Notes: a model not told the origin generated them from the sequence alone. A stretch of DNA of 38,557 nt from Herpetosiphonaceae bacterium (GCA_013538855.1 JABXJS010000071.1:1-38557); one strand, 5' to 3'. Positions 1 through 38,557 are shown, counted from the first letter of the stretch. Numbers and translations are program-made.

Positions 1-375
1 ACAACCGCGAGCGCGGTCTATGGCCTCGCCGCCGCCGCCGATCAGCTGGCGCGGAGCGGCGCGCCGGGCAGCGCTGTGGTGTACACGCTGACGCTGACGA
101 ACACGGGGAATGTGACGGACAGCTACGCGCTGACGCTGAGCGGGCAGACGTGGCCGACAAGCGCGCCGTCGACGCTGGCGGCGCTGGGTCCCGGCGCAAG
201 CGCGATGCTGACGGTGACGGTGACGATCCCGCCCACAGCCGCCGCCGCCGCCAGCGACACGGTGACGCTGACGCTGACCTCGCAGGGCGACAGCGCGCAG
301 ACCGCCGCCGCCACGCTGACCACGACGGCCCAGCGCAGCAGCTTTACGGTGTACCTGCCAAGTCTGCTGCGCTAG
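1..375 (+). CDS. C-terminal fragment of a secreted repeat protein
   Basis: The frame is open from the first base of the window, so the gene starts upstream and only the last 124 residues are seen. The visible part is rich in Thr, Ala, Ser and Val. It contains the pattern VYTLTLTNTGNVTDSYALTL followed by a beta-strand-rich stretch, which is typical of Ig-like NEW3/DUF11-type domains of bacterial surface proteins. The protein ends with FTVYLPSLLR and then TAG. A similar VYLP segment occurs in the FG-GAP protein at 34972, suggesting both are secreted or surface proteins treated by the same export or anchoring route (inference). No function beyond a structural surface role can be given. Annotation as an Ig-like secreted protein is fairly safe; the total length is unknown. 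Confidence 0.7.
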   Translation, partial: TTASAVYGLAAAADQLARSGAPGSAVVYTLTLTNTGNVTDSYALTLSGQTWPTSAPSTLAALGPGASAMLTVTVTIPPTAAAAASDTVTLTLTSQGDSAQTAAATLTTTAQRSSFTVYLPSLLR

Positions 376-462
376 CCCGCAGCGCCTTATCCCGACCAGC
401 GGCCCCACTGCGTATGCGGGGCCGCTGGTGCGTTAAGCCGGTCAAGCTTGGCGCAGGGAGCG

Positions 463-752
463 CTGGCGCTCGTGGGCAGGCGGATATGGGAAAAGGAGCG
501 CCCGCGTCCGCCCGCCACAGCTCAGCTGACAGAGTCGGCGCTGGTGCTGTCTCGTCCGCTCACCGGTGGGTATGCCGAAGCTGCGGGTGGTGAATGTCCA
601 TGCGGCGGTGGGGCGGCGCGGGGCCAGCGCCACCGTGGCCCGCAGGCGCTGGGTGAGCTGGTCCGACCGCGCGTCACTATCGCCATAGATTGAGCCTGCG
701 ATTGCGCAGCAGCGCCGGCCCACGCCGCACGGGCCAGCAACCAACACAAACG
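463..752. repeat. Dispersed intergenic repeat, copy 1 (full)
   Basis: First of three direct-oriented copies in the window (others at 3227-3393 and 4632-4922). The best conserved core begins at CCGCCACAGCTCAGCTGACA (about 510) and runs through the segment CTCACCGGTGGG to GGCGGCGCGGGGCCAGC. Copies 1 and 3 then continue together to about GGGCC.GCAAC. Hand alignment over about 228 bp gives roughly 20 differences (about 91% identity) without indels. The opposite strand has a shared open frame, but about 12 of those changes alter amino acids, so I see no sign of coding selection and treat the repeat as non-coding. No transposase or clear terminal inverted repeat is visible. Confidence 0.8.
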
Positions 753-1035
753 ATTCTGCATCAAAAAACGCTCTTTTCAGGCGCACGCCGCTGTGCTACG
801 ATGGCGCGAGACTAGCTCTCCTGCCGCTGGAGAAGATGTGCCCCCGCATCACGCTGCTAGTCGGCTTGTCTCGGAGGACAGATTGCGCAGTACGCGCTTT
901 GCGGCCGCTTGCGGCTGAGACCGCCGATCCTTGCTGCTTATCCCCCTTTTGCCCGTCAACGGCCTGCAAAGCACCGTCGAGCTACGGTTGGACTTGATCG
1001 CACGCTGGAGCTACGCATACAGAAGAGGACTGTTG
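753..1035. other. Leader region of the phospholipase gene
   Basis: Non-coding stretch between the repeat and the phospholipase-like gene. It holds an inverted repeat, GACTAGC at 810-816 and GCTAGTC at 856-862, with a 39-nt interval. The purine-rich ribosome binding site AGAAGAGGA at 1021-1029 precedes the chosen start. I could not identify a convincing promoter. Confidence 0.35.
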
Positions 1036-2790
1036 ATGAAGTCGTATCACCTTGTAACCCTTGGCAGCGGGCACGGCACCTATGCCACGCTAGACGCGGC
1101 GGATAACAGCATTGTGTTTCGGCAGCTGGAGAGCTGGGCGGGCCAGCAGTGGGCCATGCTTGAGCAAGACGATGGCCTGTTTGTCTTTAAGCCGCTGAGC
1201 ACTGCGCCTGCGCTCAGCGTTGGCGCTGATGGCGTTGTGCGGGCCGTCGAGGGGCCAAATGTGCGCTGCACGGTGCAGCCAGCGCCAGAGAGCCGCGTCA
1301 CCATCGGCACCGACCACGGCCTGCTGCTGGGTATCGATGCCGCTGGCCGTCTGGTGGCCCGCGCGGCCGCTGACGGCGCAGCCACCGCCTTCGAGCTGGT
1401 TCAGTTCAAGGAGTTTGAGGCCGCGCTCCAGGGCATGCAGGACTGCTGTGGCTCCGACGAGCCGCATACGTCGAGCGCGCAGCCGCGCGCAGCCGCACCT
1501 ACCGACCTTGGCCGCGTGATGTGGAACGATCCCGGCCACCAGAATATTGTGCAGTGGGCCAAGGCGATTGTGCTAGCGCACCAAGCGCACATCCCCAGCA
1601 TGGGCCGCGCCTGTGAGCTGTTGCAGCACAGCGATTTCTGGCGCGGCGTTCAGATCGGGCTGCGCGAGGCAGACAATGCCTTAAAGCCCGAGTACGCGGG
1701 CTGGCTGTACTCTTCACACTTCTATGATCCAACCACCGGCCGCAACTTTCTGGGCCAAACCTTTGACAATGCGCTGACCGAGGCTGATCGGCGCTTCCTT
1801 GAGTCCACCGCGCTGGTGCTTGACGGCAACCCGACCCGCTTGTACGATGCTGGCTTTGCCCTGGGCCTTGCGCTGCACTACATCACCGACCTAACCCAGC
1901 CGATGCACGCCGCAAACTTTATTAACTTCCGGACGGGGCCGTTCGATCATCGCCACTCCGAGTTTGAGGGCCATCTTGATACAGAGATGGGCAAGCATGA
2001 ACACCTGTACCGCGTCGATCCCGCTAGCGTTGACCCAGCGCGCGAGTTTGCGCCAGCGGCGCTGCTCTCTAGCACCGCCGAGCTGGTGAAGGCGGTGGCG
2101 CAGTACTCGCACGACGTGTTCACCAGCCAGCTGAAGCCCATTTTGGATAGCATCCCGATCACCTGGCTTGGCTCGGATCGCAGCGGTAAGTGGCCGTCGT
2201 ACCCAGATCAGAGCTGGCTCAAGCGCACCGATGCCTTTCTGGCGACGATCATTCGGCACGCTCAGCTGTCGGCGGCGCGCTTTCTGGTGCGCTGGGGCCA
2301 GGCCGTGAGCGCGGTCAGCCTGCTGCCCTTCGTGGCCGCTGGCTTGAGCGCTGGGGATAGCGGCGCGTGGACGTTTTCGGCGACAGGGGCCGATGGAACG
2401 TGGCGGCGCGGCGACTACAACGGACACGCGGCGAAGGTGCAGCACTTCAGCGCCACGCGCCTGCACATCGCCGGCACGTTTAGCTCGTTCTGGTGGGGCT
2501 TTGGCGAGGTGATCCCGCTCAGCGTCGATGTGGAGTTTGTGCAGGCCAGCGGCCAGTGGCAGCTGACGGTGACGTATGGGCAGCACACGGCCACCTATCA
2601 GCTGCACCCGCCGCGCGTTTATGCTGGCAAGCTGTGCTTTGAGTATGTACTGCCGCCGGACAAGGTTTCTGAGGCTGCGCTGGTCATGGAGCCGCTCTAC
2701 AAGAACCTCTCATGGTATGCCGGTGTGCAGCTAACGCTGAGTGCGCCCAACTGTATACACTATGTGTGCTTTGAGGACAAGTCGATCTAA
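1036..2790 (+). CDS. Zinc-dependent phospholipase C-like protein with extra N-terminal domain
   Basis: A 584-aa protein. Residues about 165-430 match the zinc phospholipase C / S1-P1 nuclease fold of Bacillus cereus PC-PLC and clostridial alpha-toxin. Candidate metal ligands, aligned from memory, are H168, D213, H228 in SSHFYDP, H281 and D285 in LHYITD, H291 in PMHAANF, and H307 and E311 in HSEFE. Residues 1-155 are beta-rich with trefoil/fascin-like spacing, and the last ~120 residues are a beta-rich domain I do not recognise. ATG 1036 is chosen because AGAAGAGGA lies 6 nt upstream; the longer TTG start at 931 adds no convincing signal peptide. No signal peptide is seen, which is odd for this family. 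The catalytic call is good; the substrate (phosphatidylcholine or other phosphodiesters) is inferred. A strong hairpin follows the gene. Confidence 0.8.
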   Translation: MKSYHLVTLGSGHGTYATLDAADNSIVFRQLESWAGQQWAMLEQDDGLFVFKPLSTAPALSVGADGVVRAVEGPNVRCTVQPAPESRVTIGTDHGLLLGIDAAGRLVARAAADGAATAFELVQFKEFEAALQGMQDCCGSDEPHTSSAQPRAAAPTDLGRVMWNDPGHQNIVQWAKAIVLAHQAHIPSMGRACELLQHSDFWRGVQIGLREADNALKPEYAGWLYSSHFYDPTTGRNFLGQTFDNALTEADRRFLESTALVLDGNPTRLYDAGFALGLALHYITDLTQPMHAANFINFRTGPFDHRHSEFEGHLDTEMGKHEHLYRVDPASVDPAREFAPAALLSSTAELVKAVAQYSHDVFTSQLKPILDSIPITWLGSDRSGKWPSYPDQSWLKRTDAFLATIIRHAQLSAARFLVRWGQAVSAVSLLPFVAAGLSAGDSGAWTFSATGADGTWRRGDYNGHAAKVQHFSATRLHIAGTFSSFWWGFGEVIPLSVDVEFVQASGQWQLTVTYGQHTATYQLHPPRVYAGKLCFEYVLPPDKVSEAALVMEPLYKNLSWYAGVQLTLSAPNCIHYVCFEDKSI

Positions 2791-2811
2791 ACCAGGAGCG
2801 CTACTGATCTG

Positions 2812-2853
2812 CCACCGCCGCCACGATCACTGTCCAGATCGTGGCGGCGGTGG
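2812..2853. terminator. Bidirectional terminator hairpin (shared core A)
   Basis: A 17-bp perfect stem (2812-2828 with 2837-2853) closes the 8-nt loop ACTGTCCA and is followed by GGCTTTTA. It lies between the convergent ends of the phospholipase gene (2790) and the small minus-strand gene (2858), so it can serve both. The inner stem and loop are identical to the hairpin at 5741-5778. Confidence 0.85.
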
Positions 2854-2857
2854 GCTT

Positions 2858-3157
2858 TTAGCGCGGTCTTCTGAGCATGCGCACCAGCCGCAGCAGCAGC
2901 CCTGGCTGGTCCGCCCGCCCGAGCACGGCGGTGTGGATGCGCTCGGCCTGCTTGCGCGGCACGGCCTCGGTGTGCGCGATGGCGTTGCGGTCGAGGCGCC
3001 GTCCGCCCAGGTCGGCGGCGACATTGGCGGGCCACTCCAAGGTATCGGCGGAGAAGAAAATATCGTGCTGCGGCGCAAAGCCGAGGCTGGCGAACAGCTC
3101 GCGCAGCGCGGCGGGCGTCGAGAGATTAAGCAGGTGGTGTTCGCGGTTGGCAGGCAT
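2858..3157 (-). CDS. Hypothetical 99-aa protein
   Basis: A small minus-strand gene ending just beyond the bidirectional terminator. I chose the ATG at 3157 (MPANREHHLLNL) because AGGTGAGG sits about 9 nt upstream; in-frame ATGs at 3166 and 3172 are alternatives. The protein is soluble-looking and basic at its C-terminus (LLLRLVRMLRRPR). It has an N-terminal segment reading LNLSTPAALRELFASLGFAP, which could be a helix-loop of a small regulatory or binding protein, but I do not recognise a family. Plus-strand ORFs across the same interval are Arg/Ser-rich and look like shadows. Moderately confident that this is a real gene, because the terminator and ribosome binding site both fit. Confidence 0.5.
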   Translation of the reverse strand: MPANREHHLLNLSTPAALRELFASLGFAPQHDIFFSADTLEWPANVAADLGGRRLDRNAIAHTEAVPRKQAERIHTAVLGRADQPGLLLRLVRMLRRPR

Positions 3158-3226
3158 GGGGCGCATCCTCACCTAGAATGACAGCAGCGGTGCCCTCAGT
3201 ATAGCACAGCCGCCGCCGCGCCCGAT

Positions 3227-3393
3227 CTGCTGGCGGCGCAGGCGTATATTTTGGACAAGGCAGCGCTAGCGCCCGCCCGCCACAGCTCAGCTGACAGAGT
3301 CGGCGCTGGTGCTGTCTCGTCCGCTCACCGGTGGGTATGCCGAAGCTGCGGGTGGCGAATGGCCACACGGCGGTGGGGCGGCGCGGGGCCAGC
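3227..3393. repeat. Dispersed intergenic repeat, copy 2 (3'-truncated)
   Basis: This copy shares its upstream edge (CTGCTGGCGGCG and TTTTGGACAAGGCAGCGC) with copy 3. Its ~75-bp core beginning CCGCCACAGCTCAGCTGACA is identical by eye to copy 1. Similarity stops after GGCGCGGGGCCAGC at 3393, so the distal ~120 bp present in copies 1 and 3 are missing. The remaining ~110 bp to the next gene contain only an A-rich ribosome-binding region. Confidence 0.8.
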
Positions 3394-3507
3394 CAGGCTG
3401 TGTTATAGAGCTAGGTATGCTACTATGCGCACAGGCTGCTTGTTGGCGCGCACACATGCTCACGTGTGGGTGCCGACACATAAAGATAAAGAAAGGATGC
3501 AGCGCAG

Positions 3508-4095
3508 ATGCCCAGTGATACAGAACAAGATATTCAGCTCTCGGTAAAATATGTCGTCCTTGGCATGTTAAGCGAGTGGATGCAGCTTCCGCTCAAGGGC
3601 CTTGAGCAGGCAGGGGTTATTGATCTCTTTTGGCGGAATGAGCATGCTGTCGCCGCAGTCTTTGAGCGCTGTTTGGTCCAACTCCAGCAGGAGTACCACG
3701 TAAAAACGGAGATTCGCCGCTTCGATTTTGAAGGCAGTGAGCAGATCAGCTTTAAGTCCCACGAGTTGGTGCAGTTGCTTGTCTCATTCTACGAAGGTTA
3801 TCCTACTATCGACTATCGCCTCTTTCCTTCGATCCGTAGGGCAGGGTATACGCCGGAAACAGCTATCGAACGAGCATCCTATCTCAAAGGGGTGTATCTG
3901 CGCTGGGGTCGCGATTGGAACCTCTATCTGTTCGGAGGATGGGCGCAATGTTTTACAGTGTACCAAGTGCTGTATGACCTCTATTGTCCAGCGGTGACCA
4001 TGACCACGAAGCAGGCTGAAGGTGCAGCGACGCATATTGCCATGACTCCGCCACTATTTCTGACCCGGCTCTTTGCGCAAGAGCTGCCCTGGTAG
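3508..4095 (+). CDS. Hypothetical 195-aa protein
   Basis: The ATG at 3508 is preceded by AAAGAAAGGA about 10 nt upstream. The protein has no signal peptide or membrane segment. It is rich in aromatic and charged residues (WMQLPLKG, LLVSFYEGYPTIDYRLFP, YLRWGRDWNLYLFGGWAQCF) and looks like a compact helical globular protein. I recognise no family. Codon and base use are visibly less GC-rich than in the flanking core genes, and the gene sits between two copies of the dispersed repeat, both of which suggest accessory or acquired DNA. A hairpin with a 10-bp stem (4166-4175 with 4194-4203) follows. Existence as a gene is likely from its length and composition; the function is unknown. Confidence 0.6.
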   Translation: MPSDTEQDIQLSVKYVVLGMLSEWMQLPLKGLEQAGVIDLFWRNEHAVAAVFERCLVQLQQEYHVKTEIRRFDFEGSEQISFKSHELVQLLVSFYEGYPTIDYRLFPSIRRAGYTPETAIERASYLKGVYLRWGRDWNLYLFGGWAQCFTVYQVLYDLYCPAVTMTTKQAEGAATHIAMTPPLFLTRLFAQELPW

Positions 4096-4165
4096 ACCCA
4101 GTGCTCGCATAGCGCCAGCAACCCACGCCTCAAGGTGTGGTTCCCACGCTGTAGTCCATGCCGCC

Positions 4166-4203
4166 GCACAGCACCTCCCCACGCACTTCGGCGGGTGCTG
4201 TGC
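4166..4203 (+). terminator. Possible terminator hairpin
   Basis: GCACAGCACC at 4166-4175 pairs perfectly with GGTGCTGTGC at 4194-4203 around an 18-nt loop, downstream of the 195-aa hypothetical gene. There is no T-run after it, so termination is only a possibility. Confidence 0.4.
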
Positions 4204-4251
4204 TCGTACTGCGTCGATGCTCTACGCTAGGCGCACCTGGAGTAGATTCAC

Positions 4252-4602
4252 ATGACCTCTAAGACCTCGTGTATAGCATTCGTGTTGCTGGTGTTCTTGT
4301 GCAGTTGTGGCTCAAATCCTATGACCAGTGCGGCGTGGGCCGAAAATCAAACCCGTGCCCAGCCCCTCATTCAAGGATTGATGGACTATCAGCGCCTAAA
4401 TGGAGCATTTCCTGAGCAGCTTGAGCGTTTGCTGCCAACGTATCTGAACGCGCTGCCGATGACCACAGATAACGTGCCATTTATCTATAGAACGGCACCG
4501 AATGGGTTCGAGCTTTGTTTTGGTGAAGGTCGTCGCGGATGTTGCTATCTGTTTAATCGTCGCATAGGTCCTCTCTGGGAGTGTGGAACGCAGGGTGATT
4601 AG
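4252..4602 (+). CDS. Small putative lipoprotein
   Basis: A 116-aa protein with an N-terminal hydrophobic segment (IAFVLLVFLCSC) ending in a lipobox-like LCSC, with C19 as the candidate lipidated cysteine. The body reads as a short helix followed by NGAFPEQLERLLPTYLNALP and PFIYRTAPNGFELCF. This resembles the globular part of pseudopilin-like or 'G-y-P-x-x-L-x-x-L-x-P-Y-L' small lipoproteins, and I take it to be a membrane-anchored periplasmic or surface protein. There are four further cysteines, including an adjacent pair (GCCYLF). No strong Shine-Dalgarno is visible (GGAGTAG lies about 9 nt upstream). It lies alone between repeat copies 2 and 3 in a lower-GC patch. Role unknown. Confidence 0.55.
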   Translation: MTSKTSCIAFVLLVFLCSCGSNPMTSAAWAENQTRAQPLIQGLMDYQRLNGAFPEQLERLLPTYLNALPMTTDNVPFIYRTAPNGFELCFGEGRRGCCYLFNRRIGPLWECGTQGD

Positions 4603-4631
4603 GCCGTGTTGTCAGAGCTTGTCCGTCTGCG

Positions 4632-4922
4632 CTGCTGGCGGCGTAGGCTGCTGTTTTGGACAAGGCAGCGCCAGCGCCAGCCCGCCACAGCTCAGCTGAC
4701 AGAGTCGGCGCTGGTGCTGTCTCGCCCGCTCACCGGTGGGCATGCTGAAGCTGCGGGTGGCGAATGTCACCGCAGCGTTGGGGCGGCGCGGGGCCAGCGC
4801 CACCGTGGCCCGCAGGCGCGGAGTGAGCTGGTCCGACCGCGTGTCACTACTGCCATGGATGGAGCCTGCGACCGAGCAGCAGCGCCGGCCCACGCCGCAC
4901 GGGCCTGCAACGAACACGGACG
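4632..4922. repeat. Dispersed intergenic repeat, copy 3 (full)
   Basis: Full-length copy in the same orientation as the others, about 91% identical to copy 1 over ~228 bp; its upstream edge is shared with copy 2. It fills most of the gap between the lipoprotein gene and the toxin-antitoxin pair. I see nothing further in the remaining 4923-5133 except the GAGGAGG ribosome binding site before 5134. Confidence 0.8.
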
Positions 4923-5133
4923 CAATTTTATCTTTATCATTAGTGGTGGCGGACGTTTGGTGCTGTAGCCATTGCTGCGGCGGTTTTAGCGCTGACGGCG
5001 TGTGGATGGCTGCATTGAAGCCAGATTAAAGATGCGGTATCATAGGCACGCGCTCAACGAGGCGGAGCATGGCACGGATTGACGCCAGGCCACCACCGCT
5101 TATGGCGAGTATTGCAAACGAGGAGGATGTCTG

Positions 5134-5364
5134 ATGGATCAATCTTACCGCGACCGTATTACCATCGATCCCGGTAAACGCAGCGGCCACCCATGTATCC
5201 GCGGCCTGCGTATCACCGTCTACGATGTGCTGAGCTACCTGGCTGCTGGTATGACGCCCGATGAGATCGTAGCCGATTTCCCGCTGCTCACGCACGCTGA
5301 TATCCAGGCATGTCTGAGCTATGCAGCTGATCGTGAGCGCCAGCTCGTTCTATTAGCCGCATGA
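5134..5364 (+). CDS. DUF433 antitoxin-like protein
   Basis: A 76-aa protein of the DUF433 (VapB-like) family. It carries the family pattern ITIDPGKRSGHPCIRGLRIT followed by a helix-turn-helix-like half, DVLSYLAAGMTPDEIVADFP, with LTHADIQACLSYAADRE behind it. Such proteins commonly pair with PIN-like DUF5615 proteins as antitoxin and repressor (family knowledge). GAGGAGG stands about 8 nt before the ATG, and the stop codon overlaps the next start as ATGA, so the two genes are translationally coupled. It probably binds and neutralises the downstream protein and represses the pair, which I infer from the arrangement and not from any visible operator. Confidence 0.85.
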   Translation: MDQSYRDRITIDPGKRSGHPCIRGLRITVYDVLSYLAAGMTPDEIVADFPLLTHADIQACLSYAADRERQLVLLAA

Positions 5365-5711
5365 AATTACTATTTGACCATAATGTCTCGCCGCGATTGG
5401 TTCAGCGTCTTGGTGATCTTTCTCCAGACAGCACGCATGTGGTGCTGGTTGGACTTGAGACAGCCAATGATCGGGTCGTATGGCAGTTTGCTGCTGATCA
5501 TGGTTATACCATCGTGACTAAAGACACTGACTTCAACGATCTGGCAGTGCTGCTTGGGACACCACCCAAAATTATCTGGCTTCGGCTTGGGAACTGTACC
5601 ACGCATGTGATTGAGCACACGCTGCGGGCCACATGGGATACATTACAGACCTTTATAGATGATCCGGAGGCCGGATTGCTTCTCGTGCCAATGGTACCGA
5701 CAAACCAGTAA
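5361..5711 (+). CDS. DUF5615 PIN-like toxin component
   Basis: A 116-aa protein beginning MKLLFDHNVSPRLVQRL, the hallmark of DUF5615/COG4634 PIN-like proteins, with acidic positions D6 and the later TKDTDFNDL expected to form the metal-binding nuclease-like site. The segment IIWLRLGNCTT is another family signature. It is the predicted RNase or toxin partner of the DUF433 protein, whose coding region it overlaps by four bases. Toxicity has not been generally shown for this family, so 'toxin' is an inference from context. The strong hairpin at 5741-5778 terminates the pair. Confidence 0.85.
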   Translation: MKLLFDHNVSPRLVQRLGDLSPDSTHVVLVGLETANDRVVWQFAADHGYTIVTKDTDFNDLAVLLGTPPKIIWLRLGNCTTHVIEHTLRATWDTLQTFIDDPEAGLLLVPMVPTNQ

Positions 5712-5740
5712 TCTGCCTGCATGGGTGTTTGCGTCACACA

Positions 5741-5778
5741 CAAGCCGCCACGATCACTGTCCAGATCGTGGCGGCTTG
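5741..5778. terminator. Bidirectional terminator hairpin (shared core B)
   Basis: A 15-bp perfect stem (5741-5755 with 5764-5778) with loop ACTGTCCA, between the convergent ends of the toxin gene (5711) and the MFS gene (5799). The inner 12 bp on each side plus the loop are identical to the hairpin at 2812-2853. Confidence 0.85.
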
Positions 5779-5798
5779 GTGGTGTACGTGAATTGCGC

Positions 5799-7514
5799 TT
5801 AGGCGGGCTTGTCGCTCATGGCGGGCTGGCCGTGCATGGCGCTAAGCTCCTGGTCCTCCTCGGCGGTCAGCTCGGCCAGGCCCTCGCCGAGGGCGGCGGC
5901 GGCAGCGCTGGTGTTGCTCTGGCGCAGCGGAATCTCGCGCAGGAAGAGCGTGACCACAAAGCCGAGCACCATGGTGACCGCGCCGACCATAAACAGCTCG
6001 GTGATCGACGCGGCGAGGCTGAGCTTGATCGCGCCCATTAGCTGCTTGAACAGCGCCTGGCCCTGCTCGCCAAACTGGGTGAACATGGCCTGGATTTTCT
6101 CCATCGCCTCAGGCGAGAGCAGCGCCTGCGGGTCCTTGAGCGCCTCTAGCTGGGCTGGCGACATGGTGGCGGCCAGCTCGGCGGGCATGGTGCCGTTGAG
6201 GTTGCTGGCGAACGAGCTGCTCATCACCGAGCCAAGGATGGCGACGCCGATGGTGCCGCCGATCGAGCGGAAGAACTGCAAGCTCGACGTGACCTCGCCC
6301 ATCTGCTTGAAGGGGAAGGCGTTCTGCACCACGATGGTGAAGAGGCTCATCATCACGCCTAGGCCCAGGCCGGTGACGACCATGTTGCGCACCACCAGGC
6401 CGTTGGTGGCCGAGGTGTCCATCTGCGACAGCAGGTACATGCCGAACGCGCCGCCGACGAAGCCGATCAGCGCCAGGAACTTGTAGCGCCCGGTGCGCGA
6501 CATAATCTGGCCGCCGATGATGCTGCTGACGATAAAGCCGAGCATCAGCGGCGTGAGCACCGCGCCGGAGCCGGTGGCGCTGGTGCCGATCACGGCCTGC
6601 ACAAACAGCGGCAGGTACATGATCGCGCCGTACATGGCGATGCTGGTCAGGAACATCGCGGCCACCGAGACGGCGAAGATGCTGTTTTTGAACAGACGCG
6701 GGCTGATGATCGGCTCGGCTGCGCGCAGCTCATAGAAGAAGAAGGCCACCAGCAGCACCACCGCGCCGACAAACAGCCCGATGATCATCGGCGAGGTCCA
6801 GGCGTAGTCGGTGCCCGCCCATGAGAAGCCCAGCAGCAGCGGCACGGTGCCTAGCGTCAGTAGCGCAGCGCCAAGGTAGTCGATGGCGTGCTGGCGATGG
6901 CGGCTCTGCTTGGGCAGCGTCAGCGCGGCCGCAGCGATGGCGGCGATGCCAACTGGAATATTGACATAAAACGTCCAGCGCCAGCCCCAGTTATCGGTGA
7001 GCCAGCCGCCGAGGGTGGGACCAACGATGGTGGAGAGGCCAAAGACCGACATGAGCAGGCCCTGCCACTTGCCGCGCTCGGCCGGCGGGAAGATATCGCC
7101 GATGATCGCGATGGCGATCGGCATCATGCCGCCGGCACCGAGGCCCTGCACGCCGCGGAAGATGATCAGCTGCGTCATATCCTGGGCCATGCCCGAGAGC
7201 GCAGAGCCAAGCAGGAACAGCACCATGCTGGTGATAAAGAACGGGCGGCGGCCGTACAGGTCCGACAGCTTGCCATAGATCGGCACGCTGACGGTGGAGG
7301 CGAGCATGTAGGCGGTGAAGACCCAGGCGTAGTGGTTGAGGCCGCCAAGCTCGGCGATCACGCGCGGCATCGCCGTGCCCACGATGGTCTGGTCGAGCGA
7401 GGCCAGCAGCATGCCGAGCATCACGCTGCCGAGGATGGCGAAGAGCCGTTGTTTGCTGACGCTGTCGCGCAGCGACAGCGGTTCATCTGTAACGGGAGAA
7501 GCTGGTTGAGCCAT
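5799..7514 (-). CDS. DHA2-family MFS drug exporter (EmrB/QacA type)
   Basis: A 571-aa protein with about 14 predicted membrane helices, the usual size for 14-TM proton-driven multidrug exporters of the inner membrane. Family motifs are clear: LDQTIVGTAMPRVIAEL at TM1, GKLSDLYGRRPFF (motif A), RGVQGLGAGGMMPIAIAIIGD-like motif B, and GPTLGGWLTDNWGWRW (motif C, the antiporter motif). A long hydrophilic insert near the C-terminus (MSPAQLEALKDPQALL) precedes the last helix. AGAGGA is upstream of the ATG. It starts 5 nt after the MarR gene stop, so the two form an operon and are probably repressed by that regulator. The substrate cannot be told from sequence. Confidence 0.93.
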   Translation of the reverse strand: MAQPASPVTDEPLSLRDSVSKQRLFAILGSVMLGMLLASLDQTIVGTAMPRVIAELGGLNHYAWVFTAYMLASTVSVPIYGKLSDLYGRRPFFITSMVLFLLGSALSGMAQDMTQLIIFRGVQGLGAGGMMPIAIAIIGDIFPPAERGKWQGLLMSVFGLSTIVGPTLGGWLTDNWGWRWTFYVNIPVGIAAIAAAALTLPKQSRHRQHAIDYLGAALLTLGTVPLLLGFSWAGTDYAWTSPMIIGLFVGAVVLLVAFFFYELRAAEPIISPRLFKNSIFAVSVAAMFLTSIAMYGAIMYLPLFVQAVIGTSATGSGAVLTPLMLGFIVSSIIGGQIMSRTGRYKFLALIGFVGGAFGMYLLSQMDTSATNGLVVRNMVVTGLGLGVMMSLFTIVVQNAFPFKQMGEVTSSLQFFRSIGGTIGVAILGSVMSSSFASNLNGTMPAELAATMSPAQLEALKDPQALLSPEAMEKIQAMFTQFGEQGQALFKQLMGAIKLSLAASITELFMVGAVTMVLGFVVTLFLREIPLRQSNTSAAAAALGEGLAELTAEEDQELSAMHGQPAMSDKPA

Positions 7515-7519
7515 AGTTG

Positions 7520-7984
7520 TTAATCCTCTGTACTTGGGGCAATAAGCGAATGGGATTGCGCCACCTGCACCAGGGCGCGCAGGCCCTGCTCAAGTGCGCT
7601 GAGCTGCTCGGCGCTGAGCTGCTCGATCCAGCTGTATAAAAGCGAAAGGCTGCCTTGGCGCAGGCGAGTGACGCGCTGCTGCCCAAGCGCCGAGAGACAA
7701 ATCCATGTGTAGCGGCGGTCGTTGCTATCGACGGTGCGCTCGGCCAGATCGGCGCGCACAAGCTTGTCCACCAGATGGCTGGCGGTGGGCAGGCTTACGC
7801 CAAGCGTCTCGGCGATTTGGCCGATTGAGACCTGCTCGGCTTGGCCGATGGCGAACATCGCCTTGAGCTGCGCCATCGACACGTCCAACTCCAGCCAGTC
7901 GCTGAAGGTGGCGCGGTGCACGCTGCGGTAGACCTCGCGGTACATATCGGCAATGGTTTTAATGTGATCGTCTGGCTGACTCAT
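7520..7984 (-). CDS. MarR-family transcriptional regulator
   Basis: A 154-aa winged-helix regulator. The DNA-binding part reads VSIGQIAETLGVSLPTASHLVDKLVRADL followed by the wing ERTVDSNDRRYTWICLS, and helices at both ends would form the dimer interface. The start chosen at 7984 (MSQPDDHIK) has GAGGTG about 6 nt upstream; a longer frame exists to 8035 but runs through the promoter. As the first gene of a two-gene unit with the MFS exporter, it most likely represses its own promoter and is relieved by a compound that the exporter removes (family knowledge plus context). Confidence 0.93.
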   Translation of the reverse strand: MSQPDDHIKTIADMYREVYRSVHRATFSDWLELDVSMAQLKAMFAIGQAEQVSIGQIAETLGVSLPTASHLVDKLVRADLAERTVDSNDRRYTWICLSALGQQRVTRLRQGSLSLLYSWIEQLSAEQLSALEQGLRALVQVAQSHSLIAPSTED

Positions 7985-8006
7985 AGAAACACCTCGATTT
8001 CTATTC

Positions 8007-8044
8007 AATATAATGAAAGTGTTGGTGTTTGTCAAACAGTTTGA
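8007..8044 (-). promoter_or_regulatory. marR-MFS promoter with overlapping palindromic operator
   Basis: Read on the minus strand, TTGACA (8035-8030) and TATATT (8012-8007) are separated by exactly 17 nt, a near-consensus sigma-70 promoter. The palindrome TCAAACAGTTTGA (8032-8044) overlaps the -35 hexamer, a position expected for a repressor site. It lies 23-60 nt upstream of the MarR start codon. Confidence 0.75.
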
Positions 8045-8104
8045 TAGTATCGAAGTACTTTGTAGATGCAGGCGGCATAGGTGAGGTCGGCGCGGAGGTC
8101 GTGG

Positions 8105-9076
8105 CTAGGCGCGGCTGGGCTGATCGCGGCCGAGGATGCGCTCCAGCGCCATGTGCGGCGAGGCGACGGTGTTCAGCTCCTGCAGGTCGATGTCCTCGCT
8201 GACGAGCGTGGTGGCGATGGTCGGGGCGATGCCGCTGAGGATGACCTCGACGCCGAGCAGACGCAGGCCGCGGTAGAGCGTGAGCAGCTGCTGGGCGCTG
8301 GCGCGGTTGAGCTGGCTGAGGCCGCTGATGTCGAGGATCATGGTGCTGATGTGCTGGTCGGCGGCGGCGCGCAGCAGGCGGCCAGTCAGCGTCTTGGCGC
8401 GCTCGGGGTCCAGATAGCCGATGATCGGGGCCAGCAGCACGCCTGCGGCCACCTCGACCGTCGGCGTCTCCAGGGCGGCGACGAGGGCGAGCAGCTGCTC
8501 CTGGCGCTGGTTCTGCGCCCGCAGCGCGCTGGTCTGCTCAGCCAGCTCCTCGGCGTACTGCACGCTGGTTGCCTGCTCACGCTCGGCGCTGCGCTGGGCC
8601 TGCTGGCTGGCGCGCTGGGCCTGCTCCAGCATCAAGCGCCCTAGACAGAGCACGGAGGCGACAAAGAGGTAGGCGACGATATGATCTGGCTGCGCGTACA
8701 CGCCTGTGCCGCCAGCGCGAATCTCCAGCACGGCCAGCACGCCAGCGGTGATCGCCAGCGTCCAGGGCACGTTGGTGGTGATCAGGGCCAGCGCCAGCGG
8801 TGCAAAGACCATCGGCGACAGCGACTTATCGCGCGTGGGCGTGATCAGGAAAAACATCGTGACGAGCGCCATGAGCGCGAGGTTGATGTAGGCGGCCCAG
8901 TGCCAGCCGCGCCAGTGGAAGAAGCCCAGCAGCACCACCAGCGGCAGCGCAATGCATAGGCCGATCAGCGCCTCTGGATCATTATCGATCATGAGAATTG
9001 CGCCAAGCCCAAGGAGTCCAAGCAGCAGCTCGAGTGAAAAAACAACGAGCAGCACATTGCGCTGAGAGAATTGCAT
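8105..9076 (-). CDS. Membrane STAS-domain protein, paralog 1
   Basis: A 323-aa protein. Residues 1-160 hold about six membrane helices, followed by a Gln/Glu/Ala-rich coiled coil (EQAQRASQQAQRSAEREQ) and a C-terminal STAS domain (about 205-315). The STAS part is of the stressosome RsbR type: VLLAPIIGYLDPERAKTL, ILDISGLSQLN and LLGVEVILSGIAP. Such domains relay signals through protein contacts and Ser/Thr phosphorylation; by my alignment from memory the first regulatory Thr of RsbR is replaced by Arg here, while the second (IATT) is kept. It is the last of three tandem paralogs (gaps of 17 and 34 nt), so probably co-transcribed with them. No RsbS, RsbT or PP2C gene is nearby. Likely a membrane sensor; the signal is unknown. 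Confidence 0.85.
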   Translation of the reverse strand: MQFSQRNVLLVVFSLELLLGLLGLGAILMIDNDPEALIGLCIALPLVVLLGFFHWRGWHWAAYINLALMALVTMFFLITPTRDKSLSPMVFAPLALALITTNVPWTLAITAGVLAVLEIRAGGTGVYAQPDHIVAYLFVASVLCLGRLMLEQAQRASQQAQRSAEREQATSVQYAEELAEQTSALRAQNQRQEQLLALVAALETPTVEVAAGVLLAPIIGYLDPERAKTLTGRLLRAAADQHISTMILDISGLSQLNRASAQQLLTLYRGLRLLGVEVILSGIAPTIATTLVSEDIDLQELNTVASPHMALERILGRDQPSRA

Positions 9077-9093
9077 GGATGCCTGCCTTCTTG

Positions 9094-10101
9094 CTAGAGC
9101 ATACGCTGCTCGCTGGGAGCTGCCGCTCGTTGGAGCGACGCAGAATCGGGCTGCGCCAGCAGCTGGGCCAGCGCGATATGCGGCGATGGCACTGTTTGAA
9201 TGGCCCTGAGGTCGATGTCCTCGCTGACGAGCGTGGTGGCGACCGCCGGGGCGATGCCGCTAAGGATAACCTCGACGCCGAGCAGACGCAGGCCACGGTA
9301 GAGCGTGAGCAGCTGCTGGGCGCTGGCGTGATCGAGCTGGCTAAGGCCGCTGATGTCAAGGATCATGGTGCTGACGTGCTGGTCGGCGGCGGCGCGCAGC
9401 AGGCGGCCGGTCAGCGTCTTGGCGCGCTCAGGGTCGAGATGGCCGATGATCGGGGCTAGCAGCACGCCTGCGGCCACCTGGATTGTTGGCGTCTCGAGCA
9501 CGGCGACAAGCGCGAGCAGCTGCTCCTGGCGCTGGTTTTGTGCCCGTAGCGCGCTGGCCTGCGCGGCCAGCTCCTCGGCGTACTGTATGCTCAGCGCCTG
9601 CTCACGCTCGGCGCTGCGCTGGGCCTGCTGGCTGGCGTGCTGCGCCTGCTCGAGCACAAGGCGGCTTAGGAAGAGTGCGCCTGATGTGAACAGATAGCCA
9701 ACGATCACATCTGGCTCGGCGTAGATGCCCACCCCAGCGGCGCGAATCTCCAGCACGGCCAGCACGCCAAGGCTGATCGCCAGCGTCCAGGGAATGCTGG
9801 TGGTGATCAGCGCCAGCGCCAGCGGCGCAAAGAGCATCGACGAGAGCGACGCATCGGTCTGCGGCGTGATCAGGAAAAAAACGGTCAGCAGCGTGATCAG
9901 CGCCAGGTTGATGAAGGCGGCCCAGCGCCAGCCGCGCCAGTGCAGCCAGGCCAGCAGCGCCACCAGCGGCAGCGCAGCGCCGACACCGAGCAGCGCTGGC
10001 AGATCGTCGGTGGAGATAAGCAGCGTCACCAGCCCGAGCGCGCCGAGACCAACCTCAAACAGCAGTAGTCCAAAGATAACATTGCGCTGGGTGAGTCGCA
10101 T
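9094..10101 (-). CDS. Membrane STAS-domain protein, paralog 2
   Basis: A 335-aa protein, very close to paralog 1 throughout: same helix pattern (QRNVIFGLLLFEVGLGALGLVT at the start), same coiled coil, and a nearly identical STAS domain (LLAPIIGHLDPERAKTL, ILDISGLSQLDHASAQQLL, SGIAPAVATTLVSEDIDL). The residue after the conserved Asp is His where RsbR has its first phosphorylated Thr, while the second Thr region (VATT) is kept. The C-terminus is about 15 residues longer (DSASLQRAAAPSEQRML). The ribosome-binding leader (GGCAGG before ATCCATG) matches that of paralog 1, so the duplication took the start region with it. It probably acts with its neighbours as a homo- or hetero-oligomeric membrane sensor (inference). 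Confidence 0.85.
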   Translation of the reverse strand: MRLTQRNVIFGLLLFEVGLGALGLVTLLISTDDLPALLGVGAALPLVALLAWLHWRGWRWAAFINLALITLLTVFFLITPQTDASLSSMLFAPLALALITTSIPWTLAISLGVLAVLEIRAAGVGIYAEPDVIVGYLFTSGALFLSRLVLEQAQHASQQAQRSAEREQALSIQYAEELAAQASALRAQNQRQEQLLALVAVLETPTIQVAAGVLLAPIIGHLDPERAKTLTGRLLRAAADQHVSTMILDISGLSQLDHASAQQLLTLYRGLRLLGVEVILSGIAPAVATTLVSEDIDLRAIQTVPSPHIALAQLLAQPDSASLQRAAAPSEQRML

Positions 10102-10135
10102 GGATGTACCTGCCTTGTTCAGTAAGGTGCTGGCG

Positions 10136-11089
10136 CTAGCGCGCTTGAGCGAGCAGCTGGGCTAGGGCGATATGCGGCGATGGCACCGTTGCAACAGCGT
10201 GCAGATCGACCTGCTCGTTCACGAGAATTGCAGCAACATCAGGGCCGATGCCGCTGATGATCACGTTGGTGCCTAGCAGCTGCAGCGCCTGCTGTAGCCG
10301 CAGCAGCTGCTGCGCACCAGCGCGGTCAAGCTGGTTGAGGCCGCTGATGTCGAGGATCATGGTGCTGATGCGCTGGTCGGCGGCGCTGTGCAGCAGGCGG
10401 CTGGTCAGCGTCTTGGCGCGCTCAGGATCGAGATAGCCGATGATCGGGGCCAGCAGCACGCCCTCGGCCACCTGCACCGTCGGCGTCTCCAAGGCGGCAA
10501 CGAGTGTGAGCAGCTGCTCCTGGCGCTGATTTTGGGCGCGCAGCACGTCGGTCTGCGCGGCTAGCTCCTGGGCGTAGCGCTCGCTGTTGGTGCGCTCGGT
10601 CTGGAGCGTTGCCAGCGTGCTGAATGTAGCGGCGCTCGATAGCTCAAACAGCCGTCGGCCCAGAAACAGGCTGCCAGCGGTGAGCACGTACAGCAGAATG
10701 TTCGTGGCATCAAGATACGGCGCGTAGTAGCCGGTCTTGATCAGCGCGCCAAGGTAGACCAGCGCTGCCGTGATCAGCACAAACAGCGAGTCGGTGAGCA
10801 CCAGCGCCAGCGCCATGGGCACAAAAATAATCGGTGCGAGCGTGTTCTGTCGCGTATCTACGAGCACACCAGCGATCACTGTGGCGATAATCAGCACGTT
10901 GACGGCGGCGGCCCAGCGCCAGCCGCGCCAGTACAGCCAGGCCAGCCCGCCGAGCAGCGGCAGCGTGCCGATGAGCACAATGGATGCGGTTGTGTCGGCA
11001 TTGACGAGCGCCTCGATGAGGCCGCCCAGACCGGTCACGATCTCCAGGGCAAACAGCGCCAGCGTCAGGTTCCGTTGCGTGAGCTGCAT
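10136..11089 (-). CDS. Membrane STAS-domain protein, paralog 3 (most divergent)
   Basis: A 317-aa protein, first gene of the three-gene STAS unit. The membrane half has diverged strongly from the other two (IEALVNADTTASIVLIGTLP, TGYYAPYLDATNILLYVLTA) while keeping six helices. The coiled coil lacks the AQRASQQAQ repeats. The STAS domain is still recognisable (APIIGYLDPERAKTLTSRLL, ILDISGLNQLDRAGAQQLL), but the segment equivalent to IATT is VAAI, so neither of the two RsbR regulatory Thr positions is present. This suggests that the sensor halves were specialised after duplication while the interaction domain was conserved. A promoter with an inverted repeat lies directly upstream. Confidence 0.85.
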   Translation of the reverse strand: MQLTQRNLTLALFALEIVTGLGGLIEALVNADTTASIVLIGTLPLLGGLAWLYWRGWRWAAAVNVLIIATVIAGVLVDTRQNTLAPIIFVPMALALVLTDSLFVLITAALVYLGALIKTGYYAPYLDATNILLYVLTAGSLFLGRRLFELSSAATFSTLATLQTERTNSERYAQELAAQTDVLRAQNQRQEQLLTLVAALETPTVQVAEGVLLAPIIGYLDPERAKTLTSRLLHSAADQRISTMILDISGLNQLDRAGAQQLLRLQQALQLLGTNVIISGIGPDVAAILVNEQVDLHAVATVPSPHIALAQLLAQAR

Positions 11090-11122
11090 GGTCTATTCTC
11101 GGTCACAAATGGTGCTGTACGT

Positions 11123-11173
11123 ATCGTACTCGAAAGCGATGTGATCTGCAATGCCCCTTTGGAGTGGCATTGC
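11123..11173 (-). promoter_or_regulatory. Promoter and inverted repeat upstream of the STAS genes
   Basis: On the minus strand TTGCAG (11151-11146) and TACGAT (11128-11123) are 17 nt apart. A perfect 8-bp inverted repeat, GCAATGCC at 11148-11155 and GGCATTGC at 11166-11173, overlaps the -35 hexamer and extends upstream, so it could be an operator or activator site. Confidence 0.5.
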
Positions 11174-11220
11174 CGCGCTGTCGATCACCTGTGAGGCTGC
11201 TAGACGTATGGGTTCCTGGC

Positions 11221-11419
11221 GGATGTTGCTAGGCGTGGGCTGTGCGGTCGTGTGTGCATAGGTCTGGGGCGGGCTATGTGCGCGGCGCAGGTGGCGTGCC
11301 TCCTCGCTTGCAGGTGACTTGGCGGCCTGCGATATCTGCTGGTGGATGCTGCTAGGCGTGGGCTGTGCGGTCGTGTGTGCATAGGTCTGGGGCGGGCTAT
11401 GTGCGCGGCGCAGGTGGCG
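11221..11419. repeat. 76-bp direct repeat, two copies, 123-bp period
   Basis: The segments 11221-11296 and 11344-11419 are identical except for one T/C difference (GGATGTTGCT versus GGATGCTGCT). The period of 123 bp is a multiple of three, and a minus-strand frame across it would encode a repeated RHLRRAHSPPQTYAHTTAQ. That frame overlaps the end of ettA, has no ribosome binding site I trust, and looks non-coding. The repeat lies downstream of ettA and upstream of the STAS promoter. Confidence 0.85.
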
Positions 11420-11425
11420 CAGCAG

Positions 11426-11457
11426 CAGGCGCGCGCATCGGCCAATGCGCGCGCCTG
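11426..11457 (-). terminator. Terminator hairpin after ettA
   Basis: A 13-bp perfect stem (11426-11438 with 11445-11457) with a 6-nt loop lies 36 nt beyond the ettA stop. It is extremely GC-rich (alternating GCGCGC) but not followed by a T-run on the minus strand, so it may be a weak or factor-dependent terminator. Confidence 0.6.
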
Positions 11458-11492
11458 TGCTAGGTCGATCCGCTGATGCAGCGGCGGCGCTG

Positions 11493-13172
11493 CTAGGCGC
11501 GGCGCAGCTTGCGGTAGGTGATGCGGTGTGGCACATCGGCCTCGGCACCGAGGCGCTTGTGGCGATCCTCCTCGTACTCGCTGTAGGTGCCGGGGAACCA
11601 GACCACCTGGCTGTCGCTCTCGAAGGCCAGGATGTGCGTGGCCACGCGGTCGAGGAACCAGCGGTCGTGGGAGATGATCACCGCGCAGCCGGCGAAGTTG
11701 ATCAGCGCCTCCTCCAGCGCGCGCAGCGTGTTGACATCAAGGTCGTTGGTTGGCTCGTCGAGCAGGAGCACATTCGCGCCCGACTTGAGCATCTTGGCCA
11801 GGTGCACGCGGTTGCGCTCGCCGCCAGAGAGGCTGCCGACCTTTTTCTGCTGATCGGAGCCGGAGAAGTTAAAGCGGCCGACGTAGGCGCGTGAGGGCAC
11901 CGTGCGTGAGCCGAGCTGGATCTGCTCTGCGCCCTCGCTGATCTCCTCCCACACGGTCTTGTCGCCATCAAGCGTGTCGCGGCTCTGGTCCACATAGGCC
12001 AGCTTGACCGTGCTGCCGACGGTGAGCGCGCCGCTGTCCGGGGTGTCCTGGCCCACGATCATGCGAAACAGCGTGGTTTTACCAGCGCCGTTGGGGCCGA
12101 CGACGCCGACGATGCCGCCAGCGGGCAAGTCAAAACTCATGTTCTCGTAGAGCAGGCGGTCGTCGAAGCCCTTGCTGATGCTGTCGGCCTTGATCACGAT
12201 ATCGCCGAGGCGCGGGCCGGGCGGAATATAGATCTCCAGATCTTCGGCGGCCTTCTCGGTGTTTTGGCTGAGCAGCTGCTCGTAGGCGTTGATGCGCGCC
12301 TTGTTTTTGCTCTGACGGGCGCGTGGAGCCATGTTGATCCAGTCAAGCTCGCGCTGCAGCGTCTTCTGGCGCTGTGACTCCTGGCGCTCCTCTTGGACGA
12401 GGCGCTGCTGCTTCTGCTCCAGCCACGACGAGTAGTTGCCCTTCCAGGGGATGCCGTGGCCACGATCCAGCTCCAGAATCCAGCCGGCGACATTGTTCAG
12501 GAAGTGGCGGTCGTGGGTGACGGCGATGACCGTGCCCTTGTAGTCCTGCAGGTGGCGCTCGAGCCAGGCCACCGACTCAGCGTCGAGGTGGTTGGTTGGC
12601 TCGTCGAGCAGCAGGATGTCTGGCTCCTGCAGCAGCAGGCGGCACAGGGCCACGCGGCGGCGCTCGCCGCCAGAGAGCACGGCGACGGATGCATCGCCTG
12701 GCGGGCAGCGCAGCGCGTCCATGGCCAGCTCTAGGCGGCTGTCGAGATCCCAGGCGTTGAGGCGGTCGAGGGTGTCCTGCACCTCGCCCTGGCGCTCCAG
12801 CAGCGCGCTCATCTCATCGTCGTCCATTGGCTCGGCGAACTTGGCGTTGATCGCGTCGAACTCGCGCAGGGCGGCGATGACCTCGGGCACGCCCTCCTCG
12901 ACGATCGCGCGCACGGTCTTCGATTCATCGAGCTGTGGCTCTTGCTCGAGGTAGCCGATCGAGTAGCCTGGCGAGATAACGATCTCGCCGTTGTAGCTAT
13001 CATCGACGCCGGCCATAATCTTAAGCAGGGTGCTCTTGCCGGAGCCATTCAGGCCGATGACGCCGATCTTCGCGCCATAGAAGTACGACAGGCTGATATC
13101 TTTAATTACTTGGCGGTTAGGCGGGTAGATTTTGTTGACGCCTAACATCGAGTAGATAATCTTGTTGTCCAA
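11493..13172 (-). CDS. ettA: Energy-dependent translational throttle protein EttA (ABC-F)
   Basis: A soluble 559-aa ABC-F ATPase with two nucleotide-binding domains and no membrane segments. First domain: Walker [10 protein letters not shown], signature [11 protein letters not shown], and [11 protein letters not shown]. Second domain: [20 protein letters not shown], and [11 protein letters not shown]. The linker carries the basic stretch [13 protein letters not shown] expected to contact the ribosome. EttA binds the ribosomal E site and gates entry into elongation according to the ADP/ATP ratio (known for E. coli). I start at the TTG at 13172, where GGAGGAA lies about 5 nt upstream; this gives [12 protein letters not shown], matching the usual EttA start and length (~555 aa), whereas the longer frame to 13349 has an unrelated N-terminus. 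Confidence 0.95.
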
Positions 13173-13241
13173 GGCTTCCTCCGTGGTTTTGCGGTGTGTC
13201 GCGCCGCCTATGATACCACGCCCTGCGCTGGACACAACAAA

Positions 13242-13277
13242 GCGCCGCCTGCTCCAATGCTCTGGAGCAGGCGGCGC
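13242..13277 (-). terminator. Terminator of the SpoIID-like gene
   Basis: A 15-bp perfect stem (13242-13256 with 13263-13277) and 6-nt loop, followed on the minus strand by TTTGTTGTGT, a T-rich tract. It sits 26 nt beyond the stop of the minus-strand gene at 13303 and upstream of ettA. Confidence 0.88.
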
Positions 13278-13302
13278 GCTGCGCGGTAGGGAGCGCTCGG
13301 CG

Positions 13303-14733
13303 CTACTGGCCGAAGGCGGCCTCCCAGGTGTTCGGGCCGACGATGCCATCGACGCTGAGGCCGTGCGACTGCTGGAACTGGCGCACGATCTGATCGGTGG
13401 TGGAGCCGAAGATGCCTGTGTTTTGGATGTTGAGCAGCACCTGGATGCCGCTGACGGCGTTGTTGCTATCGCCCTGGCGCACGGTCACGACCAGCTTGCT
13501 GAAGGTGTTGGCACCAACAATGCCATCGGAGGTCAGGCCCTGCGAGCTTTGGAACGAGCGCACAGCCGACTCGGTGCCGCTGCCGAAGATGCCATCGGCG
13601 GTGATGTTGTAGCCGCGCTGGCGCAGCAGGTACTGCATCGCCTGCACCTTGACGCCGCTGTCGCCGTTGCGCAGGACGGGCCAGGTGCCGGAGCCGCCGC
13701 CGGAGCCGCCGCTCACGCTGCCCAGCGTGCTGTTGGTGTAGTAGAAGGTCAGGATCGACTGCCAGCTGTAGCCGTAGTTGGAGGCCAGGTACTGCGAGCC
13801 GTACTGGCTCATAAAGTAGCCCGAGGGGAAGTTGTTGTAGCCGTACTTCTCGCCACACTGGCCGCTGGTGCGGCTGGCGTTGGACGAGCCATCGCAGAAC
13901 TGCGTCTGGAAGGGCGCGCCGCTCTTCAGCACGATTGTCGACCAGGTGGCGTCAACAGCATTGTTGGTGCTGGCGTAGCTCACATTGGGGTTGTACACTT
14001 GGTCGGCGGTGGTGTCGAGCACGTCGTAGGCGGTGGTCCAGTAGTATTTGCGATGGATTGAGGTGTTGTACCAGGCGAACTCTTTGGCGGCAACCGCGCC
14101 AGCCTTCAGCGAGTTGCTGTTCCACGAGGGGAACCACTCGTTGGGCAGCACGTGCTTGACATAGTAGTCGAAGTTGACCGTGTCAATGCGGCCGAGGCTC
14201 ACGCGCTTGACCTTGATGGTGCTGGGCAGGCTGTAGGCGTTGATCGCGTTGGGCGCGGGCATGGTGCTGTTGGGGTTGGTGTTGGGCGTAGGATTGACGC
14301 CAGCAGGGCGTGGCTCCTGCACCTCGATGACCTCGGTGGTTGTGCCAACAGAGAGCGGCGCGTCGACGATCAGCGTGTCGTTGGGCAGCACAGTGGCGTT
14401 GTGCAGCTCCCAGGGCCGGTAGCTCGCTGCCTGCACAGCCACCTCAACCTTGGTCGGCTTGGTCAGCGCGAGGCCGGTGAAGCTGGCCTGGCCCTTGGCG
14501 TTGGTCGTGGCGCTGAGGTTCAGCGGGGCGATCTGAATGGCGGCGTTGGCCAGCGGTGCTCCTGAGCTATCGGTGACATTCACAGTGATGGCTGTTGGTG
14601 TATCGACAGGTGCGCCGACAATATCGCCGCCGATGGTGGAGGCGGCGAGCGCAGCCGAGTGGGGTACAATCAGAAGAGAGAAAAGTGCGAGCAGAGCCGT
14701 CAACGTCACAAAAGGCTTGAACAGTTGTTTCAT
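13303..14733 (-). CDS. Secreted SpoIID/LytB-domain protein with two peptidoglycan-binding domains
   Basis: A 476-aa exported protein. The signal peptide runs over about residues 1-30 (KQLFKPFVTLTALLALFSLL, cleavage near ALAAS). A carboxypeptidase-regulatory or Ig-like domain (about 35-125, with the pattern SGAPLANAAIQI) is followed by a Pro/Asn linker. Next comes a SpoIID-like domain (about 170-335) with FDYYVKHVLPNEWFPSW, whose Glu matches the catalytic Glu of lytic transglycosylase SpoIID, and LKAGAVAAKEFAWYN. After a Gly/Ser linker come two PG_binding_1 repeats (DGIFGSGTESAVRSFQ; DGIVGPNTWEAAF). The role is wall-glycan binding and probably cleavage outside the cell. Sporulation itself is not implied, since SpoIID domains are common in non-sporulating bacteria. 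Confidence 0.88.
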   Translation of the reverse strand: MKQLFKPFVTLTALLALFSLLIVPHSAALAASTIGGDIVGAPVDTPTAITVNVTDSSGAPLANAAIQIAPLNLSATTNAKGQASFTGLALTKPTKVEVAVQAASYRPWELHNATVLPNDTLIVDAPLSVGTTTEVIEVQEPRPAGVNPTPNTNPNSTMPAPNAINAYSLPSTIKVKRVSLGRIDTVNFDYYVKHVLPNEWFPSWNSNSLKAGAVAAKEFAWYNTSIHRKYYWTTAYDVLDTTADQVYNPNVSYASTNNAVDATWSTIVLKSGAPFQTQFCDGSSNASRTSGQCGEKYGYNNFPSGYFMSQYGSQYLASNYGYSWQSILTFYYTNSTLGSVSGGSGGGSGTWPVLRNGDSGVKVQAMQYLLRQRGYNITADGIFGSGTESAVRSFQSSQGLTSDGIVGANTFSKLVVTVRQGDSNNAVSGIQVLLNIQNTGIFGSTTDQIVRQFQQSHGLSVDGIVGPNTWEAAFGQ

Positions 14734-14793
14734 GTGAACTCCACGAAAGACTCAAGAACACAGAGGGGAGATCGAATGTAGAACGTTGGCATT

Positions 14794-14859
14794 AGTGTAC
14801 AGCGCGAATCTTAATAGGCAATTAACCAATTGGTCGAGCTTATTAACTTTTGCTATACT
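14794..14859. promoter_or_regulatory. Divergent promoter region, SpoIID-like gene and SARP regulator
   Basis: Plus strand: TTGGTC (14830-14835), an 18-nt spacer and TATACT (14854-14859) point to the regulator gene. Minus strand: TTGCCT (14821-14816), 16 nt and TACACT (14799-14794) point to the SpoIID-like gene. The perfect palindrome ACCAATTGGT (14825-14834) overlaps the plus-strand -35. These are candidate elements read by eye. Confidence 0.45.
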
Positions 14860-14922
14860 AGTTGCGCAGTGTTGCCCACCCCCGCAGGCGGCGCTGATGC
14901 CCATAGGCCTGAAGGAGATACT

Positions 14923-17900
14923 ATGGTAGTGCATCCCCAACCACGCGATCTCGTCATTGAATTACTTGGGCACTTCCAGATACGGCTAGGCGATCCGGCG
15001 GCAGAATCCCATACATGGCGCAAACAGAAGCCGCGCCAGCTCTTTGCGCTGTTGGTCAATGCCCCCTATCTGCGTTTACCGCGCAGTGAAGTGTATGCTC
15101 ATCTCTGGCCCGACCATCCGAATCCCGGCAATAATCTGCATGTAACCATTCACCATCTGCGCAAGCTCTGCGACGAGCTGCCAACGCCAGATATCGATAT
15201 TCAGCTCTCCACCGAGCAGGTCATTCTCCAGCTGCCCGAGCATGTCTGGCTGGATGTGCGCGTGTTCGATGAGGCGGCGCGCGCGCTGCTGCAGCACGGC
15301 GGCGAGCCAAGCGAGTTTCGCGATGTGCTGGCGCTATACCGCGGCCCGTTTCTGCCTGATGACGAGGCTGAGCTATGGACGCTGGCGCTGCGCGAGCATC
15401 TGGCGCAGCTGTTTGCCCAGCTTACGCTGGCCTACGCCGATCTGCTCGCCCGCCACGATGCGCAAAGCGCCAGCGACGCGCTGCAGCGCCTGATCTCGTT
15501 TGATCCGACCCACGAGGGTGCCGTTGCGCGCCTGATGCTGCTCGCACAGCGTCAAGGCCAGCGCGCCATGGTTCAGGCGCTCTACGATCAGCTGCGCGAG
15601 GCGCTGGCCACCCGGCTGGACCTTGAGCCAATGGAGATGACCGAGCAGATCGCCGCCGCCTGCCTCCACGATCAGGTCAAGGATCTGCCGCTGGTCGACT
15701 GGGGCCTGCTCAACTATCGCGAGCGCCTGCGCACGCAGCTGCCGTTTGTGCCCGTGCAGGAGGCCCCGATTGGCCGCGAGGAGCAGCTGGAAGCCATTCT
15801 TGCCGCCGTTGATGATATTCCGCGCGGGCACGGCGGCTGCATCGGCATCGCTGGCTCCGCTGGCATGGGCAAGCTCCAGCTGGCCCACGCGGCGCTGACG
15901 CGGCTCTATACTCAGGACTGGATCATCATCGCCGGGCGGCCGCTGGCCTCCGATCGCACGCTGGCCTACGAGCCGCTGATCGAGGCGCTCGCTGAGTACC
16001 TGCGCTGGAGTCCGCCGCTCAAGCTCGACAACCTCGCCGAGGCCGCGATGATCCAGCTGCTCGGGCCAGCGGTGCCCGAGGACTGGCGGCCCGCCGATCC
16101 GCCAGCGCGCATCGACAGCCAGAGCCTGCTTTTTCTGGGCCTCATGCGCTTGCTGGAGGCGATCTCGCAGCATGGCCCGGTGGCCGTCTTTATCGATGAT
16201 GTGCACCGCGCCGATCCCGACACGCTTGAGTTTTTAATTTTTCTCTCGCGCCGCCTGGGCACGCTGCGCATTTTGTTCTTGCTCACCTATCGGCCCGAAG
16301 AGGTGGACATGACCGGCGCTGGCATTCAGTACTGGCAGGAGGGCGTGCGCCAGGGCCTCATCCACGTGTTCACGCTCAAGCCGCTCGATCGCGCCGCTTG
16401 TCTGCGGCTCCTCGCGACGCTGGATCGCCCGCTGCCGCCTGCGCTCGCCGAGCAGCTGATCGAGCGCAGTGGTGGCAACCCCTTCTTTTTGCGCGAGCTT
16501 GGGCGCTATGTGAGCACAAATCAGGCGCTCGATGCCGCCGATGTAGGCCGCTCCGCCCTGCCACAGGCCATCCTCGACGCTGTGCAGACCCGCGTCAGCC
16601 GGTTGAGCACGGCGGCGCGCGCGGCGCTGGAGGTGGGCGCGGTGGCCATGCCCTACTGGACGGCGGATCTCATTGAGCATGCCCAGCATATGGCTCCCAG
16701 CGTCGTCGAGCGCGCGATCGAGGAGCTGCTGGCGGCGCAGCTCATCCGCGAGGCTGGCTACGGACTCGCCATCCGCCAGTCACTGGTGCAAGAGGTGCTC
16801 TACCGCCATATGTCGCGGCCGCGCCGCCTGCGCCTGCACGGCCTTGTCGCTGAGTACCTGGTGCAGCAAGGCGATATTCCGCCCGCCCCGATCTGGTACC
16901 ATCTGACGCAGGCCGAGGCCAGCGAGGAGCGCCAGCCGCTGCTGATCGAGTATGGTCTGCTGGTTGCCGAGCAGGCGCTTGAAAAGGCCGCCGACGACGA
17001 GGCCCGCCGCGCCTACGAGCAGGTGCTGGCTGTGCTGGAGGCCAGCGGCGGCGCTCCAGAGCAGTGGATCATGACGCTGTTTGGGTTGGCGCGCCTGACG
17101 TTCCGCCACGCGCAATACCCAGAGTCGCGCCAGTACTGCGAGCGCGTCGCCGAGTGGACGCAGGATCGCCCGCTCGACGAGTGCGAGCGCCGCAACCACC
17201 TGGGCTGGCTCGACTATCGTATATCGCACTTGGCGGCGGCGCGCGAGCACTTCGAGGCGGTGCACAAAATGGCTCCCCTGCACAGCCGCCAGTGGGTTGA
17301 GGCCCAAGTTGGCGATGCGGTGATCCTCTTTGTGTACGGGCAGGTCAGCACGGCCAAAGCGCTGATCGAAGAGGCGATGCCCTACTTTGACCTGGCGCAT
17401 CCCAGCGTGGTGCAGGCGCGTGGTCTGTTTCTGGCTGGTAGCATCGCCTTCGACGACGGCGATCGCACGCTGGCCAACTCGTTTTTTGATCGCTCGATTG
17501 AGCACGCCGAGCAGGCCGGTGATCTGCTCTACAGCGCCCTGATGCGCACCAACCTTGCCAACACGCTGGTGCGCAGCGGCGAGCTACGCACCGCGCAGAC
17601 GCTGGTTCAGGAGGCGCTTAAGGTCAGCACGGAGCTGGGCAATCGCGACTATGAGGGTATTCAGTACGCTTATTTGACCTGGGTTTCGATGGCGCTCGGT
17701 GAGCTGACGACGGCGATCGAATACTATCACAAGGCCATCGCCCGGCTTGAGGAGATCAACAATATCGAGCTGCACTGCGATGTGCTCACGATGCGCGCGA
17801 TTGTCGCCCGCGCCCAGCGCGATTGGGCCACAGCCCAGCAGCTGCTGCACGAGACGCTGGAGTTGATTGGTGATAAGCCCTACATGCGCTCCAAGGTCGA

Positions 17901-18483
17901 TGTGTACCACGAGCTGGTTATGCTCGCGCTCTATGGTCCCCAGCGCGATCTCGCCAAGGCCGCCGAGTACGCCGAGCTCGGCCTGGCCGCCGGACGCAAC
18001 AGCGGCCACAGCGACTCGCTGGCGCTGAGCCTACTGGCCCAGGCCGAGCTACAGAGTGCCCAGGGCCGCCCAATCGAGGCCGCAACCACCGCCTACGAGG
18101 CGGTTGCCATTCTCAAACGCCAAGGCATTGGCCTGACGCTGATCGATGGCTATCTCACGCTGACGCGCATCGCGCTGGCCAGCGCCGATCTGACCTTGGC
18201 GCGCACCGAGCTGGAGAAGGCCAAGGCGCTGGCGCTGCAGTACGAGGCCGGCATGGCCTACGCGCACGCCGTCGCCCTTGGTGCCGAGCTGGAGTCGCGC
18301 CGCGAGCACTCGCAGCAGTCGCGCGAGACCGACGACTACAATGAGGACTGGCTGGAGCCGATTTTGACCGGCCATCAGAGCCTCGCCGAGCGCGCACGCG
18401 AGCTAGGCGTGTCGCGCACGGCTCTGCGCCGCGCCTACCACCGCTACCAGCAGACGCTCACCGAGCTTTCGCCAGAGGAGTAG
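14923..18483 (+). CDS. AfsR/SARP-like regulator: wHTH-BTAD, NTPase, TPR, C-terminal HTH
   Basis: A 1186-aa cytoplasmic regulator. An N-terminal winged helix (about 9-90, with HTWRKQKPRQLFALL and EVYAHLWPDHPNPGNNLHVT) and a BTAD helical domain (about 108-245, LYRGPFLPDD to TRLDLEP) are followed by an AAA_16/STAND ATPase starting at GREEQL (about 284). Walker A is GSAGMGKLQ at 311-319, with Leu in place of the usual Ser/Thr after Lys; Walker B is VFIDDVHRAD at 422-431. About 500 residues of TPR-like helices follow. The tail (LAERARELGVSRTALRRAYHRY) is a second helix-turn-helix. The ATG at 14923 follows AAGGAGA closely. It probably integrates a ligand signal into promoter activation; the targets are unknown. 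The divergent SpoIID-like gene is one possibility. Confidence 0.88.
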   Translation: MVVHPQPRDLVIELLGHFQIRLGDPAAESHTWRKQKPRQLFALLVNAPYLRLPRSEVYAHLWPDHPNPGNNLHVTIHHLRKLCDELPTPDIDIQLSTEQVILQLPEHVWLDVRVFDEAARALLQHGGEPSEFRDVLALYRGPFLPDDEAELWTLALREHLAQLFAQLTLAYADLLARHDAQSASDALQRLISFDPTHEGAVARLMLLAQRQGQRAMVQALYDQLREALATRLDLEPMEMTEQIAAACLHDQVKDLPLVDWGLLNYRERLRTQLPFVPVQEAPIGREEQLEAILAAVDDIPRGHGGCIGIAGSAGMGKLQLAHAALTRLYTQDWIIIAGRPLASDRTLAYEPLIEALAEYLRWSPPLKLDNLAEAAMIQLLGPAVPEDWRPADPPARIDSQSLLFLGLMRLLEAISQHGPVAVFIDDVHRADPDTLEFLIFLSRRLGTLRILFLLTYRPEEVDMTGAGIQYWQEGVRQGLIHVFTLKPLDRAACLRLLATLDRPLPPALAEQLIERSGGNPFFLRELGRYVSTNQALDAADVGRSALPQAILDAVQTRVSRLSTAARAALEVGAVAMPYWTADLIEHAQHMAPSVVERAIEELLAAQLIREAGYGLAIRQSLVQEVLYRHMSRPRRLRLHGLVAEYLVQQGDIPPAPIWYHLTQAEASEERQPLLIEYGLLVAEQALEKAADDEARRAYEQVLAVLEASGGAPEQWIMTLFGLARLTFRHAQYPESRQYCERVAEWTQDRPLDECERRNHLGWLDYRISHLAAAREHFEAVHKMAPLHSRQWVEAQVGDAVILFVYGQVSTAKALIEEAMPYFDLAHPSVVQARGLFLAGSIAFDDGDRTLANSFFDRSIEHAEQAGDLLYSALMRTNLANTLVRSGELRTAQTLVQEALKVSTELGNRDYEGIQYAYLTWVSMALGELTTAIEYYHKAIARLEEINNIELHCDVLTMRAIVARAQRDWATAQQLLHETLELIGDKPYMRSKVDVYHELVMLALYGPQRDLAKAAEYAELGLAAGRNSGHSDSLALSLLAQAELQSAQGRPIEAATTAYEAVAILKRQGIGLTLIDGYLTLTRIALASADLTLARTELEKAKALALQYEAGMAYAHAVALGAELESRREHSQQSRETDDYNEDWLEPILTGHQSLAERARELGVSRTALRRAYHRYQQTLTELSPEE

Positions 18484-18525
18484 CGCTGCGGCGTTGCCGC
18501 CAGCAGATCACCCTGATCCTAACGT

Positions 18526-18558
18526 AGCAGCGCCGCCGGAGTTCACGGCGGCGCTGCT
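18526..18558. terminator. Bidirectional terminator hairpin
   Basis: A 13-bp perfect stem (18526-18538 with 18546-18558) and 7-nt loop lie between the convergent ends of the SARP regulator (18483) and the glycosyltransferase (18582). No strong T-run is visible on either side. Confidence 0.75.
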
Positions 18559-18581
18559 GATTGCGTCTGGAGCAGGCGTGG

Positions 18582-19724
18582 CTAAAGCGCCAGTGCCGCG
18601 AGCTGCGGCTGTGCGGCGCTGATCACCTGCGCATAGGTATTAAACAGCTGGCTCATCACATTGCTCCAGCTGAAGCTTTGGGCTGTGCGGTGCGCCGCCT
18701 GAGCCATGGCTCGTCGCTCAGCTGGCGAGCTGCTGAGCAGCTGCTGCAGCGCCGTCGCCAGCGCGCTGGCATCGTTGGGGGCGACCAGCAGGCCATTCTG
18801 ACCATGCTGGATGAGGTCCAGCGCGCCGCCAGTGGCCGTCGCGATCGCTGGCACCCCTGCGGCCAGCGCCTCCAGCGTCACCTGTCCAAATGTCTCTGAT
18901 GCCGAGGGAAACACAAAGAGATCAGCGCTGGCGTAGGCACGGGCGAGATCGTGGCCGCGCAGATAGCCGGTAAAGATCGTCTGGGGGTCGAACTGTGCGG
19001 CCAGCTGCGTGCGCGCTGGGCCATCGCCAACGATCACCGCCTGGTAGGGGCTATGGACCTGCTTCAGCGCCTGGGCCAGCAGATGCAGGTTTTTCTCTGC
19101 CGCCAGGCGGCTGACGGTCAGCACCAGCGGTGTGTCATCGGCGATGCCATGGGCGCGCCGCCAAGCCAGATCACGGTGGGCTGGGCTGAAGCGCTCGATG
19201 TCGACGCCGCCTGGCCACACCTCAACGTTGCGGAAGTGCTGCGCGGTTAGCTCGCGGCGCGTTGTGGTGGAGGGGCAGAGGGTGAGCTGGGTGGCGTTGT
19301 GGGCGCGCCGAAGCCACCACCAAGTCAGCGCCTGGAGTGCGCCGAGGCGGTAGTGGCTGGTGTAGGCGGCGAAGTGTGAGTGGTAGGAGCTGATCACGGG
19401 CACGCCAAGGCGCTGACCAGCGCGGGCGCTGGCATGGCCAAGCAGCAGCGTACCAAAGGTATGGATCACATCGGGCTGGAATGCCTGGAGATGCTTGAAC
19501 AGCGCCGACTGTGGCGGGGTGATGCTGAGGCCATCGTAGAGTGGGAAGCGTAGCCCGCGCAGCTGCGCCACGCTGGCGTGTGGATGCTGCGGCGTACTGC
19601 TGTGCGGGCCGACGATGAGCAGCTCATGGCTGCGCTGATGGGCATAGGCGAGCAGCTGCTGCAAAATCGTAACGACACCGTTGATCTGCGGCTCAAACGT
19701 CTCGGTGACAATCGCGATACGCAT
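18582..19724 (-). CDS. GT4-family glycosyltransferase (alpha-mannosyltransferase type)
   Basis: A 380-aa protein of GT-B fold. The N-terminus MRIAIVTETFEPQINGVVT is typical of the GDP-mannose-dependent MgtA/PimB-like GT4 group. The C-terminal half has GDGPARTQLAA, then FPSASETFGQVTLEALAAGVPAIA, the E-x7-E nucleotide-sugar binding motif. It likely adds a hexose to a glycolipid or cell-envelope glycan at the cytoplasmic face of the membrane; donor and acceptor are inferred. AAGGAGG lies 8 nt before the ATG. It stands alone on its strand, convergent with the SARP gene. The 186 nt upstream (19725-19910) hold no promoter I would defend. Confidence 0.88.
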   Translation of the reverse strand: MRIAIVTETFEPQINGVVTILQQLLAYAHQRSHELLIVGPHSSTPQHPHASVAQLRGLRFPLYDGLSITPPQSALFKHLQAFQPDVIHTFGTLLLGHASARAGQRLGVPVISSYHSHFAAYTSHYRLGALQALTWWWLRRAHNATQLTLCPSTTTRRELTAQHFRNVEVWPGGVDIERFSPAHRDLAWRRAHGIADDTPLVLTVSRLAAEKNLHLLAQALKQVHSPYQAVIVGDGPARTQLAAQFDPQTIFTGYLRGHDLARAYASADLFVFPSASETFGQVTLEALAAGVPAIATATGGALDLIQHGQNGLLVAPNDASALATALQQLLSSSPAERRAMAQAAHRTAQSFSWSNVMSQLFNTYAQVISAAQPQLAALAL

Positions 19725-19910
19725 CGGTGGGCCTCCTTGTATGACAAGTGTGTGGCCTCAGCGTATGCAAGCTTGGTTTACAAGGTATTAAGCGCTGATT
19801 GTCTTTTGATGTTCCTGCTGCGCGCTGACGAAAAGTCGTGGTGCAGAGGGTGACTTGTAGGTCTACGCTGTAAAGTCGCCGCAGGCTACAATGGATGCTA
19901 GGTCACTTGG

Positions 19911-20363
19911 CTACGCTATCACCTGGACACGGGCGCTAATGCTTGCGGCCAGCGCCTGCATCAGCGGCAGATCGCGCTCACGCTCAAATACCAAGGCGGT
20001 GCTGCGGTCATAGAACCAGACTGGGCGGCGGCGGCGCTCCTCCGGCTCATCAAGATAGCGTGGGAAGATATGCGCGTGCAGGGCATGATCGCTGTTGCCA
20101 AGGATCTCGTAGTTGATGCGCCAGGCACTGGTGTGCTCGAGGAGCGCATCGCCGATCACGGCCATGTCGAGCAGAAACTGCGCCCGCGCTCGACCAGTCA
20201 GCGCATTCAGGTCGCCGACGACCGGATCAGGCAGCAGCAGCGTGTAGCCGCGCAGAAACTGGGAGTCGCCGAGCACAGCCCATCCTGATGGCACCTGGCA
20301 GATAACCGTTGGATTTGTACCGGCGCGCGCCTGCGCCACACGTTCGTGAATAAGCGTCGTCAC
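19911..20363 (-). CDS. HIT-family nucleotide hydrolase/transferase-like protein
   Basis: A 150-aa protein starting at GTG 20363 with AGGAAGG upstream. The histidine-triad region reads SDHALHAHIFPRY. Aligned with Fhit (HVHVHVLPR), the second (catalytic) and third His are kept, while the first His position is Ala and a His sits one residue further upstream. The segment FLRGYTLLLPDPVVGDLNAL is also characteristic of HIT proteins that handle dinucleotides or nucleoside monophosphate conjugates. Substrate unknown. The gene is divergent from the NTF2-like gene, with only 35 bp between the two start codons, so each promoter must lie inside or at the edge of the other gene, or one RNA is nearly leaderless. 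Confidence 0.82.
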   Translation of the reverse strand: MTTLIHERVAQARAGTNPTVICQVPSGWAVLGDSQFLRGYTLLLPDPVVGDLNALTGRARAQFLLDMAVIGDALLEHTSAWRINYEILGNSDHALHAHIFPRYLDEPEERRRRPVWFYDRSTALVFERERDLPLMQALAASISARVQVIA

Positions 20364-20398
20364 TGTCTTTTCCTTCCTGAAACGAACGAGGTTTGTCT

Positions 20399-21181
20399 AT
20401 GACTTCTCTGGCACTACAGTGGTGGCAGCACTTGGCTGCTGGCGCAGTTCAATCACTGCGCACATTGAGCGATCCCGATATTCAAATTGCCGATCCCCAA
20501 GCGGGAGTTTTGTTTGGCATCGACGCGGCTGCAACCTACACCTACCTCACGGCGCACGACTGGCAGCAGCGTGGGGCAAAATGGACGCTGGTGTATGATC
20601 TGGAGACCGCAGAGCGCTCTGTGTGCGAGGTGACGCTGCGGCTTCAGCAGCGGCGGCTTGAGCACGTGGAGCTGCCGGTGGCTGTTGTGGCCGAGCATGC
20701 TGGCGCGCGGATTACGTCTGTGCGCATCTACCATAGCCTGTGGCCGCTGCTGGGCCAGCATCAGGTGCGTGCGCCGCTGCTGGCTCCACAGGCAGATCTC
20801 GCGCTGCCCGATGCGGTGGTGCGCTATCAGCGGGCGCTGGCCCAGGGTGATGTGAGCGCCATCCTCGCGACGTTTGCGCCGACGGGTGTGGCGCGTGAGC
20901 CAAGCGGCGGGGCTTTTACATACAGCGATCCGCTGGCGCTGCGCCAGTTCTACAGCCAGCTGTTTGCTAACGGCGGCGGCATTCCGCTTGAGCACTGTAG
21001 CGTCACCGATGATGGCGTGGCCTGTGCGGTGGAGTACAACGTCGTGCGCTGGGGGCGGGCGCGCCTCAAGCCCCAGGCTGGCGTGGCCATCTATCAGCGC
21101 AACGCGCAGGGGTTGCTGGTGGCCGCCCGCATCTACGACGACGTTGACCCGCCGGTGCCCGCGGCTGCTGCTGCGGCCTAA
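20399..21181 (+). CDS. Protein with two NTF2/SnoaL-like domains
   Basis: A 260-aa soluble protein. Two similar halves (about 5-118 and 128-245) each show the SnoaL/NTF2 cone-fold pattern: an N-terminal helix (WWQHLAAGAVQSLRTL; RYQRALAQGDVSAILATF), a short 'D/P-x-x-G-x-x-a' segment (QAGVLFGIDAAATY; YSDPLALRQFY), and strands ending VRIYH or ARIYDDVDPP. Such domains serve as small-molecule binding modules or isomerase-like enzymes. No catalytic residues can be assigned. The tail is poly-Ala. I start at ATG 20399, since GAGG lies 7 nt upstream; the TTG six bases earlier is less likely. It shares a very short divergent start region with the HIT gene. Confidence 0.6.
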   Translation: MTSLALQWWQHLAAGAVQSLRTLSDPDIQIADPQAGVLFGIDAAATYTYLTAHDWQQRGAKWTLVYDLETAERSVCEVTLRLQQRRLEHVELPVAVVAEHAGARITSVRIYHSLWPLLGQHQVRAPLLAPQADLALPDAVVRYQRALAQGDVSAILATFAPTGVAREPSGGAFTYSDPLALRQFYSQLFANGGGIPLEHCSVTDDGVACAVEYNVVRWGRARLKPQAGVAIYQRNAQGLLVAARIYDDVDPPVPAAAAAA

Positions 21182-21194
21182 GAGTTGCATAGAG

Positions 21195-21225
21195 CGCCCG
21201 CAGTGCAACGAAGGCACTGCGGGCG
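21195..21225. terminator. Bidirectional terminator hairpin
   Basis: A 12-bp perfect stem (21195-21206 with 21214-21225) and 7-nt loop AACGAAG lie between the convergent ends of the NTF2-like gene (21181) and the acyl-CoA ligase gene (21238). Confidence 0.82.
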
Positions 21226-21237
21226 TGTGATTCTGCG

Positions 21238-22863
21238 CTAGGCTAGCTCGCCGGCGGCGTGGCGCGCCCGCAGCACTTTTTTATCGAACTTGCCCACGCT
21301 GGTTTTGGGTATCTCGCTAAGAAAAACAATGTGGTCGGGCAGCCAGAAGCGCTCGAACTCCGGCGCCAAGTACTCGAGGAGATCGGCCTCGGTGATCGTG
21401 TCGGCATCGGGCACGAGCACGACGCAGGCCAGCGGGCGCTCGCTCCAGCGCTCATCGGGCACGGCGATGACGGCCGCCTCGTGGACATCGGGATGCGCCA
21501 TGAGCGCATTTTCCAGCGCCACCGATGAGATCCACTCGCCGCCGCTCTTGACCAGATCTTTCGTGCGGTCGGTGAGCTGGAGATAGCCGTCGCTGCTGAC
21601 GGTGGCCACATCGCCGGTGCGGAACCAGCCATCGGCGGTGAACTGGTCGGGGGTGCGCTCGACTTTGTAGTAGCCGTTGGTCACCCACGCGCCGCGCACC
21701 TGCACCTCGCCCATCGTTGTGCCATCCCAGGGCAGCTCCTCGCCCATATCGTTGACGATGCGCAGCTCGACGCCGGCGATGGGATACCCCTGTGTGGCCT
21801 TGATGTCCAGCCGATCGTCCTCGCTGAGGGTGCTGTGCTGCGTCTGCAGCAGTGCGACTGTGCCCAGCGGCGATAGCTCGGTCATGCCCCATGCGTGCAG
21901 CACGCTGATGCCTAGCTCGCGCTCGTAGGCTGCGATCAGCCCGCGCGGCATCGCGGAGCCGCCGACGACAAGGCTGCGCACATGGCTTAGGTTGCGCGGG
22001 TTGGTGCGTAGCTCTTGGTAGAGCGCGGTCCAGATTGTTGGCACACCAGCGGGAATTGTGACCTTCTCGCTTTCGATCAGCTCGGCCAGCGCTGGGCCGT
22101 TGAGGTGCGGGCCAGGCATGACCAGCTCGGCTCCGGCCATGGCAGCGGCGTAGGGCAGGCCCCAGGCCATGGCGTGAAACTGCGGCACCACCGGCAGCAC
22201 GATATCGCTGGGCGTGAGACCAAGCGCCGTGGCCTGATTTTCGCCCATCGTGTGCAGGAAGAGCGAGCGGTGGCTGTAGAGCACGCCTTTGGGATTGCCA
22301 GTGGTGCCAGATGTGTAGCACAAGCCCATCGCCGTCAGCTCATCCTTGACCGGCCACGTATAGTCCTCGTCGGCAGCAGCGATCAGGTCCTCGTAGGCGA
22401 CCACGTTGGGCAGCTTGATCTCCTGGCCTGGCTGGGCGTTGAAGATCACAAATGTCTCGACTGCGGGAATCTCATCGGCGATGCGCTCGAGCATGGGCAC
22501 GAGCGTGCCATCGGCGAAGATCACCTTGTCCTCGGCGTGGTTGATAATGTAGGCTAGCTGCTCGGGAAACAGGCGGATGTTCAGCGTGTGACAGACAGCC
22601 CCGCTACATGGAATGGCAAAGTACAGCTCCATGTGCTGATAGTTGTTCCAGGCGAAGGTGCCAACGCGATCGCCTTGCGCAACGCCGAGCTGGCCCAGGG
22701 CGTTGGCTAGGCGCTTGACACGGCTGTAGAGATTGGCATAGGTGTAGCGGTGCATATGCCCGTCGGGCATTTTTGTGGAGATGCGGCGGGTTGGGTACAT
22801 GCGATATGCGTGTTCGAGAATTCGATCAACCGTGAGCGGGTAATCCATCATCAAACCGTGCAT
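21238..22863 (-). CDS. Medium/long-chain fatty acid-CoA ligase
   Basis: A 541-aa AMP-binding (ANL superfamily) enzyme that activates a carboxylic acid to its CoA thioester with ATP. Motifs in order: [20 protein letters not shown] (P-loop-like A3), [10 protein letters not shown] (A5), [10 protein letters not shown] (A7), [17 protein letters not shown] (A8/A9), and near the end [15 protein letters not shown] with the catalytic Lys (A10). The overall pattern is closest to AlkK/DmdB-like medium-chain acyl-CoA ligases. The ATG at 22863 (MHGLMMDYP) has AAGGAGG 5 nt upstream; the longer frame to 22944 has no such site. It feeds beta-oxidation or lipid remodelling, but no other fatty-acid gene is adjacent. 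Confidence 0.92.
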
Positions 22864-23105
22864 TCGGGCCTCCTTGCCTCTGCAAAGTACGCTGTACGTT
22901 GTGGCGGGTGGGTCGTGCTTTAAATGAGGAGTTGGCATCCTCACAGTGTTGGGGCAGATTTGAGGATGCGCTGCGCCGATTATACTACAGTTTTGCCGCC
23001 GCTAGCTCAGTCGCATCCCGCTCGCTGCGCCTCCACAGCCGCTCTTGGAATCAAATCTGCTTGCTCGTTAATAAAACGTGTGTTGACGCACGATATGGCA
23101 TATGC
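22864..23105. other. Intergenic region between divergent acyl-CoA ligase and mntH
   Basis: The region contains a 9-bp inverted repeat, GCATCCTCA (22935-22943) and TGAGGATGC (22961-22969), with a 17-nt interval, which could be a regulatory site for the acyl-CoA ligase or a small hairpin. The -35 of the mntH promoter starts at 23083. Nothing else is recognisable. Confidence 0.35.
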
Positions 23106-23111
23106 TACATT
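23083..23111 (+). promoter_or_regulatory. mntH promoter
   Basis: TTGACG (23083-23088), a 17-nt spacer and TACATT (23106-23111) form a good sigma-70-type promoter. The transcription start would fall near 23118, about 58 nt before the ATG. Confidence 0.65.
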
Positions 23112-23131
23112 TAAGATACTTACAGATATTA

Positions 23132-23147
23132 TTTAGGGATGCCTAAA
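23132..23147. promoter_or_regulatory. DtxR/MntR-type operator in the mntH leader
   Basis: The perfect palindrome TTTAGGGATGCCTAAA has the TTAGG-n-CCTAA architecture recognised by metal-responsive DtxR/IdeR/MntR-family repressors (family knowledge). It lies about 14-30 nt downstream of the predicted transcription start and 28 nt before the gene, a position suited to roadblock repression when metal is plentiful. Confidence 0.65.
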
Positions 23148-23175
23148 ATCCTTGACAGCTTCACGAGAGGAACGT

Positions 23176-24549
23176 ATGGACGCACCGCTCAACGAATCGC
23201 GCACCGATATTGAGCATGGTTGGCGCAAGAGCCGCCACGCACCGTCGCTGCCGGAGGCCTTTGCCTCGATCCACATTCCGGCCAATGCCTCATTCTGGCG
23301 CACGCTGCTGGCGTTTGTTGGGCCGGGCCTAATGGTGGCCGTGGGCTATATGGACCCTGGCAACTGGGCCACGGACCTGGCGGGCGGCGCGCAGTTTGGC
23401 TATCTGCTGGTGTTTGTGGTGCTGCTCTCGAACCTGATGGCGATGGTGCTGCAGCATCTGTCCCTAAAGCTGGGCATCGCCACTGGCCGCGATCTGGCCC
23501 AAGCCTGCCATGATCACTATCCGTCAAAGGTGAACATCGGCCTGTGGCTGCTCAGCGAGCTGGCCATCGCCGCCACCGACTTGGCCGAGGTGATCGGGTC
23601 GGCGATTGCGCTGAACCTGCTGTTTGGGCTGCCGCTTGTGGTCGGCGTGCTGCTCACATCCGTTGACGTGCTGGTGGTGCTACTGCTGCAGCACAAAGGG
23701 TTTCGCTACCTTGAAAGTCTTGTTGGGGGCCTTATCGCGGTGATCGCGCTGTGCTTTGGCTACGAGCTGCTCGTCTCGCATCCAGCCTGGCAGTCGGTGC
23801 TGGGCGGCCTAGTGCCGCGCCCCGAGATTGTCACCAACCCTAGCGCGCTGTACATCGCCATCGGCATTCTTGGCGCAACGGTGATGCCGCATAACCTCTA
23901 CCTGCACTCGAGCATTGTGCAGACGCGCAACTACCAGCGCAACGAGGGCGGCAAGCGCATGGCTATCCGCTACGCGACCATCGACTCAACCATCTCGCTG
24001 TTCTTCGCCTTTTTCATCAACGCGGCCATCCTCATCCTCTCGGCGGCCGCGTTCCATGGCACGGCCAACGCCGACGTGGCTGACATTGGCGATGCCTACA
24101 AGCTGCTTAGCCCAGTGCTCGGCGTGCCGATCGCCAGCACGCTGTTCGCCGTTGCGCTGCTGGCCTCGGGGCAAAACTCTACGCTGACCGGCACGCTGGC
24201 CGGGCAGATCGTGATGGAGGGCTTTCTGCAGATTCGGCTGCCGTCGTGGCTGCGGCGGCTGATCACACGCGCGCTGGCGATTGTGCCCGCTGCCATTGTG
24301 GCCGCGCTCTTTGGCGCACGCGGCGCAGGCGAGCTGCTGATCCTGAGCCAGGTGATCCTCTCGCTGCAGCTGAGCTTCGCTGTGGTGCCGCTGGTGCTGT
24401 TCACCAATGATCGCCGCAAGATGGGCCAGTTTGCCAATGCCCGCTGGCTGCGCTGGCTGGCCTGGGCCGTGACTGGGCTGATCGTGGTCCTGAACGGCTA
24501 CCTGCTGCTGCAGATCGTCGGCGGCTGGCTCGGCGGTGGCACGCTCTGA
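23176..24549 (+). CDS. mntH: NRAMP divalent metal (Mn2+) transporter
   Basis: A 457-aa integral membrane protein of the NRAMP family with about 11 helices. The metal-binding motif DPGN is at 60-63 ([20 protein letters not shown]), and the second signature, [16 protein letters not shown], supplies the Met and neighbouring residues of helix 6. A third segment, [20 protein letters not shown], is the conserved NRAMP transport motif. Proton-coupled uptake of Mn2+, possibly Fe2+, is the family role. The ATG at 23176 has GAGAGGA just upstream. A DtxR/MntR-like palindrome in the leader supports metal-dependent repression and hence an uptake role. A rho-independent terminator follows. Single-gene unit. 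Confidence 0.95.
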
Positions 24550-24580
24550 GCCTGTGCCACTGCTGTCTCCGCTGCTTCGC

Positions 24581-24608
24581 AAAACCTGCCGTCAACGGCG
24601 GGTTTTTT
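24581..24608 (+). terminator. Rho-independent terminator of mntH
   Basis: CCTGCCG (24585-24591) pairs with CGGCGGG (24596-24602) around a TCAA loop, followed by TTTTTT. The A-run before the stem extends it. The stretch 24609-24806 beyond it contains no recognisable feature. Confidence 0.9.
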
Positions 24609-24806
24609 GTGCGCTGCGCATACCATGGTGATCGGATTTGATGGATGTTTTTTGTTAGGGTTAATGTGTGGGCTAAGCTGGGCTATTTAGCACCAATTTC
24701 CTAGCAGATTCGTCCACTTTATAGTGCGTGAAGCACACTGTGCGGCGGCGAGCGCCAGCGCTACCCCCGCTCTAGCCGCCGTGGCAGCTGATCCGTTAAA
24801 GCAGAT

Positions 24807-24835
24807 TTGACAAACGGGCGCAGAGCTGCTATGCT
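24807..24835 (+). promoter_or_regulatory. Promoter of the lysine operon
   Basis: TTGACA (24807-24812), a 17-nt spacer and TATGCT (24830-24835) form a near-consensus promoter. The predicted start site near 24842 leaves about 25 nt before the leader-peptide ATG. Confidence 0.8.
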
Positions 24836-24866
24836 CCTGCGCAATTCACCGTAAGGAGTTTCTGCG

Positions 24867-24947
24867 ATGGTCAGCTTGACCGTACAGCTGAAAAAACGCA
24901 CCAGCAAAAAACCAGACCGCGGGTCTGGCTATTTGTGTGTGTGCTAG
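24867..24947 (+). CDS. Lysine operon leader peptide (26 aa)
   Basis: A short ORF with AAGGAG at 24853-24858, 8 nt before ATG. The first 15 residues are MVSLTVQLKKRTSKK; four of residues 9-15 are lysines, in two AAA-AAA pairs (24891-24896 and 24906-24911). It ends with GYLCVC and TAG. The second Lys pair abuts the first arm of the pause hairpin at 24912, exactly as in ribosome-mediated attenuators. The peptide itself is expected to have no activity; its translation rate senses charged lysyl-tRNA. Leader-peptide attenuation of the lysine cluster has, as I recall, been reported in Thermus thermophilus, which uses the same pathway. Confidence 0.85.
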   Translation: MVSLTVQLKKRTSKKPDRGSGYLCVC

Positions 24948-24998
24948 CGAAAACTCCACTGCGCAAATTCCAGCCCGCCGAGCATCGGCGGGTTTTTT
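24912..24998 (+). promoter_or_regulatory. Transcription attenuator of the lysine operon
   Basis: Four segments are visible. Segment 1, CCAGACC (24912-24918), pairs with GGTCTGG (24922-24928) as the pause hairpin. Segment 2, GCGGGTCTGG (24919-24928), can instead pair with segment 3, CCAGCCCGC (24970-24978), giving nine base pairs with a single bulged T at 24924: the antiterminator. Segment 3 extended, CCCGCCG (24974-24980), pairs with segment 4, CGGCGGG (24986-24992), followed by TTTTTT (24993-24998): the terminator. A ribosome stalled at the second Lys-Lys pair would cover segment 1, freeing 2 to pair with 3. With ample lysyl-tRNA the ribosome moves to the stop codon and the terminator forms. 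Confidence 0.85.
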
Positions 24999-25031
24999 GT
25001 TGCTCTGAAATCGTAGGAAAGGATCACCACC

Positions 25032-25160
25032 ATGAAACCAACAGCGTTGAAACACAACCACAACCTCACCCTGCATCCGGCGGCTGTTCGACCTGAGCTT
25101 TTTGTTGGCTGTACTGGGAGGAATCTGGGCTATGCAGATCAATGCTGTAGCAATCGTTGA
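25032..25160 (+). CDS. Possible 42-aa ORF overlapping the lys20 start
   Basis: ATG at 25032 with AGGAAAGGA about 8 nt upstream. The frame starts MKPTALKHNHNLTLHP and ends in NR-TGA at 25160, overlapping the lys20 start (25132) in a different frame by 29 nt. It lies after the attenuator terminator, so it is transcribed only on read-through. It could be a second control peptide that couples translation to lys20, or a chance frame. Two Lys codons lie in the first seven. No homology is recognised. Confidence 0.35.
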   Translation: MKPTALKHNHNLTLHPAAVRPELFVGCTGRNLGYADQCCSNR

Positions 25161-26268
25161 CTCGACGCTGCGCGAGGGCGAGCAGTTCGCCTACGCTGCA
25201 TTCTCGACGGCTGACCGCCTGGCTATCGCCGAAGCGCTCGATGCCTTCGGCGTCGACTATATCGAAGTTACCTCGCCCTGCGCCTCGCCTCAGACCGAGG
25301 CCGACCTCCGCGCCATCGCCGCGCTGCCGCTGCACCACGCTCGTATCTTAACCCACACTCGCTGTGTCCTCGATGATGTGCGCCGCGCTGTTGACTGCGG
25401 CGTCGCAGGCGTCAATCTGCTCTTTGGCACCTCGGACCTGCTGCGCACCCACAGCCACGGCCGCTCTGTGGCCCAGATCATCGAGCAGGCTGCCAGCGTG
25501 ATCGACTTTCTGCGCACGCAGCACGTCGAGGTGCGCTTCTCTTGCGAGGACGCCTTCCGCACGCCGCTGCCCGATCTGCTGCGCATCTATCAGGCGGTCG
25601 ATGCGCTTGGCGTTCAGCGCGTCGGCATCGCCGATACCGTTGGCATCGCCACGCCGCGTGCGGTGGAGCACATCGTTGGCGCGGTGCGCGGGGCCGTGCG
25701 CTGCGCCATCGAGTTCCACGGCCACAACGACGGCGGCTGTGCGGTGGCCAATGCCTACGCGGCGCTGGAGGCGGGCGCAACCTACATCGACACCACCATC
25801 CTCGGCATCGGCGAGCGCGTGGGCATTACGCCGCTCAGCGGCCTGATCGCCCGGCTCTACCTCAGTGATCCGGCGCTGGTGGCGCGCTACGCCATCGACC
25901 AGCTCGCCGCGCTCGATCAGATGCTGGCTGAGCGCTTGGGCATCGAGGTGCCCTTCAACGCCTGCATTACTAGCGCCACCGCCTTCACGCACAAGGCGGG
26001 CCTACACGCCAAGGCGGTGCTCGCCGAGCCTGCAACCTACGAGGTGCTTAATCCCAGCGTCTTTGGCCGCGATCGCTCTGTGCTCATCGGGCATCGCCTG
26101 ACTGGGCGACGTGCGCTGGCGGCGCGGGCGGCTGAGCTGGACCTGCACCTGTCGGAGGCGGAGCTAGGGGCGGTGACGGCGCGGCTCAAGCAGGCCGCCG
26201 ATCTGCGCCCGCTGTCGCTGGATGAAGTTGATGCGCTGCTGCGGGCCGCCGCGCCCCAGGCCGCTTAG
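25132..26268 (+). CDS. lys20: Homocitrate synthase
   Basis: A 378-aa TIM-barrel enzyme condensing acetyl-CoA and 2-oxoglutarate to homocitrate, the first step of the alpha-aminoadipate lysine pathway. The N-terminus MQINAVAIVDSTLREGEQF contains the DSTLREGEQ catalytic/metal motif of the DRE-TIM family; IEVTSPCASPQ and the HxH metal ligands in EFHGHNDGG follow. The C-terminal part has TAFTHKAGLHAKAV, shared with homocitrate and isopropylmalate synthases. The absence of a long C-terminal LeuA regulatory domain favours homocitrate synthase, as does the operon. ATG 25132 follows GGGAGGA with suitable spacing; an in-frame TTG at 25102 is a less likely start. First structural gene of the operon; feedback inhibition by lysine is typical of the family. 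Confidence 0.93.
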   Translation: MQINAVAIVDSTLREGEQFAYAAFSTADRLAIAEALDAFGVDYIEVTSPCASPQTEADLRAIAALPLHHARILTHTRCVLDDVRRAVDCGVAGVNLLFGTSDLLRTHSHGRSVAQIIEQAASVIDFLRTQHVEVRFSCEDAFRTPLPDLLRIYQAVDALGVQRVGIADTVGIATPRAVEHIVGAVRGAVRCAIEFHGHNDGGCAVANAYAALEAGATYIDTTILGIGERVGITPLSGLIARLYLSDPALVARYAIDQLAALDQMLAERLGIEVPFNACITSATAFTHKAGLHAKAVLAEPATYEVLNPSVFGRDRSVLIGHRLTGRRALAARAAELDLHLSEAELGAVTARLKQAADLRPLSLDEVDALLRAAAPQAA

Positions 26269-26278
26269 GAGAGCAACA

Positions 26279-27562
26279 ATGCCAACATTTGCTGAACAAA
26301 TTTTGAGCCGCGCCGCTGGCCGTCCAGTCGTGGCCGGCGAGAACGTGGTGGTCGATGTCGATCTCGTGATGCTGCACGACAGCCTCGCGCCAAGCATCAT
26401 CGATGTGCTGCACAACCAGCTGGGCGCTGAGCGCGTGTGGAATCCCGCGCAGGTGGCGGTGGTCATCGACCACGTGGCCCCGGCGGCCACGGTGCGCCAG
26501 GCCGAGCAGCAGCAGCAGGTGCGCCGCTGGGTGCGCGCCCAGAGCATCCCCAACCTCTTCGATGTCGGGCGCGGCATCTCACACCAGGTGCTGATCGAGG
26601 AGGGCTTGGCGCGGCCGGGCATGCTGGTGGTCGGCAGCGACTCGCACAGCACAGGCTACGGCGCGGTGGCCGCCTTTGGCACCGGCATGGGCACCACCGA
26701 CATCGCCCTGGCGCTGGCCACTGGGCAAACCTGGCTGCGCGTGCCGGAGACGGTGCGCATTCACGCGCACGGCCGCTTTCAGCCTGGCGTCAGCGCGAAG
26801 GACCTGGGCCTATGGGTCGCCCGGCAGCTGCGCGCCGACGGAGCCACCTACGCCAGCGTCGAGTGGCACGGCCTGGACTTTCTGGCCTGGGGCGACCGCA
26901 TGACGCTGGCGACGCTCTCGATTGAAGTTGGCGGCAAGGCGGGCATTGTGGCCCCGGCTGGATTAACCAGCGCTGATGTTCCAAGCTGGCTCAGGGTTGA
27001 TCCGCAGGCCAGCTACGCCCGCACGCTGGAGTGCGACCTAGCGACCCTCGCGCCGCAGATCAGCGTGCCGCACACCGTGGACAACGTGGTTGATCTGACG
27101 GACGTGGGCCGCGTGGCCGTCGATGTGGTCTACCTGGGCACCTGCACCAACGGGCGCTACGCCGATATGGCGGCGGCGGCGCAGATACTACGCGGGCGGC
27201 GGCTGGCCCCCGGCGTGCGCATGATCGTGGTGCCTGCGTCGAGCATGGCCCTGGAGCAGGCGGCGGCGGACGGGACGCTGGCGACGCTGCTCGCCGCTGG
27301 CGCGACGCTGGGCACGCCGGGCTGCGGCGCGTGCATTGGCCGCCACATGGGCGTGCTGGCCCCCGATGAGGTCTGTGTCTTCACCGGCAACCGCAACTTC
27401 CGCGGCCGTATGGGCAGCCCTGGCGCACACATCTACCTGGCCTCGCCTGAGGTGGCCGCCGCCAGCGCGCTAACTGGCTATCTGACGCATCCGCGCGAGG
27501 TGGTGGCCGACTGGCCGCTGGCCGATGTGCGCACGCCCGCCGCTGCTGCGGCGCTGGCCTAG
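26279..27562 (+). CDS. lysT: Homoaconitase large subunit
   Basis: A 427-aa catalytic subunit of the heterodimeric aconitase-type enzyme that converts homocitrate through cis-homoaconitate to homoisocitrate. The three cysteines for the 4Fe-4S cluster are visible in YLGTCTNGRYADM and GTPGCGACIGRHMGVL. Other family signatures are VGSDSHSTGYGAVAAFGTG near residue 120 and FTGNRNFRGRMGSPGAHIYL near the end. ATG at 26279 with AGGAGA upstream, 10 nt after the lys20 stop. It is homologous to LeuC, but its place between lys20 and hicd argues for homoaconitase. It needs the small subunit encoded next. Confidence 0.92.
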   Translation: MPTFAEQILSRAAGRPVVAGENVVVDVDLVMLHDSLAPSIIDVLHNQLGAERVWNPAQVAVVIDHVAPAATVRQAEQQQQVRRWVRAQSIPNLFDVGRGISHQVLIEEGLARPGMLVVGSDSHSTGYGAVAAFGTGMGTTDIALALATGQTWLRVPETVRIHAHGRFQPGVSAKDLGLWVARQLRADGATYASVEWHGLDFLAWGDRMTLATLSIEVGGKAGIVAPAGLTSADVPSWLRVDPQASYARTLECDLATLAPQISVPHTVDNVVDLTDVGRVAVDVVYLGTCTNGRYADMAAAAQILRGRRLAPGVRMIVVPASSMALEQAAADGTLATLLAAGATLGTPGCGACIGRHMGVLAPDEVCVFTGNRNFRGRMGSPGAHIYLASPEVAAASALTGYLTHPREVVADWPLADVRTPAAAAALA

Positions 27563-27582
27563 CTTGTAGAAGGAGGCTTCCC

Positions 27583-28083
27583 ATGGCTCGCATTTGGATG
27601 TTTGGTGCCGATGTGAACACCGATCAGATTGTGCCTGGCCGCTATGCGCCGTACATGCTCAGCGCTGGCGATGATCTGCGGCGCTACCCGTTTGTCGAGG
27701 CGCGGCCCGACTTCGCGCCCAGCGTGCAGCCTGGTGATCTGATCGTGGCTGGCCCGAATTTTGGCTGCGGCTCCAGCCGCGAGTACGCCCCGCTGGCGCT
27801 GAAGCTTGTCGGCGTTGGGGCGATTATCGCCCCGCTGTTTGCGCGCATCTTCTATCGCAATGCGCTCAATCTTGGTATTCCCTGCTTCACGGCCGATCTG
27901 CGTGCGCAGCTGCGCGATGGCGATCAGGTTGATTTCGACCTGGCGACTGGCACGCTGACGCTGGCGGATGGCACGCTGCTTAATCTGCCTGCGCCGCCTG
28001 CCTTTATGCGCGCGGTGTGGGCCGAGGGCGGCATCGTGCCCTACTATCGGCGCTACGGGCGCTTTCCAGGAGCGGCGCAATGA
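27583..28083 (+). CDS. lysU: Homoaconitase small subunit
   Basis: A 166-aa LeuD-like swivel-domain subunit. The substrate-specificity loop and signature read [17 protein letters not shown], followed by [20 protein letters not shown], both typical of the small subunit. It starts at ATG 27583 with GGAGG upstream, 20 nt after lysT. Its stop codon overlaps the ATG of the homoisocitrate dehydrogenase gene (ATGA), indicating translational coupling. Together with LysT it isomerises homocitrate to homoisocitrate in the cytoplasm. It is distinct from the lysyl-tRNA synthetase also named lysU in E. coli. Confidence 0.92.
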
Positions 28084-29081
28084 GCACGATCTGCCTTATT
28101 CCCGGCGATGGCATCGGGCCAGAGGTGCTGGCATCCGCCCGCCAGGTGCTCACAGCGCTGGCGCTGCCGCTGGAGTTTATCGCGGCCGAGGCGGGCTGGG
28201 CCACCTTCGAGCGCTGTGGCAGCGCGCTGCCTGCGGCGACGCTGGCAGCGGTGCAGGCGGCTGACGCAACCTTGTTCGGCGCGGTCGGCTCGCCATCGCA
28301 GCGCGTTGAGGGCTACCGTAGCCCGATTGTCGAGCTGCGCCGCGCCCTCGATCTGTTCGCCTGCATGCGGCCGGTGCGCACTCCCGCGCTGCCACAGGCG
28401 CGGCCCAACGTCGATCTCGTGGTCATCCGCGAGAACACCGAGGGCCTGTACAGCGGCCTGGAGCAGCGCGACACCGACCGCGCCACCACAACACGGGTGA
28501 TCACTCGCGCCGCCAGCCAGCGCATCGTCGGCTGGGCCGTCAACTACGCCCGCGCCCACCAGCGCCACCATATCACCGTGGTGCACAAGGCCAATGTGCT
28601 GCGCGAGACCTGCGGTCTCTTCCGCGAGACGGCGCTGGCGGTGCTGGCCGACGCGCCGGACATTCAGTGGAACGAGCTGCTGGTCGATAACGCCGCCTAT
28701 CAGCTGGCCCGCACACCTGAGCAGTTCGACATCATCGTGACCACCAATATGTTCGGCGATATCTTGTCGGATGTCGCCAGCGTCTGGGGCGGCGGCCTGG
28801 GCCTGGCGGCGTCGGCCAACTATGGCCCGCGCACGGCGATTTTTGAGCCAGTGCACGGCAGCGCCCCCGACATCGCCGGGCGGCAGCGCGCCAACCCGCT
28901 GGCCACGCTCAGCGCCGCTGCGCTCATGCTGGAGCACCTGTACTACCTTGCGGCGGCTGAGCGGCTGCGCCAGGCGATCAACCACGTGCTGCGCCACGGC
29001 CCGCACACGCCCGACCTCGCTGGCTCGGCCAGCACCGCCGACGTAACCACCGCGATCATCCATCTTTTAAATGATAGATAA
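28080..29081 (+). CDS. hicd: Homoisocitrate dehydrogenase
   Basis: A 333-aa beta-decarboxylating dehydrogenase that oxidises homoisocitrate to 2-oxoadipate with NAD+. The start [16 protein letters not shown] is the conserved N-terminus. Substrate loop residues lie in SPSQRVEGYRSPIVELRR, followed by RENTEGLYSGLEQR, the catalytic Lys region VVHKANVLRETCGLF, and the metal-binding acidic motif NMFGDILSDVASVWGGGLGL. The pattern resembles Thermus homoisocitrate dehydrogenase, though isocitrate or isopropylmalate activity may also occur as in other members. It begins at ATG 28080, overlapping lysU by four bases. The next enzyme, alpha-aminoadipate aminotransferase (LysN), is not in this window. Confidence 0.92.
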   Translation: MSTICLIPGDGIGPEVLASARQVLTALALPLEFIAAEAGWATFERCGSALPAATLAAVQAADATLFGAVGSPSQRVEGYRSPIVELRRALDLFACMRPVRTPALPQARPNVDLVVIRENTEGLYSGLEQRDTDRATTTRVITRAASQRIVGWAVNYARAHQRHHITVVHKANVLRETCGLFRETALAVLADAPDIQWNELLVDNAAYQLARTPEQFDIIVTTNMFGDILSDVASVWGGGLGLAASANYGPRTAIFEPVHGSAPDIAGRQRANPLATLSAAALMLEHLYYLAAAERLRQAINHVLRHGPHTPDLAGSASTADVTTAIIHLLNDR

Positions 29082-29092
29082 GGAGACCTGCA

Positions 29093-29272
29093 ATGACAAC
29101 GCTTTTGACTGCTCTCTGCCCGGAATGTGCCGGCGCGCTCGACCTACCGACCGATCTGCTGGAGGGCGAGATCGTGCCCTGCGCCGACTGCGGTGCCGAC
29201 CTTGAGGTGCTGACGCTGCGCCCGCTAGAGCTGGCCCTGGCCCCCGAGATTGAAGAGGACTGGGGCGAGTAG
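29093..29272 (+). CDS. lysW: LysW, amino-group carrier protein
   Basis: A 59-aa acidic carrier protein. Four cysteines form a zinc ribbon (C9-x2-C12 in CPEC and C30-x2-C33 in CADC). The C-terminus EEDWGE matches the invariant EDWGE tail, whose terminal glutamate side-chain carboxyl is joined to the amino group of alpha-aminoadipate. LysW then presents the intermediate to LysX, LysY, LysZ, LysJ and LysK, protecting the amino group as an acetyl group does in arginine synthesis. AAGGAGA precedes the ATG; it starts 11 nt after hicd and ends 28 nt before lysX. It is easily missed because of its size, but the tail and context make it certain. Confidence 0.96.
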
Positions 29273-29300
29273 CTTCGCCCTCAGCTGCAAGGAGGATGCT

Positions 29301-30176
29301 ATGCGGATTGGGATGCTGTGCGCGCGGATTCGCGTTGAAGAAAAGCTCTTGCTGGCTGCCTTTGCTGAGCGCGGGGTCGATGTCGAGCGCATCGACGATG
29401 ACACCCTGTGCTTTGATCTGAACGCCATGCAGGCCGACCGCGCTGCGGCGCGTGAGCGCTGGCCGCAGCTGGTGCTGGAGCGCTCGCTGGCCTTTGGGCG
29501 CTCGCTGTACAGCCTGCAGGTGCTCAACGCTGCCGGGATCGACACAATCAACTCGTATGCGGCGGTGGCGACCTGTGGCGACAAATTCTTAACCACCCAG
29601 GCGCTGCTGCAGGCTGGTCTGCCCACGCCGCGCTGTCGGCTGGCCTTTACGCCAGCAGCGGCGCTGACGGCCATCGAGGAGCTAGGCTACCCGGCGGTGC
29701 TCAAGCCTGTCGTCGGCTCGTGGGGCCGCATGGTCGCCCGCGTCAACGACCGTGACGCCGCCGAGGCCGTGCTGGAGCATCGTGCGCAGCTCGGCGGCTA
29801 CCAGCACAGCATCTTCTACATTCAAGAGTACATCGCCAAGCCCGCTGGCCGCGACATCCGCGCCTTTGTCGTTGGCGACGAGTGCATCGCGGCGATCTAT
29901 CGCACCAGCGCCCACTGGATCACCAACACCGCGCGCGGTGCCCAGGCCAGCAACTGCCCGGTCACGCCGCAGCTCGCCGACCTGTGTCTCGGTGCGGCGC
30001 AGGCTGTTGGCGGTGAGATCGTCGCCATCGATCTGTTTGAGACCGCCGACGGGCGCTGGCTGATCAACGAGATCAACCACTCGATGGAGTTTCGTAACAG
30101 CATCGCCACCACCGGCGTAGACATTCCCGGCCGCATCGCCGACTATGCGCTGACCCGCGCCAGGAGGGCCGCATGA
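29301..30176 (+). CDS. lysX: Alpha-aminoadipate-LysW ligase
   Basis: A 291-aa ATP-grasp ligase (RimK-like) that couples the alpha-amino group of aminoadipate to the C-terminal Glu of LysW with ATP. Visible family features are [18 protein letters not shown] (start of the ATP-grasp fold), [18 protein letters not shown] (nucleotide-binding lysine and Gly-rich loop), [20 protein letters not shown], and the metal/substrate end [15 protein letters not shown]. The NHSMEF segment is as in LysX proteins acting on aminoadipate, although ArgX and LysX are hard to separate by eye. It starts at ATG 29301 with AAGGAGG, and its stop overlaps the lysY ATG. Confidence 0.94.
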
Positions 30177-31204
30177 TTGCTGTTTCGATTGCTGGTGGCT
30201 CTGGCTATGTCGGTGGCGAGCTGCTGCGCCTGCTCCTGGCGCATCCGCACGTGCGCATTCAGCAGGTCACAAGCGAGCGCAGCGCCGGTCAGTTCGTGCA
30301 CAGCACCCACCCGAATCTGCGCGGGCGCACGGAGCTGCGCTACACAGCGCTGAGCGCTCTAGAGCCGTGTGATGTGCTGATTTTGGCCCTGCCGCATGGC
30401 CGCGCCGCTGCGCAGATCGAGCGCTGGGCGGGCCTGGCCGAGCGCATCATCGACTGCTCGGCCGACTTTCGCCTACGTGATGCCGACGCCTATGCGCGCT
30501 GGTACGGTCAGCCGCACCCAGCCCCCGCATGGCTCGACCGCTTCGTCTATGGGCTGCCCGAGGTCGAGCGCACACGCCTGCGCACAGCGCGCTATGTGAG
30601 CGGTGTTGGCTGCAATGCCACGGCGGTCAATCTGGCGCTGCTGCCGCTGGTGCAGGCCGAGCTGCTTGATACGGCGCGACCAATTGTGGCCGAGGTCAAG
30701 GTTGGCTCCTCCGAGGGCGGCGCAGGCGGCTCGGATGCCAGCCATCACCCAGAGCGGGCTGGGGTTGTGCGCTCGTTTGCGCCGGTTGGCCACCGCCATA
30801 CCGCCGAGATCACGCAGATCACCGGGCTAGAGGTGGACCTGTCGATCACGGCGGTCGAGCTGGTGCGCGGGGCTATGGCGACATGCCATGCCTGGGTGCG
30901 GCCGGGCCTCAGCGAGCGCGAGCTATGGCGCGCCTACCGGGCTGCGGCCAGCGATCAGCCGTTTATGCGCATCGTCCACGAGCGCAGTGGGATGTATCGC
31001 CATCCTGAGCCAAAAATCCTGGCGGGCAGCAACTACGCCGATATCGGCTGGGCCTTTGATGCTGCGCGTGGCCGCGTGGTCGCGCTCTGCGCCATCGACA
31101 ACCTGATGAAGGGCGCAGCCGGCAGCGCGGTGCAGTGTCTCAACCTGATGCACGATTGGCCCGAGACGACGGCGCTAGAGTTTTTTGGTCTGCACCCAGC
31201 CTAG
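30173..31204 (+). CDS. lysY: LysW-aminoadipyl-phosphate reductase
   Basis: A 343-aa ArgC-like NADPH-dependent reductase that reduces LysW-gamma-aminoadipyl 6-phosphate to the semialdehyde. The N-terminal Rossmann motif is [15 protein letters not shown], and the catalytic cysteine lies in [18 protein letters not shown], where ArgC proteins usually have PGCYPT; GCNAT is the LysY variant. The segment [20 protein letters not shown] is the conserved loop. Translationally coupled to lysX by a 4-base overlap, followed after 58 nt by lysZ. The gene order X-Y-Z follows function: ligation, then reduction and phosphorylation on the carrier. Confidence 0.93.
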
Positions 31205-31262
31205 CCTGCGCTCGGCGCGACCATGCCCGCGCTCGAAGATGATTTGGTATAAGGAGACGCAG

Positions 31263-32063
31263 ATGCTTGTTGTTAAGATCGGCGGTGCGGCGGGGATCGA
31301 CTACACGCCGCTGTGCGCCAACATCGCTGAGCTACACGCTGCCGGCGAGCGCATCGTGCTCGTCCATGGCGGGTCGGATGGTGCCAACCAGCTTGGCATG
31401 CGCCTCGACCACCCGCCGCGCTTTGTCAGCGCGCCATCCGGCCACGTCAGCCGCTACACCGACCGCCAGACGCTGGAGATTTTTATGATGGCGACGGCGC
31501 TGCTGAATCGCCAGCTCGTGGAGCAGCTTGCTGGCCTCGGTCTGCCCGCCCTCGGCCTCTCGGGCCTTGATGGCGGCCTGCTGCGCGGACGGCGCAAGGA
31601 CACGATTCGCATTGTTGAGGACGGCCGCCAGCGCATCTTGCGCGACGACTGGACCGGCACTGCGCATACCGTCAACACGCCGCTGCTGACCACCCTGCTT
31701 GATGCTGGCTATCTGCCTGTGATCGCTCCGCTGGCCGTCAGCGCTCACGGCGAGGCGCTGAACATCGACGCCGATCGTGGCGCGGCGCTGCTGGCTGGCG
31801 CGCTGGGAGCCGCAGCGCTGGTGCTGCTCACCAACGTGCCGGGCCTGCTGCGCGACGTGTACGATCCAACAGCTCTGATCACGCATATTCCTGCCGCTGA
31901 GCTGGAGCAGTTCCAGCCGCTAGCGCACGGTCGCATGAAGAAGAAGCTGCTTGGTGCCGCCGAGGCCATCCAGGGCGGAGTGCCGCAGGTGGTGCTGGCC
32001 GATGGCCGTCGCCAGCAGCCGCTCAGCCGCGCACTGCGCGGAGAAGGGACGGTGATCGCATGA
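31263..32063 (+). CDS. lysZ: LysW-aminoadipate kinase
   Basis: A 266-aa member of the amino acid kinase family (ArgB-like) that phosphorylates the side-chain carboxylate of LysW-bound aminoadipate. It begins LVVKIGGAAGIDY with the nucleotide-binding Lys and Gly loop; VLVHGGSDGANQLG, GLSGLDGGLLRGRRK, NIDADRGAALLAGALGA and GRMKKKLLGAAEAIQGG follow in the usual order. The ATG at 31263 has AAGGAGA upstream; in-frame codons upstream lie in the intergenic region. Its stop overlaps the lysJ start (ATGA). The basic patch around GRRK may bind the acidic LysW globular part (inference from structural work on the family). Confidence 0.93.
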   Translation: MLVVKIGGAAGIDYTPLCANIAELHAAGERIVLVHGGSDGANQLGMRLDHPPRFVSAPSGHVSRYTDRQTLEIFMMATALLNRQLVEQLAGLGLPALGLSGLDGGLLRGRRKDTIRIVEDGRQRILRDDWTGTAHTVNTPLLTTLLDAGYLPVIAPLAVSAHGEALNIDADRGAALLAGALGAAALVLLTNVPGLLRDVYDPTALITHIPAAELEQFQPLAHGRMKKKLLGAAEAIQGGVPQVVLADGRRQQPLSRALRGEGTVIA

Positions 32064-33238
32064 CCACGCTCGAACAGCTTGCCGAGCTAGAGGCGCGCCA
32101 CAGCTCGGGCGTCTACGCCAAGCGCCCGGTGACATTTATCCGTGGCGCTGGCGCACAGCTCTACGATGAGCAGGGCCGCGCCTACATCGACTGTGCCGCC
32201 GGCATCGGTGTGGCCAACGTTGGCCACTGTCACCCGGCGGTGGTCGCGGCGCTGCAGGCGCAGGCCGCTGCGCTGCTGGTGTGTCCCGAGATGTTCCATA
32301 ACGACCAGCGTGCGGCGCTGCAGGCCGAGCTGCTGGCGCTGCTGCCAGCAAGCTTCACGCGCGTGTTTCTGGCCAACAGCGGCACCGAGGCCGTGGAGGC
32401 GGCGCTCAAGTTTGCGCGGGCGACCACCGGACGGTCGGCGGTCGTCGCGGCAATGCGCGGCTTCCACGGCCGCACGCTTGGCGCGCTAAGTGCCACCTGG
32501 GAGCAGCACTATCGTGCGCCATTTGCGCCGCTGGTGCCAGAGTTCGCCCATGTGCCCTTCAACAACAGCGCGGCGCTGGTGGCGACGGTTGGCCCCCAGA
32601 CGGCGGCGGTGCTGCTTGAGGTCGTGCAGGGCGAGGGCGGCGTGCGCCCGGCCGACGCAGCGTTTCTCGCCACGGCGCGGCGGCTCTGCTCCGAGCACGG
32701 CGCGCTGCTGATCCTTGATGAGGTGCAGACGGGCATGGGCCGCACTGGGCGCATGTTCGCCTTCGAGCACTACGGCGTGGAGCCAGATATCCTCTGCTTG
32801 GCTAAGGGCCTCGGCGGTGGGGTGCCGATTGGCGCAGCGCTGCTCAGCGAGCGTGTTGGTGCGCTGGCGGTGGGCTGGCACGGCTCGACATTTGGCGGCA
32901 ATCCGCTGGCCTGTGCGGCGGCGCGCGCCAGCATCCAGGTGCTCTGCGACGAGCAGCTGGCGGCGGCCGCGGCGCGCAAGGGCGCATGGCTGCTCGCACA
33001 GCTGCAGCAGCTCGATGCGCCGGTGATCCGTGAGGTGCGCGGGCTGGGCCTGATGATCGGCGTAGAGCTGCGCACGAAGGTTGCGCCGCTGCTGCGCACG
33101 CTGCAGGAAGAGCACGGCGTGATCGCGCTCAACGCTGGCAAGACCGTGCTGCGCCTGCTGCCGCCGCTGGTGATCAGCGCTGCCGAGCTACAGCAGGTGA
33201 CGGCGGCGCTACGCGCTGTGCTGACGGAGGCGCTATGA
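32060..33238 (+). CDS. lysJ: LysW-aminoadipate semialdehyde aminotransferase
   Basis: A 392-aa class III PLP aminotransferase (ArgD-like) that converts LysW-bound aminoadipate semialdehyde to LysW-lysine using glutamate. Features: IDCAAGIGVANVGHCHPAVV near the start, NSGTEAVEAALKFAR (phosphate-binding), LDEVQTGMGRTGRMFAFEHY with the Asp that binds the pyridine nitrogen, and CLAKGLGGGVPIGAAL with the Schiff-base Lys. The usual length for the family. It overlaps lysZ and lysK by four bases on each side, so all three are translationally coupled. A dual role in arginine synthesis (ornithine aminotransferase) is possible, as in some relatives, but cannot be judged here. Confidence 0.93.
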   Translation: MTTLEQLAELEARHSSGVYAKRPVTFIRGAGAQLYDEQGRAYIDCAAGIGVANVGHCHPAVVAALQAQAAALLVCPEMFHNDQRAALQAELLALLPASFTRVFLANSGTEAVEAALKFARATTGRSAVVAAMRGFHGRTLGALSATWEQHYRAPFAPLVPEFAHVPFNNSAALVATVGPQTAAVLLEVVQGEGGVRPADAAFLATARRLCSEHGALLILDEVQTGMGRTGRMFAFEHYGVEPDILCLAKGLGGGVPIGAALLSERVGALAVGWHGSTFGGNPLACAAARASIQVLCDEQLAAAAARKGAWLLAQLQQLDAPVIREVRGLGLMIGVELRTKVAPLLRTLQEEHGVIALNAGKTVLRLLPPLVISAAELQQVTAALRAVLTEAL

Positions 33239-34293
33239 ACGACACTCAGGCCCTGGAGCTGCTGCGCACGCTCGTCAGCATGCCCAGCGTGTCCGGCAAT
33301 GAGCAGATGGTCGCTGAGTACTTGGTGCGCACCATGAGCTCGTGGGGCTTTGCCGCGCATATCGACGCTGTGGGCAATGCCATCGGCTCCATCGGCACTG
33401 GGCCGGAGACGGTGGTGCTGCTGGGCCACATGGACACCGTTCCCGGCCATATTCCGGTGCGGATTGTCGATGGGGCGCTGTGGGGGCGCGGCAGCGTCGA
33501 TGCCAAAGGTGCGCTGGCCACATTTATTGCGGCGGCGGCGCGGGCGGCGGCCAGCGGACGGCTCCAGCGCCGCGTGGTCATCGCTGGCTGTGTCGAGGAG
33601 GAGGTGGCCTCGTCGAAGGGCGCGCAGCATCTGGCGCAAACGTGGGCTGCGCCAGACTGGTGCGTGATCGGCGAGCCAAGTGGGGCCGAGCGCGTGACGC
33701 TGGGCTACAAGGGCAACCTGCGCCTTGCGCTCCAGGTGGAGCTGGCTGCGGCGCATAGCGCGCACGCCGAGGCTAGCGCCGCCGAGCGTGGCTGTGCCAT
33801 CTGGCAGGCGCTGAGCGCACACGCGCAGGCGTATAACCACGGGCTGGAGCGCGCTTTTGACCATGTGCTGCCAAGCTTGGTTGCGATCAACAGCGCCAGC
33901 GATGGCCTCGTGCAGCGCTGTGAGCTGCTGGTGAATGTGCGCCTGCCGCTGGCGCTGCCGCCAGCAGCGTACCTGGCAGCTATTCAGGAGCTAGAGCTGC
34001 TGCGAGCTGTAGAGATGCAGGTGAGCGGGGCCACGCCAGCGTTTGTGACAGAGCGCACGTCGCCGCTGGTGCGCCGCTTTAGCCGTGTGCTGCGCAGCGT
34101 CGGTGCGCAGCCACGGCTTGTGCTGAAGACCGGCACCGCCGATATGAATGTGGTCGGCCCGGCCTGGGGCTGCCCAATTGTGGCCTACGGTCCCGGCGAT
34201 GCCGCGCTGGATCACACACCGGAGGAGCGGATAGCGCTTGATGAGTACTGGCGCGGGATTTGCGTGCTGGAGCACGTCCTGCTCGGTCAGTGA
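33235..34293 (+). CDS. lysK: LysW-lysine hydrolase
   Basis: A 352-aa M20-family zinc hydrolase (ArgE/DapE-like) that releases lysine from LysW, the last pathway step. Metal-binding motifs: GHMDTVPGH (His and catalytic Asp), GRGSVDAKGALATF (bridging Asp), CVEEEVASSKGA (catalytic and metal Glu residues), and near the end GTADMNVVGPAWGCPIVAYGPGD. The overall spacing fits LysK of Thermus and Deinococcus. Last gene of the operon, overlapping lysJ by four bases. Its 3' end overlaps the stop of the convergent bactofilin-like gene by seven bases, so no terminator fits between them and the two transcripts may run into each other. Confidence 0.93.
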   Translation: MNDTQALELLRTLVSMPSVSGNEQMVAEYLVRTMSSWGFAAHIDAVGNAIGSIGTGPETVVLLGHMDTVPGHIPVRIVDGALWGRGSVDAKGALATFIAAAARAAASGRLQRRVVIAGCVEEEVASSKGAQHLAQTWAAPDWCVIGEPSGAERVTLGYKGNLRLALQVELAAAHSAHAEASAAERGCAIWQALSAHAQAYNHGLERAFDHVLPSLVAINSASDGLVQRCELLVNVRLPLALPPAAYLAAIQELELLRAVEMQVSGATPAFVTERTSPLVRRFSRVLRSVGAQPRLVLKTGTADMNVVGPAWGCPIVAYGPGDAALDHTPEERIALDEYWRGICVLEHVLLGQ

Positions 34294-34649
34294 AGTGACA
34301 GGGCAGGACGTGGATGCTCGGAGCGCAGGTAGCGCGCCTGATGTGGCGTGATGCGCTCGATCCTGGCAGCGGCATCGATGGTGGTCTTGCCGCCCTGCAG
34401 CGCCAGCGCGCCGGTGATTGCACCATAGACGTAGAGTGTGCCGCCACGGTTGGACACATTGCCGACCGAGCCGCGCAGAATAACCGTAGCGCCTGGCATA
34501 ATCGTCAGGTTCTCGGTCAGCGTGCCGTTGATGGTAACCGTAGCTGGACCCATAATCATCAGGTTATGACTGATCGTCCCCTCCAACTGACAATCATCCT
34601 GTAGGGCCACATACCCGCTGGCAAATGGTGAACGCCGTGCAAATCCCAT
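34287..34649 (-). CDS. Bactofilin-like beta-helix protein
   Basis: A 120-aa protein whose centre is a run of short beta-strands with the periodic pattern of bactofilins (DUF583/polymer-forming cytoskeletal): GTISHNLMIMGPATVTING, LTENLTIMPGATVILRGSV, GGTLYVYGAITGALALQGG. Bactofilins polymerise into membrane-associated filaments; this one is shorter than most and lacks an obvious membrane anchor. It may instead be a single-rung-type relative. GAGGAG lies about 4 nt before the ATG. It is convergent with lysK, and the 3' ends overlap by seven bases. The C-terminal third (HQARYLRSEHPRPALSLH) is disordered-looking. Confidence 0.65.
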   Translation of the reverse strand: MGFARRSPFASGYVALQDDCQLEGTISHNLMIMGPATVTINGTLTENLTIMPGATVILRGSVGNVSNRGGTLYVYGAITGALALQGGKTTIDAAARIERITPHQARYLRSEHPRPALSLH

Positions 34650-34688
34650 GGACTCCTCGCTTACTCTGGTCGCCAGACCATTCCAATC

Positions 34689-34748
34689 CCCCCTAGGGGG
34701 TACCTCGTTCGTTTAAGGAAGTATAAACTTTTTTACCAACACTGCCCA
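34689..34748 (-). promoter_or_regulatory. Candidate promoter and palindrome for the bactofilin-like gene
   Basis: On the minus strand TGGGCA (34748-34743), a 17-nt spacer and TATACT (34725-34720) lie ahead of the gene. The perfect palindrome CCCCCTAGGGGG (34689-34700) falls in the predicted 5' leader, 40 nt before the ATG. It could be an operator or a short hairpin. Confidence 0.4.
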
Positions 34749-34794
34749 TAGTTCTTTTAGGCTACTTTAAGCTAGTGGTTGTGGCGGCATGGGG

Positions 34795-34824
34795 TTGACA
34801 GCGGCGATTCCTATCAGGTAAGAT
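34795..34824 (+). promoter_or_regulatory. Promoter of the FG-GAP protein gene
   Basis: TTGACA (34795-34800), an 18-nt spacer and TAAGAT (34819-34824) form a good promoter; transcription from about 34831 gives a leader of ~140 nt before the chosen start at 34972. I see no further structure in that leader. Confidence 0.6.
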
Positions 34825-34971
34825 ATGCGCACACCAACCCTGAGAGAAGGTGTTTCCTTTGATTGTGCAACTCACCTACTTCCCAGTGGCTTACTGCGGG
34901 CATTGGCCTGCCATTGAATGCTGTCTGCCACACGGGAGCAACATCCTTTTAATCTAGAAGCGAGGGAAACT

Positions 34972-36543
34972 GTGATCCACCGAACATCTATGTGGCTGGC
35001 CATCCTGCTGATCAGCGGGCTTGGCCTTGGAGGAGTGGTTGCTAGCGCGCTGGCCGCGTCCGTGGCCCCGGTCCACCTAAGTGCGCCTGCCGCCGCGCCG
35101 CTGATCGACTTCGCGCCAGCGGTCAACTACCCTGGCGGTGCTGGCATGCATTTTATGGCGCAGGGCGATGTGAATGGCGACGGCGAGACCGACTTTGTGG
35201 TGCCCGCCTATCACGCTAAAACGCTTTTCACCTACCTTGGCAGTGGTGATGGCACCTTTACGATCCGCACGCTCAGCTTGCCAACCGGCCCGTTTGCCGC
35301 CGCGCTTGGCGACTTTGATGAGGATGGCATCCTCGATGTCGTTACCGCGAATAAATACTATCAATCGATCCGCATCGTACTTGGCAACGGCGATGGCTCC
35401 TTCCGCAACTTCACGACCTATGCAACAGCTGGCTTTTACCCCATGATGAGCGCTATTGCTGACTTCAACCACGATCAGCACCTTGATCTGGCGGTGACCA
35501 ACCTCGATACATGTAGCGTTGGTGTGTATTTAGGCGCTGGCGATGGCACATTTGCCGCCCCAACCAACGTTCGAACCGCACCCGTGAATGTAAACAGCTG
35601 CGGTCCGTATGCAGTAGTGGCTGCCGATTTCAACAGCGATGCGCATCCCGACTTGGCCGTGTCAAATTCCGAGCAGAGCGCGATCGCCGTGCTGCTTGGC
35701 AACGGCCAGGGCGGATTTAGCCCAGCTGCCAACTATACGGTCGGTGCGACCCCGATCTTTGTGACGGCTGCGGATGTCGATGAGAATGGTACTTTAGACC
35801 TCGTCACGGCCAACCTCAATAGCACTTCGGTGCAGATCCTGCTTGGCACAGGCAGCGGCGATTTTACCTCCGGCCCGAGCCTGCCTGCTCCGGATGGCCC
35901 GAATGTGGTGCGCCTCAGCGATCTGAACGGCGATGGCCACCTGGATCTGCTGCGCACCAATGCCTGGAATGCCACCGTCGATGTGCTGCTTGGCAACGGC
36001 GATGCAACGTTTGATGCGCCGCTGAGCTTTGCGGTGCAGAGTGATCCCATCAGCATCGGTGTTGGCGACTTCAACCACGATACGCTGCCCGATCTCGCAG
36101 TGCCAAATTTCTACAGCCAGACGCTGAGCATTCTGCTCGGTCGCCCGCTCCAGATTACGCCAACGCCAACGCTCACACCGACAGCGACACCAACGCTCAC
36201 GCCAACGCTCACGCCAACGCTCACGCCAACGCTCACGCCAACGCTCACGCCAACGCTCACGCCCACTGCGCCGCTCACACCCTTGGTGTACCTGCCGGTG
36301 ATCACCTCGAAGCTCGTCGATCCGCTGGCAACACCAACACCGCTGCCCGCATCCACGCCAACGGTCGATCTCACCAGCACCGCCACGCCCACCAGTGCGG
36401 TGACGGTGACCGCGACGCCCTCCACCACGCCGCGGGCTGGCACCCCCACGCCAGCCGGAACGGCAACCCCGACGCTGGTGGTGACGCCAACCAGTACGCC
36501 TACGCCAACACCAACCAATACCGCAGTGCCGCCAACGCGCTAG
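34972..36543 (+). CDS. Secreted FG-GAP/VCBS-repeat protein with Pro/Thr-rich tail
   Basis: A 523-aa exported protein. The signal peptide covers about residues 1-30 (MWLAILLISGLGLGGVVASALA). Seven FG-GAP/VCBS repeats follow, each with a calcium-type loop and a strand (GDVNGDGETDFVVPAY, GDFDEDGILDVVTANK, ADFNHDQHLDLAVTN, ADFNSDAHPDLAVSN, ADVDENGTLDLVTAN, SDLNGDGHLDLLRTN, GDFNHDTLPDLAVPN), enough for one seven-bladed beta-propeller. Then comes a Thr/Pro tail with six TLTP units, the segment PLVYLPVITSK, and about 80 more residues of Thr/Pro/Ser. The GTG at 34972 follows GAGGGA; ATGs at 34918 and 34990 are alternatives. Likely an adhesin or surface binding protein; ligand unknown. Confidence 0.85.
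   Translation: MIHRTSMWLAILLISGLGLGGVVASALAASVAPVHLSAPAAAPLIDFAPAVNYPGGAGMHFMAQGDVNGDGETDFVVPAYHAKTLFTYLGSGDGTFTIRTLSLPTGPFAAALGDFDEDGILDVVTANKYYQSIRIVLGNGDGSFRNFTTYATAGFYPMMSAIADFNHDQHLDLAVTNLDTCSVGVYLGAGDGTFAAPTNVRTAPVNVNSCGPYAVVAADFNSDAHPDLAVSNSEQSAIAVLLGNGQGGFSPAANYTVGATPIFVTAADVDENGTLDLVTANLNSTSVQILLGTGSGDFTSGPSLPAPDGPNVVRLSDLNGDGHLDLLRTNAWNATVDVLLGNGDATFDAPLSFAVQSDPISIGVGDFNHDTLPDLAVPNFYSQTLSILLGRPLQITPTPTLTPTATPTLTPTLTPTLTPTLTPTLTPTLTPTAPLTPLVYLPVITSKLVDPLATPTPLPASTPTVDLTSTATPTSAVTVTATPSTTPRAGTPTPAGTATPTLVVTPTSTPTPTPTNTAVPPTR
36191..36262 (+). repeat. Six tandem 12-bp units in the FG-GAP gene tail
   Basis: CAACGCTCACGC is repeated six times without change and in frame, encoding the repeated TLTP. 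Perfect identity at the DNA level marks it as a slippage-prone stretch that could vary the stalk length in steps of four residues. Confidence 0.9.
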
Positions 36544-36576
36544 GCTGCACACGTAGGGCTTTTAGCGGGCATCCAG

Positions 36577-36815
36577 ACCTTGGTTTTTAAGGATGGCTGC
36601 CCGCCGTGCTTAACCAGCGTGTGCTGCACTTAGCTCGCGCCGCTGTTGCTCGTCGCCAGCGGGGCGCTGACTATGCCTGAATCGCTGTGCTGCTCCCGAG
36701 TGGCGTAGATTGGGCAGCGCAACCTTGTTTTATTAAGGATGGCTGCCCGCCGTGCTTAACCAGCGTGTGCTGCACTTAGCTCGCGCCGCTGTTGCTCGTC
36801 GCTGGTGGGGCGCTG
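36577..36815. repeat. ~93-bp direct repeat, two copies, ~146-bp period
   Basis: Segments 36577-36669 and 36722-36815 match, starting ACCTTG and continuing through AAGGATGGCTGCCCGCCGTG to GGGGCGCTG. The last 81 bp differ at only three positions, all clustered near CGTCGCCAGC/CGTCGCTGGT. Both lie between the FG-GAP gene and nhaA. No coding frame is convincing. The first copy together with GCGGGCATCC at 36565 could also form a hairpin after the FG-GAP gene. Confidence 0.85.
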
Positions 36816-36910
36816 GCCAAATTGGGGCGGCAGCAGCATGTGCACTGCTTAAATTCCTGGTACGATTAAGCGAGACATATGCCCCGTGCCTTGTGCCTAT
36901 GGCTGTGCTT

Positions 36911-36926
36911 GTATTCGCGCGAATAC
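36911..36926. promoter_or_regulatory. Perfect 16-bp palindrome in the nhaA leader
   Basis: GTATTCGCGCGAATAC is self-complementary over its whole length and ends 25 nt before the nhaA ATG, upstream of the AAAGGAG ribosome binding site. A dimeric repressor site is the simplest reading. No regulator gene (such as nhaR) is adjacent. Confidence 0.55.
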
Positions 36927-36951
36927 CTTGTGTTCCACGAAAGGAGTGCCC

Positions 36952-38310
36952 ATGACCGAGGGAAATCGACTAACCCGCAAGCCCCCGCTTCAGCGTATCG
37001 TCCGGCGCTTTCAAGAATTTGTGCACCTGCAGTCGGCCAGCGGCATTGTGCTGCTGATCGTCACCGCGCTAGCCCTGGTCTGGGCTAACTCGCCCTGGGC
37101 CGCCAGCTACGCTGAGCTATGGCAGACGCGCCTGAGCTTGCGCATCGGCACGTTTGGCCTGGACAAGCCGCTGCTGCTCTGGATCAACGATGGACTCATG
37201 GCCGTGTTTTTCTTTGTCGTCGGCCTCGAGATCAAGCGCGAGATTTTAGGCGGCGAGCTGGCGGGCTGGCGGCAGGCGGCCCTGCCTGTGGCGGCGGCGG
37301 TTGGCGGCATGGCGCTGCCGGCGCTGCTGTTCACGCTGGTCAATCTGGGCCAGCCGAGCATTCGCGGCTGGGGCATTCCCATGGCCACCGATATCGCCTT
37401 TGCCCTGGGGGTGCTGGCGCTGCTCGGCGATCGTGTGCCCACAGCCTTGAAAGTTTTTCTAACGGCGCTGGCGATTGTCGATGACATTGGGGCGGTGCTG
37501 GTGATTGCGCTGTTCTACACCGAGCAGATCGCCTGGGGCAGCCTCGCGCTGGCAGGCGTGGTCACGCTGTTGCTGATTGGCCTCAATCGGCTCGGCGTGC
37601 ACACGATCAGCGCCTATCTGCTGCTCGGACTTGTGCTGTGGGTGGCCGTGCTCAAGTCCGGCGTGCACGCAACCATCGCCGGCGTGGTGCTGGCGCTGAC
37701 CATCCCGGCCCAATCGCGCATTGATCTGCGCCGCTTTGTGCAGCGCCAGCAGGAGCTGCTAGACGAGCTGACCCCAGCCCGCGAGCAGCAGCAGCTGAGC
37801 CTGCTCAACGAGGATCAGATGTCGGCACTGCAGGCGGTGGAGGATACGACGCTCAAGGCCCAGGCACCACTGCAGCGGCTTGAGCACTGGCTGCACCCGT
37901 GGGTGGCCTTCGTGATTATGCCGATCTTTGCGCTGGCGAATGCTGGCGTCGCCTTGGAGGGCGACATCGGCGCGAGCCTGACCGCACCGCTCACGCTAGG
38001 CATTGGTCTGGGGCTGGCGCTGGGCAAGCCGCTCGGCATCGCGCTGTTCGCGTGGCTGGCGGTGCGCAGCGGCCTGGCGGCGCTGCCAAGCGATGTTGTC
38101 TGGCGCCAGATTATCGGCGTCGGCTTTCTTGGCGGCATCGGCTTTACGATGGCGCTGTTTGTGGCCAGCCTGGCCTTTGGCGCGTCGCCGCTGTTGGCCA
38201 CGGCCAAGCTGGGCATTCTGCTGGCCTCGCTGCTCGCTGGCGCTGTCGGCTGGCTCCTGCTGCGCCGCCCAGCCGCAGTAGCGGCTCTTGCTACCACACC
38301 GACGGCCTAG
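36952..38310 (+). CDS. nhaA: Na+/H+ antiporter NhaA
   Basis: A 452-aa membrane antiporter that expels Na+ in exchange for protons. The paired aspartates of the ion site are D177 and D178 in TALAIVDDIGAVLVIAL. Other signatures are WINDGLMAVFFFVVGLEIKRE, GWGIPMATDIAFALGVLALLG, and GVGFLGGIGFTMALFVASLAF near the end. It is longer than the E. coli protein (388 aa) because of a hydrophilic insert at about 280-335 (RRFVQRQQELLDELTPAREQ), seen in many non-proteobacterial NhaA proteins. The ATG at 36952 follows AAAGGAG; the longer frame from 36886 has no such support. A terminator follows. Confidence 0.95.
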   Translation: MTEGNRLTRKPPLQRIVRRFQEFVHLQSASGIVLLIVTALALVWANSPWAASYAELWQTRLSLRIGTFGLDKPLLLWINDGLMAVFFFVVGLEIKREILGGELAGWRQAALPVAAAVGGMALPALLFTLVNLGQPSIRGWGIPMATDIAFALGVLALLGDRVPTALKVFLTALAIVDDIGAVLVIALFYTEQIAWGSLALAGVVTLLLIGLNRLGVHTISAYLLLGLVLWVAVLKSGVHATIAGVVLALTIPAQSRIDLRRFVQRQQELLDELTPAREQQQLSLLNEDQMSALQAVEDTTLKAQAPLQRLEHWLHPWVAFVIMPIFALANAGVALEGDIGASLTAPLTLGIGLGLALGKPLGIALFAWLAVRSGLAALPSDVVWRQIIGVGFLGGIGFTMALFVASLAFGASPLLATAKLGILLASLLAGAVGWLLLRRPAAVAALATTPTA

Positions 38311-38335
38311 CCCACTACGCAGCTAAATTCTGCAT

Positions 38336-38374
38336 CAGCGCGCCTGCTCTCGTCAGCGGGCGCGCTGGCTTTTT
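38336..38374 (+). terminator. Rho-independent terminator of nhaA
   Basis: CAGCGCGCC (38336-38344) pairs with GGCGCGCTG (38359-38367) around a 14-nt loop, followed by GCTTTTT (38368-38374), 26 nt after the stop codon. Confidence 0.85.
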
Positions 38375-38378
38375 AGGT

Positions 38379-38557
38379 CTGGCGGATCGGCCAGGCACAG
38401 CGCAGGGCATCAGCGGGCGGCTGGTTGGCAAGGACGCGGCGTGGCGGCGATGCAGCAGCGCGGACAGGGCACGGCCACGGGCGCACAGCCGAGAGCGGGC
38501 GGCCATCCTGCTGACGCTGGCGGATCGGCCAGGCACAGCGCAGGGCATCAGCGGGCG
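38379..38557. repeat. 41-bp direct repeat, two copies, running into the window end
   Basis: The 41-bp segments 38379-38419 and 38517-38557 are identical (beginning CTGGCGGATCGGCCAGGCAC) and separated by 97 bp of unrelated sequence. The second copy reaches the last base, so more copies may follow. The inner GGCGGATCGGCC is partly palindromic. Spacing and lengths do not fit CRISPR. Confidence 0.8.

Follow-up and report, generated by a model that had tools for sequence, protein, structure and literature searches.

How signals from outside the cell reach stressosomes is an open question, and three adjacent genes of a Herpetosiphonaceae bacterium raise it in a specific form: are membrane proteins with an RsbR-like output domain, encoded apart from any stressosome operon, inputs to a stressosome or parts of a different system? 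The genes lie in a stretch of 38,557 nucleotides (GCA_013538855.1, JABXJS010000071.1:1-38557), hereafter the window. ORF calling yielded three complete reading frames, all on the minus strand and, in transcription order, P3 (10136-11089, 317 aa), P2 (9094-10101, 335 aa) and P1 (8105-9076, 323 aa), separated by gaps of 34 bp (P3/P2) and 17 bp (P2/P1). The initial annotation had described them as membrane STAS proteins without a stressosome partner, possibly an undescribed sensory assembly.

All three proteins match the Pfam STAS domain (3.6e-12 to 2.9e-14, near residues 203-294). An AlphaFold model of P2 based on an alignment of 35 sequences (mean pLDDT 86.7) comprises helices at residues 5-30, 34-55, 60-77, 84-100, 103-120 and 130-203, followed by a STAS fold. 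Helices one to five and the beginning of helix six lie in the membrane; from there, helix six continues unbroken into the coiled coil with pLDDT values of up to 98. P2 can be divided into a six-helix membrane module (residues 5-152; 9646-10089), a signalling helix or coiled coil continuous with TM6 (residues 153-205; 9487-9645) and a STAS domain (residues 206-316; 9154-9486). The equivalent membrane modules of P1 and P3 are located at 8621-9064 and about 10640-11077, and their STAS domains at 8129-8461 and about 10148-10480, all on the minus strand. The trio consists of membrane-embedded RsbR-type proteins with six transmembrane helices, a long coiled coil and a STAS domain of the RsbR/YtvA type; the Pfam matches and the P2 model bear out the common architecture described in the initial annotation.

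In Foldseek and VIA comparisons, the STAS part of the P2 model came closest to stressosome RsbS and RsbR, with the Listeria particle and RsbS of B. subtilis as the top solved structures. In profile comparisons, the STAS half matched YtvA_fam best (9e-21 to 3e-23), versus 2e-3 to 0.03 for the SpoIIAA profile; for STAS plus linker, the best NCBIfam match was likewise YtvA (about 1e-21), a LOV-STAS member of the B. subtilis stressosome. The proteins nevertheless fall outside the YtvA family (NF052652), matching it in the STAS part only with 74-83 bits versus the curated cut-off of 250 bits, and the sensor of YtvA is a soluble LOV domain. They are likewise not members of the SpoIIAA/RsbV family (14.6-17.9 bits on the spore_II_AA profile versus a cut-off of 114.75) or of SulP/SLC26, whose profile is matched only marginally and only by the STAS part (14.6-17.1 bits versus 380; E 0.0015-0.008). 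SulP/SLC26 proteins share the order of membrane domain and STAS with the trio, but carry a large multi-helix transporter where the trio has six helices in about 150 residues, and a Pfam search detected no transporter domain in the three proteins. At the 36 signature positions that define the soluble RsbRs in these genomes, the trio retains 22-23 of the RsbR residues; known stressosome members score 20 (YtvA) and 25 (V. vulnificus RsbR), RsbS proteins 16-17, and RsbV-type proteins 4-12. Profile scores and residue pattern together rule out a transporter-linked or SpoIIAA-type STAS, and the RsbR-type assignment made in the initial annotation is upheld.

The three proteins are related throughout, not just in the coiled coil. 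P1 and P2 are 74% identical over their full length (membrane half 62%, coil 89%, STAS 86%), form a tandem repeat with a unit of 1025 bp and are alike in their leaders directly 5' of the ATG, as had been proposed for recent duplicates. P1 and P3 share 50% identity (membrane half 36%, coil 57%, STAS 70%); relative to both P1 and P2, P3 has kept the STAS domain (70-73%) while its membrane half has diverged (35-36%), again as first described. The dN/dS values between P1 and P2 (0.32 for STAS, 0.16 for the coil and 0.49 for the membrane half) indicate that the STAS domain and coil are slower-evolving than the membrane half. Synonymous changes show the same trend, with divergence in the STAS domain roughly half that in the membrane half in all three pairs (0.25/0.59, 0.51/1.21 and 0.49/0.89), a possible sign of gene conversion acting on the output half as the sensor half drifts apart.

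On the phylogenetic tree, the trio forms one clade (support 100/93) nested in a Herpetosiphonaceae clade (100/100), itself within a 53-member family (95/96); the likeness of the three is therefore not due to chance. Full-length relatives were found in 47 of the 100 genomes searched, all belonging to one order, Chloroflexales; this distribution and the tree show that the trio arose by local expansion within a family spread across the order. A scan of named genomes with a broader alignment revealed the family at 40 loci in Roseiflexus, Chloroflexus, Oscillochloris and Viridilinea, while the same scan with the three paralogs alone as query gave no matches; matches in a plasmid collection were all partial, at less than 60% identity and with coverage of the protein below 80%.

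The membrane half did not match any Pfam family. It was found in other Chloroflexota with E values of about 1e-13 to 1e-42, and residues R6, G57 and R147 are invariant in 35 members. At six loci in relatives (L405-L410), it is joined to a histidine kinase with or without PAS, and at another (L411) only the ATPase part is present. On the basis of these fusions, the membrane half is a swappable signalling input, and it seems to be a sensor module not yet catalogued, which relatives couple to histidine kinases. Modelled alone (pLDDT 86.6), it again consists of six helices (5-30, 34-55, 60-78, 84-100, 103-121 and 130-154). VIA alignment to the 6TM domain of the adenylyl cyclase AC9 gave a Z score of 13.9 (rmsd 3.0, 153 of 155 residues), followed by Pseudomonas ImcA with 11.0 and unrelated rows with 8.8 and lower; the likeness to AC9 is suggestive and serves as a lead only, since helical bundles align easily and a Foldseek search with the membrane half returned no significant match. 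As in the trio, the 6TM domains of class III adenylyl cyclases (AC9, Rv1625c/Cya) and of the quorum receptor CqsS comprise six helices, the last of which extends into a signalling helix before the cytoplasmic output; however, no sequence similarity between them and the trio module was found, and the output of the trio is a STAS domain rather than a cyclase or kinase. The case has been made that the 6TM anchors of cyclases act as receptors (PMC4821796).

The two threonines of RsbR that are targets of the RsbT kinase were mapped by profile alignment to Listeria RsbR T175 and T209 (T171 and T205 in B. subtilis). The first site is occupied by Pro in P1 (8405-8407, minus strand), P2 (codon 224; 9430-9432) and P3 (10424-10426), and the second by Arg in P1 (8303-8305), His in P2 (codon 258; 9328-9330) and Arg in P3 (10322-10324). 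The initial annotation had the residues Arg, His and Arg right but assigned them to the first threonine; it also held that the second was lost in P3, whereas both sites are gone in all three proteins and P3 alone loses a third, otherwise conserved threonine, equivalent to Listeria T241 (PMC8942246), which is Thr in P1 and P2 and Ile in P3. Its gist, that the regulatory sites have been lost, stands. A C-terminal RsbR-type STAS and a sensor joined to it by a helix, both expected of an RsbR-family protein, are present in the trio, while Thr or Ser at both RsbT target sites, typical of the family, is absent; the latter feature is not strictly defining because YtvA, with Glu at both positions, and the Listeria RsbR1 paralogues (PMC8942246) also lack the threonines. 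Moreover, phosphodeficient T175A and T209A variants of Listeria RsbR still assemble (PMC12154155). With such paralogues and variants known, site loss is no bar to membership in a stressosome.

The trio appears to have descended from proteins that could be phosphorylated. Ser or Thr is present at both sites in 29 of the 53 members of the membrane family, as would be expected of true RsbRs, and at least seven changes of state are needed on the tree. Relatives in Chloroflexus and Roseiflexus mostly retain both sites, and the second is missing throughout the Herpetosiphonaceae clade; the family ancestor could thus probably be phosphorylated, and the sites were lost secondarily.

The absence of a stressosome partner holds for the locus, where no rsbS, rsbT or rsbX neighbours were found, but not for the genome. 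The search of the genome for RsbT-like kinases, proposed in the initial annotation, found them on two contigs. Contig C80, not adjoining the trio, carries a stand-alone RsbS-RsbT pair, so that both RsbS and RsbT, which RsbR-family proteins are expected to accompany, are present in the same genome. The RsbS protein (127 aa) matches B. subtilis RsbS with 5e-34 and keeps the phospho-Ser motif. The kinase (133 aa) has spIIAB as its best NCBIfam match, far below the cut-off, and is named RsbT because of its size, its pairing with RsbS and its 84-91% identity to the corresponding genes of genomes with the family. The same stand-alone pair is present in two other genomes, G028 (L313) and G007 (L366), which we take to be Chloroflexus aurantiacus and Herpetosiphon aurantiacus, respectively. 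A second RsbT-like kinase is encoded on contig C168 beside an RsbX-like phosphatase; among solved structures, this phosphatase is closest to 3zt9 (5e-28) and RsbX (2e-10). With RsbS, RsbT-like kinases and an RsbX-like phosphatase encoded in the genome, the idea that the trio has no stressosome partner is rejected genome-wide. An RsbT-like gene was found in all 47 genomes with the membrane family, and the family in none of the 14 members of the order without RsbT; the associated Fisher p-value of about 2e-6 (2.5e-6 when 13 rather than 14 genomes were entered) is confounded by phylogeny. Because a single genus with small genomes accounts for 11 of the 14 genomes without RsbT, this co-occurrence is suggestive of a stressosome role but is not independent evidence.

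A census of RsbR-type proteins, based on STAS matches and the surrounding stretches in four genomes, places the trio in a larger set; transmembrane counts were hydropathy-based and approximate, with two or more predicted segments taken to define the membrane class. The genome under study has 55 STAS matches and about 48 RsbR-type proteins, about 27 of them with membrane segments. Both sites are kept by 7 of the 27 membrane and 14 of the 20 soluble proteins in this genome, by 3 of 29 and 11 of 16 in G007, by 13 of 19 and 7 of 7 in G013 (presumably Roseiflexus sp. RS-1), and by 7 of 13 and 7 of 8 in G028; in each of these genomes, the membrane class is the larger. In Herpetosiphonaceae (this genome and G007), 10 of 56 membrane proteins have kept both sites, versus 25 of 36 soluble ones and versus 20 of 32 membrane proteins of G013 and G028 (p 4e-5). 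Fisher tests of the membrane versus soluble contrast gave p-values of 0.0036 for this genome and 0.0001 for G007 and were weak for G013 and G028 (0.15 and 0.17). These p-values overstate the effect, because the census proteins are related and the contrasts too few: a tree-based test found only two independent supported contrasts, so preferential loss in membrane proteins does not count as a statistically independent effect. On the STAS tree, at least eight changes of site state are required among the 56 membrane proteins. The share of membrane-anchored proteins (27 of 48 in this genome) and the occurrence of at least one of their sensor modules in histidine kinases lead us to the tentative idea that the Chloroflexales stressosome could be largely a transmembrane receptor system, in which, in Herpetosiphonaceae, silent membrane inputs would be combined with phosphorylatable soluble switches, perhaps in a membrane-docked patch instead of a free particle.

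Taken together, the trio is best explained, with a probability of about 0.55, as membrane RsbR-type sensor subunits feeding a membrane signal into a stressosome whose RsbS-RsbT core is encoded elsewhere. The six-helix receptor module would sense something in or across the membrane; dimerisation, probably through this module and the coil, would present a STAS dimer in the cytoplasm; and the STAS domains may join the RsbS-RsbT core as a sensor turret, through which the membrane signal would enter the stressosome. Like the Listeria RsbR1 paralogues, P1-P3 would offer RsbT no substrate at the two usual positions; their effect would come from conformation and composition, while switching would fall to phosphorylation of the RsbS serine and to soluble RsbRs that retain both sites. 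The anatomy, the type of STAS, the loss of the sites, the existence of RsbS, RsbT and RsbX-like genes, the exchange of the module with histidine kinases and the local duplication follow from the computations; dimerisation, entry into a stressosome, the direction of the signal and the ligand are the conjectural parts of this scheme. The trio resembles B. subtilis RsbRA, Listeria RsbR1 and V. vulnificus RsbR in its C-terminal RsbR-type STAS after a long helix, its variable N-terminal sensor, the many unlinked paralogues and the occurrence of RsbS and RsbT in the genome, but the N-terminal half is soluble and globin-like in those proteins and a six-helix membrane domain in the trio, which also differs in the residues at T171/T175 and T205/T209 and in having no rsbRST operon. 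Several observations weigh against a role as stressosome subunits. The genes are not physically linked to rsbS or rsbT, and the lost sites have become Pro and Arg or His rather than acidic mimics. In Bacillus and Listeria, the stressosome forms a closed particle from which sensor turrets project in every direction, and therefore only a few turrets could be seated in the membrane at once; a membrane-docked particle or a partial shell can be envisaged.

Alternatively, the three proteins may build a membrane STAS assembly of their own or serve another partner, such as a SpoIIE-type phosphatase or an RsbW-like kinase, independently of RsbS and RsbT, the loss of the sites being an escape from RsbT. 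The loss of both RsbT sites, with the second missing from the whole Herpetosiphonaceae clade, the deviation from the RsbR signature at 13-14 of the 36 positions, and the availability of other partners in the genome (17 matches to the SpoIIE domain and several RsbW-like kinases) fit this explanation, yet the STAS domain is clearly of the RsbR type rather than the RsbV/SpoIIAA type, in the genomes searched the family always occurred together with an RsbT-like gene, and the many unlinked RsbRs of this genome speak for a common core; we consider this alternative unlikely. With RsbS, RsbT and about 48 RsbR-type proteins in the genome, and an RsbT-like gene in all 47 Chloroflexales genomes that have the family, an unlinked input to the stressosome is the simpler reading. 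Of the undescribed sensory assembly first proposed, a membrane RsbR-type sensor without rsbS, rsbT or rsbX neighbours remains, while a separate assembly is the less simple interpretation. It is rather improbable that the three proteins are passive anchors or dampers, docking the stressosome at the membrane or diluting phosphorylatable RsbR without sensing a specific ligand. The low retention of both sites in membrane compared with soluble RsbRs of Herpetosiphonaceae would agree with such a function, and there is a tethering precedent in Prli42, a separate miniprotein that binds soluble RsbR and has been proposed as the membrane link of the Listeria stressosome, although its physiological role is disputed (PMC6614362, PMC9840623). 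The sensor is membrane-linked in both cases, but in the trio the membrane domain is built into the protein itself; the conservation of the module, with its invariant residues, and its reuse in histidine kinases point to sensing, and the divergence of the sensor halves of P1, P2 and P3 would be odd for a mere anchor.

In the literature searched, we found no experiments on any Chloroflexota stressosome and no description of membrane RsbRs of Chloroflexota; few subscription journals were covered, and a prior mention is possible. An integral-membrane RsbR-type family whose members occur both with and without the RsbT sites is natural material for testing how membrane signals enter stressosomes and for asking whether phosphorylation of the sensor is needed.

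One further alternative is local. MarR and MFS genes (5799 to about 7984) follow the trio on the same strand, the MarR start lying about 120 bp past the last stop codon of the trio, and the three proteins could be envisaged as a local sensor for this efflux operon. However, a strong promoter-like site of the sigma-70 type (TTGACA-17-TATATT, 11/12 match; 8007-8035, minus strand) lies in between, just upstream of the MarR gene, which suggests that MarR-MFS is probably a transcription unit apart from the trio; the pairing is also not conserved, as the loci examined in relatives had no MarR gene and just two of them had MFS-like genes, and we know of no STAS-MarR mechanism. The trio and MarR-MFS were therefore rejected as a functional unit, and a sensor role for this operon is very improbable. 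The promoter-like site overlaps the 5' end of an over-long MarR ORF, whose true start is likely at 7984.

The six-helix N-terminal half of the trio proteins, a membrane module without a Pfam family, is also carried as a fusion by PAS/histidine kinases of other Chloroflexota (loci L405-L411 in the relatives' genomes), and it is a candidate for a new sensor domain family. At five loci in Roseiflexus- and Chloroflexus-type genomes (L136, L137, L143, L148, and L141), the gene of a membrane RsbR protein overlaps by 4 bp with an upstream gene encoding a second STAS protein; this recurrent gene pair is predicted to constitute a two-sensor operon.

In the source genome, consecutive genes for a STAS protein, a HATPase-STAS fusion, and a SpoIIE phosphatase were identified on contig C156 (5886-9973). 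This region is a putative separate RsbV/RsbW-like partner-switching locus, in which the kinase and its antagonist are fused.

Upstream of the P3 gene (10136-11089, minus strand), an 81-nt direct repeat was observed at 11216-11296 and 11339-11419, with 98% identity between the copies and a spacing of 123; a search of the genome revealed only these two copies, both within 11216-11419. In the neighbouring MarR ORF (7520-8035, minus strand), the listed TTG start codon coincides with the -35 box of a sigma-70-like promoter (11/12 match), and the true start is probably the ATG at 7984.

Elsewhere in the window, a DUF5615 protein is encoded at 5361-5711 (domain match 1.6e-34); this PIN-like family is frequently the toxin half of toxin-antitoxin pairs. 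Closely spaced plus-strand genes for aconitase-family, LysX-type ATP-grasp, and class III aminotransferase proteins (26222-33238) form what resembles a LysW-type amino-acid biosynthesis cluster, and a large AAA-BTAD-TPR regulator of 1217 aa (14830-18483) is apparently unrelated to the trio.
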